Assembly (NCBI RefSeq): GCF_000003815.2
Contig: NC_049986.1
Coordinates: 18,347,049 to 18,411,048, forward strand
Source of the DNA: Branchiostoma floridae
Taxonomy: Eukaryota > Chordata > Leptocardii > Amphioxiformes > Branchiostomatidae
Direction of reading: 5' to 3'
Length of the DNA stretch: 64,000 nucleotides
Part shown: piece after piece, positions 1-64,000 of the stretch
Position numbering within the stretch: the stretch's first letter is position 1
How the letters are laid out: each line of letters starts with the position of its first letter
The notes under the pieces: generated by a model
The model's database searches: none
What the model was told of the DNA's origin: nothing
The model's input: the letters and a program-made list of their open reading frames with translations, nothing else
Translations under genes and position numbers: made by a program

Positions 1-345
1 CTGGTTATGAATTTGGAAACAGTCAGATGTTTCAATTAACATCGTATCCTTTATCTTTTGTCAGTGACACTGAAGAGATGTGGTTGTAGAGTATGTTTTA
101 TATCCTAATAGTATGAATTGATATGCAAAAAAGCTGATGACAATTTTGTTAGTAGTTTGGTGAGACAAGACAAAGTAAATGCTAATGAGTGCATTAGCTC
201 CTTTTTTTTTTAGTTTCAGGAGCTAATATTTTGTCACATTAAGGGGGATTGAGCGCTCCCCCCTGATCTCTTCGGTACAAAAGATAACAGATGTTATCTT
301 AAACATCTGACAGTTTCCAAAATCATATCCAGTTGCTATTAGTAA
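1..345. mobile_element. MITE-like element with inverted ends, cut by window start
   Basis: The first 45 bases and bases about 285-345 are imperfect inverted repeats, sharing the core GGAAACAGTCAGATGTTT and its complement. The same end sequence recurs at 1116-1222 and 31785-31940, so this is a dispersed family. There is no coding potential. The left boundary is outside the window. Bases 346-1115 hold no gene that I can support. Confidence 0.5.
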
Positions 346-1115
346 TTGCTATTTGGCATAACTACCTGAATGTCTAACCTCCATCAACTTATTCACAGGA
401 TTCATCTTCATCAACGTCTTATAACTTACATTCATCAGAGTTGTGTATTGGTAAGGCCACAGTCGGCATCATCAGCATCTATAATACATCAAAGGTAGTA
501 TGTCCCCAAGGTTTGATGTTGAAGTGTAGTAATAGATGCAGTGAGATAGCCTGCAGCGTGTTGTGTAGGTGTGATGGATATCACAGGCAGTGATGAAATA
601 GTGCAACAAGATTACTGCCAGGTCTTATCATGTGTATGGATTTTTTTTGTATCTGAATTCAGCATTAATCAAAGCTCAGGAAAGAATGGCAAGCTCCTAA
701 GTTTGTGAAAACGTAATGCAATATCAGATTTCACTCGCTTACTCACTATCCATTATTTGATTATTATAAAACTGACAAGTATATATTTGTCACTGACAAG
801 TCTTGCTACCGGTACCTTTACAGCCTTACAGCTTACATGTTTCATGTATTCAACATTTACAGTCAAGACATCGTAATCTTAGAATTTGTGGTATAGGCTT
901 ATATTAACCCATTTGTGTTGTAGAAAGGTGGTACATGTAACTGCATTTTTTCCGTGGTTTTAAAATTGCCTTTACATTGTAAATTGTATAATGTCAAATA
1001 AGTGTAATTTCTTGCCTTTTGAATTATTTTTCACTCTTTGAGAAAGGTTTTAGACATTGTAGATTAGTGATAATTCAGATCACCAAGTTTGCCAAGTGCT
1101 ATTAAAAATACACCA

Positions 1116-1222
1116 AAAAGCAGTCACTCAAGCAACTGGATATGATTTTGGAATATCCAGTTGCTTGAGTAACTGCTTTTTGGCGTATCATATTACCTGG
1201 ATGTCTAACCTTCATCGACGTA
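1116..1222. mobile_element. Short hairpin MITE, same family as 1-345
   Basis: The sequence is close to a perfect inverted repeat: CAAGCAACTGGATATGATTT is followed within a few bases by its complement, and both arms continue through CAAAAAGCAGT. It looks like an internally deleted form of the longer relatives at 1-345 and 31785-31940. It ends about 30 bases before a coding exon acceptor. Confidence 0.55.
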
Positions 1223-1254
1223 TGCTAATAAAGTTCTTTGACTGATTTTTACAG

Positions 1255-1722
1255 ATAGCAGAAGCAGTCTTCCCATACAGAGAGAACACATTATCCGCAG
1301 AAGAGCAGATTGTACAGGAAGTCCAGTACTACATCAGACAGATCCTTCAGCGTAGGGTCCACAGTGAAGAGGAAGAAGATGATGATGATGATGTAGCAGC
1401 TTCCGAGGAAGTCTCCATTCCTCTGGACATTTTGATGAAGTTCCAGGGTTTGAAGAGAGTTTGTCCTGATGTACAGAGTCTCCAGGCTGCTCTGGTGGGG
1501 TCCGATGTGAGACTTAGCCTGGATAAAACTGCTGTGGTCTGCTCCATGGACCGGGATGATGATGATGATGATGATGATGGTTGTTACAGTGTGACCTCAG
1601 AGGGTTCTGGTGGAAAGTTTGATGATGCAGAAGATGACGACACACTGCATAACTTTGACTACTGCAGAACAGACACTGGACGTTCTGCATTACCTCTGAT
1701 ATGTGAAGAGGACTGGGTATGA
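1255..1722 (+). CDS. Terminal (or near-terminal) exon of an unidentified acidic protein
   Basis: A pyrimidine-rich tract ending TTTTTACAG at 1254 is a good 3' splice acceptor. An open frame follows for 155 codons to a TGA at 1720-1722. The GGGTATGA at the end could also be a splice donor at 1717, so this may not be the last exon. The protein has a region near the start with QEVQYYIRQIL, an acidic tract, a block beginning IPLDILMKFQGLKRV, a run of eight Asp encoded by GAT repeats, and a C-terminal CEEDWV. The QYY...IPLDILMKF...LQAAL pattern faintly recalls a La-type winged helix, but the FSDENL-like signature is absent, so I do not assign the family. Upstream exons lie before the window or were not recognised. 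It is the only plus-strand gene I support. Confidence 0.5.
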   Translation: MAEAVFPYRENTLSAEEQIVQEVQYYIRQILQRRVHSEEEEDDDDDVAASEEVSIPLDILMKFQGLKRVCPDVQSLQAALVGSDVRLSLDKTAVVCSMDRDDDDDDDDGCYSVTSEGSGGKFDDAEDDDTLHNFDYCRTDTGRSALPLICEEDWV

Positions 1723-2295
1723 TTTCATTGATGCGTGCCCTTAGTGTCTACATTCCTACCCTGGTAACCATACCATAGTGAGCTCTTCGCTATCGATCTC
1801 TGCATAACCATAACTTTGTGAGCTCACTGCAATCTCTACGGAGCTAAGGGTGTTTCCCTCCTACATGCCAGGGAATACTTATGGGATTGGGTTCAATTAC
1901 TTTGCTCTACGGGCTGGTATTGATTAGACAGGCCAGCTGCAAAGACAGACTATTTCTTAGTAGGTCTCTGGCCAATAAAACATCCAGATGCTGATAATAT
2001 GCTATGTAACTAAGCTACCTCCAGTTGTTAAAGAAGCTCTCGGAATAAGTCCCGTTGATTGTAAGCTTGCATATTTATGCTGGTGGAAAAAATAACTGTT
2101 AGTATTTGCATAATCATAAATCTGTAATGGTATTTTTAGTTTGAATCTGCCCCTTTTTCTATTAATATGAATCACATCTTTTCACTGTTGAAGTTTGATA
2201 GTAACGTTTATTAGAAATGTGTACATACCGGTACTTTTGTTTCAATCCATCATATATATACTTCATTCATATATCTCAAAACAACATCAGTGAAG

Positions 2296-2333
<38 letters not shown>

Positions 2334-2571
2334 GTGAAGTCTTCACACAAACCAGCCATGTAGTCACAACGCTGCCTGTCAGTTCAAGCAAAAACTGCAG
2401 CTAAAACTATGGCTCCGACAGTTCTCCGAGGCAACATTTTTTCGTCGTCCCCTTTCCAAATTTCCTTGGTTTGTTGAGTTGAACATTGTATCTTGTGACA
2501 ACGCACGAAGAAATCGTTGTGAAAACAAGTTGACCTGCATCGAAATGTTTCACGTCGAAATATGTGTGGTC
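1723..2571. other. Intergenic stretch with (CA)n microsatellite
   Basis: This lies between the convergent ends of the plus-strand exon and the minus-strand kinase. A perfect CA dinucleotide run occupies about 2297-2332. No gene is visible. Confidence 0.5.
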
Positions 2572-2836
2572 TCAGCGTCCAAAGAGTTCCGCCCAGTAGT
2601 CCCTGTAAAACGGAGGGCGGCGAAACGCGTGTCTCTTGGCGACAGCCCTGTCGCGTGTGTGAACATCCTTGTCAACTAGAACACCGTCTTGTCTTAGAAA
2701 GTCGTGGCTGAGTATTGCAGCACACGAAGGCCTATGCTCGGGTTGTTCCTCAAGGAGTCGCAGAAGGAGATCCCCGACTGTCACAGCGCTGAACTTCAGA
2801 ATCGTCTTCCGAAGTGTGGAGAGGCGGCGGACTTTT
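2572..2836 (-). CDS. Kinase exon 3 (C-terminal end and stop)
   Basis: The acceptor is TTGACAG. The exon encodes the last helices, including EQPEHRPSCAAILSHDFL with the conserved HRP arginine of subdomain XI, and ends FYRDYWAELFGR then stop at 2572-2574. Confidence 0.8.
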
Positions 2837-4217
2837 CTGTCAACATGAAATAAGACATTTCAATTGATTGTATCAATGCACAGTGATATGCGCCAGTCAA
2901 AATGAGTCGTGTGCGTTTGTCTGTGTGTGTGTGTGTGTGTGTCCGCGTGCATGCGTGTGTGTGCCCTTGGCAATTGGGCAAGATACATAGAGACAAAGCC
3001 TACGGTGATGTTATTTGAGGATATCAAAGATAATGAGATTCCTCAATACTCAAATTAATTATAAATCATACCTTTGATGATTCCTGCTTTTGATATTTCT
3101 TTCCGGAAAGGCGACGAACCCAGCGTACATCCAGAACAGTACGCAGCCCAGGGCCCAGACATCCGCCGCTGTCGTGTACCTGGGCTCCAACAGCACCTAG
3201 GGAACAAGGCGGTCTTATGGTTAGGGCTGTTGACTTAGAATATAAAGGTTTTGGGTTCAAATCCCTAGCAAGCCCCCGTGTCATGTCCTTGAGATAGGCA
3301 ATTTACACCTGGTGTGATACGCTGATCGAGCGAAGGGCGGTGATATTACCGGCTATATAAATTTAGATACAGATACAGATACGCCTATTTTCCCCACTTG
3401 ACGTAAGGCTGGAGGTCCCATGCGTATCTAATGAGAGCCACACCTAGTGCACGTTCATAAAAGAACCCTCCACACTTATCAAAAAGAGTAGGGGGCTAAT
3501 GGCGGTGTGATTTGAATGCAAACCTTACAGTCTATGGTCTTACGCAGTTTGCAGTTTTCTGCACAAAGCTGGCATGTCGCGTCTAAAGACGGTTTTACCT
3601 GTTTATGTGAAATAAGCAAACTGACAAACCTCGGGCGACACGTATCCAGGGCTGCCCCACACGGACGCCCAGACCGCCCCCTGACCAGGCTTGATGATAG
3701 CCAGCCCGAAATCCGTGATTTTTACATCCAGACTCTTCGTCAGCAAAATATTCTGAGGTTTCAAGTCACGGTGGATGATACACCGCTCGTGGAGATACTC
3801 ACAGCCCTCTACCAACTGTCGGAAGATGCGACGGATCTGCTGACTGTCCATGTACCTCTTTTCTTCTTTGAGCTGCGCCGCGTAGGAAGACAAAGCGCCC
3901 TTCTCACAGTACTCCAAGCAGATGTAAAACTGCCCGGCGGGAGTCTCTACCCAGTCCAGCATCCTCACGATTCTGTCGTGTTGTAACGAGCCGTGGATCA
4001 GGATTTCCATCTCCAGTCTTTCGAGTTGTCGGTGGTCTTGCGGCTCAGCGACTTTCACCGCGTACAGAGTGTTGTTACTCCCACCCCCTGGGACTGAGTA
4101 GACTTTGCCGAAACCGCCCTCTCCTAGGAGTTTACTAGCACCTGATTTGCTGTCACCGCTAGCTTCAACTTCTTGCTTTTTCCTTGTACATGTAATACAC
4201 TTGAGGCAGTTGAACAT
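2572..4217 (-). CDS. Serine/threonine protein kinase, three coding exons
   Basis: Joining 4217-3630, 3196-3072 and 2836-2572 on the minus strand gives about 325 aa made almost wholly of a protein kinase domain. Visible motifs are the glycine loop GEGGFG (residues 32-37), AVK lysine 55, a likely helix-C Glu 71, HRDLKPQN (149-156), DFG (169-171), SPE in place of APE (194-196), and DVWALG in subdomain IX. All catalytic residues are present, so it should be active. The predicted start gives a 29-residue Cys/Lys-rich N-terminus (MFNCLKCITC) before the domain, which could be acylated, but that is inference. The subfamily is uncertain: the glycine loop resembles Pelle/IRAK and the C-lobe resembles NEK-type kinases. 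There is no regulatory domain after the kinase fold. It lies downstream of the CARD/Death gene on the same strand but is a separate frame with its own start. Confidence 0.8.
3072..3196 (-). CDS. Kinase exon 2 (subdomains VIII-IX)
   Basis: The exon is 125 bp, with acceptor CCCTAG before 3196 and donor GTATGA after 3072. It encodes VLLEPRYTTAADVWALGCVL and the following residues, and ends in phase 2. It is too short to stand out as an ORF, but it joins both neighbours in frame and completes the C-lobe. Confidence 0.8.
3206..3384 (+). mobile_element. tRNA-derived SINE-like insertion in kinase intron 2
   Basis: A tRNA-like head shows a TATGGTTAGGG box-A-like stretch and GGTTCAAATCC as box B. It is followed by a body and a GATACA repeat tail. 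A related 3' end occurs near 27400-27450. Confidence 0.5.
3630..4217 (-). CDS. Kinase exon 1 (N-lobe to activation segment)
   Basis: This exon holds the start codon at 4217 and residues 1-196, from the glycine loop to the SPE motif. It ends at GAG followed by a GTTTGT donor (phase 0). Just upstream is a TGTTG simple repeat, so any 5' UTR exon is not obvious. Confidence 0.8.
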
Positions 4218-4245
4218 CTTCCTGTGCTGACAGTTGTGTAATGTA

Positions 4246-4562
4246 ATGTAGTGTGGTGTTGTGTTGTGTTGTACATAGAAACTACTTGGTAAGCTGTGTT
4301 CCAGAACACGTTTTGATGTGCTGAATGTAGTGTTGTGTTGTATTGTGTTGTGTTGTGTTGTATTGTATTGTGTTGTGTTGTATTGTATTGTGTCGTGTTA
4401 TGTTGTGTTGTGCTGTGCTGTGTTGTGTTGTGTTGTGTCGTGTTATGTTGTGTTGTGCTGTGCTGTGCTGTGTTGTGTTGTGTTGTGCTGTGCTGTGTTG
4501 TGTTGTATAGTGTTGTGTCGTGCTGTGCTGTGTTGTGTTCGTGTTGTACTTTGTTGTGTTGT
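4246..4562. repeat. TGTTG-type simple repeat array
   Basis: This is about 300 bp of degenerate TGTTG/TGTTGTG pentamers, with TATTG, TGCTG and TGTCG variants. It is open in several frames on both strands purely because of its composition. It sits immediately upstream of the kinase start codon. Confidence 0.85.
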
Positions 4563-4639
4563 ACATCGAAACTGGGCGTTTTAAGTTGTGTTCCAGAACA
4601 AATTATCACACTTCAGAAATCAGAACGCTCATAGGTGAC

Positions 4640-5918
4640 TCGAAAGGGCTAGCCTCCATAGCAGGCCATTTTACAATTTTACAAGATAGACTTTAAATAG
4701 ATAAAATAACGTTGTCCGTCCTCTAATTGTCTTAACACTAGGAAAGGTACGCTTCCATGAATCAGTTTCTTTTAGCATAGTTTGCGCTACAGCATATCGA
4801 CAACCGCCCTCCGTTCTAAAGTCCACAAAATCTGGTAGATTTTAGATAGACAAAAACTATAGCGTTTGTCCTGTCATTGTATTAGCTCTAATCTATATCC
4901 TTGTCTTCTGCATTAGTTTTTCTTGTCAACCATCGTCAGCCGTACAGTATATCGGCGACGTTCTCCATTTTACAGTTCATAAGAATCTTGTGGAGTTGAA
5001 ATATATAAAAACATCATCGCCCTCTCACTGTCTGACATGATGTAACTCCACAAAAGATATCTGTCTTTGCTCATTTGCATCAGTTTTTCTTTTCAAAATG
5101 TCATCGTTTACCCTACAGTATATCGGCGACGTCCTCCATTTTATACTTGTGAAGTTTAAATAGATGAACAACACTGTCCTCTCACTATACTACATGTAAC
5201 TCTACAAACTTTTGGATCCCTCTTTTCCGCTCATCTGCATCAGTTTTTCTGTACCCTACAGTATATCGGCGACGTCCTCCAATCTACAGTCCACGAAAAT
5301 CTGATACAGTTTTAATAGATAAAGACAACTTTGTCTTATCATTGTCTTATAATTCTATATATATATCAATCCTTCTATTCTGCATCAGTTGTTTTAATCG
5401 CTGTTTTCCCTACAGTATATCAGCCATCTTACAGTTCACAAGAATTCCATTTTACAGTTCACAAGAATCTTGTGGAGTTATAATAGATAAACAAAGCGCT
5501 GTCCTCTCGTTGTCTTACATGTACACGTAACTCTACAAAAGACATCCCTCTTTTCTGCTTTCCTGCATCTGTTTTCATCTGTTTCTCGTTGACCCTACAG
5601 TATATCGGCGACGTTCTCCATTGTATAGTCCATTTTAAATTTTACACGAAAATCTGGTATACAGTTTTAATACTTAGAACAACGTTGCTGTCCTCTCATT
5701 GTCTTCACCGTATGTCATTCTCTTGTGCATCCACGTTTTTTTTTTTACACTCGACGTTTTCCCTACAGTATATCGGCGACGTCCTCCATTCTACAGTCCA
5801 GGAGAATCTGGTAGAGTTTGAATAGATGAAAACATCACTGTCCTCTCATTGTCTTAACTCTAACAATATAGCGCTCTCTTCCGCATCAGTTGTCTTTTTT
5901 TTTCAATCGCTGTTTTCG
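4640..5918 (-). repeat. Tandem decaying copies of the Death-domain gene's last-exon end
   Basis: Downstream of the true stop at 5919-5921, the segment CTACAGTATATCGGCGACGT recurs near 4938, 5110, 5257, 5415, 5597 and 5765. Two more degraded versions lie near 4790 and 4650. Spacing is about 150-180 bp. On the minus strand each copy is the codons for the C-terminal VADIL plus stop, the residues before them, and the following 3' flank. They are not part of the gene model. Confidence 0.8.
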
Positions 5919-6115
5919 CTACAGTATATCGGCGACGTCCTCCATCTTACAATCCAGGAGAATCTGATAGAGTTTAGCGACCGTGGCGTCCGGCCGTTTG
6001 TGCCAGTCGGCCAGCATCTTCTCAGCGGGGTTACTCCTGGCCTTGTTGTGCTCCCAGAGCTGGGCAGTCTGCGGCAGGACCCCGATCCGTTCTGCTACCA
6101 GCTTCCAGTCTTTAC
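5919..6115 (-). CDS. CARD/Death gene exon 6 (Death domain and stop)
   Basis: The acceptor CCCTCCGCAG precedes 6115. The exon encodes GKDWKLVAERIGVLPQTAQL through ADWHKRPDATVAKLYQILLD and ends VADIL then TAG at 5919-5921. The tryptophan in DW and the ADWHKRP motif are Death-domain hallmarks. Its 3' half is the source of the array at 4640-5918. Confidence 0.8.
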
Positions 6116-9100
6116 CTGCGGAGGGAAGAACCGTGAAGAAGATTGATAGCAAAAAATTCAAAACACTGATAGATCCTTCTTTTTTTCTAAAATTACGACT
6201 GATATCTGGGACAGGGGACGATTTTGACTTCCAAGTTTTGACCCATTGCTGACGTCACACACTGATTGGGTTTACTAGCACGTTGTTCAGGCGAAAATTC
6301 AATCTTTAGTGTTGAAGAGGCATTTAACCTTTTCATGAAGTAATTTACCAAAGAACTTCCATGCTAAACCTTCGATGAAATGTGCTAGGCCCACTTTACA
6401 CTTGTTCTTTAATTTTAACTGTAGTACTATCGTCGCCAACTTATCTCGTAGTCTACTAGAGAAGTAGACAGCGGTGTATAAATTTCAAAATAAGTGTAAA
6501 GTTGTCCCAGGGTGATATGTATTTGTTCTGTAGACTGACCTGCTGATCTGGAGATGTTGAGCTCCGTAGTTAGCCGTAACCGCACGTCCCGAGGCAGGTC
6601 TTTGATCGGCAGCGTGTCCGCTAACTTCGGACCTGGTGGATGTGGAGAAATGGAGAATTCAAAGGAAAAACCCGGGAAAGTTTCAAAACTCTGTGTGGCC
6701 TAGCCTCCATAGCAGTCTTTCTGGGACTTTTTTGGGGCTCATAATACACCTTTGTTGGCCATTACTTTTTGTACTGGGTCGCTAGACTGTCGGCCCGTAC
6801 AAGCGACCCAGTACAAAAGGAAATAGGTGTATTATTGACTTCTAACCTTCCATGATAGGCGTATGATGAGCCAAAAAAGATGAAAAAGGCTTAAATAGAG
6901 AGCCTGCTATGGAGGCCTCGGAAATATCCATCTGAATTACAGACATATATTTCCTAATCTTCCTGGAGTTCTCTTCTAAAACAATACATTCATAGATGTA
7001 ATATGGATTGAAATAGGGTAACTTACAAACACAACATTTGGGGCGAAAACAGGGACGCTAACTTATCATATGTATGGCATCCATATCCCCCCAAGTTTGC
7101 AACCATACTGTAAATCACACAAAGAAGCTGACACATGAACAAATAAATGTCATAGTTGCAAAAAAACTATCAGAAAACAGACACTAGTGCGTCAGATCTA
7201 GAGTTCAAACGTCAATTTCACAGTCAAAGGAGATGTAAAGGATCAATGATAAAAAGGTGACATGTTTTGTGTTCTAGTCAATTGTTGAACTTTCGTGACC
7301 ACCTAAATTTGATTTAATAAAGAACTTTTTTTTCGACCAAATTTTTTTCCTCGCACGCTCGCAACATTTTCGGGGTGCCCAGAGGATGCAATCTACATAG
7401 TTTACTCCATATGGCCTGATATTTAAAAGATCAAACAGACCCGTGGTTCCTTTAGGCAGGTTGGCCCTGAGCGTGTCGGCCACGTCCCCCCTCTCCACCT
7501 CTCGGGCCGCCCGCGCCACTCTCCTGATGGGAACGTTCTGACAGGACGCCAGCAGCCGTAATACCGGGTACGAACCGTTCTGCTGCTCTCAACGAGGTCA
7601 AAAAGAAAGAAACAAGAAATGCTTTTTAAAAAGCTGGCTACGCAAGCTAACATAACAGTGCTGATTTAACAGCGGCGACTCTCCTGATGTCTGGCACACC
7701 GCCAGCAGCCGCAGCACCTGGTTCGGACCGTTCTGCTGCTCACAACGAGGTCAAAAAAGAAGGAAAAATTCTCACATTTGATGCCATTCAGTCTTTCCCT
7801 CTGTATGTAGGTAAGCCCCCTTTCCACTAGACTGCGATCTGCTTATTTGGTAAGTGTTTTTACAATATCAAATCTTATGTAAAAGAATACTGGATCATGG
7901 AAGAAAAGGGTGGTGGGCCACGCGAAAGTGTCACTGGTCTAAAGTTGGCCTAGGGAAACAAAATACAGCCACACCAACCTGTTCCTTCCAAAATTACACT
8001 GCCATATAATGTACTCGTAATGTCTTATGAGCAATATTGCCGTCGCTATGTTAGGTAAATTGATTTTGGAGTTTCTAAGTCTCTGGATCCACATCTATAA
8101 TTGGGTCGTTAGTGTTCAATCAACATTACGACATAAAACTTACCGTTTCCAGGCTCTTCCTCTCCTCCCCCTCGAACGGGAGTTTCTCCACTAGTCTGAA
8201 CCACTGTGACGGCGTGAAGTCGGGGAGGGAGGACAGTTTATGGCGCAGCTGCTGGGACAGGAACGTCGCCTTTTCTGGAGGAAGGACGGCATGTTTTTAT
8301 TTCACCGCGAAACCCTAGTCTCTACCAGACTCCCGCCTGGTCGAATAGTAATAGGGGACTTTGGCCAAGTTAAAAACCTAGAAGGAGTTATATTAATTAA
8401 TTGGCCTAGGAGTGAACTGTCCGGCCGGCGGATAGCTGGATAGACTGCAAAAGACTGACTGAAATGCCATGGCAACTTATTTGGCCAACTTCTTATCTTT
8501 TTACATCCAGCTGACACGTCTCCTTGGACACTAAGAACACCCTCCGGTTTAATTTGGGAATCCCGGTTTAATTTGGGACAACCTCCCATATTTCAGCAAC
8601 CTTTAACCCCAAAGGCTTAATATCGCATATGTTAGGTAACAATGAGGTTAAGAATACGTAGCAGCCATTGATGACCCCCTGGGGATTAGCCCAATTCTGC
8701 AGAATTCTGCAGAATTCTGGGAACTGGAGCCAGAATTCTGCAGAATTCTGGGAGCCTGAGCCAGAATTCTGCAGAATTCTGGGAAGCCTGAGCCAGAATT
8801 CTGCAGAATTCTGGGAAGCCTGAGCCAGAATTCTGCAGAATTCTGGGAAGCTAAGCCAGAATTCTGCAGAATTACGAGAACTGAAACCTGGTTCAGGTGT
8901 TCTCACAGTTCGCTGAAGTGAGGTTTATTGTTGACGTAGTGTATCTTGGGTGATGGTGGAATCTTTAGACATAGTCCATAGGGAACTCTTTTCTGATTAT
9001 TGGCCAGATAGACGAGGAAATTGCTCACAGTAAAATGTCAGTAGCTATCAGGAAACTATCAGTGCTAAGAAGAGGATCTGCATGGAGGGTCCGATTACGC

Positions 9101-12100
9101 TTGGTTCACGGATTCGCTCGCTCCTATTTTTTGGAAAAAAAAATAAAAACAAAAATGACCACTCAGCAAATTTTCACCATTAATGAAACCATTCATCAAC
9201 TTCCTGGTGTAGCGAATTGGCCTTTATATTATAAGCTCCTTAAAGTGTGGGTACAGGTGCTGTTACTGTACAATAATAGTGTTTTTGTACTTTTTTCAAG
9301 CTGAAAACTTTTTTTCTGTATGTTTTGGATTAGCCGTTACCTTTACCCCAACCATTTTACAATTTTTATTTTTATTTTTATTTCGCCCTTTCGCTCCATA
9401 TTTTTTATGAAAAAATCCGTGAACCAAGAAATTAAATTGGTGTGGCCTTAGGATCGTATGCGGGCAGATGTGAGTGGGATCTGTTATGTATCTGAAATTT
9501 CAGAGTCATTGTCCTTAAAATTTTCAAATACAATTTAGAGTGTCACTTGAATGGTGAAGCAATTCAATGTGCAAGTAGATCTAACCATACCTCAAACAGG
9601 CGTTTTAAAGCTTGACTACATGTCACTTGTAACTTAAAATTAAATACCAGAATCCTACATGTGTATTATGTGTTTTACTATCTTTCATTTAGCCATTTCA
9701 CCTTTCTATGTACAGCGTAATTTTTTAATGTTTAGAAAACAGCATGCGACTACTCTTTGGGCAAAATGGGTACGGATGGGTACGGATGAGGTACGGATCC
9801 TGGCAGATACCGTGGTATCCGTCAAATGCAGATGCAGAGGATTCCGCACAAATATGAACCAATCCCAGATTCTTAAAGGATAAGCCAAAATACCGAACAG
9901 ATGCGACACTGTATCAATAAAAAACACGCAAAGAATACGACGTCGTATATACAAAAAATGTACATAGATCCCTGGCTGTCAACGAACATGAAAATGCTCT
10001 TTTTGGGTCAGGAGAGCAAATTAATAGTTTTCGACAAACAAGGTGCATGTCTGATGTCGAGGAACCGTTCATCATGCAATAGAGTTGGTTCTGAGAAAAT
10101 CGGCCATTGTTTTACGAAACGTGTATTTTTTGTGAAAAATGCTGTTTTTGGCTCAGGAGATCAAATGACCATTTTTCGACAAACAATGTGTATGTCTGAT
10201 GTCGAGGAACCGTTCCGCATGCAATAAAGTTGGTTCGGAGAAAATCGGACATTGTTTCGCGAAACCTGTATTTTTTTGTGAAAAATGCTCTTTTTGGCTC
10301 AGGAGATCAAATGACCATTTTTCGACAAACAATGTGTATGTCTGATGTCGAGGAACCGTTCCACATGCAATAAAGTTGGTTCCGAGAAAATCGGCCATTG
10401 TTTTACGAAACGTGTATTTTTTGTGAAAAATGCTGTTTTTGGCTCAGGAGATCAAATGACCATTTTTCGACAAACAATGTGTATGTCTGATGTCGAGGAA
10501 CCGTTCCGCATGCAATAAAGTTGGTTCGGAGAAAATCGGACATTGTTTCGCGAAACCTGTATTTTTTTGTAAAAAATGCTCTTTTTGGCTCAGGAGATCA
10601 AATGACCATTTTTCGACAACAATGTGTATGTCTGATGTCGAGGAACCGTTCCACATGCAATAAAGTTGGTTCCGAGAAAATCGGCCATTGTTTTACGAAA
10701 CGTGTATTTTTTGTGAAAAATGCTGTTTTTGGCTCAGGAGATCAAATGACCATTTTTCGACAAACAATGTGTATGTCTGATGTCGAGGAACCGTTCCGCA
10801 TGCAATAAAGTTGGTTCGGAGAAAATCGGACATTGTTTCGCGAAACCTGTATTTTTTTGTAAAAAATGCTCTTTTTGGCTCAGGAGATCAAATGACCATT
10901 TTTCGACAAACAATGTGTATGTCTGATGTCGAGGAACCGTTCCACATGCAATAAAGTTGGTTCCGAGAAAATCGGCCATTGTTTTACGAAACGTGTATTT
11001 TTTGTGAAAAATGCTGTTTTTGGCTCAGGAGATCAAATGACCATTTTTCGACAAACAATGTGTATGTCTGATGTCGAGGAACCGTTCCACATGCAATAAA
11101 GTTGGTTCCGAGAAAATCGGACATTGTTTTACGAAACGTGTATTTTTTGTGAAAAATGCTGTTTTTGGCTCAGGAGATCAAATGACCATTTTTCGACAAA
11201 CAATGTGTATGTCTGATGTCGAGGAACCGTTCCACATGCAATAAAGTTGGTTCCGAGAAAATCGGACATTGTTTTACGAAACGTGTATTTTTTGTGAAAA
11301 ATGCTGTTTTTGGCTCAGGAGATCAAATGACCATTTTTCGACAAACAATGTGCATGTCTGATGTCGAGGAACCGTTCCGCATGCAATAAAGTTGGTTCCG
11401 AGAAAATCGGACATTGTTTCGCGAAACCTGTATTTTTTTGTGAAAAATGCTCTTTTTGGCTCAGGAGAGCAAATTACCATTTTTCGACAAACAATGTGTA
11501 TGTCTGATGTCGAGGAACTGTTCCGCATGCAATAAAGTTAGTTCCGAGAAAATCGGACATTGTTTCGCGAAACCTGTATTTTTTTGTGAAAAATGCTCTT
11601 TTTGGCTCAGGAGAGCAAATTACCATTTTTCGACAAACAATGTGTATGTCTGATGTCGAGGAACCGTTCCGCATGCAATAAAGTTGGTTCCGAGAAAATC
11701 GGACATTGTTTCGTGAAACCTGTATTTTTTGCAAAAAATGCTCTTTTTGGCTCAGGAGATCAAATGACCATTTTTCGACAAACAATGTGTATGTCTGATG
11801 TCGAGGAACCGTTCCGCATGCAATAAAGTTGGTTCCGAGAAAATCAGACATTCTCTTGCAAAACGTGTATTTTTTTTTATGAAAAATGCTCTTTTTGGCT
11901 CAGGAGAGCAAATTACCATTTTTCGACAAACAATGTGTACGTCTGATGTCGAGGAACCGTTCCGCATGCAATAAAGTTGGTTCCGAGAAAATCAGACATT
12001 CTCTTGCGAAACGTGTATTTTTTTAATGAAAAATGCTCTTTTTGGCTCAGGAGAGCAAATGACCATTTTTCGACAAACAATGTGTATGTCTTATGTCGAG

Positions 12101-14003
12101 GAACCGTTCCGCATGCAATGAAGTTGATTCCGAGGAAATCGGACATTGTTTTGGGAAACCTGTATTTTTTGCGAAAAAGGCTCTTTTTGGCTCAGGAGAG
12201 CAAATTAACATTTTTCAACAAACAATGCGTATGTCAGATGTTGAGGAACTGTTCCGCATGCAATGAAGTTGATTCCGAGGAAATCAAACGTCTTTTCATG
12301 ACACCTGTATTCTTTGTGAAAAATGCTCTTTTTGGCTCTGACAGGAGAGCAAAATACCATTTTTCGACAATGTGTATGCTTGAGGTTGAGGAACTGTTCC
12401 GCAAGATGCATGTCTAACGTTGCTTTTTGAGATTGGCACTGTTCCCGTTCGTGTGTATCCTGTATAGAAATGGCGAAGTAAACCATAGCCAGTATAACAC
12501 TCTCAGAATTCGTTCACTGCACATTTTACTACAAGTTTAGATTTGGTGGCTTATATCAAGCGTAGGATGAGAAATCTTTAACTTAAATCATTAACTTTCA
12601 TTTGATATTTAACTTTCATTAGACAATTTTCGCACTCTTCATTAGGTATCAAGTGGGGCAACGAATCCATAGAAAATACGGAAAAGGATTTGCAAGGACC
12701 CATTTGCCGTGAGGTGGGGCAACGTACATGTATACACGGTCAATTTTTTTAGGGCAATGCCTTCAACATATTGAGCGCTGAATTTGAAGACCCAAAGCAT
12801 TGCAAGGGAAGTTGGAGAATTCTTAATTCTAACCCTCTAAAATGGTATTTCCCACATTTTTATGGACAAATTTTCCTGCTTAAAGCTTAATGACTAGTGT
12901 TAAGCTGTCATTATCATTAAGCTTAATGACAATTCTGTTGGCAGGAAATGTTTTTAGGACGACGCAGTTGATCTCCTTTGGATAATTGAGTCATCATTAC
13001 AGTCATTCACACAGTGTTTAGTTGCCTTGTTATGTACAATTTCTTACAAACTTGTACTACTTGATCAATAGTGATGAAACACTGCATTGCCATTGCTGTT
13101 TCAAGGCACCTCTATACTGTACTTAATACCAGTAGCCTCTAGTTTATCTAAGTAAGTAGGTGTGACAGATTGATTGTTAGGGAGTTTCCCATGTGACATC
13201 ACTAAAGCCACTTGCTACAGTACACATGCATCATGTCAGCCAATGTGACAGAATGTCTACTAGTAGTAGTATGTTCCCAGACCTTGGCATGAAATTGCAA
13301 TTCAAGTGTGTAATCACAGGCCTGGGATGCCCTGTCTGCTTAGTCTCTCCTTGTTTAGAAGATTGTGTGCACTTTTGTACCTCACAAAGCAATGAAACAA
13401 CCCTAATAGGCTAGCTGTCTGGGAAAGCACACATACCTTGGGCTCCAAGCAGATCCTATAGTAGCATAAGATAGTATCTAAAGCTGGCTGTGTGAGGAGT
13501 TTTGCTACCGGCGCAAATGGACACCTTTTGGATGACTACACTCCTTGGCCAGTTTGGTACTATCTTTTGCCATTGTAGTGTCTGATTCAAGATTAGATGA
13601 GTATAACATCTGTTGGTTGAAGGTCCCTTTCATGATCCTTCTTGTTTCCCCTAGGAGCTCCCCTATAGTTTCTGATGCCTGGGGCCACTTGCAGCCATGT
13701 ACATGACTGTATACATTGCATTGTGTAATGTCACCAGTGAACACACTGTGTGCTAGCCTGGTATCCAGCTGTAATAAAGCTCCCAGGCTATATTACGGCT
13801 GGATACCAGGCTATCAGTGTGCACCCTTCTGGGAGAGAAAGAAATTATCGAATGCCTATCTGGACCTCTGCTAAGATGATCAGTAACCACATCATTGGAT
13901 GTGCATAGAACTCTTAACTTGCAAACCAGCTAAAACGTAATCTCTTTTTTACCACTGCAATTTCATTTCTAGACTTGGGCTAAGAACAAACTTTATCAAT
14001 GGT

Positions 14004-14095
<92 letters not shown>

Positions 14096-14286
14096 TATAT
14101 ATGGCGCTCAGCCGGAGACAAAACTGCTGATTGACAGGCATAGTAATTGCTAATCTCCTCAACCCTGCCAGACCCTGCCACAGACCTGAGGTTGGCCAGT
14201 GAGTCCCCTCTGGCTTCCCCTTTGGGAAAGTGGAAATATAACTCTGTCTGGGGCCTTGATAGCATCCTGCCAGTAAGACAAGTACC

Positions 14287-14339
<53 letters not shown>

Positions 14340-17300
14340 ATGGGCTTGCCAGGAAAAGAAATTTGTTTCTTTATTGAATATCTATCTTCTATAACAGAAT
14401 CTGTACAACAAGAAGGTCGAGCATAAATCATTGCAAAGCCAAACTGACCAAGGAGGTTATAATTGCATCCTCGTTCTTTCATACTAGTATGTCATACTGA
14501 CATTATACCATCTTGATAATCACATAGCCTTTCTGACACCGTGGGTTGTTATCCACTGTGTCCGGGACAGAGCCCAATCCTCTCCTCCCACTAATCTCCA
14601 AGCAGATCCTACAATGGCATAAAATAGTACCAAACTGGCCAAGGAGTATAGTAAGCCAAGAGGTGTCCATTTGCCATGTAGAATCTGCCTCCAGTCGGCT
14701 AGAACAAAGGCTATTAACATCCAATTGTTTCCCAATCAAACTGTACTTGCAGTGTAGGTGCTAATTGTCCTCCTTCCTGTTTGGTGCTAACTTCCAACTG
14801 GGACATGTATTAGTCACTGGCAACAGGGAGGGGCAGCAACACCATTGTTGAATAGAAATGCTCCTCCCTGTTTCAGTGGAGGCAGATCCCCGGTAGCCGA
14901 ACACACTCCTAGGCCGGCTTCACTCTCTGCCAGCTTTTGATACTATCTTATGCTACCGTAGGATCTGCTTGGAGATTATCCTCCCACCACCTATTACCTC
15001 CCCAACCCCCATTTGTACAATTGGATGGAGTATTCATTAAGGGAAGCCCTGTAAACAGCTCAAATTGTCAAGGGATTTGAACCCAGGACCTCTATTTTCT
15101 AGGTCAATATACTCATAAACTTTGATAAAGCAATGTAGGAGTCCAGACAAAATTTGTCAGTAGGTAGCTTACTCTGTATAAGCAAGGCATGATTGTCCCA
15201 CAGGGGCATATATGAACAAACAGAATACTAACACAAGTAATTGCTTAGCTTACATATTTCAAACCAGTCATTATCATGTACTGGTAATGCCATATTACCT
15301 GAATAACAAGAAAATCTTACCGGTATAAAATCTACTTGGGGAGTATACTCCTTAAGTAAAACTTATGTTTTGTAACAAAGATAAAGGAAAAGTTTCCTCT
15401 GGTAACTTTTATTTTAATTTTTTTTTTCAAATTCTGTTTTCTTTAGCCAGGGTAGCCCAACTCAGTGTAACCACAAAGATAAAGGAAAAGTTTCCTCTGG
15501 TAACTTTTATTTTAATTTTTTTTTTCAAATTCTGTTTTCTTTAGCCAGGGTAGCCCAACTCAGTGTAACCACACTGCTTTACAGTGGGGCCCTGGATACT
15601 TTCAATACTTTCTTTCAACTTGTCCTAGGTGAATGGCAGGGTGGGGTGGGTGAAAGGATTTCCACTGAAAAACAGTGAGAGGCTGGAACATCTGACTCTG
15701 TCAGTCATTTCGAAGTCTGTACACAATATGTGCTGGCAGCCCACAAAACCACTGGGGGAAACCAGGGGGAAACTTCCAATCCTTGTCTGTTCCAAGGGTC
15801 AAGGGGTCAGGTAGTATCCTTCCATACAGGGAACATCCCTGTAGAGTCCTATAGATCTGATACAGTTTGTGCAATGTATATGATCCCCTTTTTTAAATGT
15901 TGACTCTTTGGAAACATTATCATGTCATTACAAAATTTCAAAGTGTAGAAATGTACATTTTGTATAGTTCATCCCACTTTAAGTTCCAGTTCTATCACTT
16001 GACTAGTTTTATTGTATGAATGAAAAGAAATCCAAGTTCAAGTTCGCTTAAGGCGGCAGAGTACAGTATTTATCCGCGACCCCCGGAGTCAATGACGTGG
16101 GGGTAAAAAAGTAGTGCGGCCAAAATCTGGAAGCGCCTGTAAACACTGTAATGTGAAATACAGCGGGGGATGAGCTTTGCTATATGGTAGTATAAAGAGT
16201 CGACTTTCAGGTGGTATGTGTAAGTTTATGATGTTTGTTCATTTGGTGTATAAATGCGCGTGACCTTTACAGCTGCCTGCCTCGGTGAGTCGGCTGCAGT
16301 TCCGGATGTCCCCGCATGACCCCATTTCAAAGATTGCGTGAAATTTTTAAAAAACGACAACTTTTTTTGCTTTTCAGTTATTTTGTAGGTTATATCGTCG
16401 ACTTCAACTTATTAGTTTGTCGCGCTTCAGAAGTGCACCCTGGTATGATTTCATCCGCGTCGATGTCAGTCACCTTGTAGTCCTTAACTATAGGAATCCC
16501 CATAGGCCGAAAACTGTACTCTGCTACCTTGACACTGTCTGTCCTCCTCTTGTAGGTGTGTGTTACACTCCAAGCCCTTTGTCACTCTCCAAGCAGATGT
16601 AAGGATCTAACTTAGACTTAACATTGCCTTTTAAGCCTCCTTCACATGGTGAATTTTTTTAAATGTGTGAAACTTTACTTAAGGGTGTTGCAAAGACGAT
16701 GTCCAAAACACTGAGACTGAGTGGGATCCTCACATCTACTTGAAGATGATAATCCATGTGCAGACTATTACTGTGAGGTTGCCCAGGCTAGTTGCAAGAG
16801 ACGTCCTTTTCCACACCATTTTCTCCCAACTCAAGTCAGTCAATTGCCCTCAACAGGATGCAGAAAGATTCAGGAGTACAGTCCCAACTGTCATATTGCC
16901 ACAAATTAATTTAGTTTCTGTGCTATGCCGTTTATCTTTGACTTATTAGGAGTTTGCAAGTCTGTTGCAATATTACAGTCAACTTGCACTGGGGGAGTGA
17001 AAACTGACCTGAAACATACGGGATATTGCTGTGTTGGATTAGTCCATCATTTTATAAGGAAGACTTGTGTGTCTAAATTTTGTACCTGAAATAGGAAATA
17101 TTTCCCCGCACTATATACATAAAACAGGGGTCCCGTGTTTGAGGAGGTGCCTCGAGCATGTAAAACATCCACATTGCTCAAACAAATTTGGGTACCTACT
17201 GGCTGCTAGTAGTAGTAATACACCAGAGTATTATTATCATACCTCAGTCTACTACATGTATAGGCACATCGTAGTTCAGTTCAGTTGAAGTAAAGAATAG

Positions 17301-20300
17301 TAAACCAATTGAGTTTTTTTTTTAAAATTCATAAACAGTGTAAGAATGTGACCACTTTGCATGCTCTAGAACAATGTAATTTGAGCATTTCTTCTCAGGA
17401 ATGCATTTTTTAAGTTGAAATTTCATGGTGGCTGGCCAAGGCTTCCTGGGTCATTCACCTGACCCCAGCATCCCTATGGATAAAACAGGACTCAACCCTC
17501 TGTTTTCTTGGAGGAGTGGTGGTGGGAGGAACATCTGTTGTGAAAGTCTGGGGCATCACAGACTAGACAGCATAAACATATTTGATATTATTCCTTCAAA
17601 AAGAGGATAACTTCCGTTAGGTTATCTGTTCGACCAAGAGATACTGAAACTGAGTTCAGATTNNNNNNNNNNNNNNNNNNNNNNNNNNNNNNNNNNNNNN
17701 NNNNNNNNNNNNNNNNNNNNNNNNNNNNNNNNNNNNNNNNNNNNNNNNNNNNNNNNNNNNNNAAAGCACTGTGTTCTGTGACTCAAATTTTACCAAGACC
17801 TTTTCTCACACAAGTGCTCCCAACCTAAAGAATCTAAGGTAGTAAAAATATAGAAACTCATCTATATCAGAAGGAAGTGGCCCAGGTTATTCACCTGTAG
17901 CTGCATGTCAAACCTGTCTTCTGTTGTCACCTTGGGACAACAAAAACCTGCCGGACAGTTTGAGGGTTCCATAAGGTTATGTTTCCAGGTATACCTGTCC
18001 TTTATTTAATAGGGCCAATGCATATGGGCACATGTTCAGGACATGACACAGTGTCTGCTGTCCTTGGCAGTGAGCGCACTTGGATTTCCCCCATCGAATT
18101 TCTTTGGTCATGTGTTGGGAGCCTTCCGCGAATTCAAAAACACTTTAACTTTAGGTAGATGTTGACAAGTTAAGCAAGTTTCCCTATACTTGGAGTCAGA
18201 TCTACCGTACATTTTTCTAGTTTCATGTCCTCTTCCTTTCGCAGGCGGAATCTTACCTTTTGGCACACTTTTTCTTTTAAATTTGTATACTGGGTATTTG
18301 CTTGCCTCATTGCCCATGACTATGGTCAAGGCTGTATACCTGTGGTTTTGCGCCTTAGCATTGCTTGAAGACTCTGCATGGCTACTGGGCATTCTTAACT
18401 CTGTAGGTAAATCTGTTCCATCGAGGTGAGGCCTAGGCAATTACCATTACTTAGCACTTAGTTCATCCTATGCCTTGGCAACTGGCTATGGTATAATATT
18501 CCAGGGTTAGCTGACTCTCACATTGCCCAATTTGTCTGGTACTAGGTGATGCTGTAGTTTAAATCAGTGAGGTATGTACATAAAATGTGAAGTACTATCA
18601 AGATGTATAAAATCATTAAAAAAATGTATATTGAAAAGCACATTTATATTCACCAGGGATTGAGGACGCTTCTATGTTTATGATTATGTAACAGTGAGGT
18701 TCAGGTGCCACCAACTGACTTAAACTGGTCCGGTCTTTTTTGCCTAGCAGGAGACTGCACTACTTGCCTATTGCCGTTTCAATTATTCCATATTTTTTCT
18801 CTTCCCAACCAAAAAGCTTTGATAATCAAAAAGCTACATGTGGGCGAATGAATCTGTAACTATTGTATTTCAAAACCAGTGGAAGATGAAAATATAATAC
18901 ATCTTATTTCTAACTTCCTTTCTAACGACCAGGAAAAAAGAGCTATTGAAGAGGCCTGCAAAACCCACAAAAATTTCCAAACGTTTACTTTCGAAACAAA
19001 CCTATAACCCTGTTAATGTGTCATACACACTGTAACCCACTCATTATAGAAAATGTGGAACACTTTGTCTTCCAGGGGACACTTCGTCTTCCAATGCTCT
19101 CAGAAAGGAAGTCAAACCCAAAGTGACACAGCTGGTAGGCACATCATGTAGGGTAGCCTGACTCCCTAGTCTCCTGGGAGGAGTTCCAAGTGAGCTTGTG
19201 TTATGCTAAGGTCACACCTACTTGGTCACACATTTCCAAACCAGGCCCAGTTGGGATGTTTGCGGAAATGAAAGTGTTTATCAAGAAATAAACACAAGTA
19301 CTGATGACTATTTTGGACACTTTAAAAATAATGTGTTGTCTTTCATAGTATATTATTAACATACATTCGCATAATTCCACCAGGTGCCATTATACCGCCA
19401 CCTCAAAAAGCGTTGTTATAGAGGCCATCTCAAGATTGTCTTCAACACCTAAATATCTGAATTGTATTACATTTGAGATATTTAACATTCGGTGTTCAAG
19501 ACAATCTTGGGAAGACCTCTATGCTAACGTTTTTTAAAGTGGCGGTATTATGGCACCTCGTGGAATTATGATAGTTGTCATCATGTTATATATTTTCATT
19601 CCCAAAAACTGTCTGACCCGCCCAATTTGGTAATGTGACTGTACCAAACACAAGGGCAGGGATCTGGAGATTGTTAGCCAGGCATCATAGTTAGCCTGCT
19701 TTGTCAAATTTGCTGGGAACACATGTGTGACTAATGAAGATTTTCTAGGAGTATGCATGGGGCCCAGGTTCCCTGTATGGGCCATCCCAAGAAGATTCTA
19801 ACTATGAAGCCTCCAGGGGCCTGAGGTCTATCATGTGGGTGGGATTCAGTAGCTGTCTTAAGTGTATGTTTACCAAGGATTAGTCACGGTGTGCCAAGGG
19901 AACCTACCACAGAGACAATTCCCTGGTAGCCCAAGCAACTAGTACTGGGTAGGTAGATCATATTGGAATTAATTGTTACTTCAAGACATGCAAAGTGACA
20001 TGCAAAGCTCAGGAATATCAAAATCACTTGCCACAGGCTCTCTAGATCTGGCATACACAATGTTTCATATTTTATTAAGTCAGAGAACCATTATTATTAT
20101 AATAGGTAAACTAGATAAACCAGACTATTTACCTACACTTACTACCAAAGCAATTATAGTTATCTCCAAACCTTAAAGTACATGTAGACCTTCACAAAGA
20201 CTAAATCTGAACTTCTGAATGCATAAGCATCAGTTTAAGCCCCCCTCACACGAGAGCACGAATGAGCCGGAATACTGTCGGAATGAAAATTCTTTTTTTA

Positions 20301-23300
20301 TTCGTAGCAATTCCTGGCAATTTGTAGTGTGTTCCAAAATTTCTAACTGCTTTCCAGCTATTTGTGCCCGTTCTTAAATTTGGCTAGACAGAAAGTTTTT
20401 GACATGTTAAGAACTGTTGAGGTGCATTCGAAGTGGAGAAATATCGAATGGCATTCATAGTGGATTCTAAGTGTATTTTAACTGGTCTAACTGCAGTTTG
20501 ACTGCATTCTACTGCATTCCAACATTATTCGAAATATCTTATTTCATTCGATGGAGAACTGAAACGATACTGAGCCATCTCAAATCCTGCCAGAATGTGG
20601 CCGAAAGAATATCTGGAATGCTCAGTGAGAATGTCTAGAATACACTACGAATTCACAGTAATAGAAAAGAATTTTCATTCTGACGGCATTCTGGCTCATC
20701 CTTCTCATGTGAAGGGGATATAAGGTTCATTTGGAATTCCCTACCGAATGGCCCTGAATGCAGTGGCACAAATTTTGTAAATACTTCATTCCGGCTGGTT
20801 TTGCTTGATTCCTGCTGATTTGGTTTCAGTGTGAAGGCCCTACAAGCATCAGTCAAACCTGACAAATAAAAACAACCACAAGTTCCCCATCACAACCACT
20901 TACCCTAGACACCTACTTTTCCCCTTCAAGTGCTTATATCACCAACAACACTAAAATACTACAGATTAAAAGCAACCATCATGTATTTTATGATGGTTGC
21001 TTATAAGTATTATTCAATGAACATAGCACACAAAACATTATCCCTTCTGATTTCCCAATGGTGATAGTGATCATTGAATTTTTCAGAAAATCAAGTTAAT
21101 TTCTGCCCGTGGCATCATAATAACACGGTTTAAGCCCCCCTTGCAATAAATTCAATGCAGTAATTATTGAATTGTTATGGGTAACTAAATTCTAGACCTA
21201 CCAAACCTAGGTTAGCCGGCACGCCATGACCTGTATCGAACAGTTTTTGAACAGGTTTTCTATGCAGTTCGAATCGATCACTCTGCGGTCCTTAGCAACG
21301 CATTGCTAAGGAAACGTTTGTCACACGTCAGGTGGATGAAGTTTCATCCGAGTTAATTACAGCTGCTTTAGACCTGAATTGTCGGCCTTTCTACCAAGAT
21401 TGTGTTATATGTGTCATATATAGAGGAATGTCATGTAATTTTGATATGATCCATTTTTGTGGGTTTTTACAACTACCGGTAGGTGTAGTTTCCTGATCAT
21501 ATTCGTTACACAATGAAAGTGGCAAAATGGTGGTGCCATATTGAGCTAAATTTTTTATCACGACTGTCTGAAATGCTATTCCCTACATTTTCCGGCAAAT
21601 TTTGCCGACAGAATAATGAAATTCTCGTCAAAATTATACATGGTTGTAGCTTTGACGTCCAGCCTCCGACATATTTTCAGCATTAAGGTATAATAGAGCT
21701 GATCTGCCAGGTCAAAAACCATTTTGATTGTTTTTAAGCCAGTGGTTGTACGTGTGGTATAATCCTTAGGAAAAGAATTTTGTTGTAAATTGTGGCTGCT
21801 GTATCTAATACTGTAGACTGATTCCTCTGTACATGTTGTTAGTTGTACATATACATAGCCAAGGTTTCCAGAACCAAGATGTCAGCTCTATCAAGAGGGA
21901 ATTAAATATTCTTTCACGATTAAACTTCAAGGAGTGGGTCACTCAAAGCATCGGCCTGCCAGACTTCAAAATGTAATTGAAAGGTGCTAGCGCTTGTCTG
22001 AACATTGATTTCCAGACAATTCAATGTTTCCGGTGGAAAGGGGTGCCTTGCCACTGACCGTCATTTTTAGTAAAAACCGTCATTAGAAACAATTTCATTA
22101 AAATGCTGTTAAGGGCAATTTCTTTCAAGGCTGATGTACGGAAAAGACGACTTTTCCTACTAGTAGGATAATGGCCTTCTCGGCAAGAAAGGTCATCAAT
22201 TTGTCGTGTAATATAGAAAATTGAAAATAAATTGTTAGGATACATTTTCTGAAATCATCGATGGCACGAAACCACCCCAAACCCGTATAGATCATACGAT
22301 TTGGGTAATCAGGAGTCAAGGCCAATACACATTATATGTCTATTGCCAACTTTCTTGATCATTCATAGTTATTTGATTGACATTTCAAATGCCTTTTTAT
22401 AGACATTTCTCCTTCAAGTATATCACCACAGTACAGGGACAAACAACATGTGTAACTGGTCTTCACTGTGAACTACTTTATCAATGTTGAGCATGATGCA
22501 AATGCTTTTAAAACAAAACAAAACAAAGCCAACAAAACACTTGCTTTATGTAGCTTGATATCTAGATGGAAAAACATCTGGCAGTAGGACAAAAGCAGCA
22601 CAATATCCATATCAAAGTCATGTCCATATCAAAGATTTTTAAAACAGTACTGGTTCGATTACAATAGCACTGGTGCACTGTGAGGCTCAATGGGTGAATT
22701 TAAGCATTAAGCTACACTTGCCCTGTTATCGTTCTTAGGGGCCCCAACCTTCTGACACTTCTTTGTTAGCCCAAGACCTATGTATCTAACACTCCAATGA
22801 TTTGGTGTCCGTAGCATCATCAGATCAAAAGATATATAAAACATAAAACTTCATTAATTATGAAAATTAGGAATCACTTAACACAATTGCTGTCTAATTA
22901 TATTCATCTTCAATTAAACTACCTTTGGCTAAGCTTTAAAGTATGGCCTAGGTTCCCGGAATTCTGCAGAATTCTGGCTAAGCTTCCCAGAATTCTGCAG
23001 AATTCTGGCTTAGGCTTCCCAGAATTCTGCAGAATTCTGGCTCAGGCTCCCAGAATTCTGCAGAATTCTGGCTCCAGTTCCCAGAATTCTGCAGAATTCT
23101 GGCTCCAGTTCCCAGAATTCTGCAGAATTCTGCAGAATTGGGCTAAACCCCAGGGGGTCATCAATGGCTGCTACGTATTCTTAACCTCATTTTTACCTAA
23201 CATATGCGATATTAAGCCTTTGGGGTTAAAGATTGCTGAAATACGGGAGGTTGTCCCAAATTAAACCGGAATTCCCAAATTAAACCGGAGGGTGTTTAAG

Positions 23301-26226
23301 GGAACCCTGGACACGAAGAGTACCTAACTTCGGTTTGGGAGGTAAAAAGGCGGTGGAAGGAGAAGATGCTTTGTCTTCCAATACCTTGTCCTACACACAA
23401 TGGATAACAACTCACTGTGCCCCTACGGCCTCATAAGGCAATGGCGGGTAACCTTTATATGATTGCGTATACCCCTACTTTCGTGGTACCACAAAACCGA
23501 TAACATTCTCCTACAAACAGTCGAACCCCGTCGTAGACCAAGCCATGTTCAAGGACGAGGGTTCGTCTCTGTGTCGGAGAATGAAAAATAAGGATTGCTC
23601 TACAAACGTTACTTACAGTGTAGATATCTACATTTAGGGAACTGATAAAAAGATTTATTACTTACCACCGTTCTTGGAGGATGCAGACTCCCTCAGCCCC
23701 TCCTCCCTCAGCGGACGGGCGAGCTCGGGCTGTTTCTTCTCCAAGACTTTGACGAAGGCTTCAAACGCCTCCGCTCCCTTCTGTGGCAGGATCTTCAGGA
23801 ACCTGGTGGCGCGGTCTGTGGGAGTCTGGCCGGCCAGAACCTCCGCCTCCTCGCTCTGGTCAAATACCTGGGAGTCAGCGCAAAATATTGTGTTAACTCC
23901 ATGAATTGGCTTATTTGTGTGTTTGCTTACGTGTTTGATTGTTTCTTCTGTATGGACTATGATGATATTTGATGGATGGATAAGTCTTGGGAAGGTCAAT
24001 TTTGTGCTCTCAGATCTCTCTGAGATCAGGTCTGTGGGAGTCTGGCCGGCCAGAACCTCCGCCTCTTCGCTCTGGTCAAACACCTGGGAGGCAGCACATA
24101 AAATCAGTCTCTACCAGTCTCCCGCCTGGCCGAATAGTAGTATATTAGTAGGGGACTTTGGCCACGTCAGGAATTAAAGTCTGGATAGTCTTCAAAAGAC
24201 TGACTAAGATCCCATGGCAACTTATTTGTCCCTATATTTGGTGGCCTATTTCTTCTCTTTTGTCATCCAGCTGACACGTCTGCTTGGAGACTAGCATAAA
24301 GTATGCCGTCATATTTTGTTACCTCCATGAAAAATGGAGGTATTGTTTTTTGGTTTGTCTGTGTGTTTGCTTATTTCCTCTGTATGGATTGTGATGATAT
24401 CTGATATAAGGATAGGTCTTGGTAAGGCAAAAGTCAATTTAGGGATTTCTTGTGGCTCTACCAGACTCCACAGGTTGCTGGAAAAATAATAGAAATTGGA
24501 CGCAGACAGACGCAGACAGATAACATGTCAGACGAGTCGGTCGCAAACCATACTCCACAGCCAGCTAATTCCTCTGTCATGTTATGCATCTAACATTTGT
24601 TCAATTTTTACTTTTTTTCCCGCCACCTGTTGAGCCTGGTAGAGGCTGAGACTTCCATACGAACCACATACGACGGACCTGAATATATACGCACACGTGT
24701 GTGAACCCCTCTTTCGGGTCTTACAAGGGAAAATACCTGCCTGTCATTCCTTAATGTTTGGAGTCGGCTGGATTAAGACGACTGGTGGTTAAGTAAACAG
24801 TTCTACTCGGGTGTAAAGTACAGCCCTTAAACATCGTCAACACCTCATCGGGCGAATGAATGAGACAATAACAACGTCCACAATAAAAGCATTAAGGAAA
24901 GATAACACAACATTGTTCCCCTAGCAATAGGGGTTACTCTAACATGGTGCCACGTATGCACGCCACAGTTGACACAAAGGGGGAGATTTCAAAGTCTCAC
25001 CACAATCAAAACATTTACAGTACATTTTTATGCCTCCAACACATTAAGATTTTCACGTCTGAAAGAATGCAAGACAATTGGACTGAATTGTGGCTGACTC
25101 CGTGTACTGTAGTGGTGACAACATCATCATATTCAATCTCCAATCATATGTAGGATTCGGCTCAGTCTTTCAAGTGTATGTTTTTGGGATATTATGGGTC
25201 TTTTTAGGATCCGCAAATAAAGGAAGACTTTCTAAATGCCACTCGAACTCAAAATCAAACACTAAACATTGAGACTTAGGAAGTTATAAATCTACTCCAT
25301 GGTTTGGTTTAGGGCCAAAGTTGAACCAATTCAGGGGCGGTGGCAGTGCGTTTATCGTAACGTTATCCACACGTGCAAACAAGGCAAGTTCTTTGCTTTC
25401 TCAGCAACAAAAGCACTTTGATAGTATTCAGCAAGACTTCACGGAACAATTTGTACCTCAGTGTGTGAACACTGCAATATTTACATCCGGCACCCATGGC
25501 TTTTCGGCAACAATTTCTCCGTGGCTATGTACATTCTCTGGTTAACGCAACTTAACGTACAGCGTGTTTGTCGTGAGCAATCACCGAATGTTACATCAAA
25601 CATGACATGCGTCTTTTTACAGCAAATATATCCAAGAGTGCCTAGACCTTAGAACCAATATTGTAAATGATACTCAAGCAAGACTTAACATGCTGATATT
25701 TTGATACTTATCCGTAGTCACTCATATAGGTAATTCATCATGTATGCACCTGTTTGTCCACATAGATGTTTGTAGCAGTCCTTACAACAGTCTCTGTACT
25801 TTTGTTGTGTCAATAGACATATCATAACGCCTTAGAAAGGCCTGGTGGAGGCTAGTATCAGTCAGTAGTACATGTAAGTCGGATTGAACAAGTTTAAAGC
25901 AAGATTTGACGAACACATGAAAGGACATCCTGTCGTCTATGACTACAGGGCACTGGATCATCCCCTAAGACCGACAATGTCAGTATCCTGAATTGAAGAG
26001 CAGCCCAAACTGTAGTGGTCACTCCTACCGGGCTGGAACAACTCTACTCTACTCTACTCTACTCTACTCTACTCTACTCTACTCTACTCTACTCTACTCT
26101 ACTCTACTCTTGAAACCACCTTACCGCCAACATCTGTACGAGCACCCTGGTGGTCTGCATGTCCCGTACCAGCTGGCGGTGGTACCTGCGCAGCAGCAAC
26201 TTGTGGAGATCCTTCATCTCAGTCAT
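5919..26226 (-). CDS. CARD and Death domain adaptor protein, six coding exons
   Basis: Joining 26226-26125, 23867-23666, 8274-8144, 7585-7441, 6632-6540 and 6115-5919 gives 289 aa with every phase matching. Residues about 1-95 form a CARD, with the telling FLKILPQKGAEAFEAFVKVL segment. Residues about 102-193 are a helical region with RRVARAAREVERGDVADTL that looks like another death-fold (DED or Death-like). Residues about 200-288 are a C-terminal Death domain (GKDWKLVAERIGV, ADWHKRPDATVAKLYQIL, DVADIL). CARD proteins with a C-terminal Death domain, such as CRADD/RAIDD, bridge receptors to caspases through CARD-CARD and DD-DD contacts. This one is about 90 residues longer than RAIDD because of the central block. 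It is likely cytoplasmic, with no signal peptide or membrane segment. An extra exon in the 15.4 kb second intron cannot be excluded. Confidence 0.7.
6540..6632 (-). CDS. CARD/Death gene exon 5 (start of Death domain)
   Basis: The exon is 93 bp, with acceptor ATCCACCAG before 6632 and donor GTCAGT after 6540. It encodes PKLADTLPIKDLPRDVRLRL and TTELNISRSA, the first Death domain helices. Phase is 1 in and 1 out. It is too short to stand out as an open frame. Confidence 0.75.
6701..6916. mobile_element. MITE with TAGCCTCCATAGCAG ends
   Basis: Terminal inverted repeats TAGCCTCCATAGCAG and CTGCTATGGAGGC flank an internal inverted repeat around GACCCAGTACAAAA. The same family occurs at 60528-60644, and a lone end lies near 4650. 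It is in the intron between CARD/Death exons 4 and 5. Confidence 0.75.
7441..7585 (-). CDS. CARD/Death gene exon 4 (central death-fold-like region)
   Basis: The acceptor region reads GAGAGCAGCAG, a NAGNAG-type site, so the first Gln codon may be optional. The exon encodes YPVLRLLASCQNVPIRRVAR and AAREVERGDVADTLRANL, a pattern typical of the last helices of a Death or DED fold. It ends ACG G before a GTCTGT donor (phase 1). Confidence 0.65.
7676..7748 (-). repeat. Partial duplicate of CARD/Death exon 4 with acceptor
   Basis: This is about 70 bp of diverged sequence matching the 5' half of exon 4 and its upstream intron (GACCTCGTTG...CAGCAGAACGG). It is truncated after the QTSGESP-like region with a small internal deletion. 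It lies about 100 bp upstream of the real exon and has no usable downstream donor. Confidence 0.7.
8144..8274 (-). CDS. CARD/Death gene exon 3 (central region)
   Basis: The acceptor CCTTCCTCCAG precedes 8274 and the donor GTAAGT follows 8144. The exon is 131 bp, phase 1 to 0. It encodes an amphipathic stretch including FLSQQLRHKLSSLPDFTPSQ and a later FRLVEKLPFEGEERKSLET. G+C-rich coding bases contrast with the A+T-rich introns. Confidence 0.65.
8316..8533. mobile_element. Dispersed element with TAGTCTCTACCAG ends (copy 1)
   Basis: This shares AGTCTCTACCAG, GGGGACTTTGGCCA, AAAGACTGACT, CATGGCAACTTATTTG and CATCCAGCTGACACGTCT in the same order as 24105-24293. Ends TAGTCTC...and a diverged GAGACTA are short inverted repeats. 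Copy 1 carries an internal segment that copy 2 lacks. Confidence 0.65.
8534..8900 (-). repeat. Palindromic EcoRI/PstI minisatellite element, copy 1
   Basis: About six units of 32 bp are built on the perfect palindrome CAGAATTCTGCAGAATTCTG. A flank contains two direct copies of CCGGTTTAATTTGGGA. The whole block recurs inverted at 22940-23300, which identifies a mobile or duplicated unit rather than a local satellite. It reads open on the minus strand only because the unit lacks stops. Confidence 0.8.
8901..9985. other. Intronic DNA, no gene seen
   Basis: This is A+T-rich intron of the CARD/Death gene. Stretches near 9100-9140 and 9380-9460 are imperfect inverted copies of one another (TTGGTTCACGGAT and ATCCGTGAACCAA). 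A related segment lies at 38668-38740, so this is another decayed repeat. Confidence 0.45.
9986..12415. repeat. Satellite array, monomer about 145 bp, about 17 copies
   Basis: ATGTCTGATGTCGAGGAACC recurs about every 145 bp from 10048 to the last degenerate unit near 12374. Each monomer has TTTTTGGCTCAGGAGA and the near-palindrome GGAACCGTTCC. The left half alternates two monomer types (TTTTACGAAACGTG and TTTCGCGAAACCTG), making a dimeric unit of about 290 bp. The right half is less regular and decays. The short ORFs on both strands are products of this repeat. Confidence 0.95.
12416..13753. other. Intronic DNA, no gene seen
   Basis: No exon or RNA gene is recognisable. A CCAAGCAGATCCTA...ATAGTA element near 13445 recurs near 14600 and, inverted, near 14940, marking another repeat family. 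Confidence 0.4.
13754..13813. mobile_element. Very short hairpin MITE
   Basis: TAGCCTGGTATCCAGC and GCTGGATACCAGGCTA form 16-bp perfect inverted ends around a loop of about 28 bases. Confidence 0.7.
14005..14093. repeat. (TA)n microsatellite
   Basis: An uninterrupted TA dinucleotide run of about 88 bp. Confidence 0.95.
14289..14335. repeat. (TG)n microsatellite
   Basis: An uninterrupted TG dinucleotide run of about 46 bp. Confidence 0.95.
15376..15571. repeat. Perfect tandem duplication, 98-bp unit
   Basis: CAAAGATAAAGGAAAAGTTT starts at 15376 and again at 15474, and the copies look identical through CTCAGTGTAACCACA. It is either a recent duplication or an assembly artefact. No coding function is seen. 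Confidence 0.85.
16050..16531. mobile_element. Inverted-repeat element of about 480 bp
   Basis: Ends AAGGCGGCAGAGTACAGT and ACTGTACTCTGCTACCTT are imperfect inverted repeats. The interior has no open frame of note. Confidence 0.55.
17663..17762. other. Assembly gap (100 N)
   Basis: A run of exactly 100 N, a conventional scaffold gap of unknown true length. Confidence 1.
17845..18170 (-). pseudogene. LINE reverse transcriptase C-terminal remnant
   Basis: On the minus strand one frame reads RWGKSKCAHCQGQQTLCHVL followed by NMCPYALALLNK, a C-x2-C...H...C knuckle as found after the RT domain of some LINEs. Another frame continues DRYTWKHNLMEP, equivalent to the RYTWRHD motif that normally follows. 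The two halves need a frameshift to join, and stops are present, so it is dead. The adjoining minus-strand frame at 18108-18440 may belong to the same element. Confidence 0.5.
18865..19008 (+). pseudogene. Possible coding remnant, unidentified
   Basis: A plus-strand frame reads KPVEDENIIHLISNFLSNDQ and continues to FETNL then stop, with a protein-like composition. It could be the tail of a LINE-encoded protein. No start or splice sites are evident. Low confidence. Confidence 0.25.
19370..19570. mobile_element. MITE of 201 bp with long inverted ends
   Basis: CATAATTCCACCAGGTGCCA at the left is matched by the complement GGCACCTCGTGGAATTATG at the right. Pairing continues inward through CCGCCAC...GTGGCGG and GATTGTCTT...AAGACAATC. 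Confidence 0.8.
20240..20718. mobile_element. Inverted-repeat element of about 480 bp
   Basis: Left end CCCCCTCACACGAGAGCACG and right end CTTCTCATGTGAAGGGG pair imperfectly. The ends also share GGAATGAAAATTCTTTT and its complement. The interior is non-coding. A lone left-end fragment (TTTAAGCCCCCC) lies near 21130. Confidence 0.75.
20880..22939. other. Intronic DNA, no gene seen
   Basis: This is A+T-rich sequence of the 15.4 kb CARD/Death intron with scattered short repeats. I find no exon with matching phase, although a small one could be missed. Confidence 0.4.
22940..23300 (+). repeat. Palindromic EcoRI/PstI minisatellite element, copy 2
   Basis: This is an inverted copy of 8534-8900: the same CAGAATTCTGCAGAATTCTG units, followed by the same flank ending in two TTAAACCGGA-type repeats. 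The two copies differ in unit number and by small substitutions. Confidence 0.8.
23666..23867 (-). CDS. CARD/Death gene exon 2 (rest of CARD)
   Basis: The acceptor is ACTCCCAG and the exon begins VFDQSEEAEVLAGQTPTD. It encodes the last CARD helices and a polar linker, and ends in phase 1 at a GTAAGT donor. A partial copy with its own acceptor lies 216 bp upstream. Confidence 0.75.
24030..24095 (-). repeat. Duplicated 5' end of CARD exon 2 with its own splice acceptor
   Basis: This repeats exon 2 from the acceptor through the codons VFDQSEEAEVLAGQTPTD with a few synonymous changes. The duplicate exon start (24083) is exactly 216 bp from the true one (23867), and the minus-strand frame between them is open. 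Use of the upstream acceptor would therefore add 72 in-frame codons. Confidence 0.8.
24105..24293. mobile_element. Dispersed element with AGTCTCTACCAG ends (copy 2)
   Basis: This is a direct-orientation relative of 8316-8533 lying just upstream of the duplicated CARD exon end, with an intact GAGACTA terminus. It is a non-coding, MITE-like element. Confidence 0.65.
24296..24560. repeat. TTACCTCCATG-type dispersed repeat
   Basis: GTTACCTCCATGAAAAATGG forms a short hairpin with GGAGGTATTG, followed by GTTTGTCTGTGTGTTTGCTT. Related sequence begins the element at 60476. Non-coding. Bases 24560-25830 show no supported gene. Confidence 0.45.
25833..26039 (+). pseudogene. 5'-truncated LINE 3' end
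   Basis: A plus-strand frame reads FKARFDEHMKGHPVVYDYRA then LDHPLRPTMSVS and stop. This matches the usual C-terminus of CR1/Jockey-type LINE polyproteins, where FKxRLDxH is followed by YDYxA. A short 3' UTR and an ACTCT tail follow. The rest of the element is missing. Confidence 0.55.
26040..26110. repeat. (ACTCT)14 microsatellite, likely LINE tail
   Basis: Fourteen perfect ACTCT units directly follow the LINE remnant and end 15 bp before the donor of CARD/Death exon 1. LINEs of the CR1/L2 group often end in such repeats. Confidence 0.9.
26125..26226 (-). CDS. CARD/Death gene exon 1 (start, first CARD helices)
   Basis: The exon encodes 34 aa from ATG at 26226, beginning MTEMKDLHKLLLRRYHRQLV, and ends GCG before a GTAAGG donor (phase 0). 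A second in-frame ATG lies three codons on. It sits next to the ACTCT repeat and LINE tail at 25833-26110. Sites like TTACGTCA lie about 30 bases upstream. Confidence 0.7.
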
Positions 26227-28300
26227 CGTCCCGCGCACACGTCAATCATAATTACGTCATGGTCAATCATATCTGGGCAGGCCGTCCAACGCTGGACGTA
26301 GGCACACTTGACCAAACTTCGTCCGCGGTTTGACCCACCGAGTCCACGGTGCGTTCCCATCCACTGCGTCACCTTTCACCCTTTGCGTTTGGGGCCAATT
26401 TAGTTAGACTTGTCCACCTCTGGGCTACTATATAGGGGTGCACTGTGTGATACTGTTTGGTCCAATTTTTCTGTATGAAATCCGAACGCTCTGTTTTTAC
26501 CTGCTCAAAGTTGTGATAAGAGTTAATCGATCAAATGAAGCTTAGATGACCCAGAGAAATTCAGAAGTGACTTCATATTACATCGCAACCCCCGAAACTT
26601 GTGTGAAAACGTCCACGTCATGACAAATTTAGATAGGCGTGCCTCTGTGTGCGTGTGTGTGTATGCAATGGAGGACAGTCTTCCCCGCCTTTCGTAAAGT
26701 ATTCATCTAGTGTATACCAACTGCTAAGTACGTAATGTCAGCTCAGACAAGGACCAGAGCAAGCAAGTAGTGAGTTCAAACCTCTTCTTCCGAACATGAA
26801 AAGCCACCAAAAAATCAAAACCATTACATATCCAGGCAAAAAAAGATACAGAAACGGTAACTTCTGGTGCAAAGACGCACACAAAAGACCTACCAGCATA
26901 ACAAACATCGTCGTAATCCATTCATACTGACAAATATTCGGAAACATATACTGCCTAGCAGACAAACACACAGACACATTGAAAACAATAACTCTATTTT
27001 TCATAGAGGAATAAGACACAAGAAATAGCCATGCTTTAAAGTACCGGAGTCATCAACCTCGGCTGGATGTGTTTTAAAATTCGTACTTCCTACAGCAACC
27101 ACAGAGTGGGATTCGTTGCCATCAAGCACTATGCATATCCTCACACCTGCAATCAGATGTGCTAAGGCTATGTGTGACAGGTCGTTCAATTAAATGTACT
27201 ACGCTGCTTATAGATTATTATAGGGAGAATAATTGGCCAGAGGAGTAGCTACCAGAGAAGTCGGGGAAACATTAACCTTAACGTGGACTGACTCCCCTGG
27301 CCAATTTCCCTATTCTTTAGCCGACGATGACCGCGCCCCAGTAGGAAGGCCTGGTGGAGGTTAATATAACCAGCTGCTGCCGCGCCGCGCGCCTGCGAAG
27401 CTGGTGTATTGCGTGAAGGGCGGTTATACCGGTTATACAGATACAGTGTAGGGCTTGGGATAACCCTCTGTACGGTGTAGCAGGTAGTCAGTTTACTCAG
27501 TGTGCGCAGACGGGTTTCTTTCACCCGTCCGTTTACCCAGTCTCTGAACCGCACAAAGCTGCGTTATCGGTCATCCGCGCCTCGCGTCACCGTAGCCATG
27601 GCAACCAGGTGTTCTAGCAACGTTTATAATTATATCTTAGATGGGGACGAAATGCGGAGCTTTGGCAGAGAACAAAGGGCGTCCTGTAGAGAGGTTTCAC
27701 ACCGTGTTTGCACCAGGAAAATAAAGTTGTTTGCGACAATTCATTGGAGGCTTAATGAGGTCAAAGGTGTTGTAAACAGAACACTTTACTAATTTATCTT
27801 GCAATCAACACGGCAATGTCCGACAGATTGACCTCTAAACGTGAACAAGGTCACGCACCAGGGGGGCCCATATCAAACCAAGACTAACACCTACACACAA
27901 ACCAAATTAGCCTGAGTACCATCCTCCATAGTGACCGCTGGCTCAATCCTTTCGCTTGCTAATCCGTGGTTAGCAAACCAAATATCATCACAATCCATCC
28001 AGAGGTTCGTGAGTTACTGCTGACAACAGATGTGCACAAAACAGACACTACACCCAAAACAGTACCTAATTTTCTTATTGAGATAACAAGACTGGCTTTT
28101 TGCAAGAAAGCTAATGTGTTGATAAACGAAACTATTAGTTTGTCGTAAGAGTGGCAGTTACATTTAGTTTTACACAATTCAGTCAACATGCTTCAAACTA
28201 CTAGTTGATTCTCAATAAAATTGAATTGAATTACTAGTGTAGTTGGCTCTTGAAAATGATATTTAACGAGAACAAACACCCAAACACACAAGTGTCTTGT
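26227..28300. other. Intergenic region between CARD/Death gene and Roquin
   Basis: Both genes read leftward, so this holds the CARD/Death promoter and the end of Roquin. An ATTACGTCATGG CRE-like site lies about 30 bases upstream of the CARD/Death ATG. A G+C-richer patch at 27490-27640 contains an RFX-type X-box. No coding exon is supported. Confidence 0.5.
27592..27605 (+). promoter_or_regulatory. RFX X-box-like motif
   Basis: GTAGCCATGGCAAC fits the consensus GTNRCC(N0-3)RGYAAC exactly, with a 2-bp spacer. It lies in a G+C-rich patch about 1.4 kb upstream of the CARD/Death start codon. A target gene is not evident. Confidence 0.4.
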
Positions 28301-28920
28301 ACAAAAATCACCCTTTATTGTATACTACCTTCACCTGACAACACCTTACACTAGTGTGCCATGCACATAGAATTAAAATGATGCTTACATGAGAGTTCCC
28401 CTGAAACATGAAGTGTGCATTTTAAGTCCTGTACAGTTTCTAGTCTGTACAGTCAGTCTCTAAGGCCACAATGATTCAATTACCTGGTTACTGGCTTTTA
28501 AAGAAAAAACTGCTGACTCAAGTTTTCTTGTTTAATCTAAATCTTTAGCTTGAAATGTCAGCAAACCAAGGATATCATGGTGTGGCCTAACGAGTACCTT
28601 TTTTTAATGTTCTGGTGGTCGTCAAATGAATGTTGACGGCACCAAAATGTGTCTACGAAAAAAATTAGCACATTTTTTTCAGGCTCATGTGAGCATCTCT
28701 GACATGAATGCAGTACAATGGTAAATACTTCCCAAAAGAAAGCCGACAATAAGTGCCACTATATACAGGGCACTTTTAAGCAGTAACTTTGTAAAAGCTC
28801 TTATTGTTTTGTACATTTGATTAGTTTGATCATTTGTACCATGCAGTTTTCGTTCAATGCTGCTTAGACATGACGTATCCAGGAGCTAACTACAAAGCAG
28901 CTTGGTCACATTCATACAGT

Positions 28921-29232
28921 AGGGCTCGAAATACTTTTTTCTGCACTGGTGCAGGTACCATTGAAAATTACCTGCACCAGACAAACGAATTGAGGAAATA
29001 TGGATTATACTAAAAATTGCTATTTTTTTAAAATACCTTATACTATTAGGTGGTAACAGTCAATGCAGCAAATAACAATCCACATTCACCTACATGTACA
29101 TCATAGGGCATCATGTATAAAACCCAGTATATGGACCAGTGCAGGTTAGGTGCAGGTAGACACCAGAAATACCTGCACAGCTGCAGTTTTACCTGCAATT
29201 AACTGCATATGCAGGCGGTATTTAGAGCCCTG
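28921..29232. mobile_element. AGGGCTCGAAATAC-ended MITE
   Basis: AGGGCTCGAAATAC and GTATTTAGAGCCCT are imperfect inverted ends around internal CTGCACTGGTGCAGGTA-like sequence. A related copy lies at 34769-35117 and a single end at 44373. Confidence 0.6.
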
Positions 29233-30373
29233 TAAAAATACAAGTACTGTTTGCAAGATTTTTCTCCTAATTATATAACCATTGATAGCGCAATGTCAAT
29301 ACATTTCTGATAAGGTAACTCCCCAACATAACAACATACATGTTGTATCATCAACAGCCAACTTGGTTAGTGTACACCTTCAAAGATATGTTGTTTTGAA
29401 AAAAAGCGATTATGCTGCGGTTACTTCTTAGCAGTTGCATTTGTTACAAGTAGAATACTACAAAAATGCCAAAGCGAAATAGGTATTTTTGACAAAAATC
29501 TATCATCCAAGAATAGGCAAAAATCCTGCTTGGTCTAGCTTTCAAGTTTTAAAGGGAAGCAAGGTAAAACAAAGTGACATATAATATCTGAAGATCCAAC
29601 ACACCACAGACTTTGTACGTCACCTTCATATACAAGGTTGAGTCAGAAAGTAATGCAAGTGGATTTATCTCATTTTTTCATTAAATGAGTTTCAATTTAG
29701 CACAAAGGATAAGGCGCATATCTTCTTATTAATAAGACTGAAATATCTCAATTTGTCGTTTACATTTTTCTCGTTATAAATAAACTTGCATAACTTTCTG
29801 ATTCCCCATAACACCACAGCACTGAGAATCATTGTTAGCTTGAAATGGGTTATAACAAAAAAATGTGAATTAAACAAATGTTCACTTTACAGACAGAGCA
29901 AAGTGGATTCCCACTACTTCACAGCATGGATACAAAGCGATCTACTTTTTCAATTCAATCACACATTTTCAGAAGAATTCGTCTTACACCTTCAATGGCA
30001 ATACCAATGCAGCGCTCTTCCTTTGGAAACATAACTCGCAGTAGATTTTTCAAGTCCTGAAGCATCTTAACTTCCTACATTCAATGACTGTTTAACAGCT
30101 TTAGAAATGTTCCATTGTTTTCTTTAAGAATATTCTGGCAAGGCTATTATAGTATAGCGCCATTAAGAATGGAGCAGGTTGTCATATGTCTACAAGTTTC
30201 CGCAAATCTAGTCATGATATTCTAGTGTTTGGAGATACACTTACATCCACCAACCAAACAGATCTTAAATGTAAGTGCTTGATATGTACATGTGCAAGCT
30301 ATCCTTGTAATATAAATATCACATACCTTTTTTTACACACAGCAAGTTTTAAATAAACGTCACCAAAGATCAT

Positions 30374-30479
30374 TTTCACACAACCACAGATTTTACCCGA
30401 TATTTGGCTAGATTCATTTGTGCCAGGTAGCTTCTATTTTATTATTATTGGCTAGTAAATGATCTCTGTGGTTGTGTGG
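30374..30479 (-). other. Long hairpin in Roquin 3' UTR
   Basis: CACACAACCACAGA and its exact complement TCTGTGGTTGTGTG are about 75 bases apart, with further pairing around GATCATTT and AAATGATC. It may be a small MITE or a structured UTR element. Confidence 0.5.
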
Positions 30480-30554
30480 GAAAAGTTTCCACTCTCTCAT
30501 GACCCACACACCTGTCAAGCGATTCAAAGACTACGTGAACCTAAAGTAACTCAT

Positions 30555-30776
30555 CTAGTGCACACCCACACTGCTGTCTTCCACCACGTTGCTTGGTAGC
30601 GTGCAGGGCTTGGCTCTCGCCACGGAGGAAGTGACAACGGTGTCCTGACCCGTGGAAATCCTGGGTGCCAGTTGCAGGTCCCGTACGGCGCCGTGCACAC
30701 CGTTTACCCGCACCCTTCTGTCCGCTACAGCGCTGGCGTATGAGGGTCTGTCTGAGGTCTGGTGCTGGTACCCTAC
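30555..30776 (-). CDS. RC3H1: Roquin exon 19: C-terminus and stop
   Basis: The acceptor CACCTCCCACAG precedes 30776. In phase 0 the exon encodes [20 protein letters not shown] through [20 protein letters not shown] to SSVGVH, then TAG at 30555-30557. A longer open frame on the same strand is out of phase and is not used. Confidence 0.8.
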   Translation of the reverse strand, partial: VGYQHQTSDRPSYASAVADRRVRVNGVHGAVRDLQLAPRISTGQDTVVTSSVARAKPCTLPSNVVEDSSVGVH

Positions 30777-33700
30777 CTGTGGGAGGTGTCATTGATGAAG
30801 GTTAGATATCCAGGTAATAAATAGGCAAGGTAAGGACCGGTTCACACTTACATACTTGAGTATATTCACATCTGTGTGAGTTTTGTATTGGTATCATTTT
30901 GGCTAGATAATCAGGCTGCACAACAGTGGTCAACAGAAAAAAAAAGTTTTCTCCATAAACTTTACCTAAGCCAAAAGATGTCAATACATAACCTGCAGTT
31001 ACTTATTACAAGCTACTGGATAGAAGTTGGAAATAGACTGTTCAAACAGCATCCCGTGCCTCAATATGATATACAGTAAAAGACACCAAACTACACAAGA
31101 CGTTAAGTGAATAGTCGTGGGCATTATATGTGTATATTTCTATGTATATATTTCTATTTTTCGTTTCCAGAAACAGCCTGGCCAGGTCCTGGTTTAGAAA
31201 TGTGATGATAGCCCCTCACTGTGCCCATCTTACTATAAATATATGACTTTTGACAATTTTACCGATCCTTACCGAACTTAAGGCTAATTTTCGTACCTTT
31301 TAATGGCCATAACTCACTAACGGTACGCACGATTTAGTTAAAATAAAACCATTCGGTTTCTTTCATCAAGACCAATGACATCAAGTTCAAAACGATATAA
31401 AGGGTTTGAATTTTTTGTGTTATATACATTTCTATTTTTAGTTTCCACAAACAGCCTGACTGTACCCACCTCACTGTACGCCAGGTGCTCGGCCAGGCGG
31501 CGATCCCGTTCTTCCTGGTCCAGTCTCTCCCGCTCCTGGGCCAGGCGCTGCTTGCGCTCGGCCTCGCGTCGGAGCTGGTACTCGATCTCCGACAGTTCCT
31601 CCGCCTTCTGCGCCTCCAGGGCCACACGGTAGTCGTTCGCTTCCTGAAAAGTCAGACAGAAATTCACTTTCTTTGTATTGCATAGACAGTACTAGTACTA
31701 GGGGTGGGCAGTTTTCCATGTTGACCAGCCTCCAGGGCCACACCGTAGTCGTTCGCTTCCTGCAATGTCCGGCAGAAATTCAGTTTCGGCAATGAAGATT
31801 AGACATCCAGATAAGATATGCCAAAAAGCAGATACTCAAGCAACAGTGTCACTGACAAAAACAACAGATCTTGTTTGAAATGTCTGACTGTTTCCAAAAT
31901 CATATCCAGTGACTCGAGTAACTGTTTTTTGTTGAGAAATCCAGTTTGTTTGTATTGCATACCCAGTAATAGGGGTGGGCATTTTTTCTGGTTGGACCAG
32001 TCTGAAAATGGACCTGAAAAAAATCAGTTGACCGGATCTTGGACCGATTAGTAATTAACAGATAATATCAGCAGGCGTTAACATGTTTTGGTGCTTACCG
32101 GTTTAAGAAAATAACAAGAGCGAAGTAGAGTAGGGTTCATATTCATGTCTACGAAGTTTCTATGGTCAAATTTTGCGTTTAAGCTGCATATCTGGGCAGA
32201 TTTATTTGATCTATTCACCCTGGGATGATTCCTACTAAGTGTGGGTCCTGGTTATATTTCCTGGCACATTTTCAAATCTCTCAAAAACAATTTCTTTCCA
32301 AAACACTCCAGTGGATAGAAATAGATCAGTAAAGAACAAGAAAAGGAAAAAAATGGCATAAGTTGAACTGACCAGGTCGTCTTGAACAGCATGTCTGTTC
32401 CTGTCGGTAGAATCGGAGCCCGGCTTGGACCGGTGACCGTTCTCAAACTCCTGAAGCTGGCGAGCGATCTCGAAGTCGCTGGCGGTGTCGTCCTGACTTC
32501 TGGGCAGGGTCTTCCACTGGGAGAGATAGGACAACAAATATCCATGAAAACATGTAGTTTCATCAGGTTGGTATGTCACTGAATTTAGAGACTTTTTTTA
32601 CACAACCACTGCTTTATTCTCACCGACAATTCGGTGACTGTCTGTCACCTCCTTCAGGGCAATTCTGACTGGTTCACATTGTACTGCAGGACAGGTGTTG
32701 CTGCTCACAGTTCAGATGCGGTCACAAAACATATTTACATATGTACAGACAGCCTTTGTGACCACATTTGAACATTACATTAAATCTGTGTTTGAAATTT
32801 GCACTGTCTATGTCCAAATCTCCATTCCTCTCTAAGTGGGGAAGTGTACATGGCAGAGAACTAAGAACAAAGGACAACTATACACAGTTCAGATGCAGAA
32901 CGTCAACAAATATTCAGACTTCGTGACTAAAGATACTGTAAATGCAGAAATGTTTGAGGTTTTTCGCGGTGGCTACATTTTCCATGATACATGTAGCTTT
33001 TCTATTACAGTCTATGGTGCTACTGCGAAGTTAAAACCGCCACAAAAACTCAATTTTCCCGCTAACGCTAAATTGAATCCCCGTGAATTTAAATGCATTT
33101 ACAGTACTTTATACTTCCTTCAATAGGAAAAATTAAGAGACCAACAACACTGGCCAGGTGATAGTAGAGCTGGTCACTAGTAGAAGATTGGCTAACAACG
33201 AACAAATTTTCAGCAAAGCATTCAAGTGACTACTGTGGATTTGTTCATGACGTATAATTTGCAAAAAAAATTAATGCTGTAAGTTAGTAAATGTTGTAGT
33301 ATGGATAACATCAGCAATTTCTGGGATACTGAGACTTTGGTAAGTAAATTAGTGACAACAATTCAGACTAATATGTTATCCACCTGTTTGTCTTCTCAGT
33401 ACCAAACTTTCAGGGTCTCTGAAAATCTAACTTGTTCTAGGAACTAAATGTTTAAGGTAGCAGCAGGTGCATGTAAAAAAAGTCTGTGATTTATTTGTTA
33501 TCAGTAATGGTAAGTTAACATTATGGTCGTTACCGTGAAAACCCTGAATATAAAGGGACATTGAAAAAATCAGGAATTACAGTATATGTTATCCACCTGT
33601 TTGTCTTTCATTCCCACCCTCTGCAGCTCTCTCTCCTTCTCGCGAATGCCAAGTTCGATCCGCTGGAGCTCGTACGCCAGCCGCTGGTCGTCGTTCAGCT

Positions 33701-36700
33701 GTTTGTCGGACACGCTGCTCTTCAGCCAGGCCAGCGCGTCCTGCTCACGTTTCAGCAGCATGGCGTTCTTAGCCTCCTGTAACAGGCACAAGATTTAAGT
33801 TAGGGATGTGTCCATGTCTCTTTTGGACCTGCTGTTCTAAAAACAATAAGAAACTGGATGCCCTAAAGATGCCCATACCCTGGGGAGCACATCCTCTGAC
33901 AAGCATAAAGTTCTGATTGACCAGGAATGCTACTAGTCTTCAACTGTCTTAAGAAAGGTTGCACCATCCACATTTCAGGTTGCCCCATTTCCAAGTTACT
34001 ACTTATCCATTATCTTTTCTTCCAGTTACAAGTATGTTTTATCTCATCAAGTAATGAACACAAAAGCTTATGCACATAGTGGGGGAAAAGCAGTGTTCCA
34101 ACTGCAAAATTTCAGGTTGCGCACTGTACTATCTGGGTTTAAAATTAAGTTGCACCAAGCAAAATGTGGTTAAGTTTGCAACTGAGTATTTCAAGCATTT
34201 GAAAAATCAGGAACAGAGGATGGGCTAACAACTCCTCCCTATAAAAATCTGTTACTGAAACAGCATGGAAACTTGTTGCCCTATGTGCCACTAGGTACTA
34301 CAAGTCTAACAACAACAATGACAACAACAACAACACAAAACCCCTGACCTGGATCTGCTGTTGCTGCTGGTGGGAGTTGATCTGGTTGTTGATCTGTCGG
34401 AGCTCCAGCTTCAGCTGCTCTCGCTCTACCGTGGACGTGCCCGAGGCACGCGACGTCACCACCGGAGCGCTTGGGAGATTATTTATTCTGCAGGGTAAAG
34501 AATTATGCCTCATTCTCCGATGAAAACCAATTCTGCATTTGCTTAAGTTGCTTACATAGGTATAGTTACATGACATGCGCCAGCTCAGGATAGTTTTTCC
34601 ACTGATGGAAAAGTTGCCACACACACAAACACCCGTAAGTAAACAATAAAAACTACGTAACCATACATACACAATAATCCAACAAAGTCACGAATTTGTG
34701 TCATCCTCATGTATGCAGCTATGATATAAGAAAATATGTTTTACAATCTGCTGTCTTGAAATGTTATTCAGGGCTCGAAGATCATTTTTGGGATTAGGTG
34801 CACTGGTGCACCCAGGTTAAAAAAATGGGTGCACCAAAAAATTTTTGGGTGCACCACTTAAATTTACGTAATGATATAATAATAAAACTTAGTTACAAGC
34901 CATCAAATTCTTAAACAAGTACCATAACAGACATTTTTATTATCTTTCTAACACTCAGATGTCAAGAATATGATGTATACTAGTATTTTGATATTTTTAC
35001 ATATATAAACATAAGAAAATATTTGGGTGTACCCTGTGCACCCACAGAAAATAATTGGGTGCACAGCTCCAATTTTGGGTGCACCTGGGTGGACAGACCC
35101 CAGTATTTCGAGCCCTGTTATTCAAACAGTAGCAATCTGTGTGCCAAACATGATTATATAGCTCTGTTCAAATAACTCGTCTTAAAGCAAATTAGTACAT
35201 ACGAATTGTGTCTGCTACATGTATGTCCTGCCCAGGGCTGTCTCCAGCTTTAAATTTTTTTTCCGTCCCACTCATTGTTTGAGAGCCCATGTTGTTGATT
35301 TTCTTGGTTAAATATGTCTGTTTAAGCTTATGAAAGTACATTTCCAACAGCTTTGTTTGGAATAGATGGGGTAAAATTATTTTCTGTTCCAATTCAACAA
35401 GCAAATTTCTGTCCCAGGACGGAAGGACGGATGGGTCCTGAAGACAGCCCTGGTCCCTTCCCCGATTCAGACTGAGCTGGGACACCTTCACCCAACAAGC
35501 ACCAGTTCTCTGAGTTTCCCTTTCTTCAAACCAGGTAAGGATGGTGACCAGGCAAGCTTGCAATCATCTTGAAAACTCCAATTCAATACATCTGTACTCC
35601 ACTTAAGCATTGTACAACATGGTCAGGTAAAAAACATAAAAGTCAAAATAAAAGCTAGCATTGCGTTGCTGGCTGTTAGTAGCAACAACACTGAGGTCAG
35701 CTGCCTACAAATGTGGCAACGAGATTTGACAACATTCACTTCACGTCAGAGCAATCAAGCAAAATAATGTTAATGCCAGCCAATCAAAGCAACTTAAAAC
35801 TAAGCCACAGAATAGCGCTTAACCAGTTTCTCTATCCGTGTGTTCAGCATTTGATTTAATGCATCTGAGAAAAAACAAAACACAATAGGGAATTTTTCAA
35901 TTAGGCTATGTCAATCAACTACGAAGGGATTCTTACTACCAGTAAGAAAGCGTTTGACGTTTTGTCAACGTTCAAAACCTGTCCATTTCTGCAGAGGACC
36001 TGGGACAGCCTTGGCAAGGGTTTTACCTGGACTACCATCCCTTCCTGGGGCCATGCAAGAGGGAGGAGGGAGAAGTGAACTAACCTAGTGTTTTGGGACG
36101 GATCCTCTCTGAAACATACACAAGGCCGAGACAGGTCAACAGGTTGATTGATTCACACACAGCAAGTGTCAAATCAAAAGGCAAACCAGGACTGGTGACG
36201 AAACAAACCGGCAAAGACACGAGGAAGGAAAGCTCGACTTCGCAAGACTGGCCTTACCTGTCGGTGATGTTCCACACGCCGCGGTACATGCTAACCGCCG
36301 GCTTCTTGGCGTATCTGCTATCCTGATCCTCCGGGTCGGTGGGGCTGTGGACTCGCTCGTGCGTGGACTGGATCAGGTTCTCCGTGGACTTGACGGACAC
36401 AGTGCTGGTGTTCCCCGCGATGGCGTTGGATTGGTATGGTCCGGTGTTCCGTATCATGGCCCTAATTCAAATACACATTTTGTTGTATATTAAATAAGTA
36501 CACAGTTGATTTATTTCATTTTACTTGACGTATGTCCATCACTGATTTTCAGTTCACCCTATGTTTGCTTTTTTTTTAGTTCAAAGTTTGTTTGTTTGTG
36601 CCTTTATTTATACTCGAAAATACTTCATTCGGCCATCTGGGCCGCTTTTTGTGGAGGTTGAGCTTGAAGAAGTATCAGGGGTCAAATAATAATGTTAATA

Positions 36701-39700
36701 CAAAAATTCTATCGATAATACAGAGAATAGAGGCATGCTAAATAAATAATAATAATGAAAACAAATAATATTCATTAGCTCGTTAATTCCACACTCGTTC
36801 GTCTATCGCTTCGGTGTTGCTAGTTTTTTGAAAGTTGAGGTTGCAGCTCTAGCGTCCGGTACGAGTTATGATTTGTTGTATATTTCTGTTGTTATATTTC
36901 TATATATTTTAATATGGACTCAAGGAAGACTAGTGATTTATTACTAGCAAAGTTGGACAAGTCCACTAGCCCTATTGTCCAGGGCAAGAGAAAGTGCTGA
37001 TCGGGCAAGTGCATGACCTACCCCACTTGCCGATTGAGCAAGTAACATTTTTCCATTGAGTGAGATTTTGACATACTTGTTTCTATTAACAGTCATGACA
37101 TCAAGCAATGGTCAACAGAGAAACATAGAGGCAATGATGATAATTCCATTGCTGAAAGTGAAAATGCATATGGAAGTGACATTTGAATTTGGGGCAAGTG
37201 AAAAATTGGTTTGGGTAAGTAAATTTTTTATGTATTTGCCCAATTGAGTGAATTTTAGAAAACTTGTCCAACCCTGACTAATAGAGATCTCAATAAACCA
37301 AACCCACCTGGCTGTGCGTGAGATGGGGCCGTACTTGGACACCATGGGGGTGCTGGAGAGGGGGATGAGTCCACTCTACTATATACTCCAATCCAAACCA
37401 AACCAAACCAAACCAACCTGGCAGTGCGGGAGATGGGGCCGTACTTGGACACCATGGGGGTGCTGGAGTAGGGGATGAGTCCACTCTACTATATACTCCA
37501 ATCCAAACCAAACCAAACCAAACCAACCTGGCAGTGCGGGAGATGGGGCCGTACTTGGACACCATGGGGGTGCTGGAGAAGGGGATGAGTCCACTCTACT
37601 ATATACTCCAATCCAAACCAAACCAACCTGGCAGTGCGGGAGATGGGGCCGTACTTGGACACCATGGGGGTGCTGGAGAAGGGGATGAGTCCACTCTACT
37701 ATATACTCCAATACAAACCAAACCAAACCAAACCAACCTGGCTGTGCGTGAGATGGGGCCGTACTTGGACACCATGGGGGTGCTGGAGAAGGGGATGAGG
37801 TCGTCCTCCAGCTCCTTGGCGCGCTCGAGCGTGCGGCGCTGCACCTCCTGACGGATGAGGTACCCCGGCTGGTCCTGCCCACGCAGGTAGTTCAGGTCCT
37901 CCCGTACCAGGACCTAAACATTTCAAAATAAATAGATAGCTAAATAAATATCTGCCATTAAGCCATTAAGTACCCAATTTTTGTTTGAGTACCTCCTCGA
38001 ACACAGATCCCCCGTTTTGCGTCCCTTCTGAAAGGCGAATTCTTGGTCAGGCTACAGCATCTTCGTGAATTCTCGGTCGGGCTACAGCACCCACTCTTCC
38101 TTGGTGGTCCCCATCCAAGTACTTGCCAGACTGCACGTTGCCTAACTTCCGAGATTGAGGGGATTGGGTGTAGTAAGAAGTAATATGAAGTATATAAAAT
38201 AGTAATCACATGATATAATGATATACATGAGTTAAAATGATATATAATCTGACATTTACATGCTGCTGTTAAGTGTTAACAGCTGGTCCTACCCACCCAG
38301 GTAGTTCAGGTCCTCCCATACCAGGACCTAAACATTTTTAAAATCAAGTTTAAAATCAACTGCACAACGATTGGAAGTCAGGTACAATGTATGGCAAATA
38401 ACGTATATGACTAACAACTATTAACTATCTACACTAGTGTACTAATAAAAACATTGAATACAGAATATGGTGGCACAATGCATTTTACATTGCTATGACA
38501 TGATTTCTCTTCTGTACAGCATTATATATGTTCACCTAGGTGGACAGATATGGATTCAAGACACGATAGAAGGATATTGAATATTTCTCTACTTGTTTTA
38601 GGTAATGTTGTTCTGTTGTTACATATGATCAATAACCTCTGACTTCCTTGATTCATTATAAAATTTTTTTTTTTTTCGCCTTGCCCGTCCCATTTTTTTC
38701 TGAAAAAATCCGAGGAGCAACAAATAAATTTGGTGTGGTCTAAACAAACAAAAAATAAGGACCTGTGCCAGCGCCTCGTCCGAGAGGCGGCGGATCTCCG
38801 TCACGAGCGAGCTCTCTGTCGGGTAGTTCCTGCTGAAAGACGACTGCGAGCTGGACACCACGGTCGTCGAGGAGGAGGAGGGAGTGGCCGTGTGCGGCAT
38901 GACGTCCTTCGTCTGGATCAGGGTCCCGCTCGACCACGGGCTGTACTCCTTCGCCTGCTCTGTGCTGTCCGACTGCACCTGTCAAGAATTGCCAATAACA
39001 AAGAGTAAGAACATGAGACACGAACTCTCCTTTGTTCCTAGAGCAATCAAATACTGTAAATGCATTTAAGTTTGCGGGGATTTAATTTCGCGGTAGCGGG
39101 AAAAGGACTTTTCGTGGTGGTTTTAAGTTAGCGGTAGCACCATGCATTGTAGTCTCTTACTGCCATAAAAAAATATTCGTGGTGATTTTGAATTTGCGGT
39201 AAAGCAGCTCTGTCACGCTGACGATATCTGTGGCTATAGTATTCTGTTGTCACTAGTATTGCGCATGTGCAGAAAAATACATGCAGTTAATTTTTTTCTT
39301 GTAAATTCTATGTGCATTATTGCTTACCGACATAAGTTATATCCATTTTGTCTCTCCGTCATTGCTATATTTAAATCAGTGTTTAGCCTTTAAACAAAAT
39401 GTGATTATGCATGTTTGTAAATTTCGTAATAACTTTTACTTAGGATTTTATGGAATGTAATCTATTGGCACATTTCATGTGGCATTTACAATGTTATTAT
39501 TGTTGGTCACTGCATGCGGAAAAGAAGTCAAACCCATCAAATAGCTTAAGTAGAAATAGATTTAGATCAGTCATTATTTCCTTTTGATTTATCTATGAGT
39601 ATCAATTTCCTTCTTTGTCAAGCATGATTATGTATACCACTACTGCTTTACTTTGTATGCAATTAGCCCTCGGGCATGAATTTGCAATATAAAGATTATC

Positions 39701-42700
39701 ATTATTACCTCGCCATCCTTTTCCGTCTCGTCAGCGTAGTCTGGCTTCCGCGGGAAAAAGGGAGTGGCTTTGGAGTTGAGGGTGGAGGGGGGCGTGTGTG
39801 CAGGGGAGCTGTAAGGGGAGGGGGAGGGGGAGCGCGCCACGGGCATGCAGTGTGCAGGGTGGTTCAGCTGGGCCAGGAGTTCGTCCCTTCTACGCTGTAG
39901 GTCCTTCAGACTTTGGCTTTGTAGGCTCTGTGGTGCAAACAGGGAAACAGAGTCAATTCTGCAACAAATTAGCATTTTGTATGTTGTGATAAATAAAGCC
40001 TCTCACTCAAAGCATGTAGCAGTTAATTATAATAGGTCCTCCAGGCTTTTGTTTTGTAGGTTCTGTGGGGGCAAAACAGGGAAACAGAGTCAATCCTCCA
40101 ACAAGTTAACATTTTGTATGATGTGATAAATAAAGCCTCTCAAAGCCTCTCTCTTAAAACATGTAGCAGTTAGTTATAGTAGGTCCTTCAGACTTTGGCT
40201 TTGTAGGCTCTGTGGGGCAGACAGGGAAAAACAGAGTTAATCCTCCAACAAGTTAGCATTTTGTATAATGTGCATGTAGCAGTTAGTTATAGTAGGTCCT
40301 CCAGGCTTTTGTTTTGTAGGTTCTGCGGGGTTAACAGGGAAAACAGAGTCAATCTTGCAACAATCCCCTGCTCTTTAACTCAAAAGTTAATCTATGTTGG
40401 TAGAAGTAATTTTTAAGTTGGCAGAACTGTTGTTTTTTTCCAATTTTTTTTAGTTCGCTCTCGTTCCAGAAGTTAGCATTTCGTATGGTGTAGCAGTTAG
40501 TTAAAGTTTAAGTCCTTTCTGCTCCAAATGGTGCATCGGGCAGTGCCCATCTCAGGAGCAGGAGCAGGAGCAGGAGCCTAGTCTACTGGTAGTGTTGTGT
40601 ATTCTTTTCTAACTGCTGAGTGCTTAGGCCTAGGAAAAAAAATGTTGTGTTTCCTGTTTCAGTCGTGAAAAAATTAGGGTCGGTAGGTAGGGATTATCTT
40701 TTTTTTCTTGTATTTTTTTTAGGCTGGCCAAAATTCTAGTGATACATATTTACAATACAGTTGAACAAAGTAAACTGAAATGTATGATGACACTTGTCTT
40801 TCAATGTCAAACTTTAATTTTGTGCATGATAGATACATTTATCCTTCATTAGATAGAACAAGCAGTGTTTTACTTTAATAGGAAGCAGGCTAAACAAAAA
40901 TTCTAACTGGAAGCTATACTTAGTGACTCCACTGCCCACCCAAAAAAAAAGTCTAGGGTCGGCAGGTTTTTTTAGGGTAGGTAGGGAAACAGGAAACACA
41001 ACATTTTTTTTCCTAGGCCCTACCAGAGAAAACACCGTGACAGTACTGTTTTTAAAGCCTTTCATATGACTTAGCCGGGGATGGAACTCATAACATACAA
41101 AGGCGAACAATCTACTTACTTGGCCATTGCTTGACTTGATATATATGTAGCAATAGCCTGGATAAATCAAGATTGTAACAGCTGTCCTACATTTTTTTCT
41201 TGTTGAAAAAATCTAAAACTGATGAAATTTTAATCTTACCATTGGCTGTGACATGCTCCCCTGGTAAGGCCCTTGGTACTGGTGCACCATGCCGTCGTAG
41301 TCAGCATATCCGCTTCTGGTGGAGACTCTGACAGGCATGTCGTCCCGAAGGGAGTACCGCGGCCAGGCCCCCCTATCCATGGGCGGGGCGTACTGCTGTG
41401 GCGGGTACTGGTTGGCTGGCGGCGGCGGCGGGTAGATACCGTTTCCGTAGCTGTCCTGTACGTACGGTCGATGGGGGAACGGCGGCGGCGGCGCGGGGTC
41501 CTGGGGACGATACGACGCTGGCGGGGGATACTGCGCTGGATACGGAGGGGTCATGGGAGGTGGCGGTGGTTGTTGCGGCATGTACTGCGGGTGTTGTGGA
41601 GGGTAGTAACCGCCTGAAATAGACAAAGGGAGAAAACGAGAGCGCAGTTAGTACCTCTGTTGTTCACTTTCACGGCAATCCATTTGCTTTCTTTGGATGT
41701 GAGAGCACCCGATCCAAAGAGGATTCTTGGTCTCATTTCACTTCAAACACTTTCCTATGGAAAGAAGTGTCACATGTCACGTCACAACCATACTTACCAA
41801 AAATATATATACGGCTAGTAAATAAACTACCCTCTCATCACTCAACTTTCACACAGCTGGAAAAGGAAGATATTTTTAAGTAGTACCATACCACAAAACA
41901 CGGCGGTGTTACGCAAGGATTAAGTGTAACAAAAACATGGTACCTACCTGATTACCTAATAAAGCTTACGTCTCACATGCTGTACATGGTCTCATCATCA
42001 CCATCTGGTGCTACACCTTAAAATTGATTGGTACAAGAAGAAGTGGTACGGTATGGTACGAGTAGGTAAGCAGCGCACGGTAACTTACTGACAACCCTTG
42101 GATAACCTGCCTCCACGGGCACCATCTGCACTTGCACTGTTTCCACCATGTAAGTCGGACCTTCTGCAAAACAACCCCATAGTCAACATGCTGGAACCAC
42201 GACACATACACAGCGGGTACGTCCCCTTTCCTGTCCTGAGTGCCTCACTTCTCTATACATACAATCAGGGCTCTAGCCAGCGTCCGTTTTTCCGTCAATT
42301 GACGGAAATTTGCTGCGTGTGACAGAAAAATTTTTAAACCAATCCTTGACGGACAAAATTCCTTGGTGGAAGGTACAGGCGGCTTGGGGACGCCGTCCAC
42401 GGCCGTAAAAGCCACACACTGTTTGTTTTGCTATTGTGTCGGTGCCCTTTCGCATACGATAATCTCATTAAAACCCGTTTTTCAAGGTCTCAGTTCAGTC
42501 TCCCTAACTCATGGAATAGTGTTTACGCGACAATGGGAATTGGCTGACGGAAAAAAATTTCGAGCTGGCTAGAGCCCTGCATACAATAATGTACTACGCT
42601 GTTTTTCCTGACAACTTGGTTCATTGGTTGATCTCATCCAAGTAGCTGTCTTACATGTGTATCTGCAGGGCTTTGGGACCAAATCTAGCTTATACATACA

Positions 42701-45700
42701 AATGTACTTTACTGTCTGTGCTGACAACTTGGTTCATCGGTTCCAAGTAGCTCTCTTATCTGTAGCATTTCAGGGCCAAACAAGTCTTGTAGAAGGGCAT
42801 TTTGACAGTCACAAAACTGGTCTATATACACCGTACAACATTTAAGACTATACATACAAAATTAATGTACTATGCTGTCTTTCTTGACAAATTGGCTCAT
42901 TGGTTCATCTCATCAAAGTAGCTCTCTTATCTGCAGTGTTTCGGGACCAAACAAGTCTTTTAGAAGCACCTTTTGACAGTCACAAAACCGGTCTACATAC
43001 ACTGTACAACATTTACAAATGTCATATATCTGATTGTGTCCTTTAAAATACAAAGACACACACTTTTTTTCGGCGGAAACTTTCCCATCAGTTCTTTTCA
43101 TGCGAAGAAACTTCTATAAATGAGTTTTCTCACACTATGATCTGAAAGACGAATGAATTAATGGTTGTAACTTAGGATAAAGACAAGGTAAGACATCTAG
43201 CACTTCCCTTGGTAGCGGTCATTCATTATGAGCGTATCATTTTCTTCAACAAATTTGTACTTCAGGGGTTCCAAAAATGCAATATTTCAACATCTCTGAC
43301 TAGTACTGAAGATCATACTGATACCACCAAGCCAAAAATTGGTTCCAAAACCAGTAAAGCTTAATGCAAGATATGCAATGAAGACACTACCAGTTTTTCT
43401 AAAAGGCTTGTCACAATCATGCTTCCATTCTACTTCCCATTCTTTCCTTTTGTGTTTCCCACTCAATCTGTGGTTCAGTGGCAAACACATTAGTCTCCAA
43501 TCTTACAGCTGCAGAATCATTCACGCAGCCATAGTGGTAACATCTGAATCACACAATCCATCTCCCTCCAACCTCCTTCTCTCTCTCTCAAACAGACAAG
43601 GGGTTGAAATTGCCATTGCAGGAGCTACAAAGTGTCCATGTAACAAAGTGTCATTCCCAGCTCAGCTGGTTCAATTCACAGCCAGTTTTGGATGTAGCCA
43701 CCAGCCTTTATTACAAGTTAGAAGACCAAGAAAATGTGCTCACAGTACCAATTTCGTCATGAGAGTTAACAAAACACACCCAGCAATTCCCCTATATTTT
43801 GTTTCTGTGGATATGGAACAAACTCAAAGGTAAGTTGGAAGTTACTAGACCTCTCATATTATCTTGGAATATGTTTATGAACTTTTTAAGCACGGATGTA
43901 CAATGCATGCTTCTTTGATGCTATTCTCCAAGCAGATGTTACAGTCAGGAGGCAGATGAAAGAAATCACACGCACAACTAGTCCCAAGACTGTAATCTCT
44001 ACTTGGAGAATACCTTGGCACAACATCGACACAACATATTATTGTCAGAGGAAGTGCTGGTATCATCTTACATATCATACTAAGTACCCAGTGGCTTGAA
44101 ACAAAAAAAAATAAATTTTGTAATGACAACAAGGATGTTCACAGGACATGTAGAATGAAATCTAAGGAAATGGCAATTTCAACCCCTGTATGCTCAAATC
44201 ACCTTTTCAGACCTTCAATCAGATCATCACACGGATCACATTATCGCAGATTCACTCCACACACTGAACACATCAGGTAAATACGCAGCACACTGGATCA
44301 CTCTTGCTCATTACCAGACATTCGCCTGTGACATGCCAGCAAAAGTTACCAACCGATTCACTCTTGACTGTTCAGGGCTCGAAATGCTGTGAGCAAATGC
44401 ACCTTTGAGCACCCAAAATTGGAGTTGTGTACCTAACTTTTGACAGTGGATGCACTGTTGAATAGGGTCACGTATGTGACAATACTATTGCAAAAATACA
44501 GCATATTTTGGTTTCAAAAAAAGTTACAAAACCTGTGTTGTATGATTGTGTTACATAATATACTTATTTGAATTCAAAGTTAGTAATAGAAGTTTGACTC
44601 AAGTTCTTAACACAGGGAGTAACTGTGTTCGATGTGCTACATAATACACTTATTTGAATTTGAAGTTACTTATAGAATTTTTGACTCAAGTTCACACAGG
44701 CAGTGAGGTTTTAGGTTATACTGATGTTCTACTTTACAATGTTCACCGAACTTTTTCTTCTGTGCACCTCAGTTTTAAGGTTAGGGGCTCAAGTGCACTT
44801 ATTTCCAAAAATGGATTTCTTGCCCTGACATTAGAGGTTGGTAACTTGCTAGGAACCCCAGCCAGTGCTAACACCCAGGGCCTAGAAAAGAAAAAAAATG
44901 TTGTGTTTCCTGTTTCCCGACCTACCCTAGAAAAACCTGCCGACCCTAGACTCTTTTGGGGATTACAGTCACATAGTTTCTAGTTAGAATTCTTATTCAG
45001 CCTGCTTCCTATTCAAGTAAAAAGTACTGCTGGTCCTATCTAATCAAGGATAAATGTATCCACAGATATTAACCATTATGCAGGAAATTGAAGTTTGACT
45101 TTGAAAATTTAAGTGTTCTCATGAAATTCAGTTTTTCTTTGTTAAACTGTATTGTGTGTATCACTAGAGTTTTGGTCAAATTAAAAACAAATCCATACTA
45201 ATCGACTCTAATCTTTTTCAGGACTGAAACAGGAAACACAACATTTTTTCCCTAGGCCCTACAGAAGAACCTGCTTGCAGCTTGCAGGCATGACACAAAC
45301 TGCAGGCCTGTTGAGTGAGATGTCAGCGCAGACTGTCACCATGTCTTTCCTTTCTTATGGAAATCCAAGAAAGGACTGCTATTTGAAATATTGTGAACTT
45401 TCTTTCCTACAATCATTTGAACATCAACCCAGTGCCATGTGGCAAGTTCTCTTTGAAAAACAACACATTCTGAATGCAACATTAATGCAGAGATATGTAG
45501 AAAGTCATGGAATTAATTTACTCAATCATTTAAGACTTCTGCGTATGAAATATGCACATCTCAACATTGAAAATGACCATATGTTCATATTTATCTTCAA
45601 GCTGTTTTTCTTTTTTTTTGTACAAAAATGCAAAGGAAACGAAAGAAAAGATAAGATAAGAGTGCAACACTTACGTTCAGGTGGCATTTCTGAGGGTAGA

Positions 45701-48700
45701 GGCTGTCTCATGGCGCCCCCTTGTGGCTGGTGATGGTACTGCTCCATGGATGCGACCCTGGGTGGGTACACTGCCTGTCTGCTGTACGAAGACGGTGGAG
45801 ACTGAGACGGTGGCATGTCAGGCGGCTCCCTCAGACCGACCCCACTGGTAAGGAGTGTGGGTAAAACAAACGATTAATATCTGTGTACGGGAATGGACAA
45901 CTGTAAAGGGAGAAATATTTCTGGTAATCTACCTTCACGGCAGGAAGAAAAGGGAATTTTGCATTATTTTAAGACTAAGTTTGCAGGAGCAAATACCGAG
46001 AAGAGGAAACGTTCTCAGTGGTTTTACTTTCAAGTTCCCAAGGTAGAGCCCACAGCCAAAAATGCGACCAACAAATGAAGATTTTCACTTTTACAGTACC
46101 CATTTTCAACCTGCACTTTGTATTAGAAAACGTATGCTTTGTGTACCACTACCAGACAGAAAGGTCTCACACTGCAGTGACTTACTTAGAACTGTGTTCT
46201 GAGACAGTCGACCTTGAGACCAGGCCTGGAGGTGGTGGAGAAGGGGGAGAGGACGTTCCCTTGGCGACCAGGGGGCTGCCTTTCTTCACTTCCCCCTTAA
46301 AGGAGGGAATCTCCTTTGTGGTCCCTTTCTCCACAGCTTTTCTGTTCCTAGCACGGTACCTGTACGGAACAGAATGAAAAAAAACAACTTTTGCGATGAA
46401 CAATTTTCAACACTTTTACCTTCACTTCAACACCGGGACTCTGCATTCATTTTTTGGGAATATACCAGCCACTTTAAAACTTGCACTGAACAACAGAACC
46501 TTCACATACCTAACCCAACGCAAATATCAGTGTATCCACAGGGAAATATCAGGTGCAAAACTCTAATAATTCTAGGTGCACAAAATTCCATAAGCATTTT
46601 TAGTCCCGAAAACGTAATCTTTTTTCATGGTTTTTGCATCAATTCATTGTAAAAGCAAAAATCATTTCATCACAGTTCCATGCAAACAGATGATAGCAGA
46701 GTTGATCCATGTTGCTCCCCTACCTGTACATCTCCTCATCGGAGTGTGCAAATGTGCAGTTGATGCCACGAGGGCAGCCGGTTCCGTTTCGGTTCAGGTC
46801 CCGGCACATGCTGGTCTTATATTTCCCACTTGTCACCTGGGGAAAACAAACAGTAGAGAAAAATTCAAACACTGGTAGCTGCCACAACATTCTAGTCTCT
46901 GATTCCTGGGGCTTTGAGGAGTTATTGGGGTTCTCACCAGGATTATTTCATGGGACATTAGCACGCTGAAGCCGCATAGCAAGCGGCGTAGGTGTGAGCA
47001 TTGAAGGGGAGCCTTTAACCCTAAGAAAGACTAACTCTTGCATCTTGAGGGACAATTCTAACGGAATGATAAGGAAAACATTTTAAACCTTTTTAGGGCA
47101 AGAGAAGATCAGAAACGCCTCCTATGCTGGTTAAAACACAGCATAAGGGCTCAAACCACAGCATAGGAGATACAAATCCCAGCGTAGGGGCCTCAACTAT
47201 GCAGCTAAAACCCTGCTGAAGACCCACTATCACCCTAAAACAATATTTCATACTCTTGGGGTGATTTGAAACAGATCATGCCCAGTTAATAGGAATTCTT
47301 CTTCTAACAGTGATGTACTTTTAAAAGTAAATCGGACAGATAGCCATTGAAAATTTTGAGGTACTTGTGTTTACCTTTAAAAGTATGTCACTGTTAGAAG
47401 AAAAATTCATATTAACTGTGCTCATACGTGACAAATGAATCTCTTCAATGAGATCACGCCCAGTCCTCACCTGTGCAGAGTCGCCCTTCCTGTTGCCGCT
47501 GTAGTTCTGGATGAAGTCCACCACGCCCTGCACCACCAGCTTGACCGCCTGCATGCCCTTCCGGGTGTTGTCCCACAGCGGCGTCTCGCTGTCCGGGCTC
47601 GGGTCGATCTTGGCCAGCTCGTCGAAGTACGGGCGCAGGCGCGACAGGTTGGCGGGGTCGCCGGAGCGCTGCAGGGCGATGACCAGCTCGTTCACGCTCT
47701 GGGCGAAGGACGCTGGCGTCTGCAACTGTGGTGGGTGAACATGACTTTGTAAGTGATCTAGTCTGTGTAACACAAGCTCTGCTGTGCAGGGATGTAACTG
47801 GCCCCTACCCGCAGAGGAGGCCGGCGGATGTTTGGCAGGCTGCTATAAGTGAGATTTAATCAGGCTATGTGTGGTCTATACTTACGATGGATTACATGCC
47901 ATGATTTGAGTCCTGTCACATTTCTATCATCTAACATGTTTGCTACTACTACTACTAATAATTAGTTACTAATTCACATTTCCGTTCTTGTGTTCACCAG
48001 AATTTTGGAAACTTCATGTGACACAGAAAACAATAGTTCCATTGTACACAATGGATTTTCACGACTGCACATCTTCTCACATGATTATACAAGCAAACTA
48101 TACCTTCAGATATTGAATGATTTGTGACAACAAGGACGTTTGCCCGTTTCTAGTCTCTCCTAGCCAGTTTTGTCACATGTCAAAGCATATCTGCATCACG
48201 AGAGGAGAGTGGTTACCTTGTCGATGATAGACTGCATGTGAGACTTGTGAGCCGTGTCCCCGTACAGAAGAGAGGACCACTGCTCAGGAGATATCCTCAG
48301 TCCAGCCTCCATGGCTATCTGAACAATCTGAGCGTCGTGTTCTCTTCTCAGGCCGTCATATGTACGGAACTGTGGTAGAGAGACAGAAAAATCTGATGAA
48401 AACCAGTAACCAGCATTTGCTTTTAACAAATGAAGAATCTTTACCTTCCAATCTTACCAGAAATTGTCGTACTCACAAAAAAAGATACACGTACTAGAAA
48501 GGCCGACATTTGCTTAAGAGCAAATACAGCATATTTCAGCCATACCCCTTCCCACGCAACATTGGACTGTTCCAAATCACCCCTGCGCAAAAATGGAACA
48601 TCCTCCTAACAGTACATTATCCCCCAAAGTGGACTGTTATTGTGAATTGATTCCAGGTAAAAACAGAGCTTGCTTCTATTTTTCAGAAAATGACAATAAT

Positions 48701-51700
48701 CACACCTTCCATTCAGAAAATTTTCATCATGACTGAAAATTGTTGAATGACTTCATGTAATGTCATTAACAATTTTCAGTACAATAACTAGGTGTAAGTT
48801 TAAAAAAGTATAAGCTCCTTGTAATGTGGGTACATTTATTATTGCAGTGAACTTTTTTTATTCAAGTAGGGCATACGATTTAATAATTATCAAGCAGGTG
48901 CAGGTACTGTAGGAGCGTTTGTTTTCTTCAAGCTGTAAAACTGTTAAACTGTTTTACTTTGTATGCAATCAGCCATCGAGCCTATTCTTATTTTAGTTTA
49001 ACAACTTCCTGCCAGACCCGGAAGATACGATTGAACCTTGTTCGAGGATTTATTTTCGTCTGTCTGGTCAGTCTGTTCATACCCTGGCGCTGAGAGTGTT
49101 TTATTGGGCTGAAACTCTGGCAGTTTAAAGTTACTTACAATTTAAATGTTCAAAGTTTATGTCAAACAACAACAGCACTAGGAACACATACATTTGCTCT
49201 GGAGAAAATACAGCAGTTTTCGCAAGTTCGAATTCCAGTCCAGTCATAGAAATGTGGCCACTACAGACAGGTGGTCACTATAGAGAAAATGCTGATCTAT
49301 TGACTATGAGCCATACGTTACACATGATTTCAGTACACTGATCATTAGTTATATAAACATTGCACAGGTAAGCTAAATTGTTTAGATGTACAATTAAGTT
49401 CAAATAATTCTGAAGAGAAATATTGATGAGAAAATAATCATTCTCGCCACTGTCTAACTTATAATTACGTATCAAAACTAAACGCAGATTTTCTAACTAA
49501 CGCACCTTTCGCCGACTTCATCAAAGGATCGCCGGCTATCAATCAAACACGGCTGTTGATTAGACTTAGAGTTTCAAACAGTCATGTGCTGTGTGCCAGT
49601 TGACAGCGAACTTCATGCTACGTGATGTTTTACATTGCTTGGACCTTCTTTCCTACAGCGGTGCTTCTACAAAATATTTAGACTGTAACACTGAGTCCCA
49701 CATGTTTTATAGAATAGAATTTGACGCAGAACAGCGTTTTTTGCTGGGTATTTTTCTTGAAACATGTCCGTGGGAATATCAGCGAGGCGGCGACGTAGGG
49801 AAATCAGACCGTCAACAAAAGTCGCACGGCGGCTAACGGCGCAGCGAAGATACTAGCGCTATAAATAAGCGCTTCAACTAAGGATGGCAACCCGTACCAG
49901 GGTTCTAGCTAGTGCATTTTAGCATAGTGGGCCACTACGCTAAAATTTTTGACCACTACGCTAAAATAAGGGCCACTACGCTAATTTTTAACTAGTGTAG
50001 TGGTGCTTTGCTATCATTTGCTTGTTCAACAATGTCTAATCAATGTCTGAACAATGAAAACTGATGATATGCCACTCAAAACTGACCCCAAAATCCTTCA
50101 AATTACATGTGATGTTAACAGAGTGCCAACTTTTAACTCCACACCAATCTCCTGATTGATCGCTTCACTACCATGCCATTCCCACTACGCTAAAATAAAA
50201 TCCTGGCTAGAACCCTGCGTACAATATTTTTGTATACTGTTGAGCTAAGTAAAGTTTGTTGTTTATGAGGTTTTAGTTGTCTTTGAAGCTTTGACCCGAA
50301 ATATTTTAAAGTCAAACTGCTGAAGAGAAGTAAGTGACTGCTACGATTATCGTAGATATGGCCCTAAAAAAACTGATAAAAGAAGCCTTCTCAATAGTCT
50401 AAAATGCAAGAGCTTCCGGGGGGGGCTTCGCCCACCTGGGTCCCCCCCCACAGTGGCCCTGCCCCTGGACCCCGCCAGGGACATTCGGCGGCCCCCGGCC
50501 CCCTGTCCGACGCTTTGAAAAAATCCTGGAGAGAAGTCTGTACGGCCTGAGTCTTCAAGTTAACGTATTGTGTGGTCCCGCTTATGAATATTAATTAGCC
50601 TTCGCTTTCCTCTTCGCTGATTGGCTGAACCATTAATTGAATTAACTCTTCCTGCCGGCTAGACGCAGGTGCAGATGTCGGCTCTGTGGGGTGAACGTCC
50701 GAAAGGTCATGGCATGGAGAACGAAAGAAAACCAATTTCCCCTCAAAAAAGTGCTGTAATTAAGCCTTTTACAGTACTTTATGCCAAAAATTTTACTTGG
50801 ATCATTTTACCAACTATCTTATGCCTATCTATACCAAATGTTACTCATACCAGGGTACAGGGGTGCAAAACATACCGTTATAAGACCGTCAACAACAGTC
50901 GCACGGAGCTAACAGCGCAGCGAAAATACCATCGCTAGCGTTTCAACTTCGGATAACAAGTTATAAGTACTGTTGAACTCAGTAACTTTAAAGTTTGTTT
51001 TTAGTTGCCTTTGACAGTTTGACCTGAAATAGTGTTACGCTAAACTCCTGAAGAGAAGTTAAGTGACTGCTGCGATTATCATAGATATGCCCCTAAGAAC
51101 TGATACAATATAAAGCCTTCTGAATAGTCTAAAATGCGAGAGCCTTAGGCGGGCTTCGCTCCCCCTGGCGGGAACACTGCTATATACGGGATTATGAATA
51201 TTAATTAGCCTTTGGCCTCCTCTTCGCTGATTGGCTAGGTCTTTCATTCAATTAACTCTCCGGCTGACGCGCACAGGTGTGGCTCTGTGCGGGGTCACGG
51301 AAGGTCACGTCAGGAGGCCAAAAGAAAACAAATTTCCCCTCAGAAAAGTGCCAAAATTAATCATTTTAAAGTTGTTTATGTCAAAAATTTGACTTGAATC
51401 TTGTTACCAAGTATCTAATGCCTATCTATACCAAATTTCAGGTCATTTAATTGTAATACCAGGGTACAGGAGCCAAAAGTGTCCTTTTTTGGTCAAAAAT
51501 TGGCCAAAAATCGCAAAAATAAGCATTTTGCTGCACTGTACACCAAAAGTGTTATTGAATTTATATGAAGGTATTATCAAGGCACATCTGTGTCAAATTT
51601 CAGCTCATTCGGTTGCAATACCAAGGTACAGGAGCCAAAAGTGTCCTTTTTTGGTCAAAAATTGGTCAAAAAATCGCAAAAATAAGCATTTTGTTGTACT

Positions 51701-54700
51701 GTACACCAAAAGTGTTATTGAATTTATATGAGGGCATTATCAAAGCACATCTCTGTCAAATTTCAGCTCATTTGGTTGTAATACCAGGGTACAGGGGCCA
51801 AAAGTGTCCTTTTTTGGTCAAAAATTGGTCAAAAAATCGCAAAAATAAGCATTTTGTTGTACTGTACACCAAAAGTGTTATCAAATTTATATGGGGGCAT
51901 TATCAAGGCACATCTCTGTCAAATTTCAGCTCATTTGGTTGTAATACCAGGGTACAGGGGCCAAAATATACAGTTTTGGTCTAAAATTGACCAAAAAATC
52001 TCAATAAAATCATTTTAGAGGCAGATATGAAAAAAATGGGAAAAAAGCATCAAGGTATTGGCCCACTCTACCCCTGTGCCGAATTTCAGGTCATTCGGTC
52101 CAGGAACGGCGGAGATGAATCACTTTGAAGATTTGTCAGGAGAAAGAAAGAAAGTAAGAAAGAAACACTAGAAAGGCCGACATTTGCTTAAGAGCAAATA
52201 CAGCATATTTCAGCCATACCCCTTCCCACGCAACATTGGACTGTTCCAAATCACCCCTGCGCAAAAATGGAACATCCTCTTAACAGTACATTATCCCCCA
52301 AAGTGGACTGGTATTGTGAATTGATTCCAGGTAAAAACAGAGCTTGCTTCTATTTTTCAGAAAATGACAATAATCACACCTTCCATTCAGAAAATTTTCA
52401 TCATGACTGAAAATTTTTGAATGACTTCATGTAATGTCATTAACAATTTTCAGTACGATAACTAGGTGTAAGTTTAAAAAAGTATAAGCTCCTTGTGATG
52501 TGGGTACATTCATTATTGCAGTGAACTTTTTTTTATTCAAGTAGGGCATACGATTTAATAATTATCAAGCAGGTGCAGGTACTGTAGGAGCGTTTGTTTT
52601 CTTCAAGCTGTAAAACTGTTAAACTGTTTTACTTTGTATGCAATCAGCCATCGAGCCTATTATTATTTTAGTTTAACAACTTCCTGCCAGACCCGGAAGA
52701 TACGATTGAACCTTGTTCGAGGATTTATTTTCGTCTGTCTGGTCAGTCTGTTCATACCCTCGAGGCTGGCGCTGAGAGTGTTTTATTGGGCTGAAACTCT
52801 GGCAGTTTAAAGTTACTTACAATTTAAATGTTCAAAGTTTATGTCAAACAACAACAGCACTAGGAAATGTGGCCACTATAGACAGGTGGTCACTATAGAG
52901 AAAATGCTGATCTATTGACTAGGAGCCATACGTTACACATGATCATTAATCATATAAACATTGCACAGGTAAGCCAATTGTTTAGATGTACAATTAAGTT
53001 CAAATAATTCTGAAGAGAAATATTGATGAGAAAATAATCATTCTCGCCACTGTCTAACTTATAATTACGTATCAAAACTAAATGCAGATTTTCTAACTAA
53101 CGCACCTTTCGCCGACTTCATCAAAGGACCGCCGGCTATCAATCAAGTTAGAGTTTCAAACAGCCATGTGCTGTGTGCCAGTTGACAGCGAACTTCATGC
53201 TACGTGATGTTTTACATTGCTTGGACCTTCTTTCCTACAGCGGTGCTTCTACAAAATATTTAGACTGTAACACTGAGTCCCACATGTTTTATAGAATAGA
53301 ATTTGACGCAGAACAGCGTTTTTTGCTGGGTATTTTTCTTGAAACATGTTCGTGGGAATATCAGCGAGGCGGCGACGTAGTGATATCAGACCGTCAACAA
53401 AAGTCGCACGGCGGCTAACGGCGCATCGAAGATACTAGCGCTATAAATAAGCGCTTCAACTAAGGATGGCAACCCGTACAATATTTTTGTATACTGTTGA
53501 GCTAAGTAAAGTTTGTTGTTTATGAGATTTTAGTTGTCTTTGAAGCTTTGACCCGAAATATTTTAAAGTCAAACTGCTGAAGAGAAGTAAGTGACTGCTA
53601 CGATTATCGTAGATATGGCCCTAAAAAAACTGATAAAAGAAGCCTTCTCAATAGTCTAAAATGCAAGAGCTTCCGGGGGGGCTTCGCCCACCTGGGTCCC
53701 CCCCCCCCACCCCACAGTGGCCCGGCCCCTGGACCCCGCCAGGGACATTCGGCGGCCCCCGGACCCCTGTCCGACGCTTTGAAAAAATCCTGGCGAGAAG
53801 TCTGTACGGCCTGAGTCTTCAAGTTAACGTATTGTGTGGTCCCGCTTATGAATATTAATTAGCCTTTGCTTTCCTCTTCGCTGATTGGCTGAACCATTAA
53901 TTGAATTAACTCTTCCTGCCGGCTAGACGCAGGTGCAGATGTCGGCTCTGTGGGGTGAACGTCCGAAAGATCATGGCATGGAGAACGAAAGAAAACCAAT
54001 TTCCCCTAAAAAAAGTGCTGTAATTAAGCCTTTTACAGTACTTTAAGCCAAAAATTTTACTTGGATCATTTTACCAACTATCTTATGCCTATCTATACCA
54101 AATGTTACTCATACCAGGGTACAGGGGTGCAAAATATACCGGTATAAGACCGTCAACAACAGTCGCACGGAGCTAACAGCGCAGCGAAAATACCATCGCT
54201 AGCGTTTCAACTTCGGATAACAAGTTATAAGTACTGTTGAACTCAGTAACGTTAAAGTTTGTTTTTAGTTGCCTTTGACGGTTTGACCTGAAATAGTGTT
54301 ACGCTAAACTCCTGAAGAGAAGTTAAGTGACTGCTGCGATTATCATAGATATGCCCCTAAGAACTGATACAATATAAAGCCTTCTGAATAGTGTAAAATG
54401 CGAGAGCCTTAGGCGGGCTTCGCTCCCCCTGGCGGGAACACTGCTATATACGGGATCATGAGGCCCCGCTTATGAATATTAATTAGCCTTTGGCCTCCTC
54501 TTCGCTGATTGGCTAGGTCTTTGATTCAATCAACTCTCCGGCTGACGCGCACAGGTGTGGCTCTGTGCGGGGTCACGGAAGGTCACGTCAGGAGGCCAAA
54601 AGAAAACAAATTTCCCCTCAGAAAAGTGCCAAAATTAATCATTTTAAAGTTGTTTATGTCAAAAATTTGACTTGAATCTTGTTACCAAGTATCTAATGCC

Positions 54701-57700
54701 TATCTATACCAAATTTCAGGTCATTTAATTGTAATACCAGGGTACAGGAGCCAAAAGTGTCCTTTTTTGGTCAAAAATTGGCCAAAAATCGCAAAAAATA
54801 AGCCTTTTGTTGCACTGTACACCAAAAGTGTTATTGAATTTATATGAAGGTATTATCAAGGCACATCTGTGTCAAATTTCAGCTCATTCGGTTGCAATAC
54901 CAAGGTACAGGAGCCAAAAGTGTCCTTTTTTGGTCAAAAATTGGTAAAAAAAATCGCAAAAATAAGCATTTTGTTGTACTGTACACCAAAAGTGTTATTG
55001 AATTTATATGGGGGCATTATCAAGGCACATCTCTGTCAAATTTCAGCTCATTTGGTTGTAATACCAGGGTACAGGGGCCAAAAGTGTCCTTTTTTGGTCA
55101 AAAATTGGTAAAAAAAATCGCAAAAATAAGCATTTTGTTGTACTGTACACCAAAAGTGTTATCGAATTTATATGGGGGCATTATCAAGGCACATCTCTGT
55201 CAAATTTCAGCTCATTTGGTTGTAATACCAGGGTACAGGGGCCAAAAGTGTCCTTTTTTGGTCAAAAATTGGTCAAAAAATCGCAAAAATAAGCATTTTG
55301 TTGTACTGTACACCAAAAGTGTTATTGAATTTATATGGGGGCATTATCAAGGCACATCTCTGTCAAATTTCAGCTCATTTGGTTGTAATATTAGGGTACA
55401 GGGGCCAAAATATACAGTTTTGGTCTAAAATTGACCAAAAAAATCTCAATAAAATCATTTTAGAGGCAGATATGAAAAAACTGAGAAAAAAGCATCAAGG
55501 TATTGGCCCATTCTATCCCTGTGCCAAATTTCAGGTCATTCGGTCCAGGAACGGCGGAGATGAATCACTTTGAAGATTTGACAGGAGAAAGAAGAAAGAA
55601 AGAAAGAAACATTACGAATACAATATATTTCACCATACTATGTATGGCTGAAATATAATTACGAATACAATATATTTCACCATACTATGTATGGCTGAAA
55701 TATAACTAACACTTCTATCCTTAATTCTTTTGGGCTAGAGAAAAATAGTGTATTTCCATTTACCTGAGTGATCCTATTAAAAAAAACTACCATCTTCTGT
55801 TTGGTTGTCTACTAGTGCTGGCAAGGAACATGAAAATTTTCAACATGACTTTTTAGTGACGAAAACTTGGTAGAATCCTTTTATAACATGCTTTCTTTAT
55901 TTTTACTGCAATAAAAATGTGTTTGTACAATTTATATCCGTACAATTAGAACAGGGTATTGAAAATGCCTTATTTCCATTTTCTGCAATTTTATACCTAA
56001 TTCACATCACAGAGCCTGTATTAGTCAAATTCCTGACTGAAAACAATCCAAAAAGTCTTTGGTATCCCACCTCTTCCTTGAGTTCCATGAGTGAGGAGTC
56101 TCCATCTCTCTTGTACACCTTGAAGCAGGAGGCCCTGTACAAGAGCTGCACCACGTGGCCAATGCTGGTCTTGGAGGCTTGGGAGAACTGCTTCTCCAGT
56201 CTCTGCACCACAAACATGACCAGAACCTTTCTGGACAGGGCAGAACCGTCCTCAAGAGCCAACAGGATCAGCTTCAGGGTTTCTTCCTGCATGGCTGAAA
56301 AGGGAGGCAATTCAACAGTTGTAAATCACAAACTTGTAAAGGCAGAGGGGAGATTTAACACTTTCAAACACATTATTCGTCAAACATGAGCTAGAAGCAA
56401 GTATCTTGTATCAGCTACCTTAATAAAATCTTCAAACCAGAGAGATCTACGGCTAGAAAGTCATTAAGACTTGCATGTTTTCTGTACTCGGTTTTTGGAT
56501 GTTGTCTCGAGTCTGGACCAGGCCAAGCGAACCAGTATCCACCTTTATCCATGTAGTACTAGCAGGCACATGAGATCACGTGGCGCAATCGGCAGCATGT
56601 TGGACTCAGGCCCAAGAGGTCCTGAGTTCAAATCCCGCTAAACGACTGATCTTGTGCCCTTGGGAAAGACACTTTACACGACTTTTTCCACTTCACTCAG
56701 GTGAAAATGAGTACCTAGCTTAGGCTAGAAACGTCCCTTGGATAGGACGTTAAATAACGACTGCGTTATAATGATCAACATAATGATCGTTGGCACTAAG
56801 GGAAGAAAGAGAAAGAAAGGCACGTACCTGGCCCCAGGAACTGGCACCCCCTGGCCCTGACTGCCGCCCACAGGTTCTGTGACAGTTGCTGTGGGTTCTG
56901 GTGCTGCAGAATCAGCTCCGTCACCGTCCGCTCTCCGAGAGATCGTGCCGCTCTCATGGCACGAGCTCTGCCCTCATCCTCCACCAGCTGGCAGTTGACC
57001 AGCGTGACCAGTTTACGCTGCATGGGTCGACTTAGAGTGCTGTTGTTTCCTGCTCCTCCTGGAAAAAAGAGAAAATTAACTGGTTTTGAATGTGATATTG
57101 AATGGATATATTAAGAAATATACTGAAGCCAAGTACACACAAAATTGTGCTCGAGATGTAACAATGCAATTAAACTCTATTATTTGACCATGAATAATCC
57201 CTTTCCTCAAATCACTGTTATGTAGAAATATGACCAGTTGCTATTTTGGATATAACATGACTTGTGCCATCAATTTCGCCAACACTTTGCTTTATAAGTT
57301 GTGACATCAAATGCAAACAAAATTTGTAAAACTAGACTTTAATGGAAAGGCAATATTTTTGAGAAAATGCACCATATTTCCCTCCTTTTCATAAAATAAG
57401 TATGAAATGGTCATAAATTATGCATATCAGGTGCTAAGTGCTACTCATATCCCCAATATGAAAATGTAAAAGCAGATGAAACAGTGCAACATACCACCAC
57501 TGAATGGCTTCAGGTACAAGGCCAGCTCCTCTATACACTCCATGGCATCCTCGTAATACTCCGTAAACTCGGTGACTCCCGCAACGCCGTTCTCCGACTT
57601 CTGCGCATCGCCGCTGACCAACTGCAGGATGGCGAAGTTGACGGGCAGGACGTCCGTGTCCACGGAGATGGTGGTCTGGTCGAAGGGACACTGCTTGCTG

Positions 57701-57837
57701 TGGAACTGTCCCAGGCATGTCTGGCACACGGTGTGCCCGCATCCCAGGCTGATCGGCTTCCGCTGGTTCTCGTTAAACTCGTTGTAACAGATCGGACAGG
57801 ACAGGAAGTCCGTCCACTGTGGCGCTTGGATCGGCAT
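30555..57837 (-). CDS. RC3H1: Roquin (RC3H) RNA-binding RING-type E3 ligase, 19 coding exons
   Basis: Joining 19 exons from 57837 down to 30555 gives about 1261 aa, a little longer than vertebrate Roquin-1 and -2. Residues 14-53 form the Roquin RING with its unusual last ligand Asp (C14, C17, C33, H35, C38, C41, C50, D53). The HEPN/ROQ region (about 90-400) contains [20 protein letters not shown], the RNA-contact lysines in LSRKVLV and ASKTSIGH, and the arginine of [13 protein letters not shown] zinc finger lies at 413-433. Then come Pro/Tyr-rich regions and C-terminal coiled coils. The family binds constitutive-decay stem-loops in inflammatory mRNAs and recruits deadenylases in the cytoplasm. 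All GT-AG sites and phases agree. Invertebrates usually have one gene, so RC3H1 stands for the pre-duplication ancestor. Confidence 0.93.
31470..31643 (-). CDS. RC3H1: Roquin exon 18: long charged helix
   Basis: The exon encodes [20 protein letters not shown] then [20 protein letters not shown] to AYSE, a strongly charged single helix or coiled coil. Phase 0 at both ends. A partial copy of its 5' junction lies at 31719-31790. Confidence 0.85.
31719..31790 (-). repeat. Partial copy of the Roquin exon-18 5' junction
   Basis: GCCTCCAGGGCCACACCGTAGTCGTTCGCTTCCTG repeats the exon-18 acceptor and first 12 or so codons ([12 protein letters not shown]) 80-100 bp upstream of the real site, with the acceptor kept. 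Confidence 0.8.
31785..31940. mobile_element. Hairpin MITE, same family as 1116-1222
   Basis: TTAGACATCCAG...CCAAAAAGCAG is followed by TTTCCAAAATCATATCCAGT and CTCGAGTAACTG. These are the same ends as the elements near the window start. It lies in the intron between Roquin exons 17 and 18. Confidence 0.6.
32373..32516 (-). CDS. RC3H1: Roquin exon 17
   Basis: The exon encodes [20 protein letters not shown] then [10 protein letters not shown] to VQDDL, phase 0 at both ends, acceptor [23 protein letters not shown] is a plausible short helix. Confidence 0.85.
32934..33107. mobile_element. TACTGTAAATGCA-ended MITE
   Basis: TACTGTAAATGCA and TGCATTTACAGTA are perfect inverted ends, 174 bp apart. 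A related 5' end and body (TTTCGCGGTAGC) occur at 39052-39205. It is in the Roquin intron between exons 16 and 17. Confidence 0.75.
33597..33776 (-). CDS. RC3H1: Roquin exon 16: charged coiled coil
   Basis: The exon is 60 codons, including [20 protein letters not shown] and [20 protein letters not shown]. Phase 0 at both ends. The helix resembles the vertebrate LELHQVEREIGKRTRELSM segment. Confidence 0.9.
34349..34487 (-). CDS. RC3H1: Roquin exon 15: coiled-coil start
   Basis: The exon encodes [20 protein letters not shown] then QQQQIQ, matching the vertebrate EREQLRLELQQLNHQI helix. Acceptor is TACCCTGCAG, donor GTCAGG, phase 2 to 0. Confidence 0.92.
34769..35117. mobile_element. CAGGGCTCGAA-ended transposon with 5-bp target duplication
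   Basis: Ends CAGGGCTCGAA and TTTCGAGCCCTG are inverted repeats, and the interior has several GGGTGCACC motifs. TTATT flanks both sides (34764-34768 and 35118-35122). It is in the Roquin intron between exons 14 and 15. Confidence 0.7.
35233..35452. mobile_element. CAGGGCTGTCTCCAG-ended MITE
   Basis: CAGGGCTGTCTCCAG at the left pairs with CTGAAGACAGCCCTG at the right over 220 bp. No clear target duplication. Confidence 0.65.
36258..36461 (-). CDS. RC3H1: Roquin exon 14
   Basis: The exon encodes [20 protein letters not shown] through [20 protein letters not shown] to [10 protein letters not shown]. Acceptor is TGAATTAG, donor GTAAGG, phase 2 to 2. It is a low-complexity linker, kept here on phase and splice sites. 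Confidence 0.85.
36950..37276. mobile_element. GTTGGACAAGT-ended MITE
   Basis: Inverted ends GTTGGACAAGT and ACTTGTCCAAC are about 320 bp apart, with internal GGGCAAGTG-like repeats. It abuts the exon-13 array. Confidence 0.6.
37270..37737 (-). repeat. Array of four copies of the Roquin exon-13 end with splice sites
   Basis: TACTTGGACACCATGGGGGT recurs with spacing 110, 110, 100 and 110 bp (ACCATGG at 37341, 37451, 37561, 37661 and 37771, the last being the real exon). Each copy has, on the minus strand, a TATATAGTAGAG acceptor-like start, the codons for [20 protein letters not shown], and a CCAG|GTTGG donor. A (GGTTT)n spacer separates units. Each copy would be phase 2 to 2 if TAGAG is the acceptor. 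Confidence 0.85.
37738..37913 (-). CDS. RC3H1: Roquin exon 13: DDLIPF...[10 protein letters not shown]
   Basis: The exon encodes [20 protein letters not shown] through [20 protein letters not shown] to SRTA, equivalent to the vertebrate DDLIPFG...VSRFGAISRTS segment. It ends in phase 2 at a GTTGGT donor. Its 3' end is the parent of the four-copy array at 37270-37737. Confidence 0.9.
38278..38335 (-). repeat. Partial copy of the Roquin exon-13 5' junction
   Basis: AGCTGGTCCTACCCACCCAG...CCAGGACCTAAACATTT repeats the acceptor and first 17 or so codons of exon 13 about 420 bp upstream of the real junction, with a few substitutions. Confidence 0.8.
38763..38978 (-). CDS. RC3H1: Roquin exon 12: YSPWS region
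   Basis: The exon encodes [20 protein letters not shown] then IQTKDV, matching the vertebrate YSPWSCDTIGSYIGTKD block, and a Ser-rich linker to SDEALAQ. Acceptor is TTCTTGACAG, phase 0 at both ends. Confidence 0.9.
39709..39927 (-). CDS. RC3H1: Roquin exon 11: [15 protein letters not shown] helix and Ser/Pro linker
   Basis: The exon encodes [20 protein letters not shown], the counterpart of the vertebrate DELHRRRKEIMAQL helix, then a Ser/Pro linker ending EKDGE. Phase 0 at both ends. Its 5' junction is duplicated several times upstream (40020-40380). Confidence 0.9.
40020..40385 (-). repeat. Tandem copies of the Roquin exon-11 acceptor junction
   Basis: The block TAGGTCCTYCAGRCTTTKGYTTTGTAGG followed by TTCTGTGGGG and AACAGGGAAAACAGAGT recurs at about 40037, 40182 and 40295, in addition to the real junction near 39900. 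On the minus strand each copy includes the acceptor and the first 30 or so coding bases (AGCCTACAAAGCCAAAGTCT-like), with variable divergence. Confidence 0.8.
40626..41032. mobile_element. MITE with GGCCTAGGAAAAAAAATGTT ends, copy 1
   Basis: The terminal inverted repeat of over 30 bp includes TTGTGTTTCCTGTTTC and its complement GAAACAGGAAACACAA. Copy 2 lies inverted at 44877-45263. The interior is A+T-rich and non-coding. Confidence 0.8.
41240..41613 (-). CDS. RC3H1: Roquin exon 10: Pro/Tyr-rich region
   Basis: This is the largest exon (374 bp), encoding [20 protein letters not shown], repeated PPPP blocks and a [17 protein letters not shown] end. Such Pro/Tyr-rich stretches in Roquin bind decay factors. 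Phase 1 to 0. Confidence 0.9.
42089..42163 (-). CDS. RC3H1: Roquin exon 9: short 75-bp exon, possible cassette
   Basis: The acceptor GTTTTGCAG precedes 42163 and the donor GTAAGT follows 42089. In phase 1 it encodes [20 protein letters not shown] then PRVV. Being 75 bp and phase 1 to 1, it can be skipped without changing frame (the junction residue becomes Arg instead of Ser). Confidence 0.75.
42266..42579. mobile_element. hAT-like MITE with 8-bp target duplication
   Basis: Ends CAGGGCTCTAGCCAGC and GCTGGCTAGAGCCCTG are perfect inverted repeats. CATACAAT is duplicated exactly on both sides (42258-42265 and 42580-42587). An 8-bp duplication with CAGGG ends is typical of hAT elements. It inserted about 100 bp upstream of Roquin exon 9. 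Confidence 0.8.
44877..45263. mobile_element. MITE with GGCCTAG...ends, copy 2
   Basis: This has the same termini as 40626-41032, with AGAAAAACCTGCCGACCCTA and AAGTAAAAAGTACTGC-like interior matching its relative in reverse orientation. It is in the Roquin intron between exons 8 and 9. Confidence 0.8.
45675..45844 (-). CDS. RC3H1: Roquin exon 8: Pro/Gln-rich linker
   Basis: The exon encodes [20 protein letters not shown] through [20 protein letters not shown] to MPPE, phase 2 to 1, with clean GT-AG sites. Confidence 0.88.
46186..46359 (-). CDS. RC3H1: Roquin exon 7: basic/Pro-rich linker
   Basis: The exon encodes [20 protein letters not shown] and a Ser/Pro-rich tail to SEHSSK. Acceptor is CCGTACAG, donor GTAAGT, phase 2 in and 2 out. 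Confidence 0.88.
46724..46836 (-). CDS. RC3H1: Roquin exon 6: CCCH zinc finger
   Basis: The exon is 113 bp, with acceptor TTTTCCCCAG before 46836 and donor GTAGGG after 46724. It encodes [20 protein letters not shown] then [15 protein letters not shown]. The spacing is C-x9-C-x5-C-x3-H, one residue more in the first loop than the C-x8-C I recall for vertebrate Roquin. Confidence 0.93.
47471..47725 (-). CDS. RC3H1: Roquin exon 5: C-terminal HEPN part
   Basis: The exon encodes [20 protein letters not shown] through [18 protein letters not shown] to DSAQ. It is phase 0 at both ends and G+C-rich compared with its flanks. Confidence 0.95.
47761..47867. repeat. Dispersed repeat, pair with 62516-62627
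   Basis: GTCTGTGTAA...AGGGMTGTAACTGGCCCC...GCCGGCGGATGT...GAGATTTAATCAGGCTA is shared in the same orientation with 62516-62627. Type unknown. It lies just upstream of Roquin exon 5. Confidence 0.7.
48217..48369 (-). CDS. RC3H1: Roquin exon 4: end of ROQ domain
   Basis: The exon encodes [20 protein letters not shown] through [11 protein letters not shown], phase 0 at both ends. It is separated from exon 3 by a 7.7 kb intron filled by the tandem repeat 48493-55610. Confidence 0.95.
49898..50217. mobile_element. CAGGGTTCTAGC-ended transposon in repeat unit 1 only
   Basis: Ends CAGGGTTCTAGC and GGCTAGAACCCTG enclose repeats of CCACTACGCTAAAAT. CGTAC flanks both sides (49893-49897 and 50218-50222). 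Unit 2 has the uninterrupted site with a single CGTAC near 53476, so this is a polymorphic insertion between paralogous units. Confidence 0.9.
51430..52000. repeat. 162-bp subrepeats within unit 1
   Basis: Four tandem copies of a monomer containing TTTTTTGGTCAAAAATTGG, AAAAATAAGCATTTTG, CTGTACACCAAAAGTGTTAT and CATCTCTGTCAAATTTCAGC. The matching five-copy array in unit 2 is at about 54710-55430. Confidence 0.9.
52167..55610. repeat. Large tandem repeat, unit 2 (about 3.44 kb)
   Basis: This is a near-identical direct copy of unit 1. It lacks the 320-bp transposon and a segment of about 80 bp near 49180-49260, and has five instead of four 162-bp subrepeats. It ends in the same AGAAAGAAAGAAAC tail. 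The conserved 81-codon frame is at 53173-53418. Confidence 0.85.
55611..55704. repeat. 47-bp tandem hairpin duplication
   Basis: ATTACGAATACAATATATTT...GTATGGCTGAAATATA occurs twice in a row at the right end of unit 2. GTATGGCTGAAATAT is the complement of ATATTTCAGCCATAC near the left end of each large unit (48530, 52204), suggesting paired termini. Confidence 0.75.
56071..56294 (-). CDS. RC3H1: Roquin exon 3: ROQ RNA-binding surface
   Basis: The exon encodes [20 protein letters not shown] through the conserved lysines and arginine that contact decay stem-loops. The Met equivalent to the mouse sanroque position (M199) is kept. It ends KEE at a GTGGGA donor, phase 0. Confidence 0.95.
56576..56768 (+). 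mobile_element. tRNA-derived SINE
   Basis: A tRNA-like head (TGGCGCAATCGGCAGC as box A, GAGTTCAAATCC as box B) is followed by CCCTTGGGAAAGACACTTTA and CCTTGGATAGGACGTTAAAT, a conserved-looking SINE body. It lies in the intron between Roquin exons 2 and 3. Confidence 0.7.
56828..57058 (-). CDS. RC3H1: Roquin exon 2: HEPN/ROQ domain
   Basis: The acceptor is TTTTTTCCAG. The exon encodes [20 protein letters not shown] through [20 protein letters not shown] and [12 protein letters not shown]. Phase is 1 in and 1 out. It is very highly conserved with vertebrates. Confidence 0.95.
57495..57837 (-). CDS. RC3H1: Roquin exon 1 coding part: RING finger
   Basis: ATG at 57837 begins [20 protein letters not shown], nearly identical to vertebrate Roquin at its first residues, which fixes the start. 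All zinc ligands are present. The exon ends LYLKPFSGG in phase 1 at a GTATGT donor. An acceptor (TTTGTTTACAG) before 57925 means about 88 bp of 5' UTR are in the same exon. Confidence 0.95.
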
Positions 57838-59595
57838 GTTGGATCTTTCCTTGTTTTTTTTTTTGCTTTTTAAAGTTTTTCCTATTTTCTTTAGGACTCA
57901 CAACACTGTTGCAATGCAATTCAGTCTGTAAACAAAAACATTTTAGAATTAGCATTGAATACTATAGTCACCATAATTAAAACCAGTCACTATACCATGG
58001 ACTCCAGTTTTTTGGTATGGACATAGACATCATCTTCTGCCACCATATTTATGATCCTGGCAACAGCAGAGAATGAAAATATATAACATATTATTTGCAT
58101 ACATAGTAGGGGTGGGTACCAGTACACTCCAGTACAAAACCGGTTTCTCTTGTTGGACTGGCCAGGTTGCCAAAAAACGAAACCCAAGTGATTTGGCTCC
58201 GGACTTGTAAAATATGTAGCTATAAGTTGAATAACATATCCTTTTTGTTCTGTATATTGTAAAATTTGCGCTGGAAAAAGATGACAATATCTACATGCAT
58301 CACTATCTATGGTGGCCATTGCTGTATTCCCGAAGTCTCGCAAGTTGTCGCAACTTAATTCGGCCAAGTTGCTCATGCCATGCCATTATATTATAACATT
58401 ATTCAAACATGCCATGGGCTCAGGTCCGGACCTACTTGAACCGAAACCTCTGGATTCGAATCCGGACATGAACCTAAACGTGGGTTTCGGTACGCATCGC
58501 TACATGCAGAAAGCTAGACAAGGCCTCCTGCCCTTGCCAGCCGATATGTACTTGCAGCTCAGCCCACACCAATCGCGCCACAACCAACCAAACTCGTACA
58601 AACCTTTAACAAGGATCGCTACAGACGCTCGTACTTTCCGCAAACAGTTCAATTGGAAGCTACAACCATACACGGTGACCACAATATCAGAACCTGCCAA
58701 GTTCATGGAGAAGGTCACTGAACACCTGAGTAGCCTAGCCAGCAATAACTGCATAGCACCGGTTCCTCTGTCCCAACAAGTGGGGCGTTGCCCAGTACTT
58801 ATCCAGATCCAAATCCCAGATCCAGAATATGGTTTTGATTATAGGTGGCTCAGTAAGTTATCTACTAATATTAAAAACTTATAATAAAAGTAATCCAATA
58901 AGTTTGACAACCACTACACTCTTCCAAAACAGTGGTTCTATAATTGAGAGCATAAATAGAAGTTCTATAAGTATAAGTACAAATAGCAAGTAATGCCATT
59001 CTTTAATTCAGACTCAAACACAAACTACAGATTTCAGACTAAAACATACTACAATTATTGACAGCTTTTATATTGCAACAAAACAGTTCTATTCTAATGA
59101 ATTTGTATCATAGAATAATATGAATATAAATAATAATGGTAGTTCACTTTATTTGGGCCAAATGACTGTGACGTCAACGTTATCCCATATGAAGATGATT
59201 TCCTTCCGCATAATTTGACAGTCTTTCTTGCCCTTTTGGCATTGACTTCTGATCTGATGTTTTTAAAGTTAAACAAGACCTAACTGGGCGTTACCACAAC
59301 AAAAGTTATCACGGTGATTTTGGGGTAGGAATGTATTAAAGGCTGTTTATGAGTGACACCCCTCGCTTTGACCTTTAGGATAAAAAGGCAAACATCAAAC
59401 TCGACAACGTACAAGTAAAGCACACAAATTGCGAAAGTTAACCTTCTACCACATGAAAGTGACTTCTTCTACACACTTAATGCAATAAAATCCCGGGTGA
59501 ACCCCCAAGAAAAGAAAGCAGAAGTGAAGATGTCAACAAACAAGAATCTAAAAGCGGACAGACACACTAAGCGGAAATAGGGGAGCAAACTTACC
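57838..59595 (-). other. Roquin 5' UTR: exon-1 leader, intron and non-coding first exon
   Basis: A strong acceptor (TTTTTGTTTACAG) at 57926 and a strong donor (GAGG|GTAAGTTTG) at 59595/59594 on the minus strand suggest a spliced leader with an intron of about 1.67 kb. The non-coding exon would run from about 59595 rightward to the promoter. A plus-strand 191-codon frame in the intron (58309-58884) overlaps GGTACC/CCGAAACC-type repeat sequence and is not called. Confidence 0.5.
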
Positions 59596-59699
59596 CTCGA
59601 AAATCCACCAAACTCCCTTCATTCTCCAAAAAGGAGAGACCAAATAGTGGCTCATGTAGTAGACTCCGCATTGAACGCGAAGCCAGGCCTACATGTAAT

Positions 59700-59900
59700 G
59701 CCTACGATGTCCCGAAAATCGGGGAAAATGGAAAAGTTGCACAAATACTGTGAGCTTATGGGACCAACATGGCGACTGATTCAGTCGGGGAAATTCTGCC
59801 CCCGCCCGGTTCGTTCCGGATCGTATGCAAATGAGCCAATTCGGCTTGCTATTGGTCAGCACTGGGATTACGTCACCGCTAGAGGTCGTTGAACCGGGAA
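59700..59900 (-). promoter_or_regulatory. Probable Roquin promoter
   Basis: A G+C-richer patch just upstream of the predicted non-coding exon. It contains ACATGGCGAC (YY1-like), ATGCAAAT (octamer), a CCAAT box read as ATTGG, and TTACGTCA (CRE/ATF), all within about 120 bp. No TATA box is evident. The position fits transcription to the left. Confidence 0.45.
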
Positions 59901-60475
59901 GTGGACTTGTACTAGTTGTAGCCTGTAGGACGAGGTGCTATGCATCAAGAAAGGGCATTATATAACGTCTAAAAACATGTGACGATCAAATGCAAAAAAA
60001 CAACAAAACAGCAACACTGCAATAAAATTGATAGCAAAGGAACATAGAAATAAAATTACTTGTGGTCTATAGAACAAGTAGAATGAATGATTTGTCGTTG
60101 TGATATGTCGGACGAGCTCTCTCAAATCTTCCTGACAGACAGTGACAATACGGCCTTGAAGCTAAACCGGTTTGATTCAGATTTAATCATAAATAAACCG
60201 ATGTGGTTTGGAGCAGACTTGACAAGATTTCGGACTAAAAACCTGAAAGGAATATAAGACGTCGTTTCTGGGGACCACTAAATTTAAGGCAGGGTCACCT
60301 TTACAGTTTAAAAATAGATTTGGGACATTTCTGGAACGATAGAAAAAAGAATCAGCATTATTTCAATATGCCAGCCCTTCAAGATTTTTAAATCGTTTCT
60401 GATTAAGAATAGAGCTGATATTGACAAAAGTATCAAAGTTCATCCTCAGTTAACTTCACTTTCACGATTAATGGT

Positions 60476-61434
60476 AATTATCTCCATGAAAAAATATTGA
60501 GATATTGGGTGTCAGTCTGTGTGTGTGTAGCCTCCATAGCCATTGGCCGGCTATCAGAGAGGCCAGCAATCAGCGACCCAGTACAAAAAGAAATGGCCAG
60601 CAAAAGTGCCAAAAAAGGCCATAGAGAGCCTGCTATGGAGGCTAGTGTGTGTGTGTGTGTGTGTGTGTGTTTGTGTTTCCGAATATTTATAGGCAGCATA
60701 ACTCAAGGCCGTCTTGATGGATTACCATGATATTTGGTATGTCAGAAGTGTTGGGAAGACGAAGGCCAATGTTGACGTTGGGCCCGTTAGGCCCCCTAGT
60801 GTGTGGCCTTAGTACTACAGCAGAACATCCGTTTTTTAAAAATCTTTTGACCTGGACATGCTTTGGCCTTGATTTGATGATGATAGCATGACCTAGAACT
60901 GCAGGGGAGTTTTTGTCAAAATCTATCAATGAAAATAACGGAACAAAGGAAATACGGATTTCCATGATATTTAGTATGCAGGTATCTTCGGCAGAAATAT
61001 AAAATACGTGATTAAGTGTAAATTATGCAAATTCGGGCCCAATTTGCATACTTAATGAGGAAAATCTATATTTATAGTGTTTTCAATTTATGTAGCTAAT
61101 ATTAAAATGTGGCAGGTGAAAGATTAGCAGATAGCCAGATACCAATTATGCAAAGGAATTCCTAATTTGCATAATTAATGAAAAAGGATATAATTCTTCA
61201 ATTAGTAGGGAACTTTGATGATTAGAGTGTCAACACTGAGATCTGCTAGTGTCAACACTACGACCTGTGTAAGATAGGTGTACGAAGCGTATATTGTGCA
61301 AATGTGAAAGTCATCTTTTTCTTCTTAGCGTTTAGGTGGCCACCATCATCTTGTTGATGTTTCTGCCACACTTAACAGAGGTGCTGGTACAGAAGTCATT
61401 TGCATTATCATAATAATATTTCATGGAGATATGA
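60476..61434. mobile_element. Inverted-repeat transposon of about 0.96 kb with a nested MITE
   Basis: Ends AATTATCTCCATGAAA and TTTCATGGAGATAT are inverted. The interior has GT runs and repeated ATTATGCAAATT/AATTTGCAT motifs, with no transposase. A MITE is nested at 60528-60644. Confidence 0.55.
60528..60644. mobile_element. Nested MITE with TAGCCTCCATAGC ends
   Basis: TAGCCTCCATAGC and GCTATGGAGGCTA form perfect ends. It is inserted within a GT microsatellite (flanked by GTGTGTGT on both sides). Same family as 6701-6916. Confidence 0.8.
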
Positions 61435-62515
61435 GGTCTTCGAACTCTTAATATGGCAGCCTTTTTTTCTGAGGAGGCTTAGACTTTCGGGAGGCTGTAG
61501 GTTTCTATATCGCGACCCAGAAGGCTTGCACAGGCATCTCCATCTCAAACGTCTGCTTGAAGTTCACTTTGACAGGCTACCACTTACCGGTAGTCCTGCT
61601 TTATAGTCCTGGAATTTTCCTTTTGGAGAAAGACTAACGTTACCAATTTCTCGCATAATGGCATCTTTTATATTAAATCTTAAAATCTGGCATCATTTGC
61701 AGTATTTGTAATGTGAAAGCTCACTACTCATTATTTAAAACTTTGCACCCCCAGAGGCAGAGTGGGACGGACGCACCCTTAAGGAACGGTTCATTGGGGT
61801 GGAAGGGGGGTTCTTGATTTTACATGATATTTTACTTGGAAACTTTTTAAGCTAGCAGGTGCTATTAAAATCACACTATTACTCTCAAAGACTATCACTG
61901 AATGTTTTTATGTTTGATTATATAGTCTAAGCAAACTATGAAAAACTTCATTTGTAACCCTGACCATGCAGTTTGGACCATTCGCTCACGCCAAAGACTA
62001 TATAACTAGGTCAAAGGCCAGGGACGTAACGACAGTAACGTGACTGCAGCACGGGACAGCTCCAACACGTGGCCCCGCCTTTAGTTGCATTGTCATCCCG
62101 CCATAAATTGCCTCAAGTTCACAAAGAGCTGTTGGTCAACTTCGTTGGAATAGGTAAGATTACCCAGAATGTGCATCCCAAACGATCTATAGTCTGTCGT
62201 CTCCCTGACAGCTGCGGTTAAAGTCCGTACAGATAATTTTTGACAAAGAGCTAGCATATACCTTAAAGATCTTATAAGGTTAGCTTGTCTAACGTTATCT
62301 GGAACAAAAGATATATAACAGTTACCTAGATTTTGCCTTAGACGTAGTTGTCTTAACAGAAATCTCTACTCTTTAAATGTTTATTAATATTTTAAAACTA
62401 AATCACCACTTTTTTGTCAGAGATAGTGGTACGTCCCAATTCACTGCTTTAGTTAATCTCCAAGCAGATGTATGGCGCCCCCAGGTTCTTTTGCAAGTCA
62501 AGTTTACAGTAGTTA
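61435..62515. other. Intergenic DNA, no gene seen
   Basis: Only short, unconvincing frames are present. A TCTCCAAGCAGATGTATGGCG element fragment near 62460 recurs elsewhere in the window (16580, 43925). Confidence 0.4.
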
Positions 62516-62627
62516 GTCTGTGTAATGCAAACTCCGCTGTCCAGGGCTGTAACTGGCCCCTCCCCGCGGGGCCCGGGCCGGCGGATGTTGGGAGGGCTGC
62601 TACAAGCGAGATTTAATCAGGCTAAGT
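62516..62627. repeat. Dispersed repeat, pair with 47761-47867
   Basis: This shares order and sequence blocks with 47761-47867, including GGATGTT and GAGATTTAATCAGGCTA. The G+C-rich centre CCGCGGGGCCCGGGCC is specific to this copy. Confidence 0.7.
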
Positions 62628-62976
62628 TACATTCACTCTGCTGTACAATATGTATGTCTCTGGTGGTGCCCACAGTTCCCATTAGAACTTTTATTCAGCT
62701 CATACCAGTTTCTTCTTCATCTTCTTTCATACTGCCTAGCCTCTAATTCAAGAGATTATTGGCAGACTACGCATGAGTTAATTACAATACAAGTGACCGG
62801 TACAAATATAATAGACATGGGAAAAAGAAGGGATAATGCTAAGGAAATGAAAACAAACTGATTTGTGTGTGCAAAAGACAGGACAGGTGAATTAAGTGGG
62901 TTAATCTTCTTCTCTTGGCTTAATAGGGTGGGTTAATAGAACATATATATATATATACAAGACGTGTGGGGGTGGC

Positions 62977-64000
62977 TCAATGCAGCAGGGTCCTCCCCAG
63001 CTCAGTTTTGAACTGGGAGAGAGACCCCGCCTCTGCCACACCAGGCTTAAGTCCATTCCACTCTCTGATGGTCCGAGGGAAGAACGAGCCTGTAGTAGTT
63101 GTTCCTGCACGCGATGGCCTGCAACTTTTGTGAGTGATTGGTGCGGCGGGAGCATCGAGCCACCGGGACAAGTATGGTCGTGTGAGGTACATACATGATG
63201 TTGTTGATAATTTTGTACATGGTGACCTGGCGGGCAATCTTCCTTCTAAGTTCTAGGGACTGCCAACCAAGGTTGTGGAGCATGTTGGTAACTGAGCTTG
63301 TGCGTCTGTAATCATTAAATACATATCGGGCAGCTCTTCGTTGCACCATCTCTAGGCTACTCACCTGGGCCTTGGTGTGAGGGTCCCAAACACTACAGCC
63401 GTACTCGAGAGCTGGCCTAACCAGCGCCATGTAGGCTCTCTCTTTGGCCGCAGCGCTGAATATCCTCAGGCATCGTCGTAACATACCCAATGTCCTGTTA
63501 GCTTTTGATGTGGTTTTTTCAACGTGTTTGCCCCAGGTCAAGTTGGAAGACATATGAAGGCCAAGATATTTTGTGGAACTTACCTTGGTCAAGGGGTGTT
63601 GGTGGAGGGAGTAGGGAAATGTTATCAGGTTTCTGGAGGCTGGGACCGACATTACTTCACATTTGGACGGATTAAACATTTAAAGGCCACAAGCCAAGTC
63701 TTCTCCCATTAACAGATGCTATTTATGTCATGCTGAAGTTTTTCACAGTCATTCTTTGTCTTCACACTCATCAGCAAAATACAATCATCGGCGAATAGTC
63801 GCACTTTTGCATGTGCAGTATGTGATGGCAGGTCATTAATGTAAGCTAGAAACAGTATTGGCCCCAAAACTGTTCCCTGGGGGGCGCCAGAGGTTACAGA
63901 TACAGGATTAGAGCGCTCTCCATCTAGCACTACTGTCTGTGAACGGCCCTGAAGGAAGCTCTGGATCCAGGTTAAGGTTTTGCCTGTAATGCCATAAAAC
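62977..64000 (-). pseudogene. LINE (CR1/Jockey-type) reverse transcriptase, 3' part, broken
   Basis: Minus-strand frames give the RT core SGAPQGTVLGPILFLAYIND and the catalytic FADD (63709 to the window edge). After it come KYLGLHMSSNLTWGKHVEKT, RPALEYGCSVWDPHTK and LEMVQRRAARYVFNDYRRTS (63047-63679), and a last segment FFPRTIREWNGLKP to the stop near 62977. This is the standard order for the RT and C-terminal half of a Jockey/CR1-like LINE. It is inactive here: a TAA interrupts after DINSIC (63709), a frameshift follows before FNPSKCEV, and another frameshift lies near 63095. The 5' part lies beyond the window. Confidence 0.88.

Follow-up and report, generated by a model that had tools for sequence, protein, structure and literature searches.

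The Roquin gene and the array at the end of its exon 13

The window, by which we mean the whole 64-kb stretch of amphioxus DNA that was analyzed, carries on its minus strand a Roquin (RC3H) gene, whose coding exons we modeled from the splice sites. The model runs from 57837 to 30555 through 20 coding exons and 1269 codons; it has no internal stops, and the phases agree across all 20 exons. Pfam identified in the product both ROQ domains, the RING and the CCCH fingers, and residues 1-402 matched the solved Roquin-1 chain most closely (E = 1.1e-196), with matches to Roquin-2 chains as well. The shortest intron measures 149 nt, and the 19 acceptors read CAG (17) or TAG (2). The 20-exon model agrees with the first-pass annotation of this DNA, made by inspection of the letters, in the identity of the gene and in the number, 13, of the exon that bears the array described below. 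Outside Roquin, open frames at 3603-4397 and 5919-6254 (minus strand) resemble by eye a protein kinase and a death domain.

Exon 13 ends in 62 nt that, together with the donor that follows them, are present five times in tandem, once as the exon end itself and four more times in the intron (Table 1). Tandem Repeats Finder placed the array at 37295-37799, with a period of 110, 4.7 copies, 93% matches and a score of 884, and a repetition of ~100-nt units at this level of identity is far beyond chance. On the minus strand the donors follow positions 37738, 37628, 37528, 37418 and 37308, and the resulting spacings of 110, 100, 110 and 110 bear out the earlier description of five tandem copies 100-110 bp apart. 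The 10-nt difference in spacing comes from the number of TTTGG pentamers, of which the short spacer has two fewer. A common start sequence had also been proposed, and TATATAGTAGAG does lie before each of the four extra copies. The claim that every copy ends in the same CCAG/GTTGG donor holds for copies 1-4 (CCAG/GTTGGT) but not for copy 5, which reads CCAG/GTGGGT; this last copy adjoins unrepeated intron and has two variants in common with copy 1.

Table 1. Positions of the Roquin coding region, the exon 13 and exon 11 arrays and the single boundary copies in the window.
Feature	Position	Strand	Basis
Roquin (RC3H) coding region	30555..57837	-	gene model, Pfam, solved-chain match
Exon 11 acceptor-side array; four units (three upstream copies and the real acceptor)	39897..40363	-	self-comparison; Tandem Repeats Finder, period 147
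Single copy of exon 13 acceptor and first 46 nt; 415 nt upstream of the real one, 91% identical	38282..38347	-	self-comparison
Exon 13, 176 nt; enters in phase 0, leaves in phase 2	37738..37913	-	gene model
Array copy 1; last 62 nt of exon 13	37738-37799	-	sequence copies, gene model
Spacer 1, 44 nt; (TTTGG)n run and ATTGGAGTATATAGTAGAG	37694..37737	-	
Array copy 2; 62 exon-derived nt, then donor CCAG/GTTGGT	37628..37689	-	
Array copy 3; 62 exon-derived nt, identical to copy 2	37528..37589	-	
Array copy 4; 62 exon-derived nt, one change from copies 2 and 3	37418..37479	-	
Array copy 5 (last); 62 exon-derived nt, donor CCAG/GTGGGT	37308..37369	-	
Spacers resembling spacer 1	37594-37627, 37484-37527, 37374-37417	-	
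Exon 14; enters in phase 2	36258..36461	-	gene model
Single copy of exon 17 end and donor; 212 nt downstream, 80% identical	33371..33420	-	self-comparison, alignment
Single copy of exon 19 acceptor and first 32 nt; 116 nt upstream, 90% identical	31728..31787	-	self-comparison, alignment

Variation among the copies and their spacers

The 62-nt coding parts of the five copies vary at four columns in all and differ pairwise at 0-4 positions, in line with the few base differences first reported. Two of the four variable columns are synonymous and separate copies 1 and 5 from copies 2-4, whereas the other two alter a phenylalanine codon in copies 4 and 5. Copies 1 and 5 both carry A/A at columns 51 and 57, variants that are missing from the middle copies; there, copies 2 and 3 are identical and copy 4 is one change off. 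A single substitution and unequal TTTGG numbers are all that distinguish the spacers of copies 1-4. They are about as alike as the coding parts, and constraint on the coding sequence is not indicated. A recent origin or gene conversion had previously been deduced from the likeness of the coding parts. The copies are indeed nearly identical, but this likeness extends to the spacers. Because the coding parts are no better kept than the spacers, the similarity of the copies points to youth or homogenization rather than to selection on the peptide.

The spacer filler was also considered as a derivative of the intron flank, a candidate that we rejected. The whole spacer aligned with the flank better than 498 of 500 shuffles, solely via the TTTGG part; once this part was removed, 258 of 1000 shuffles aligned as well. 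A second copy of the filler was not found within the 64-kb window at up to 7 mismatches in 26. Searches for an RNA gene in the array returned no Rfam match at gathering scores across the whole window, and a tRNA search, set to the bacterial code, found none. A weak full-length likeness to 5S rRNA (21.2 bits; family cut-off 38) lies at 38079-38197 on the minus strand, between exon 13 and the duplicate of its acceptor, and is possibly a 5S-derived element.

Other repeats in the window include a satellite-like array at 9991-12403 (~16.6 units of 145 bp, 93% matches) and two related arrays with a 163-164 bp unit at 51432-52016 and 54710-55461, in the long intron that separates exons 3 and 4 of Roquin. 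Two further arrays, at 8700-8873 and 22952-23132, have a similar 31-bp unit based on GAATTCTGCA. An exact 98-bp tandem duplication at 15375-15573 is either very recent or an assembly effect.

Duplicated boundaries elsewhere in Roquin

Self-comparison of the gene, combined with probes placed at all 38 of its splice sites, identified five sites with a nearby boundary-spanning copy at a score of at least 31: the exon 13 donor (74), the exon 11 acceptor (58), the exon 19 acceptor (48), the exon 13 acceptor (47) and the exon 17 donor (31). The sixth-best site scored 13. Two of the five boundaries, the exon 13 donor and the exon 11 acceptor, are duplicated as arrays and three as single copies.

The unit of the exon 11 array comprises a polypyrimidine tract, CAG and 31 nt of exon. 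Its three extra acceptors, each of them CAG, precede positions 40322, 40209 and 40062, and the real acceptor precedes 39927. Over its 31 coding nt, the copy at 40209 shows no difference from the real exon, but 9 of the 42 columns aligned immediately upstream do differ. A second coding version, which would specify a different 10-residue peptide, is present in the copies at 40322 and 40062, and the two versions alternate along the array. Splicing to any extra exon 11 acceptor (3/3) would lead to a stop after 11 residues, and use of the single duplicates of exons 13, 17 and 19 to a stop in every case (3/3).

Local duplications were also observed outside the Roquin boundaries. In a neighboring gene, a 76-nt duplicate (23813-23888 and 24029-24104, minus strand; 92% identical, 216 nt apart) spans the apparent acceptor, read by eye, of a CARD exon. 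A three-copy duplication with a unit of ~170 nt, at 42580-43017 on the minus strand, is entirely intronic; thus, local duplication is not restricted to exon boundaries.

Likeness to the mirages of amphioxus

Tandem repeats across exon boundaries are known in amphioxus as mirages, and the founding paper is reportedly on Adh. Mirages are minisatellites that span intron/exon boundaries, with the AG or GT included, in units of 10-160 bp (PMC3087553, PMC3902484); differences in length between haplotypes or cells are a further trait of the type. They are described in Adh3 and in the globin genes BflGb6 and BflGb9 (PMC3087553), as well as in troponin C and PGBD5 (PMC3902484). The authors of the globin study report that the Adh3 and globin mirages leave splicing undisturbed, a statement that covers those with RNA evidence, and they call the mechanism that makes mirages unclear (PMC3087553).

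By its anatomy, the Roquin array parallels the amphioxus mirages in each feature that was tested. The tandem unit is short, with a period of 110 (147 in exon 11) that falls inside the 10-160 bp range, and in both arrays it runs across the edge of the real exon next to it, taking in the donor and 62 nt of exon 13 in one case and the acceptor and 31 nt of exon 11 in the other. Splice signals lie inside the units, as GT donors in all five copies of exon 13 and as CAG in the three extra acceptors of exon 11, and donor and acceptor sides are both affected. A globin mirage has a homogenized center from which the edges are excluded (PMC3087553); the exon 13 array likewise has a homogenized center and divergent edges (copies 1 and 5), a match that four variable columns make a qualitative one. 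The Roquin case departs from the published mirages in the gene that hosts it, in the involvement of five of the 38 boundaries of one gene and in the pentanucleotide run within the unit. Searches of the openly licensed literature found no report of mirages in a Roquin gene, and those on exon duplication, splice-donor duplication and Roquin with amphioxus found no description of this array. We conclude that the exon 13 array is probably a minisatellite of the mirage type, a boundary-spanning tandem duplication that grew by unequal exchange or slippage.

The array probably began with a short tandem duplication that chanced to span the boundary between exon 13 and its intron. From its position, copy 5 would retain the original intron flank and probably the original donor, GTGGGT. 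The middle units would have arisen later, as suggested by the identity of copies 2 and 3 and the single change in copy 4, while the array grew by unequal exchange or slippage. In normal mRNA, exon 14 probably follows directly on copy 1, the end of exon 13, and the remainder of the array would leave with the intron. The real exon now ends in the lower rated of the two donors by mammalian frequencies (5.87 vs 9.46 for copy 5). Models of intron gain by AGGT tandem duplication (Rogers model; Hellsten 2011) also invoke a duplicated segment that holds AG/GT (PMC3443670). In Roquin, by contrast, the AG/GT was a working donor beforehand, and the mRNA can be explained without a new intron.

Special targeting of splice sites by duplication was a further candidate and lacked support, there being no solid excess over random intron positions (P 0.048-0.61, depending on the test design). 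Random placement of eight hand-chosen duplication loci, a set that left out the satellite arrays at ~49.8-55.6 kb and weaker pairs, gave 2.5 expected vs 5 observed at boundaries (P = 0.048). In the probe test, 5 of the 38 splice sites had a duplicate, compared with 10.5-13.7% of 1000 probes placed at random in introns (P 0.37-0.61); at the same threshold, 12.7% of 1000 random intronic probes have duplicates. After masking of the mirage zones, a duplicate turned up for 87 of 1403 intronic probes (6.2%), a background that gave P = 0.084. The conservation of exons keeps copies recognizable for longer, which biases such comparisons towards false enrichment. The duplication rate of splice sites is close to that of random intron positions, which fits duplication regardless of splicing.

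Alternative readings of the array

The copies could also act as decoy or dual-specific AG/GT sites, either removing the array stepwise with the mRNA unchanged or diverting splicing to a downstream donor, with a premature stop and less Roquin as the outcome. AG/GT ends each of the five copies, as it ends the tandem units of the dual-specific arrays of UBC and VCX3A, and tandem AGGT arrays work in this dual manner in human UBC (PMC10809524). It follows from the sequence that the same AG/GT, if used first as acceptor and then as donor, would yield the ordinary mRNA. The sites scored well as donors with a matrix built from Roquin's own sites (8.82 for copies 1-4, the real donor included, and 10.76 for copy 5), above the 99th percentile (8.0) of 1451 unused intronic GTs. 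As acceptors, copies 2-4 reached 3.07, the 90th percentile of 1359 unused intronic AGs, but copies 1 and 5 just -0.92, and further AGs lie upstream within the unit. The units, moreover, are placed after the exon, their lengths of 100 and 110 nt are not multiples of 3, unlike those of UBC, and they bring in stops if retained. Extension of exon 13 to donors 2-5 gave a premature stop in 4/4 cases, entry at one copy's AG and exit at a later donor in 6/6 forms, and the three exon 11 decoy acceptors in 3/3; all modeled uses of the extra sites besides the 66-nt cassette considered below end in this way. Because five donors score well, with copy 5 above the real donor, some use of the decoy donors is plausible. 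Published mirages are reported to leave splicing undisturbed (PMC3087553, PMC3902484). On balance, we consider it unlikely that the array functions as a set of decoy or dual-specific sites.

It is very unlikely that the copies are alternative cassette mini-exons, each of which would add a 22-residue segment to Roquin, as the first-pass annotation had suggested. The frame arithmetic behind that suggestion is sound: a 66-nt segment that starts at TGG runs from phase 2 to phase 2, and with a GAG acceptor the frame is open to the end of the protein in 4/4 extra copies. If exon 13 were spliced to copy 3, 4 or 5, the intron in between would measure 144, 254 or 364 nt, which are possible lengths, so a single cassette addition is compatible with intron length. 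The needed GAG acceptor scores poorly (0.03 in copy 2 and -2.26 in copies 3-5), yet at a level compatible with use, for two real acceptors also score low (-1.64 at exon 13, 0.31 at exon 14) and the median of unused intronic AGs is -4.0. The suggestion is weakened by the acceptor itself, which has a G at -3 that none of the 19 real Roquin acceptors has, and by two other AGs at most 5 nt upstream, whose use would shift the frame and end in a stop (8/8). The pyrimidine share upstream is 0.375-0.44. Splicing from exon 13 to copy 2, or between adjacent copies, would require introns of 44, 34, 44 and 44 nt, vs 149 nt for the shortest real one. Tandem exon duplication also places tandem coding copies within an intron, but here 62 of 176 nt are copied and the exon 13 acceptor lies outside the unit. 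Thus, the array is probably not a set of new exons, and of the two origins first offered, the evidence favors the neutral duplication ladder and leaves the alternative-exon generator weak.

An assembly artefact, from collapsed or misjoined haplotypes, is the least credible reading: the globin authors called one draft version of a mirage cluster aberrantly assembled (PMC3087553) and the copy number of the PGBD5 mirage differs between two assemblies (PMC3902484), but the Roquin copies have private differences and an ordered pattern of edge and center, and the array fits a type that recurs in the same gene.

Implications

As a mirage, the Roquin array is a further case of an already known kind, mostly neutral, and the Roquin peptide is not meaningfully repeated. 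A more active role, in which mirage units trade short tracts with the functional exon and thereby form a reservoir of exon-edge variants, is improbable. Fisher tests of short-tract exchange in five pairs of the exon 11 array gave P values of 0.037, 0.008, 0.77, 0.77 and 0.75, a hint only, as the pairs were picked post hoc. Exchange in the direction of the exon, if it occurs, could replace the coding sequence beside splice sites in blocks.

Mirages have been little studied. The presence of five boundary duplications in one gene and of one at a CARD exon within 64 kb suggests that they are common where present. Gene models in mirage-bearing regions need care: an annotation of lancelet PGBD5 made an exon out of mirage repeats (PMC3902484), and the mini-exon reading of the Roquin array takes the same step. 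Such arrays are natural tests of how the spliceosome chooses among near-identical sites, and they also test the idea that boundary duplications seed new introns.
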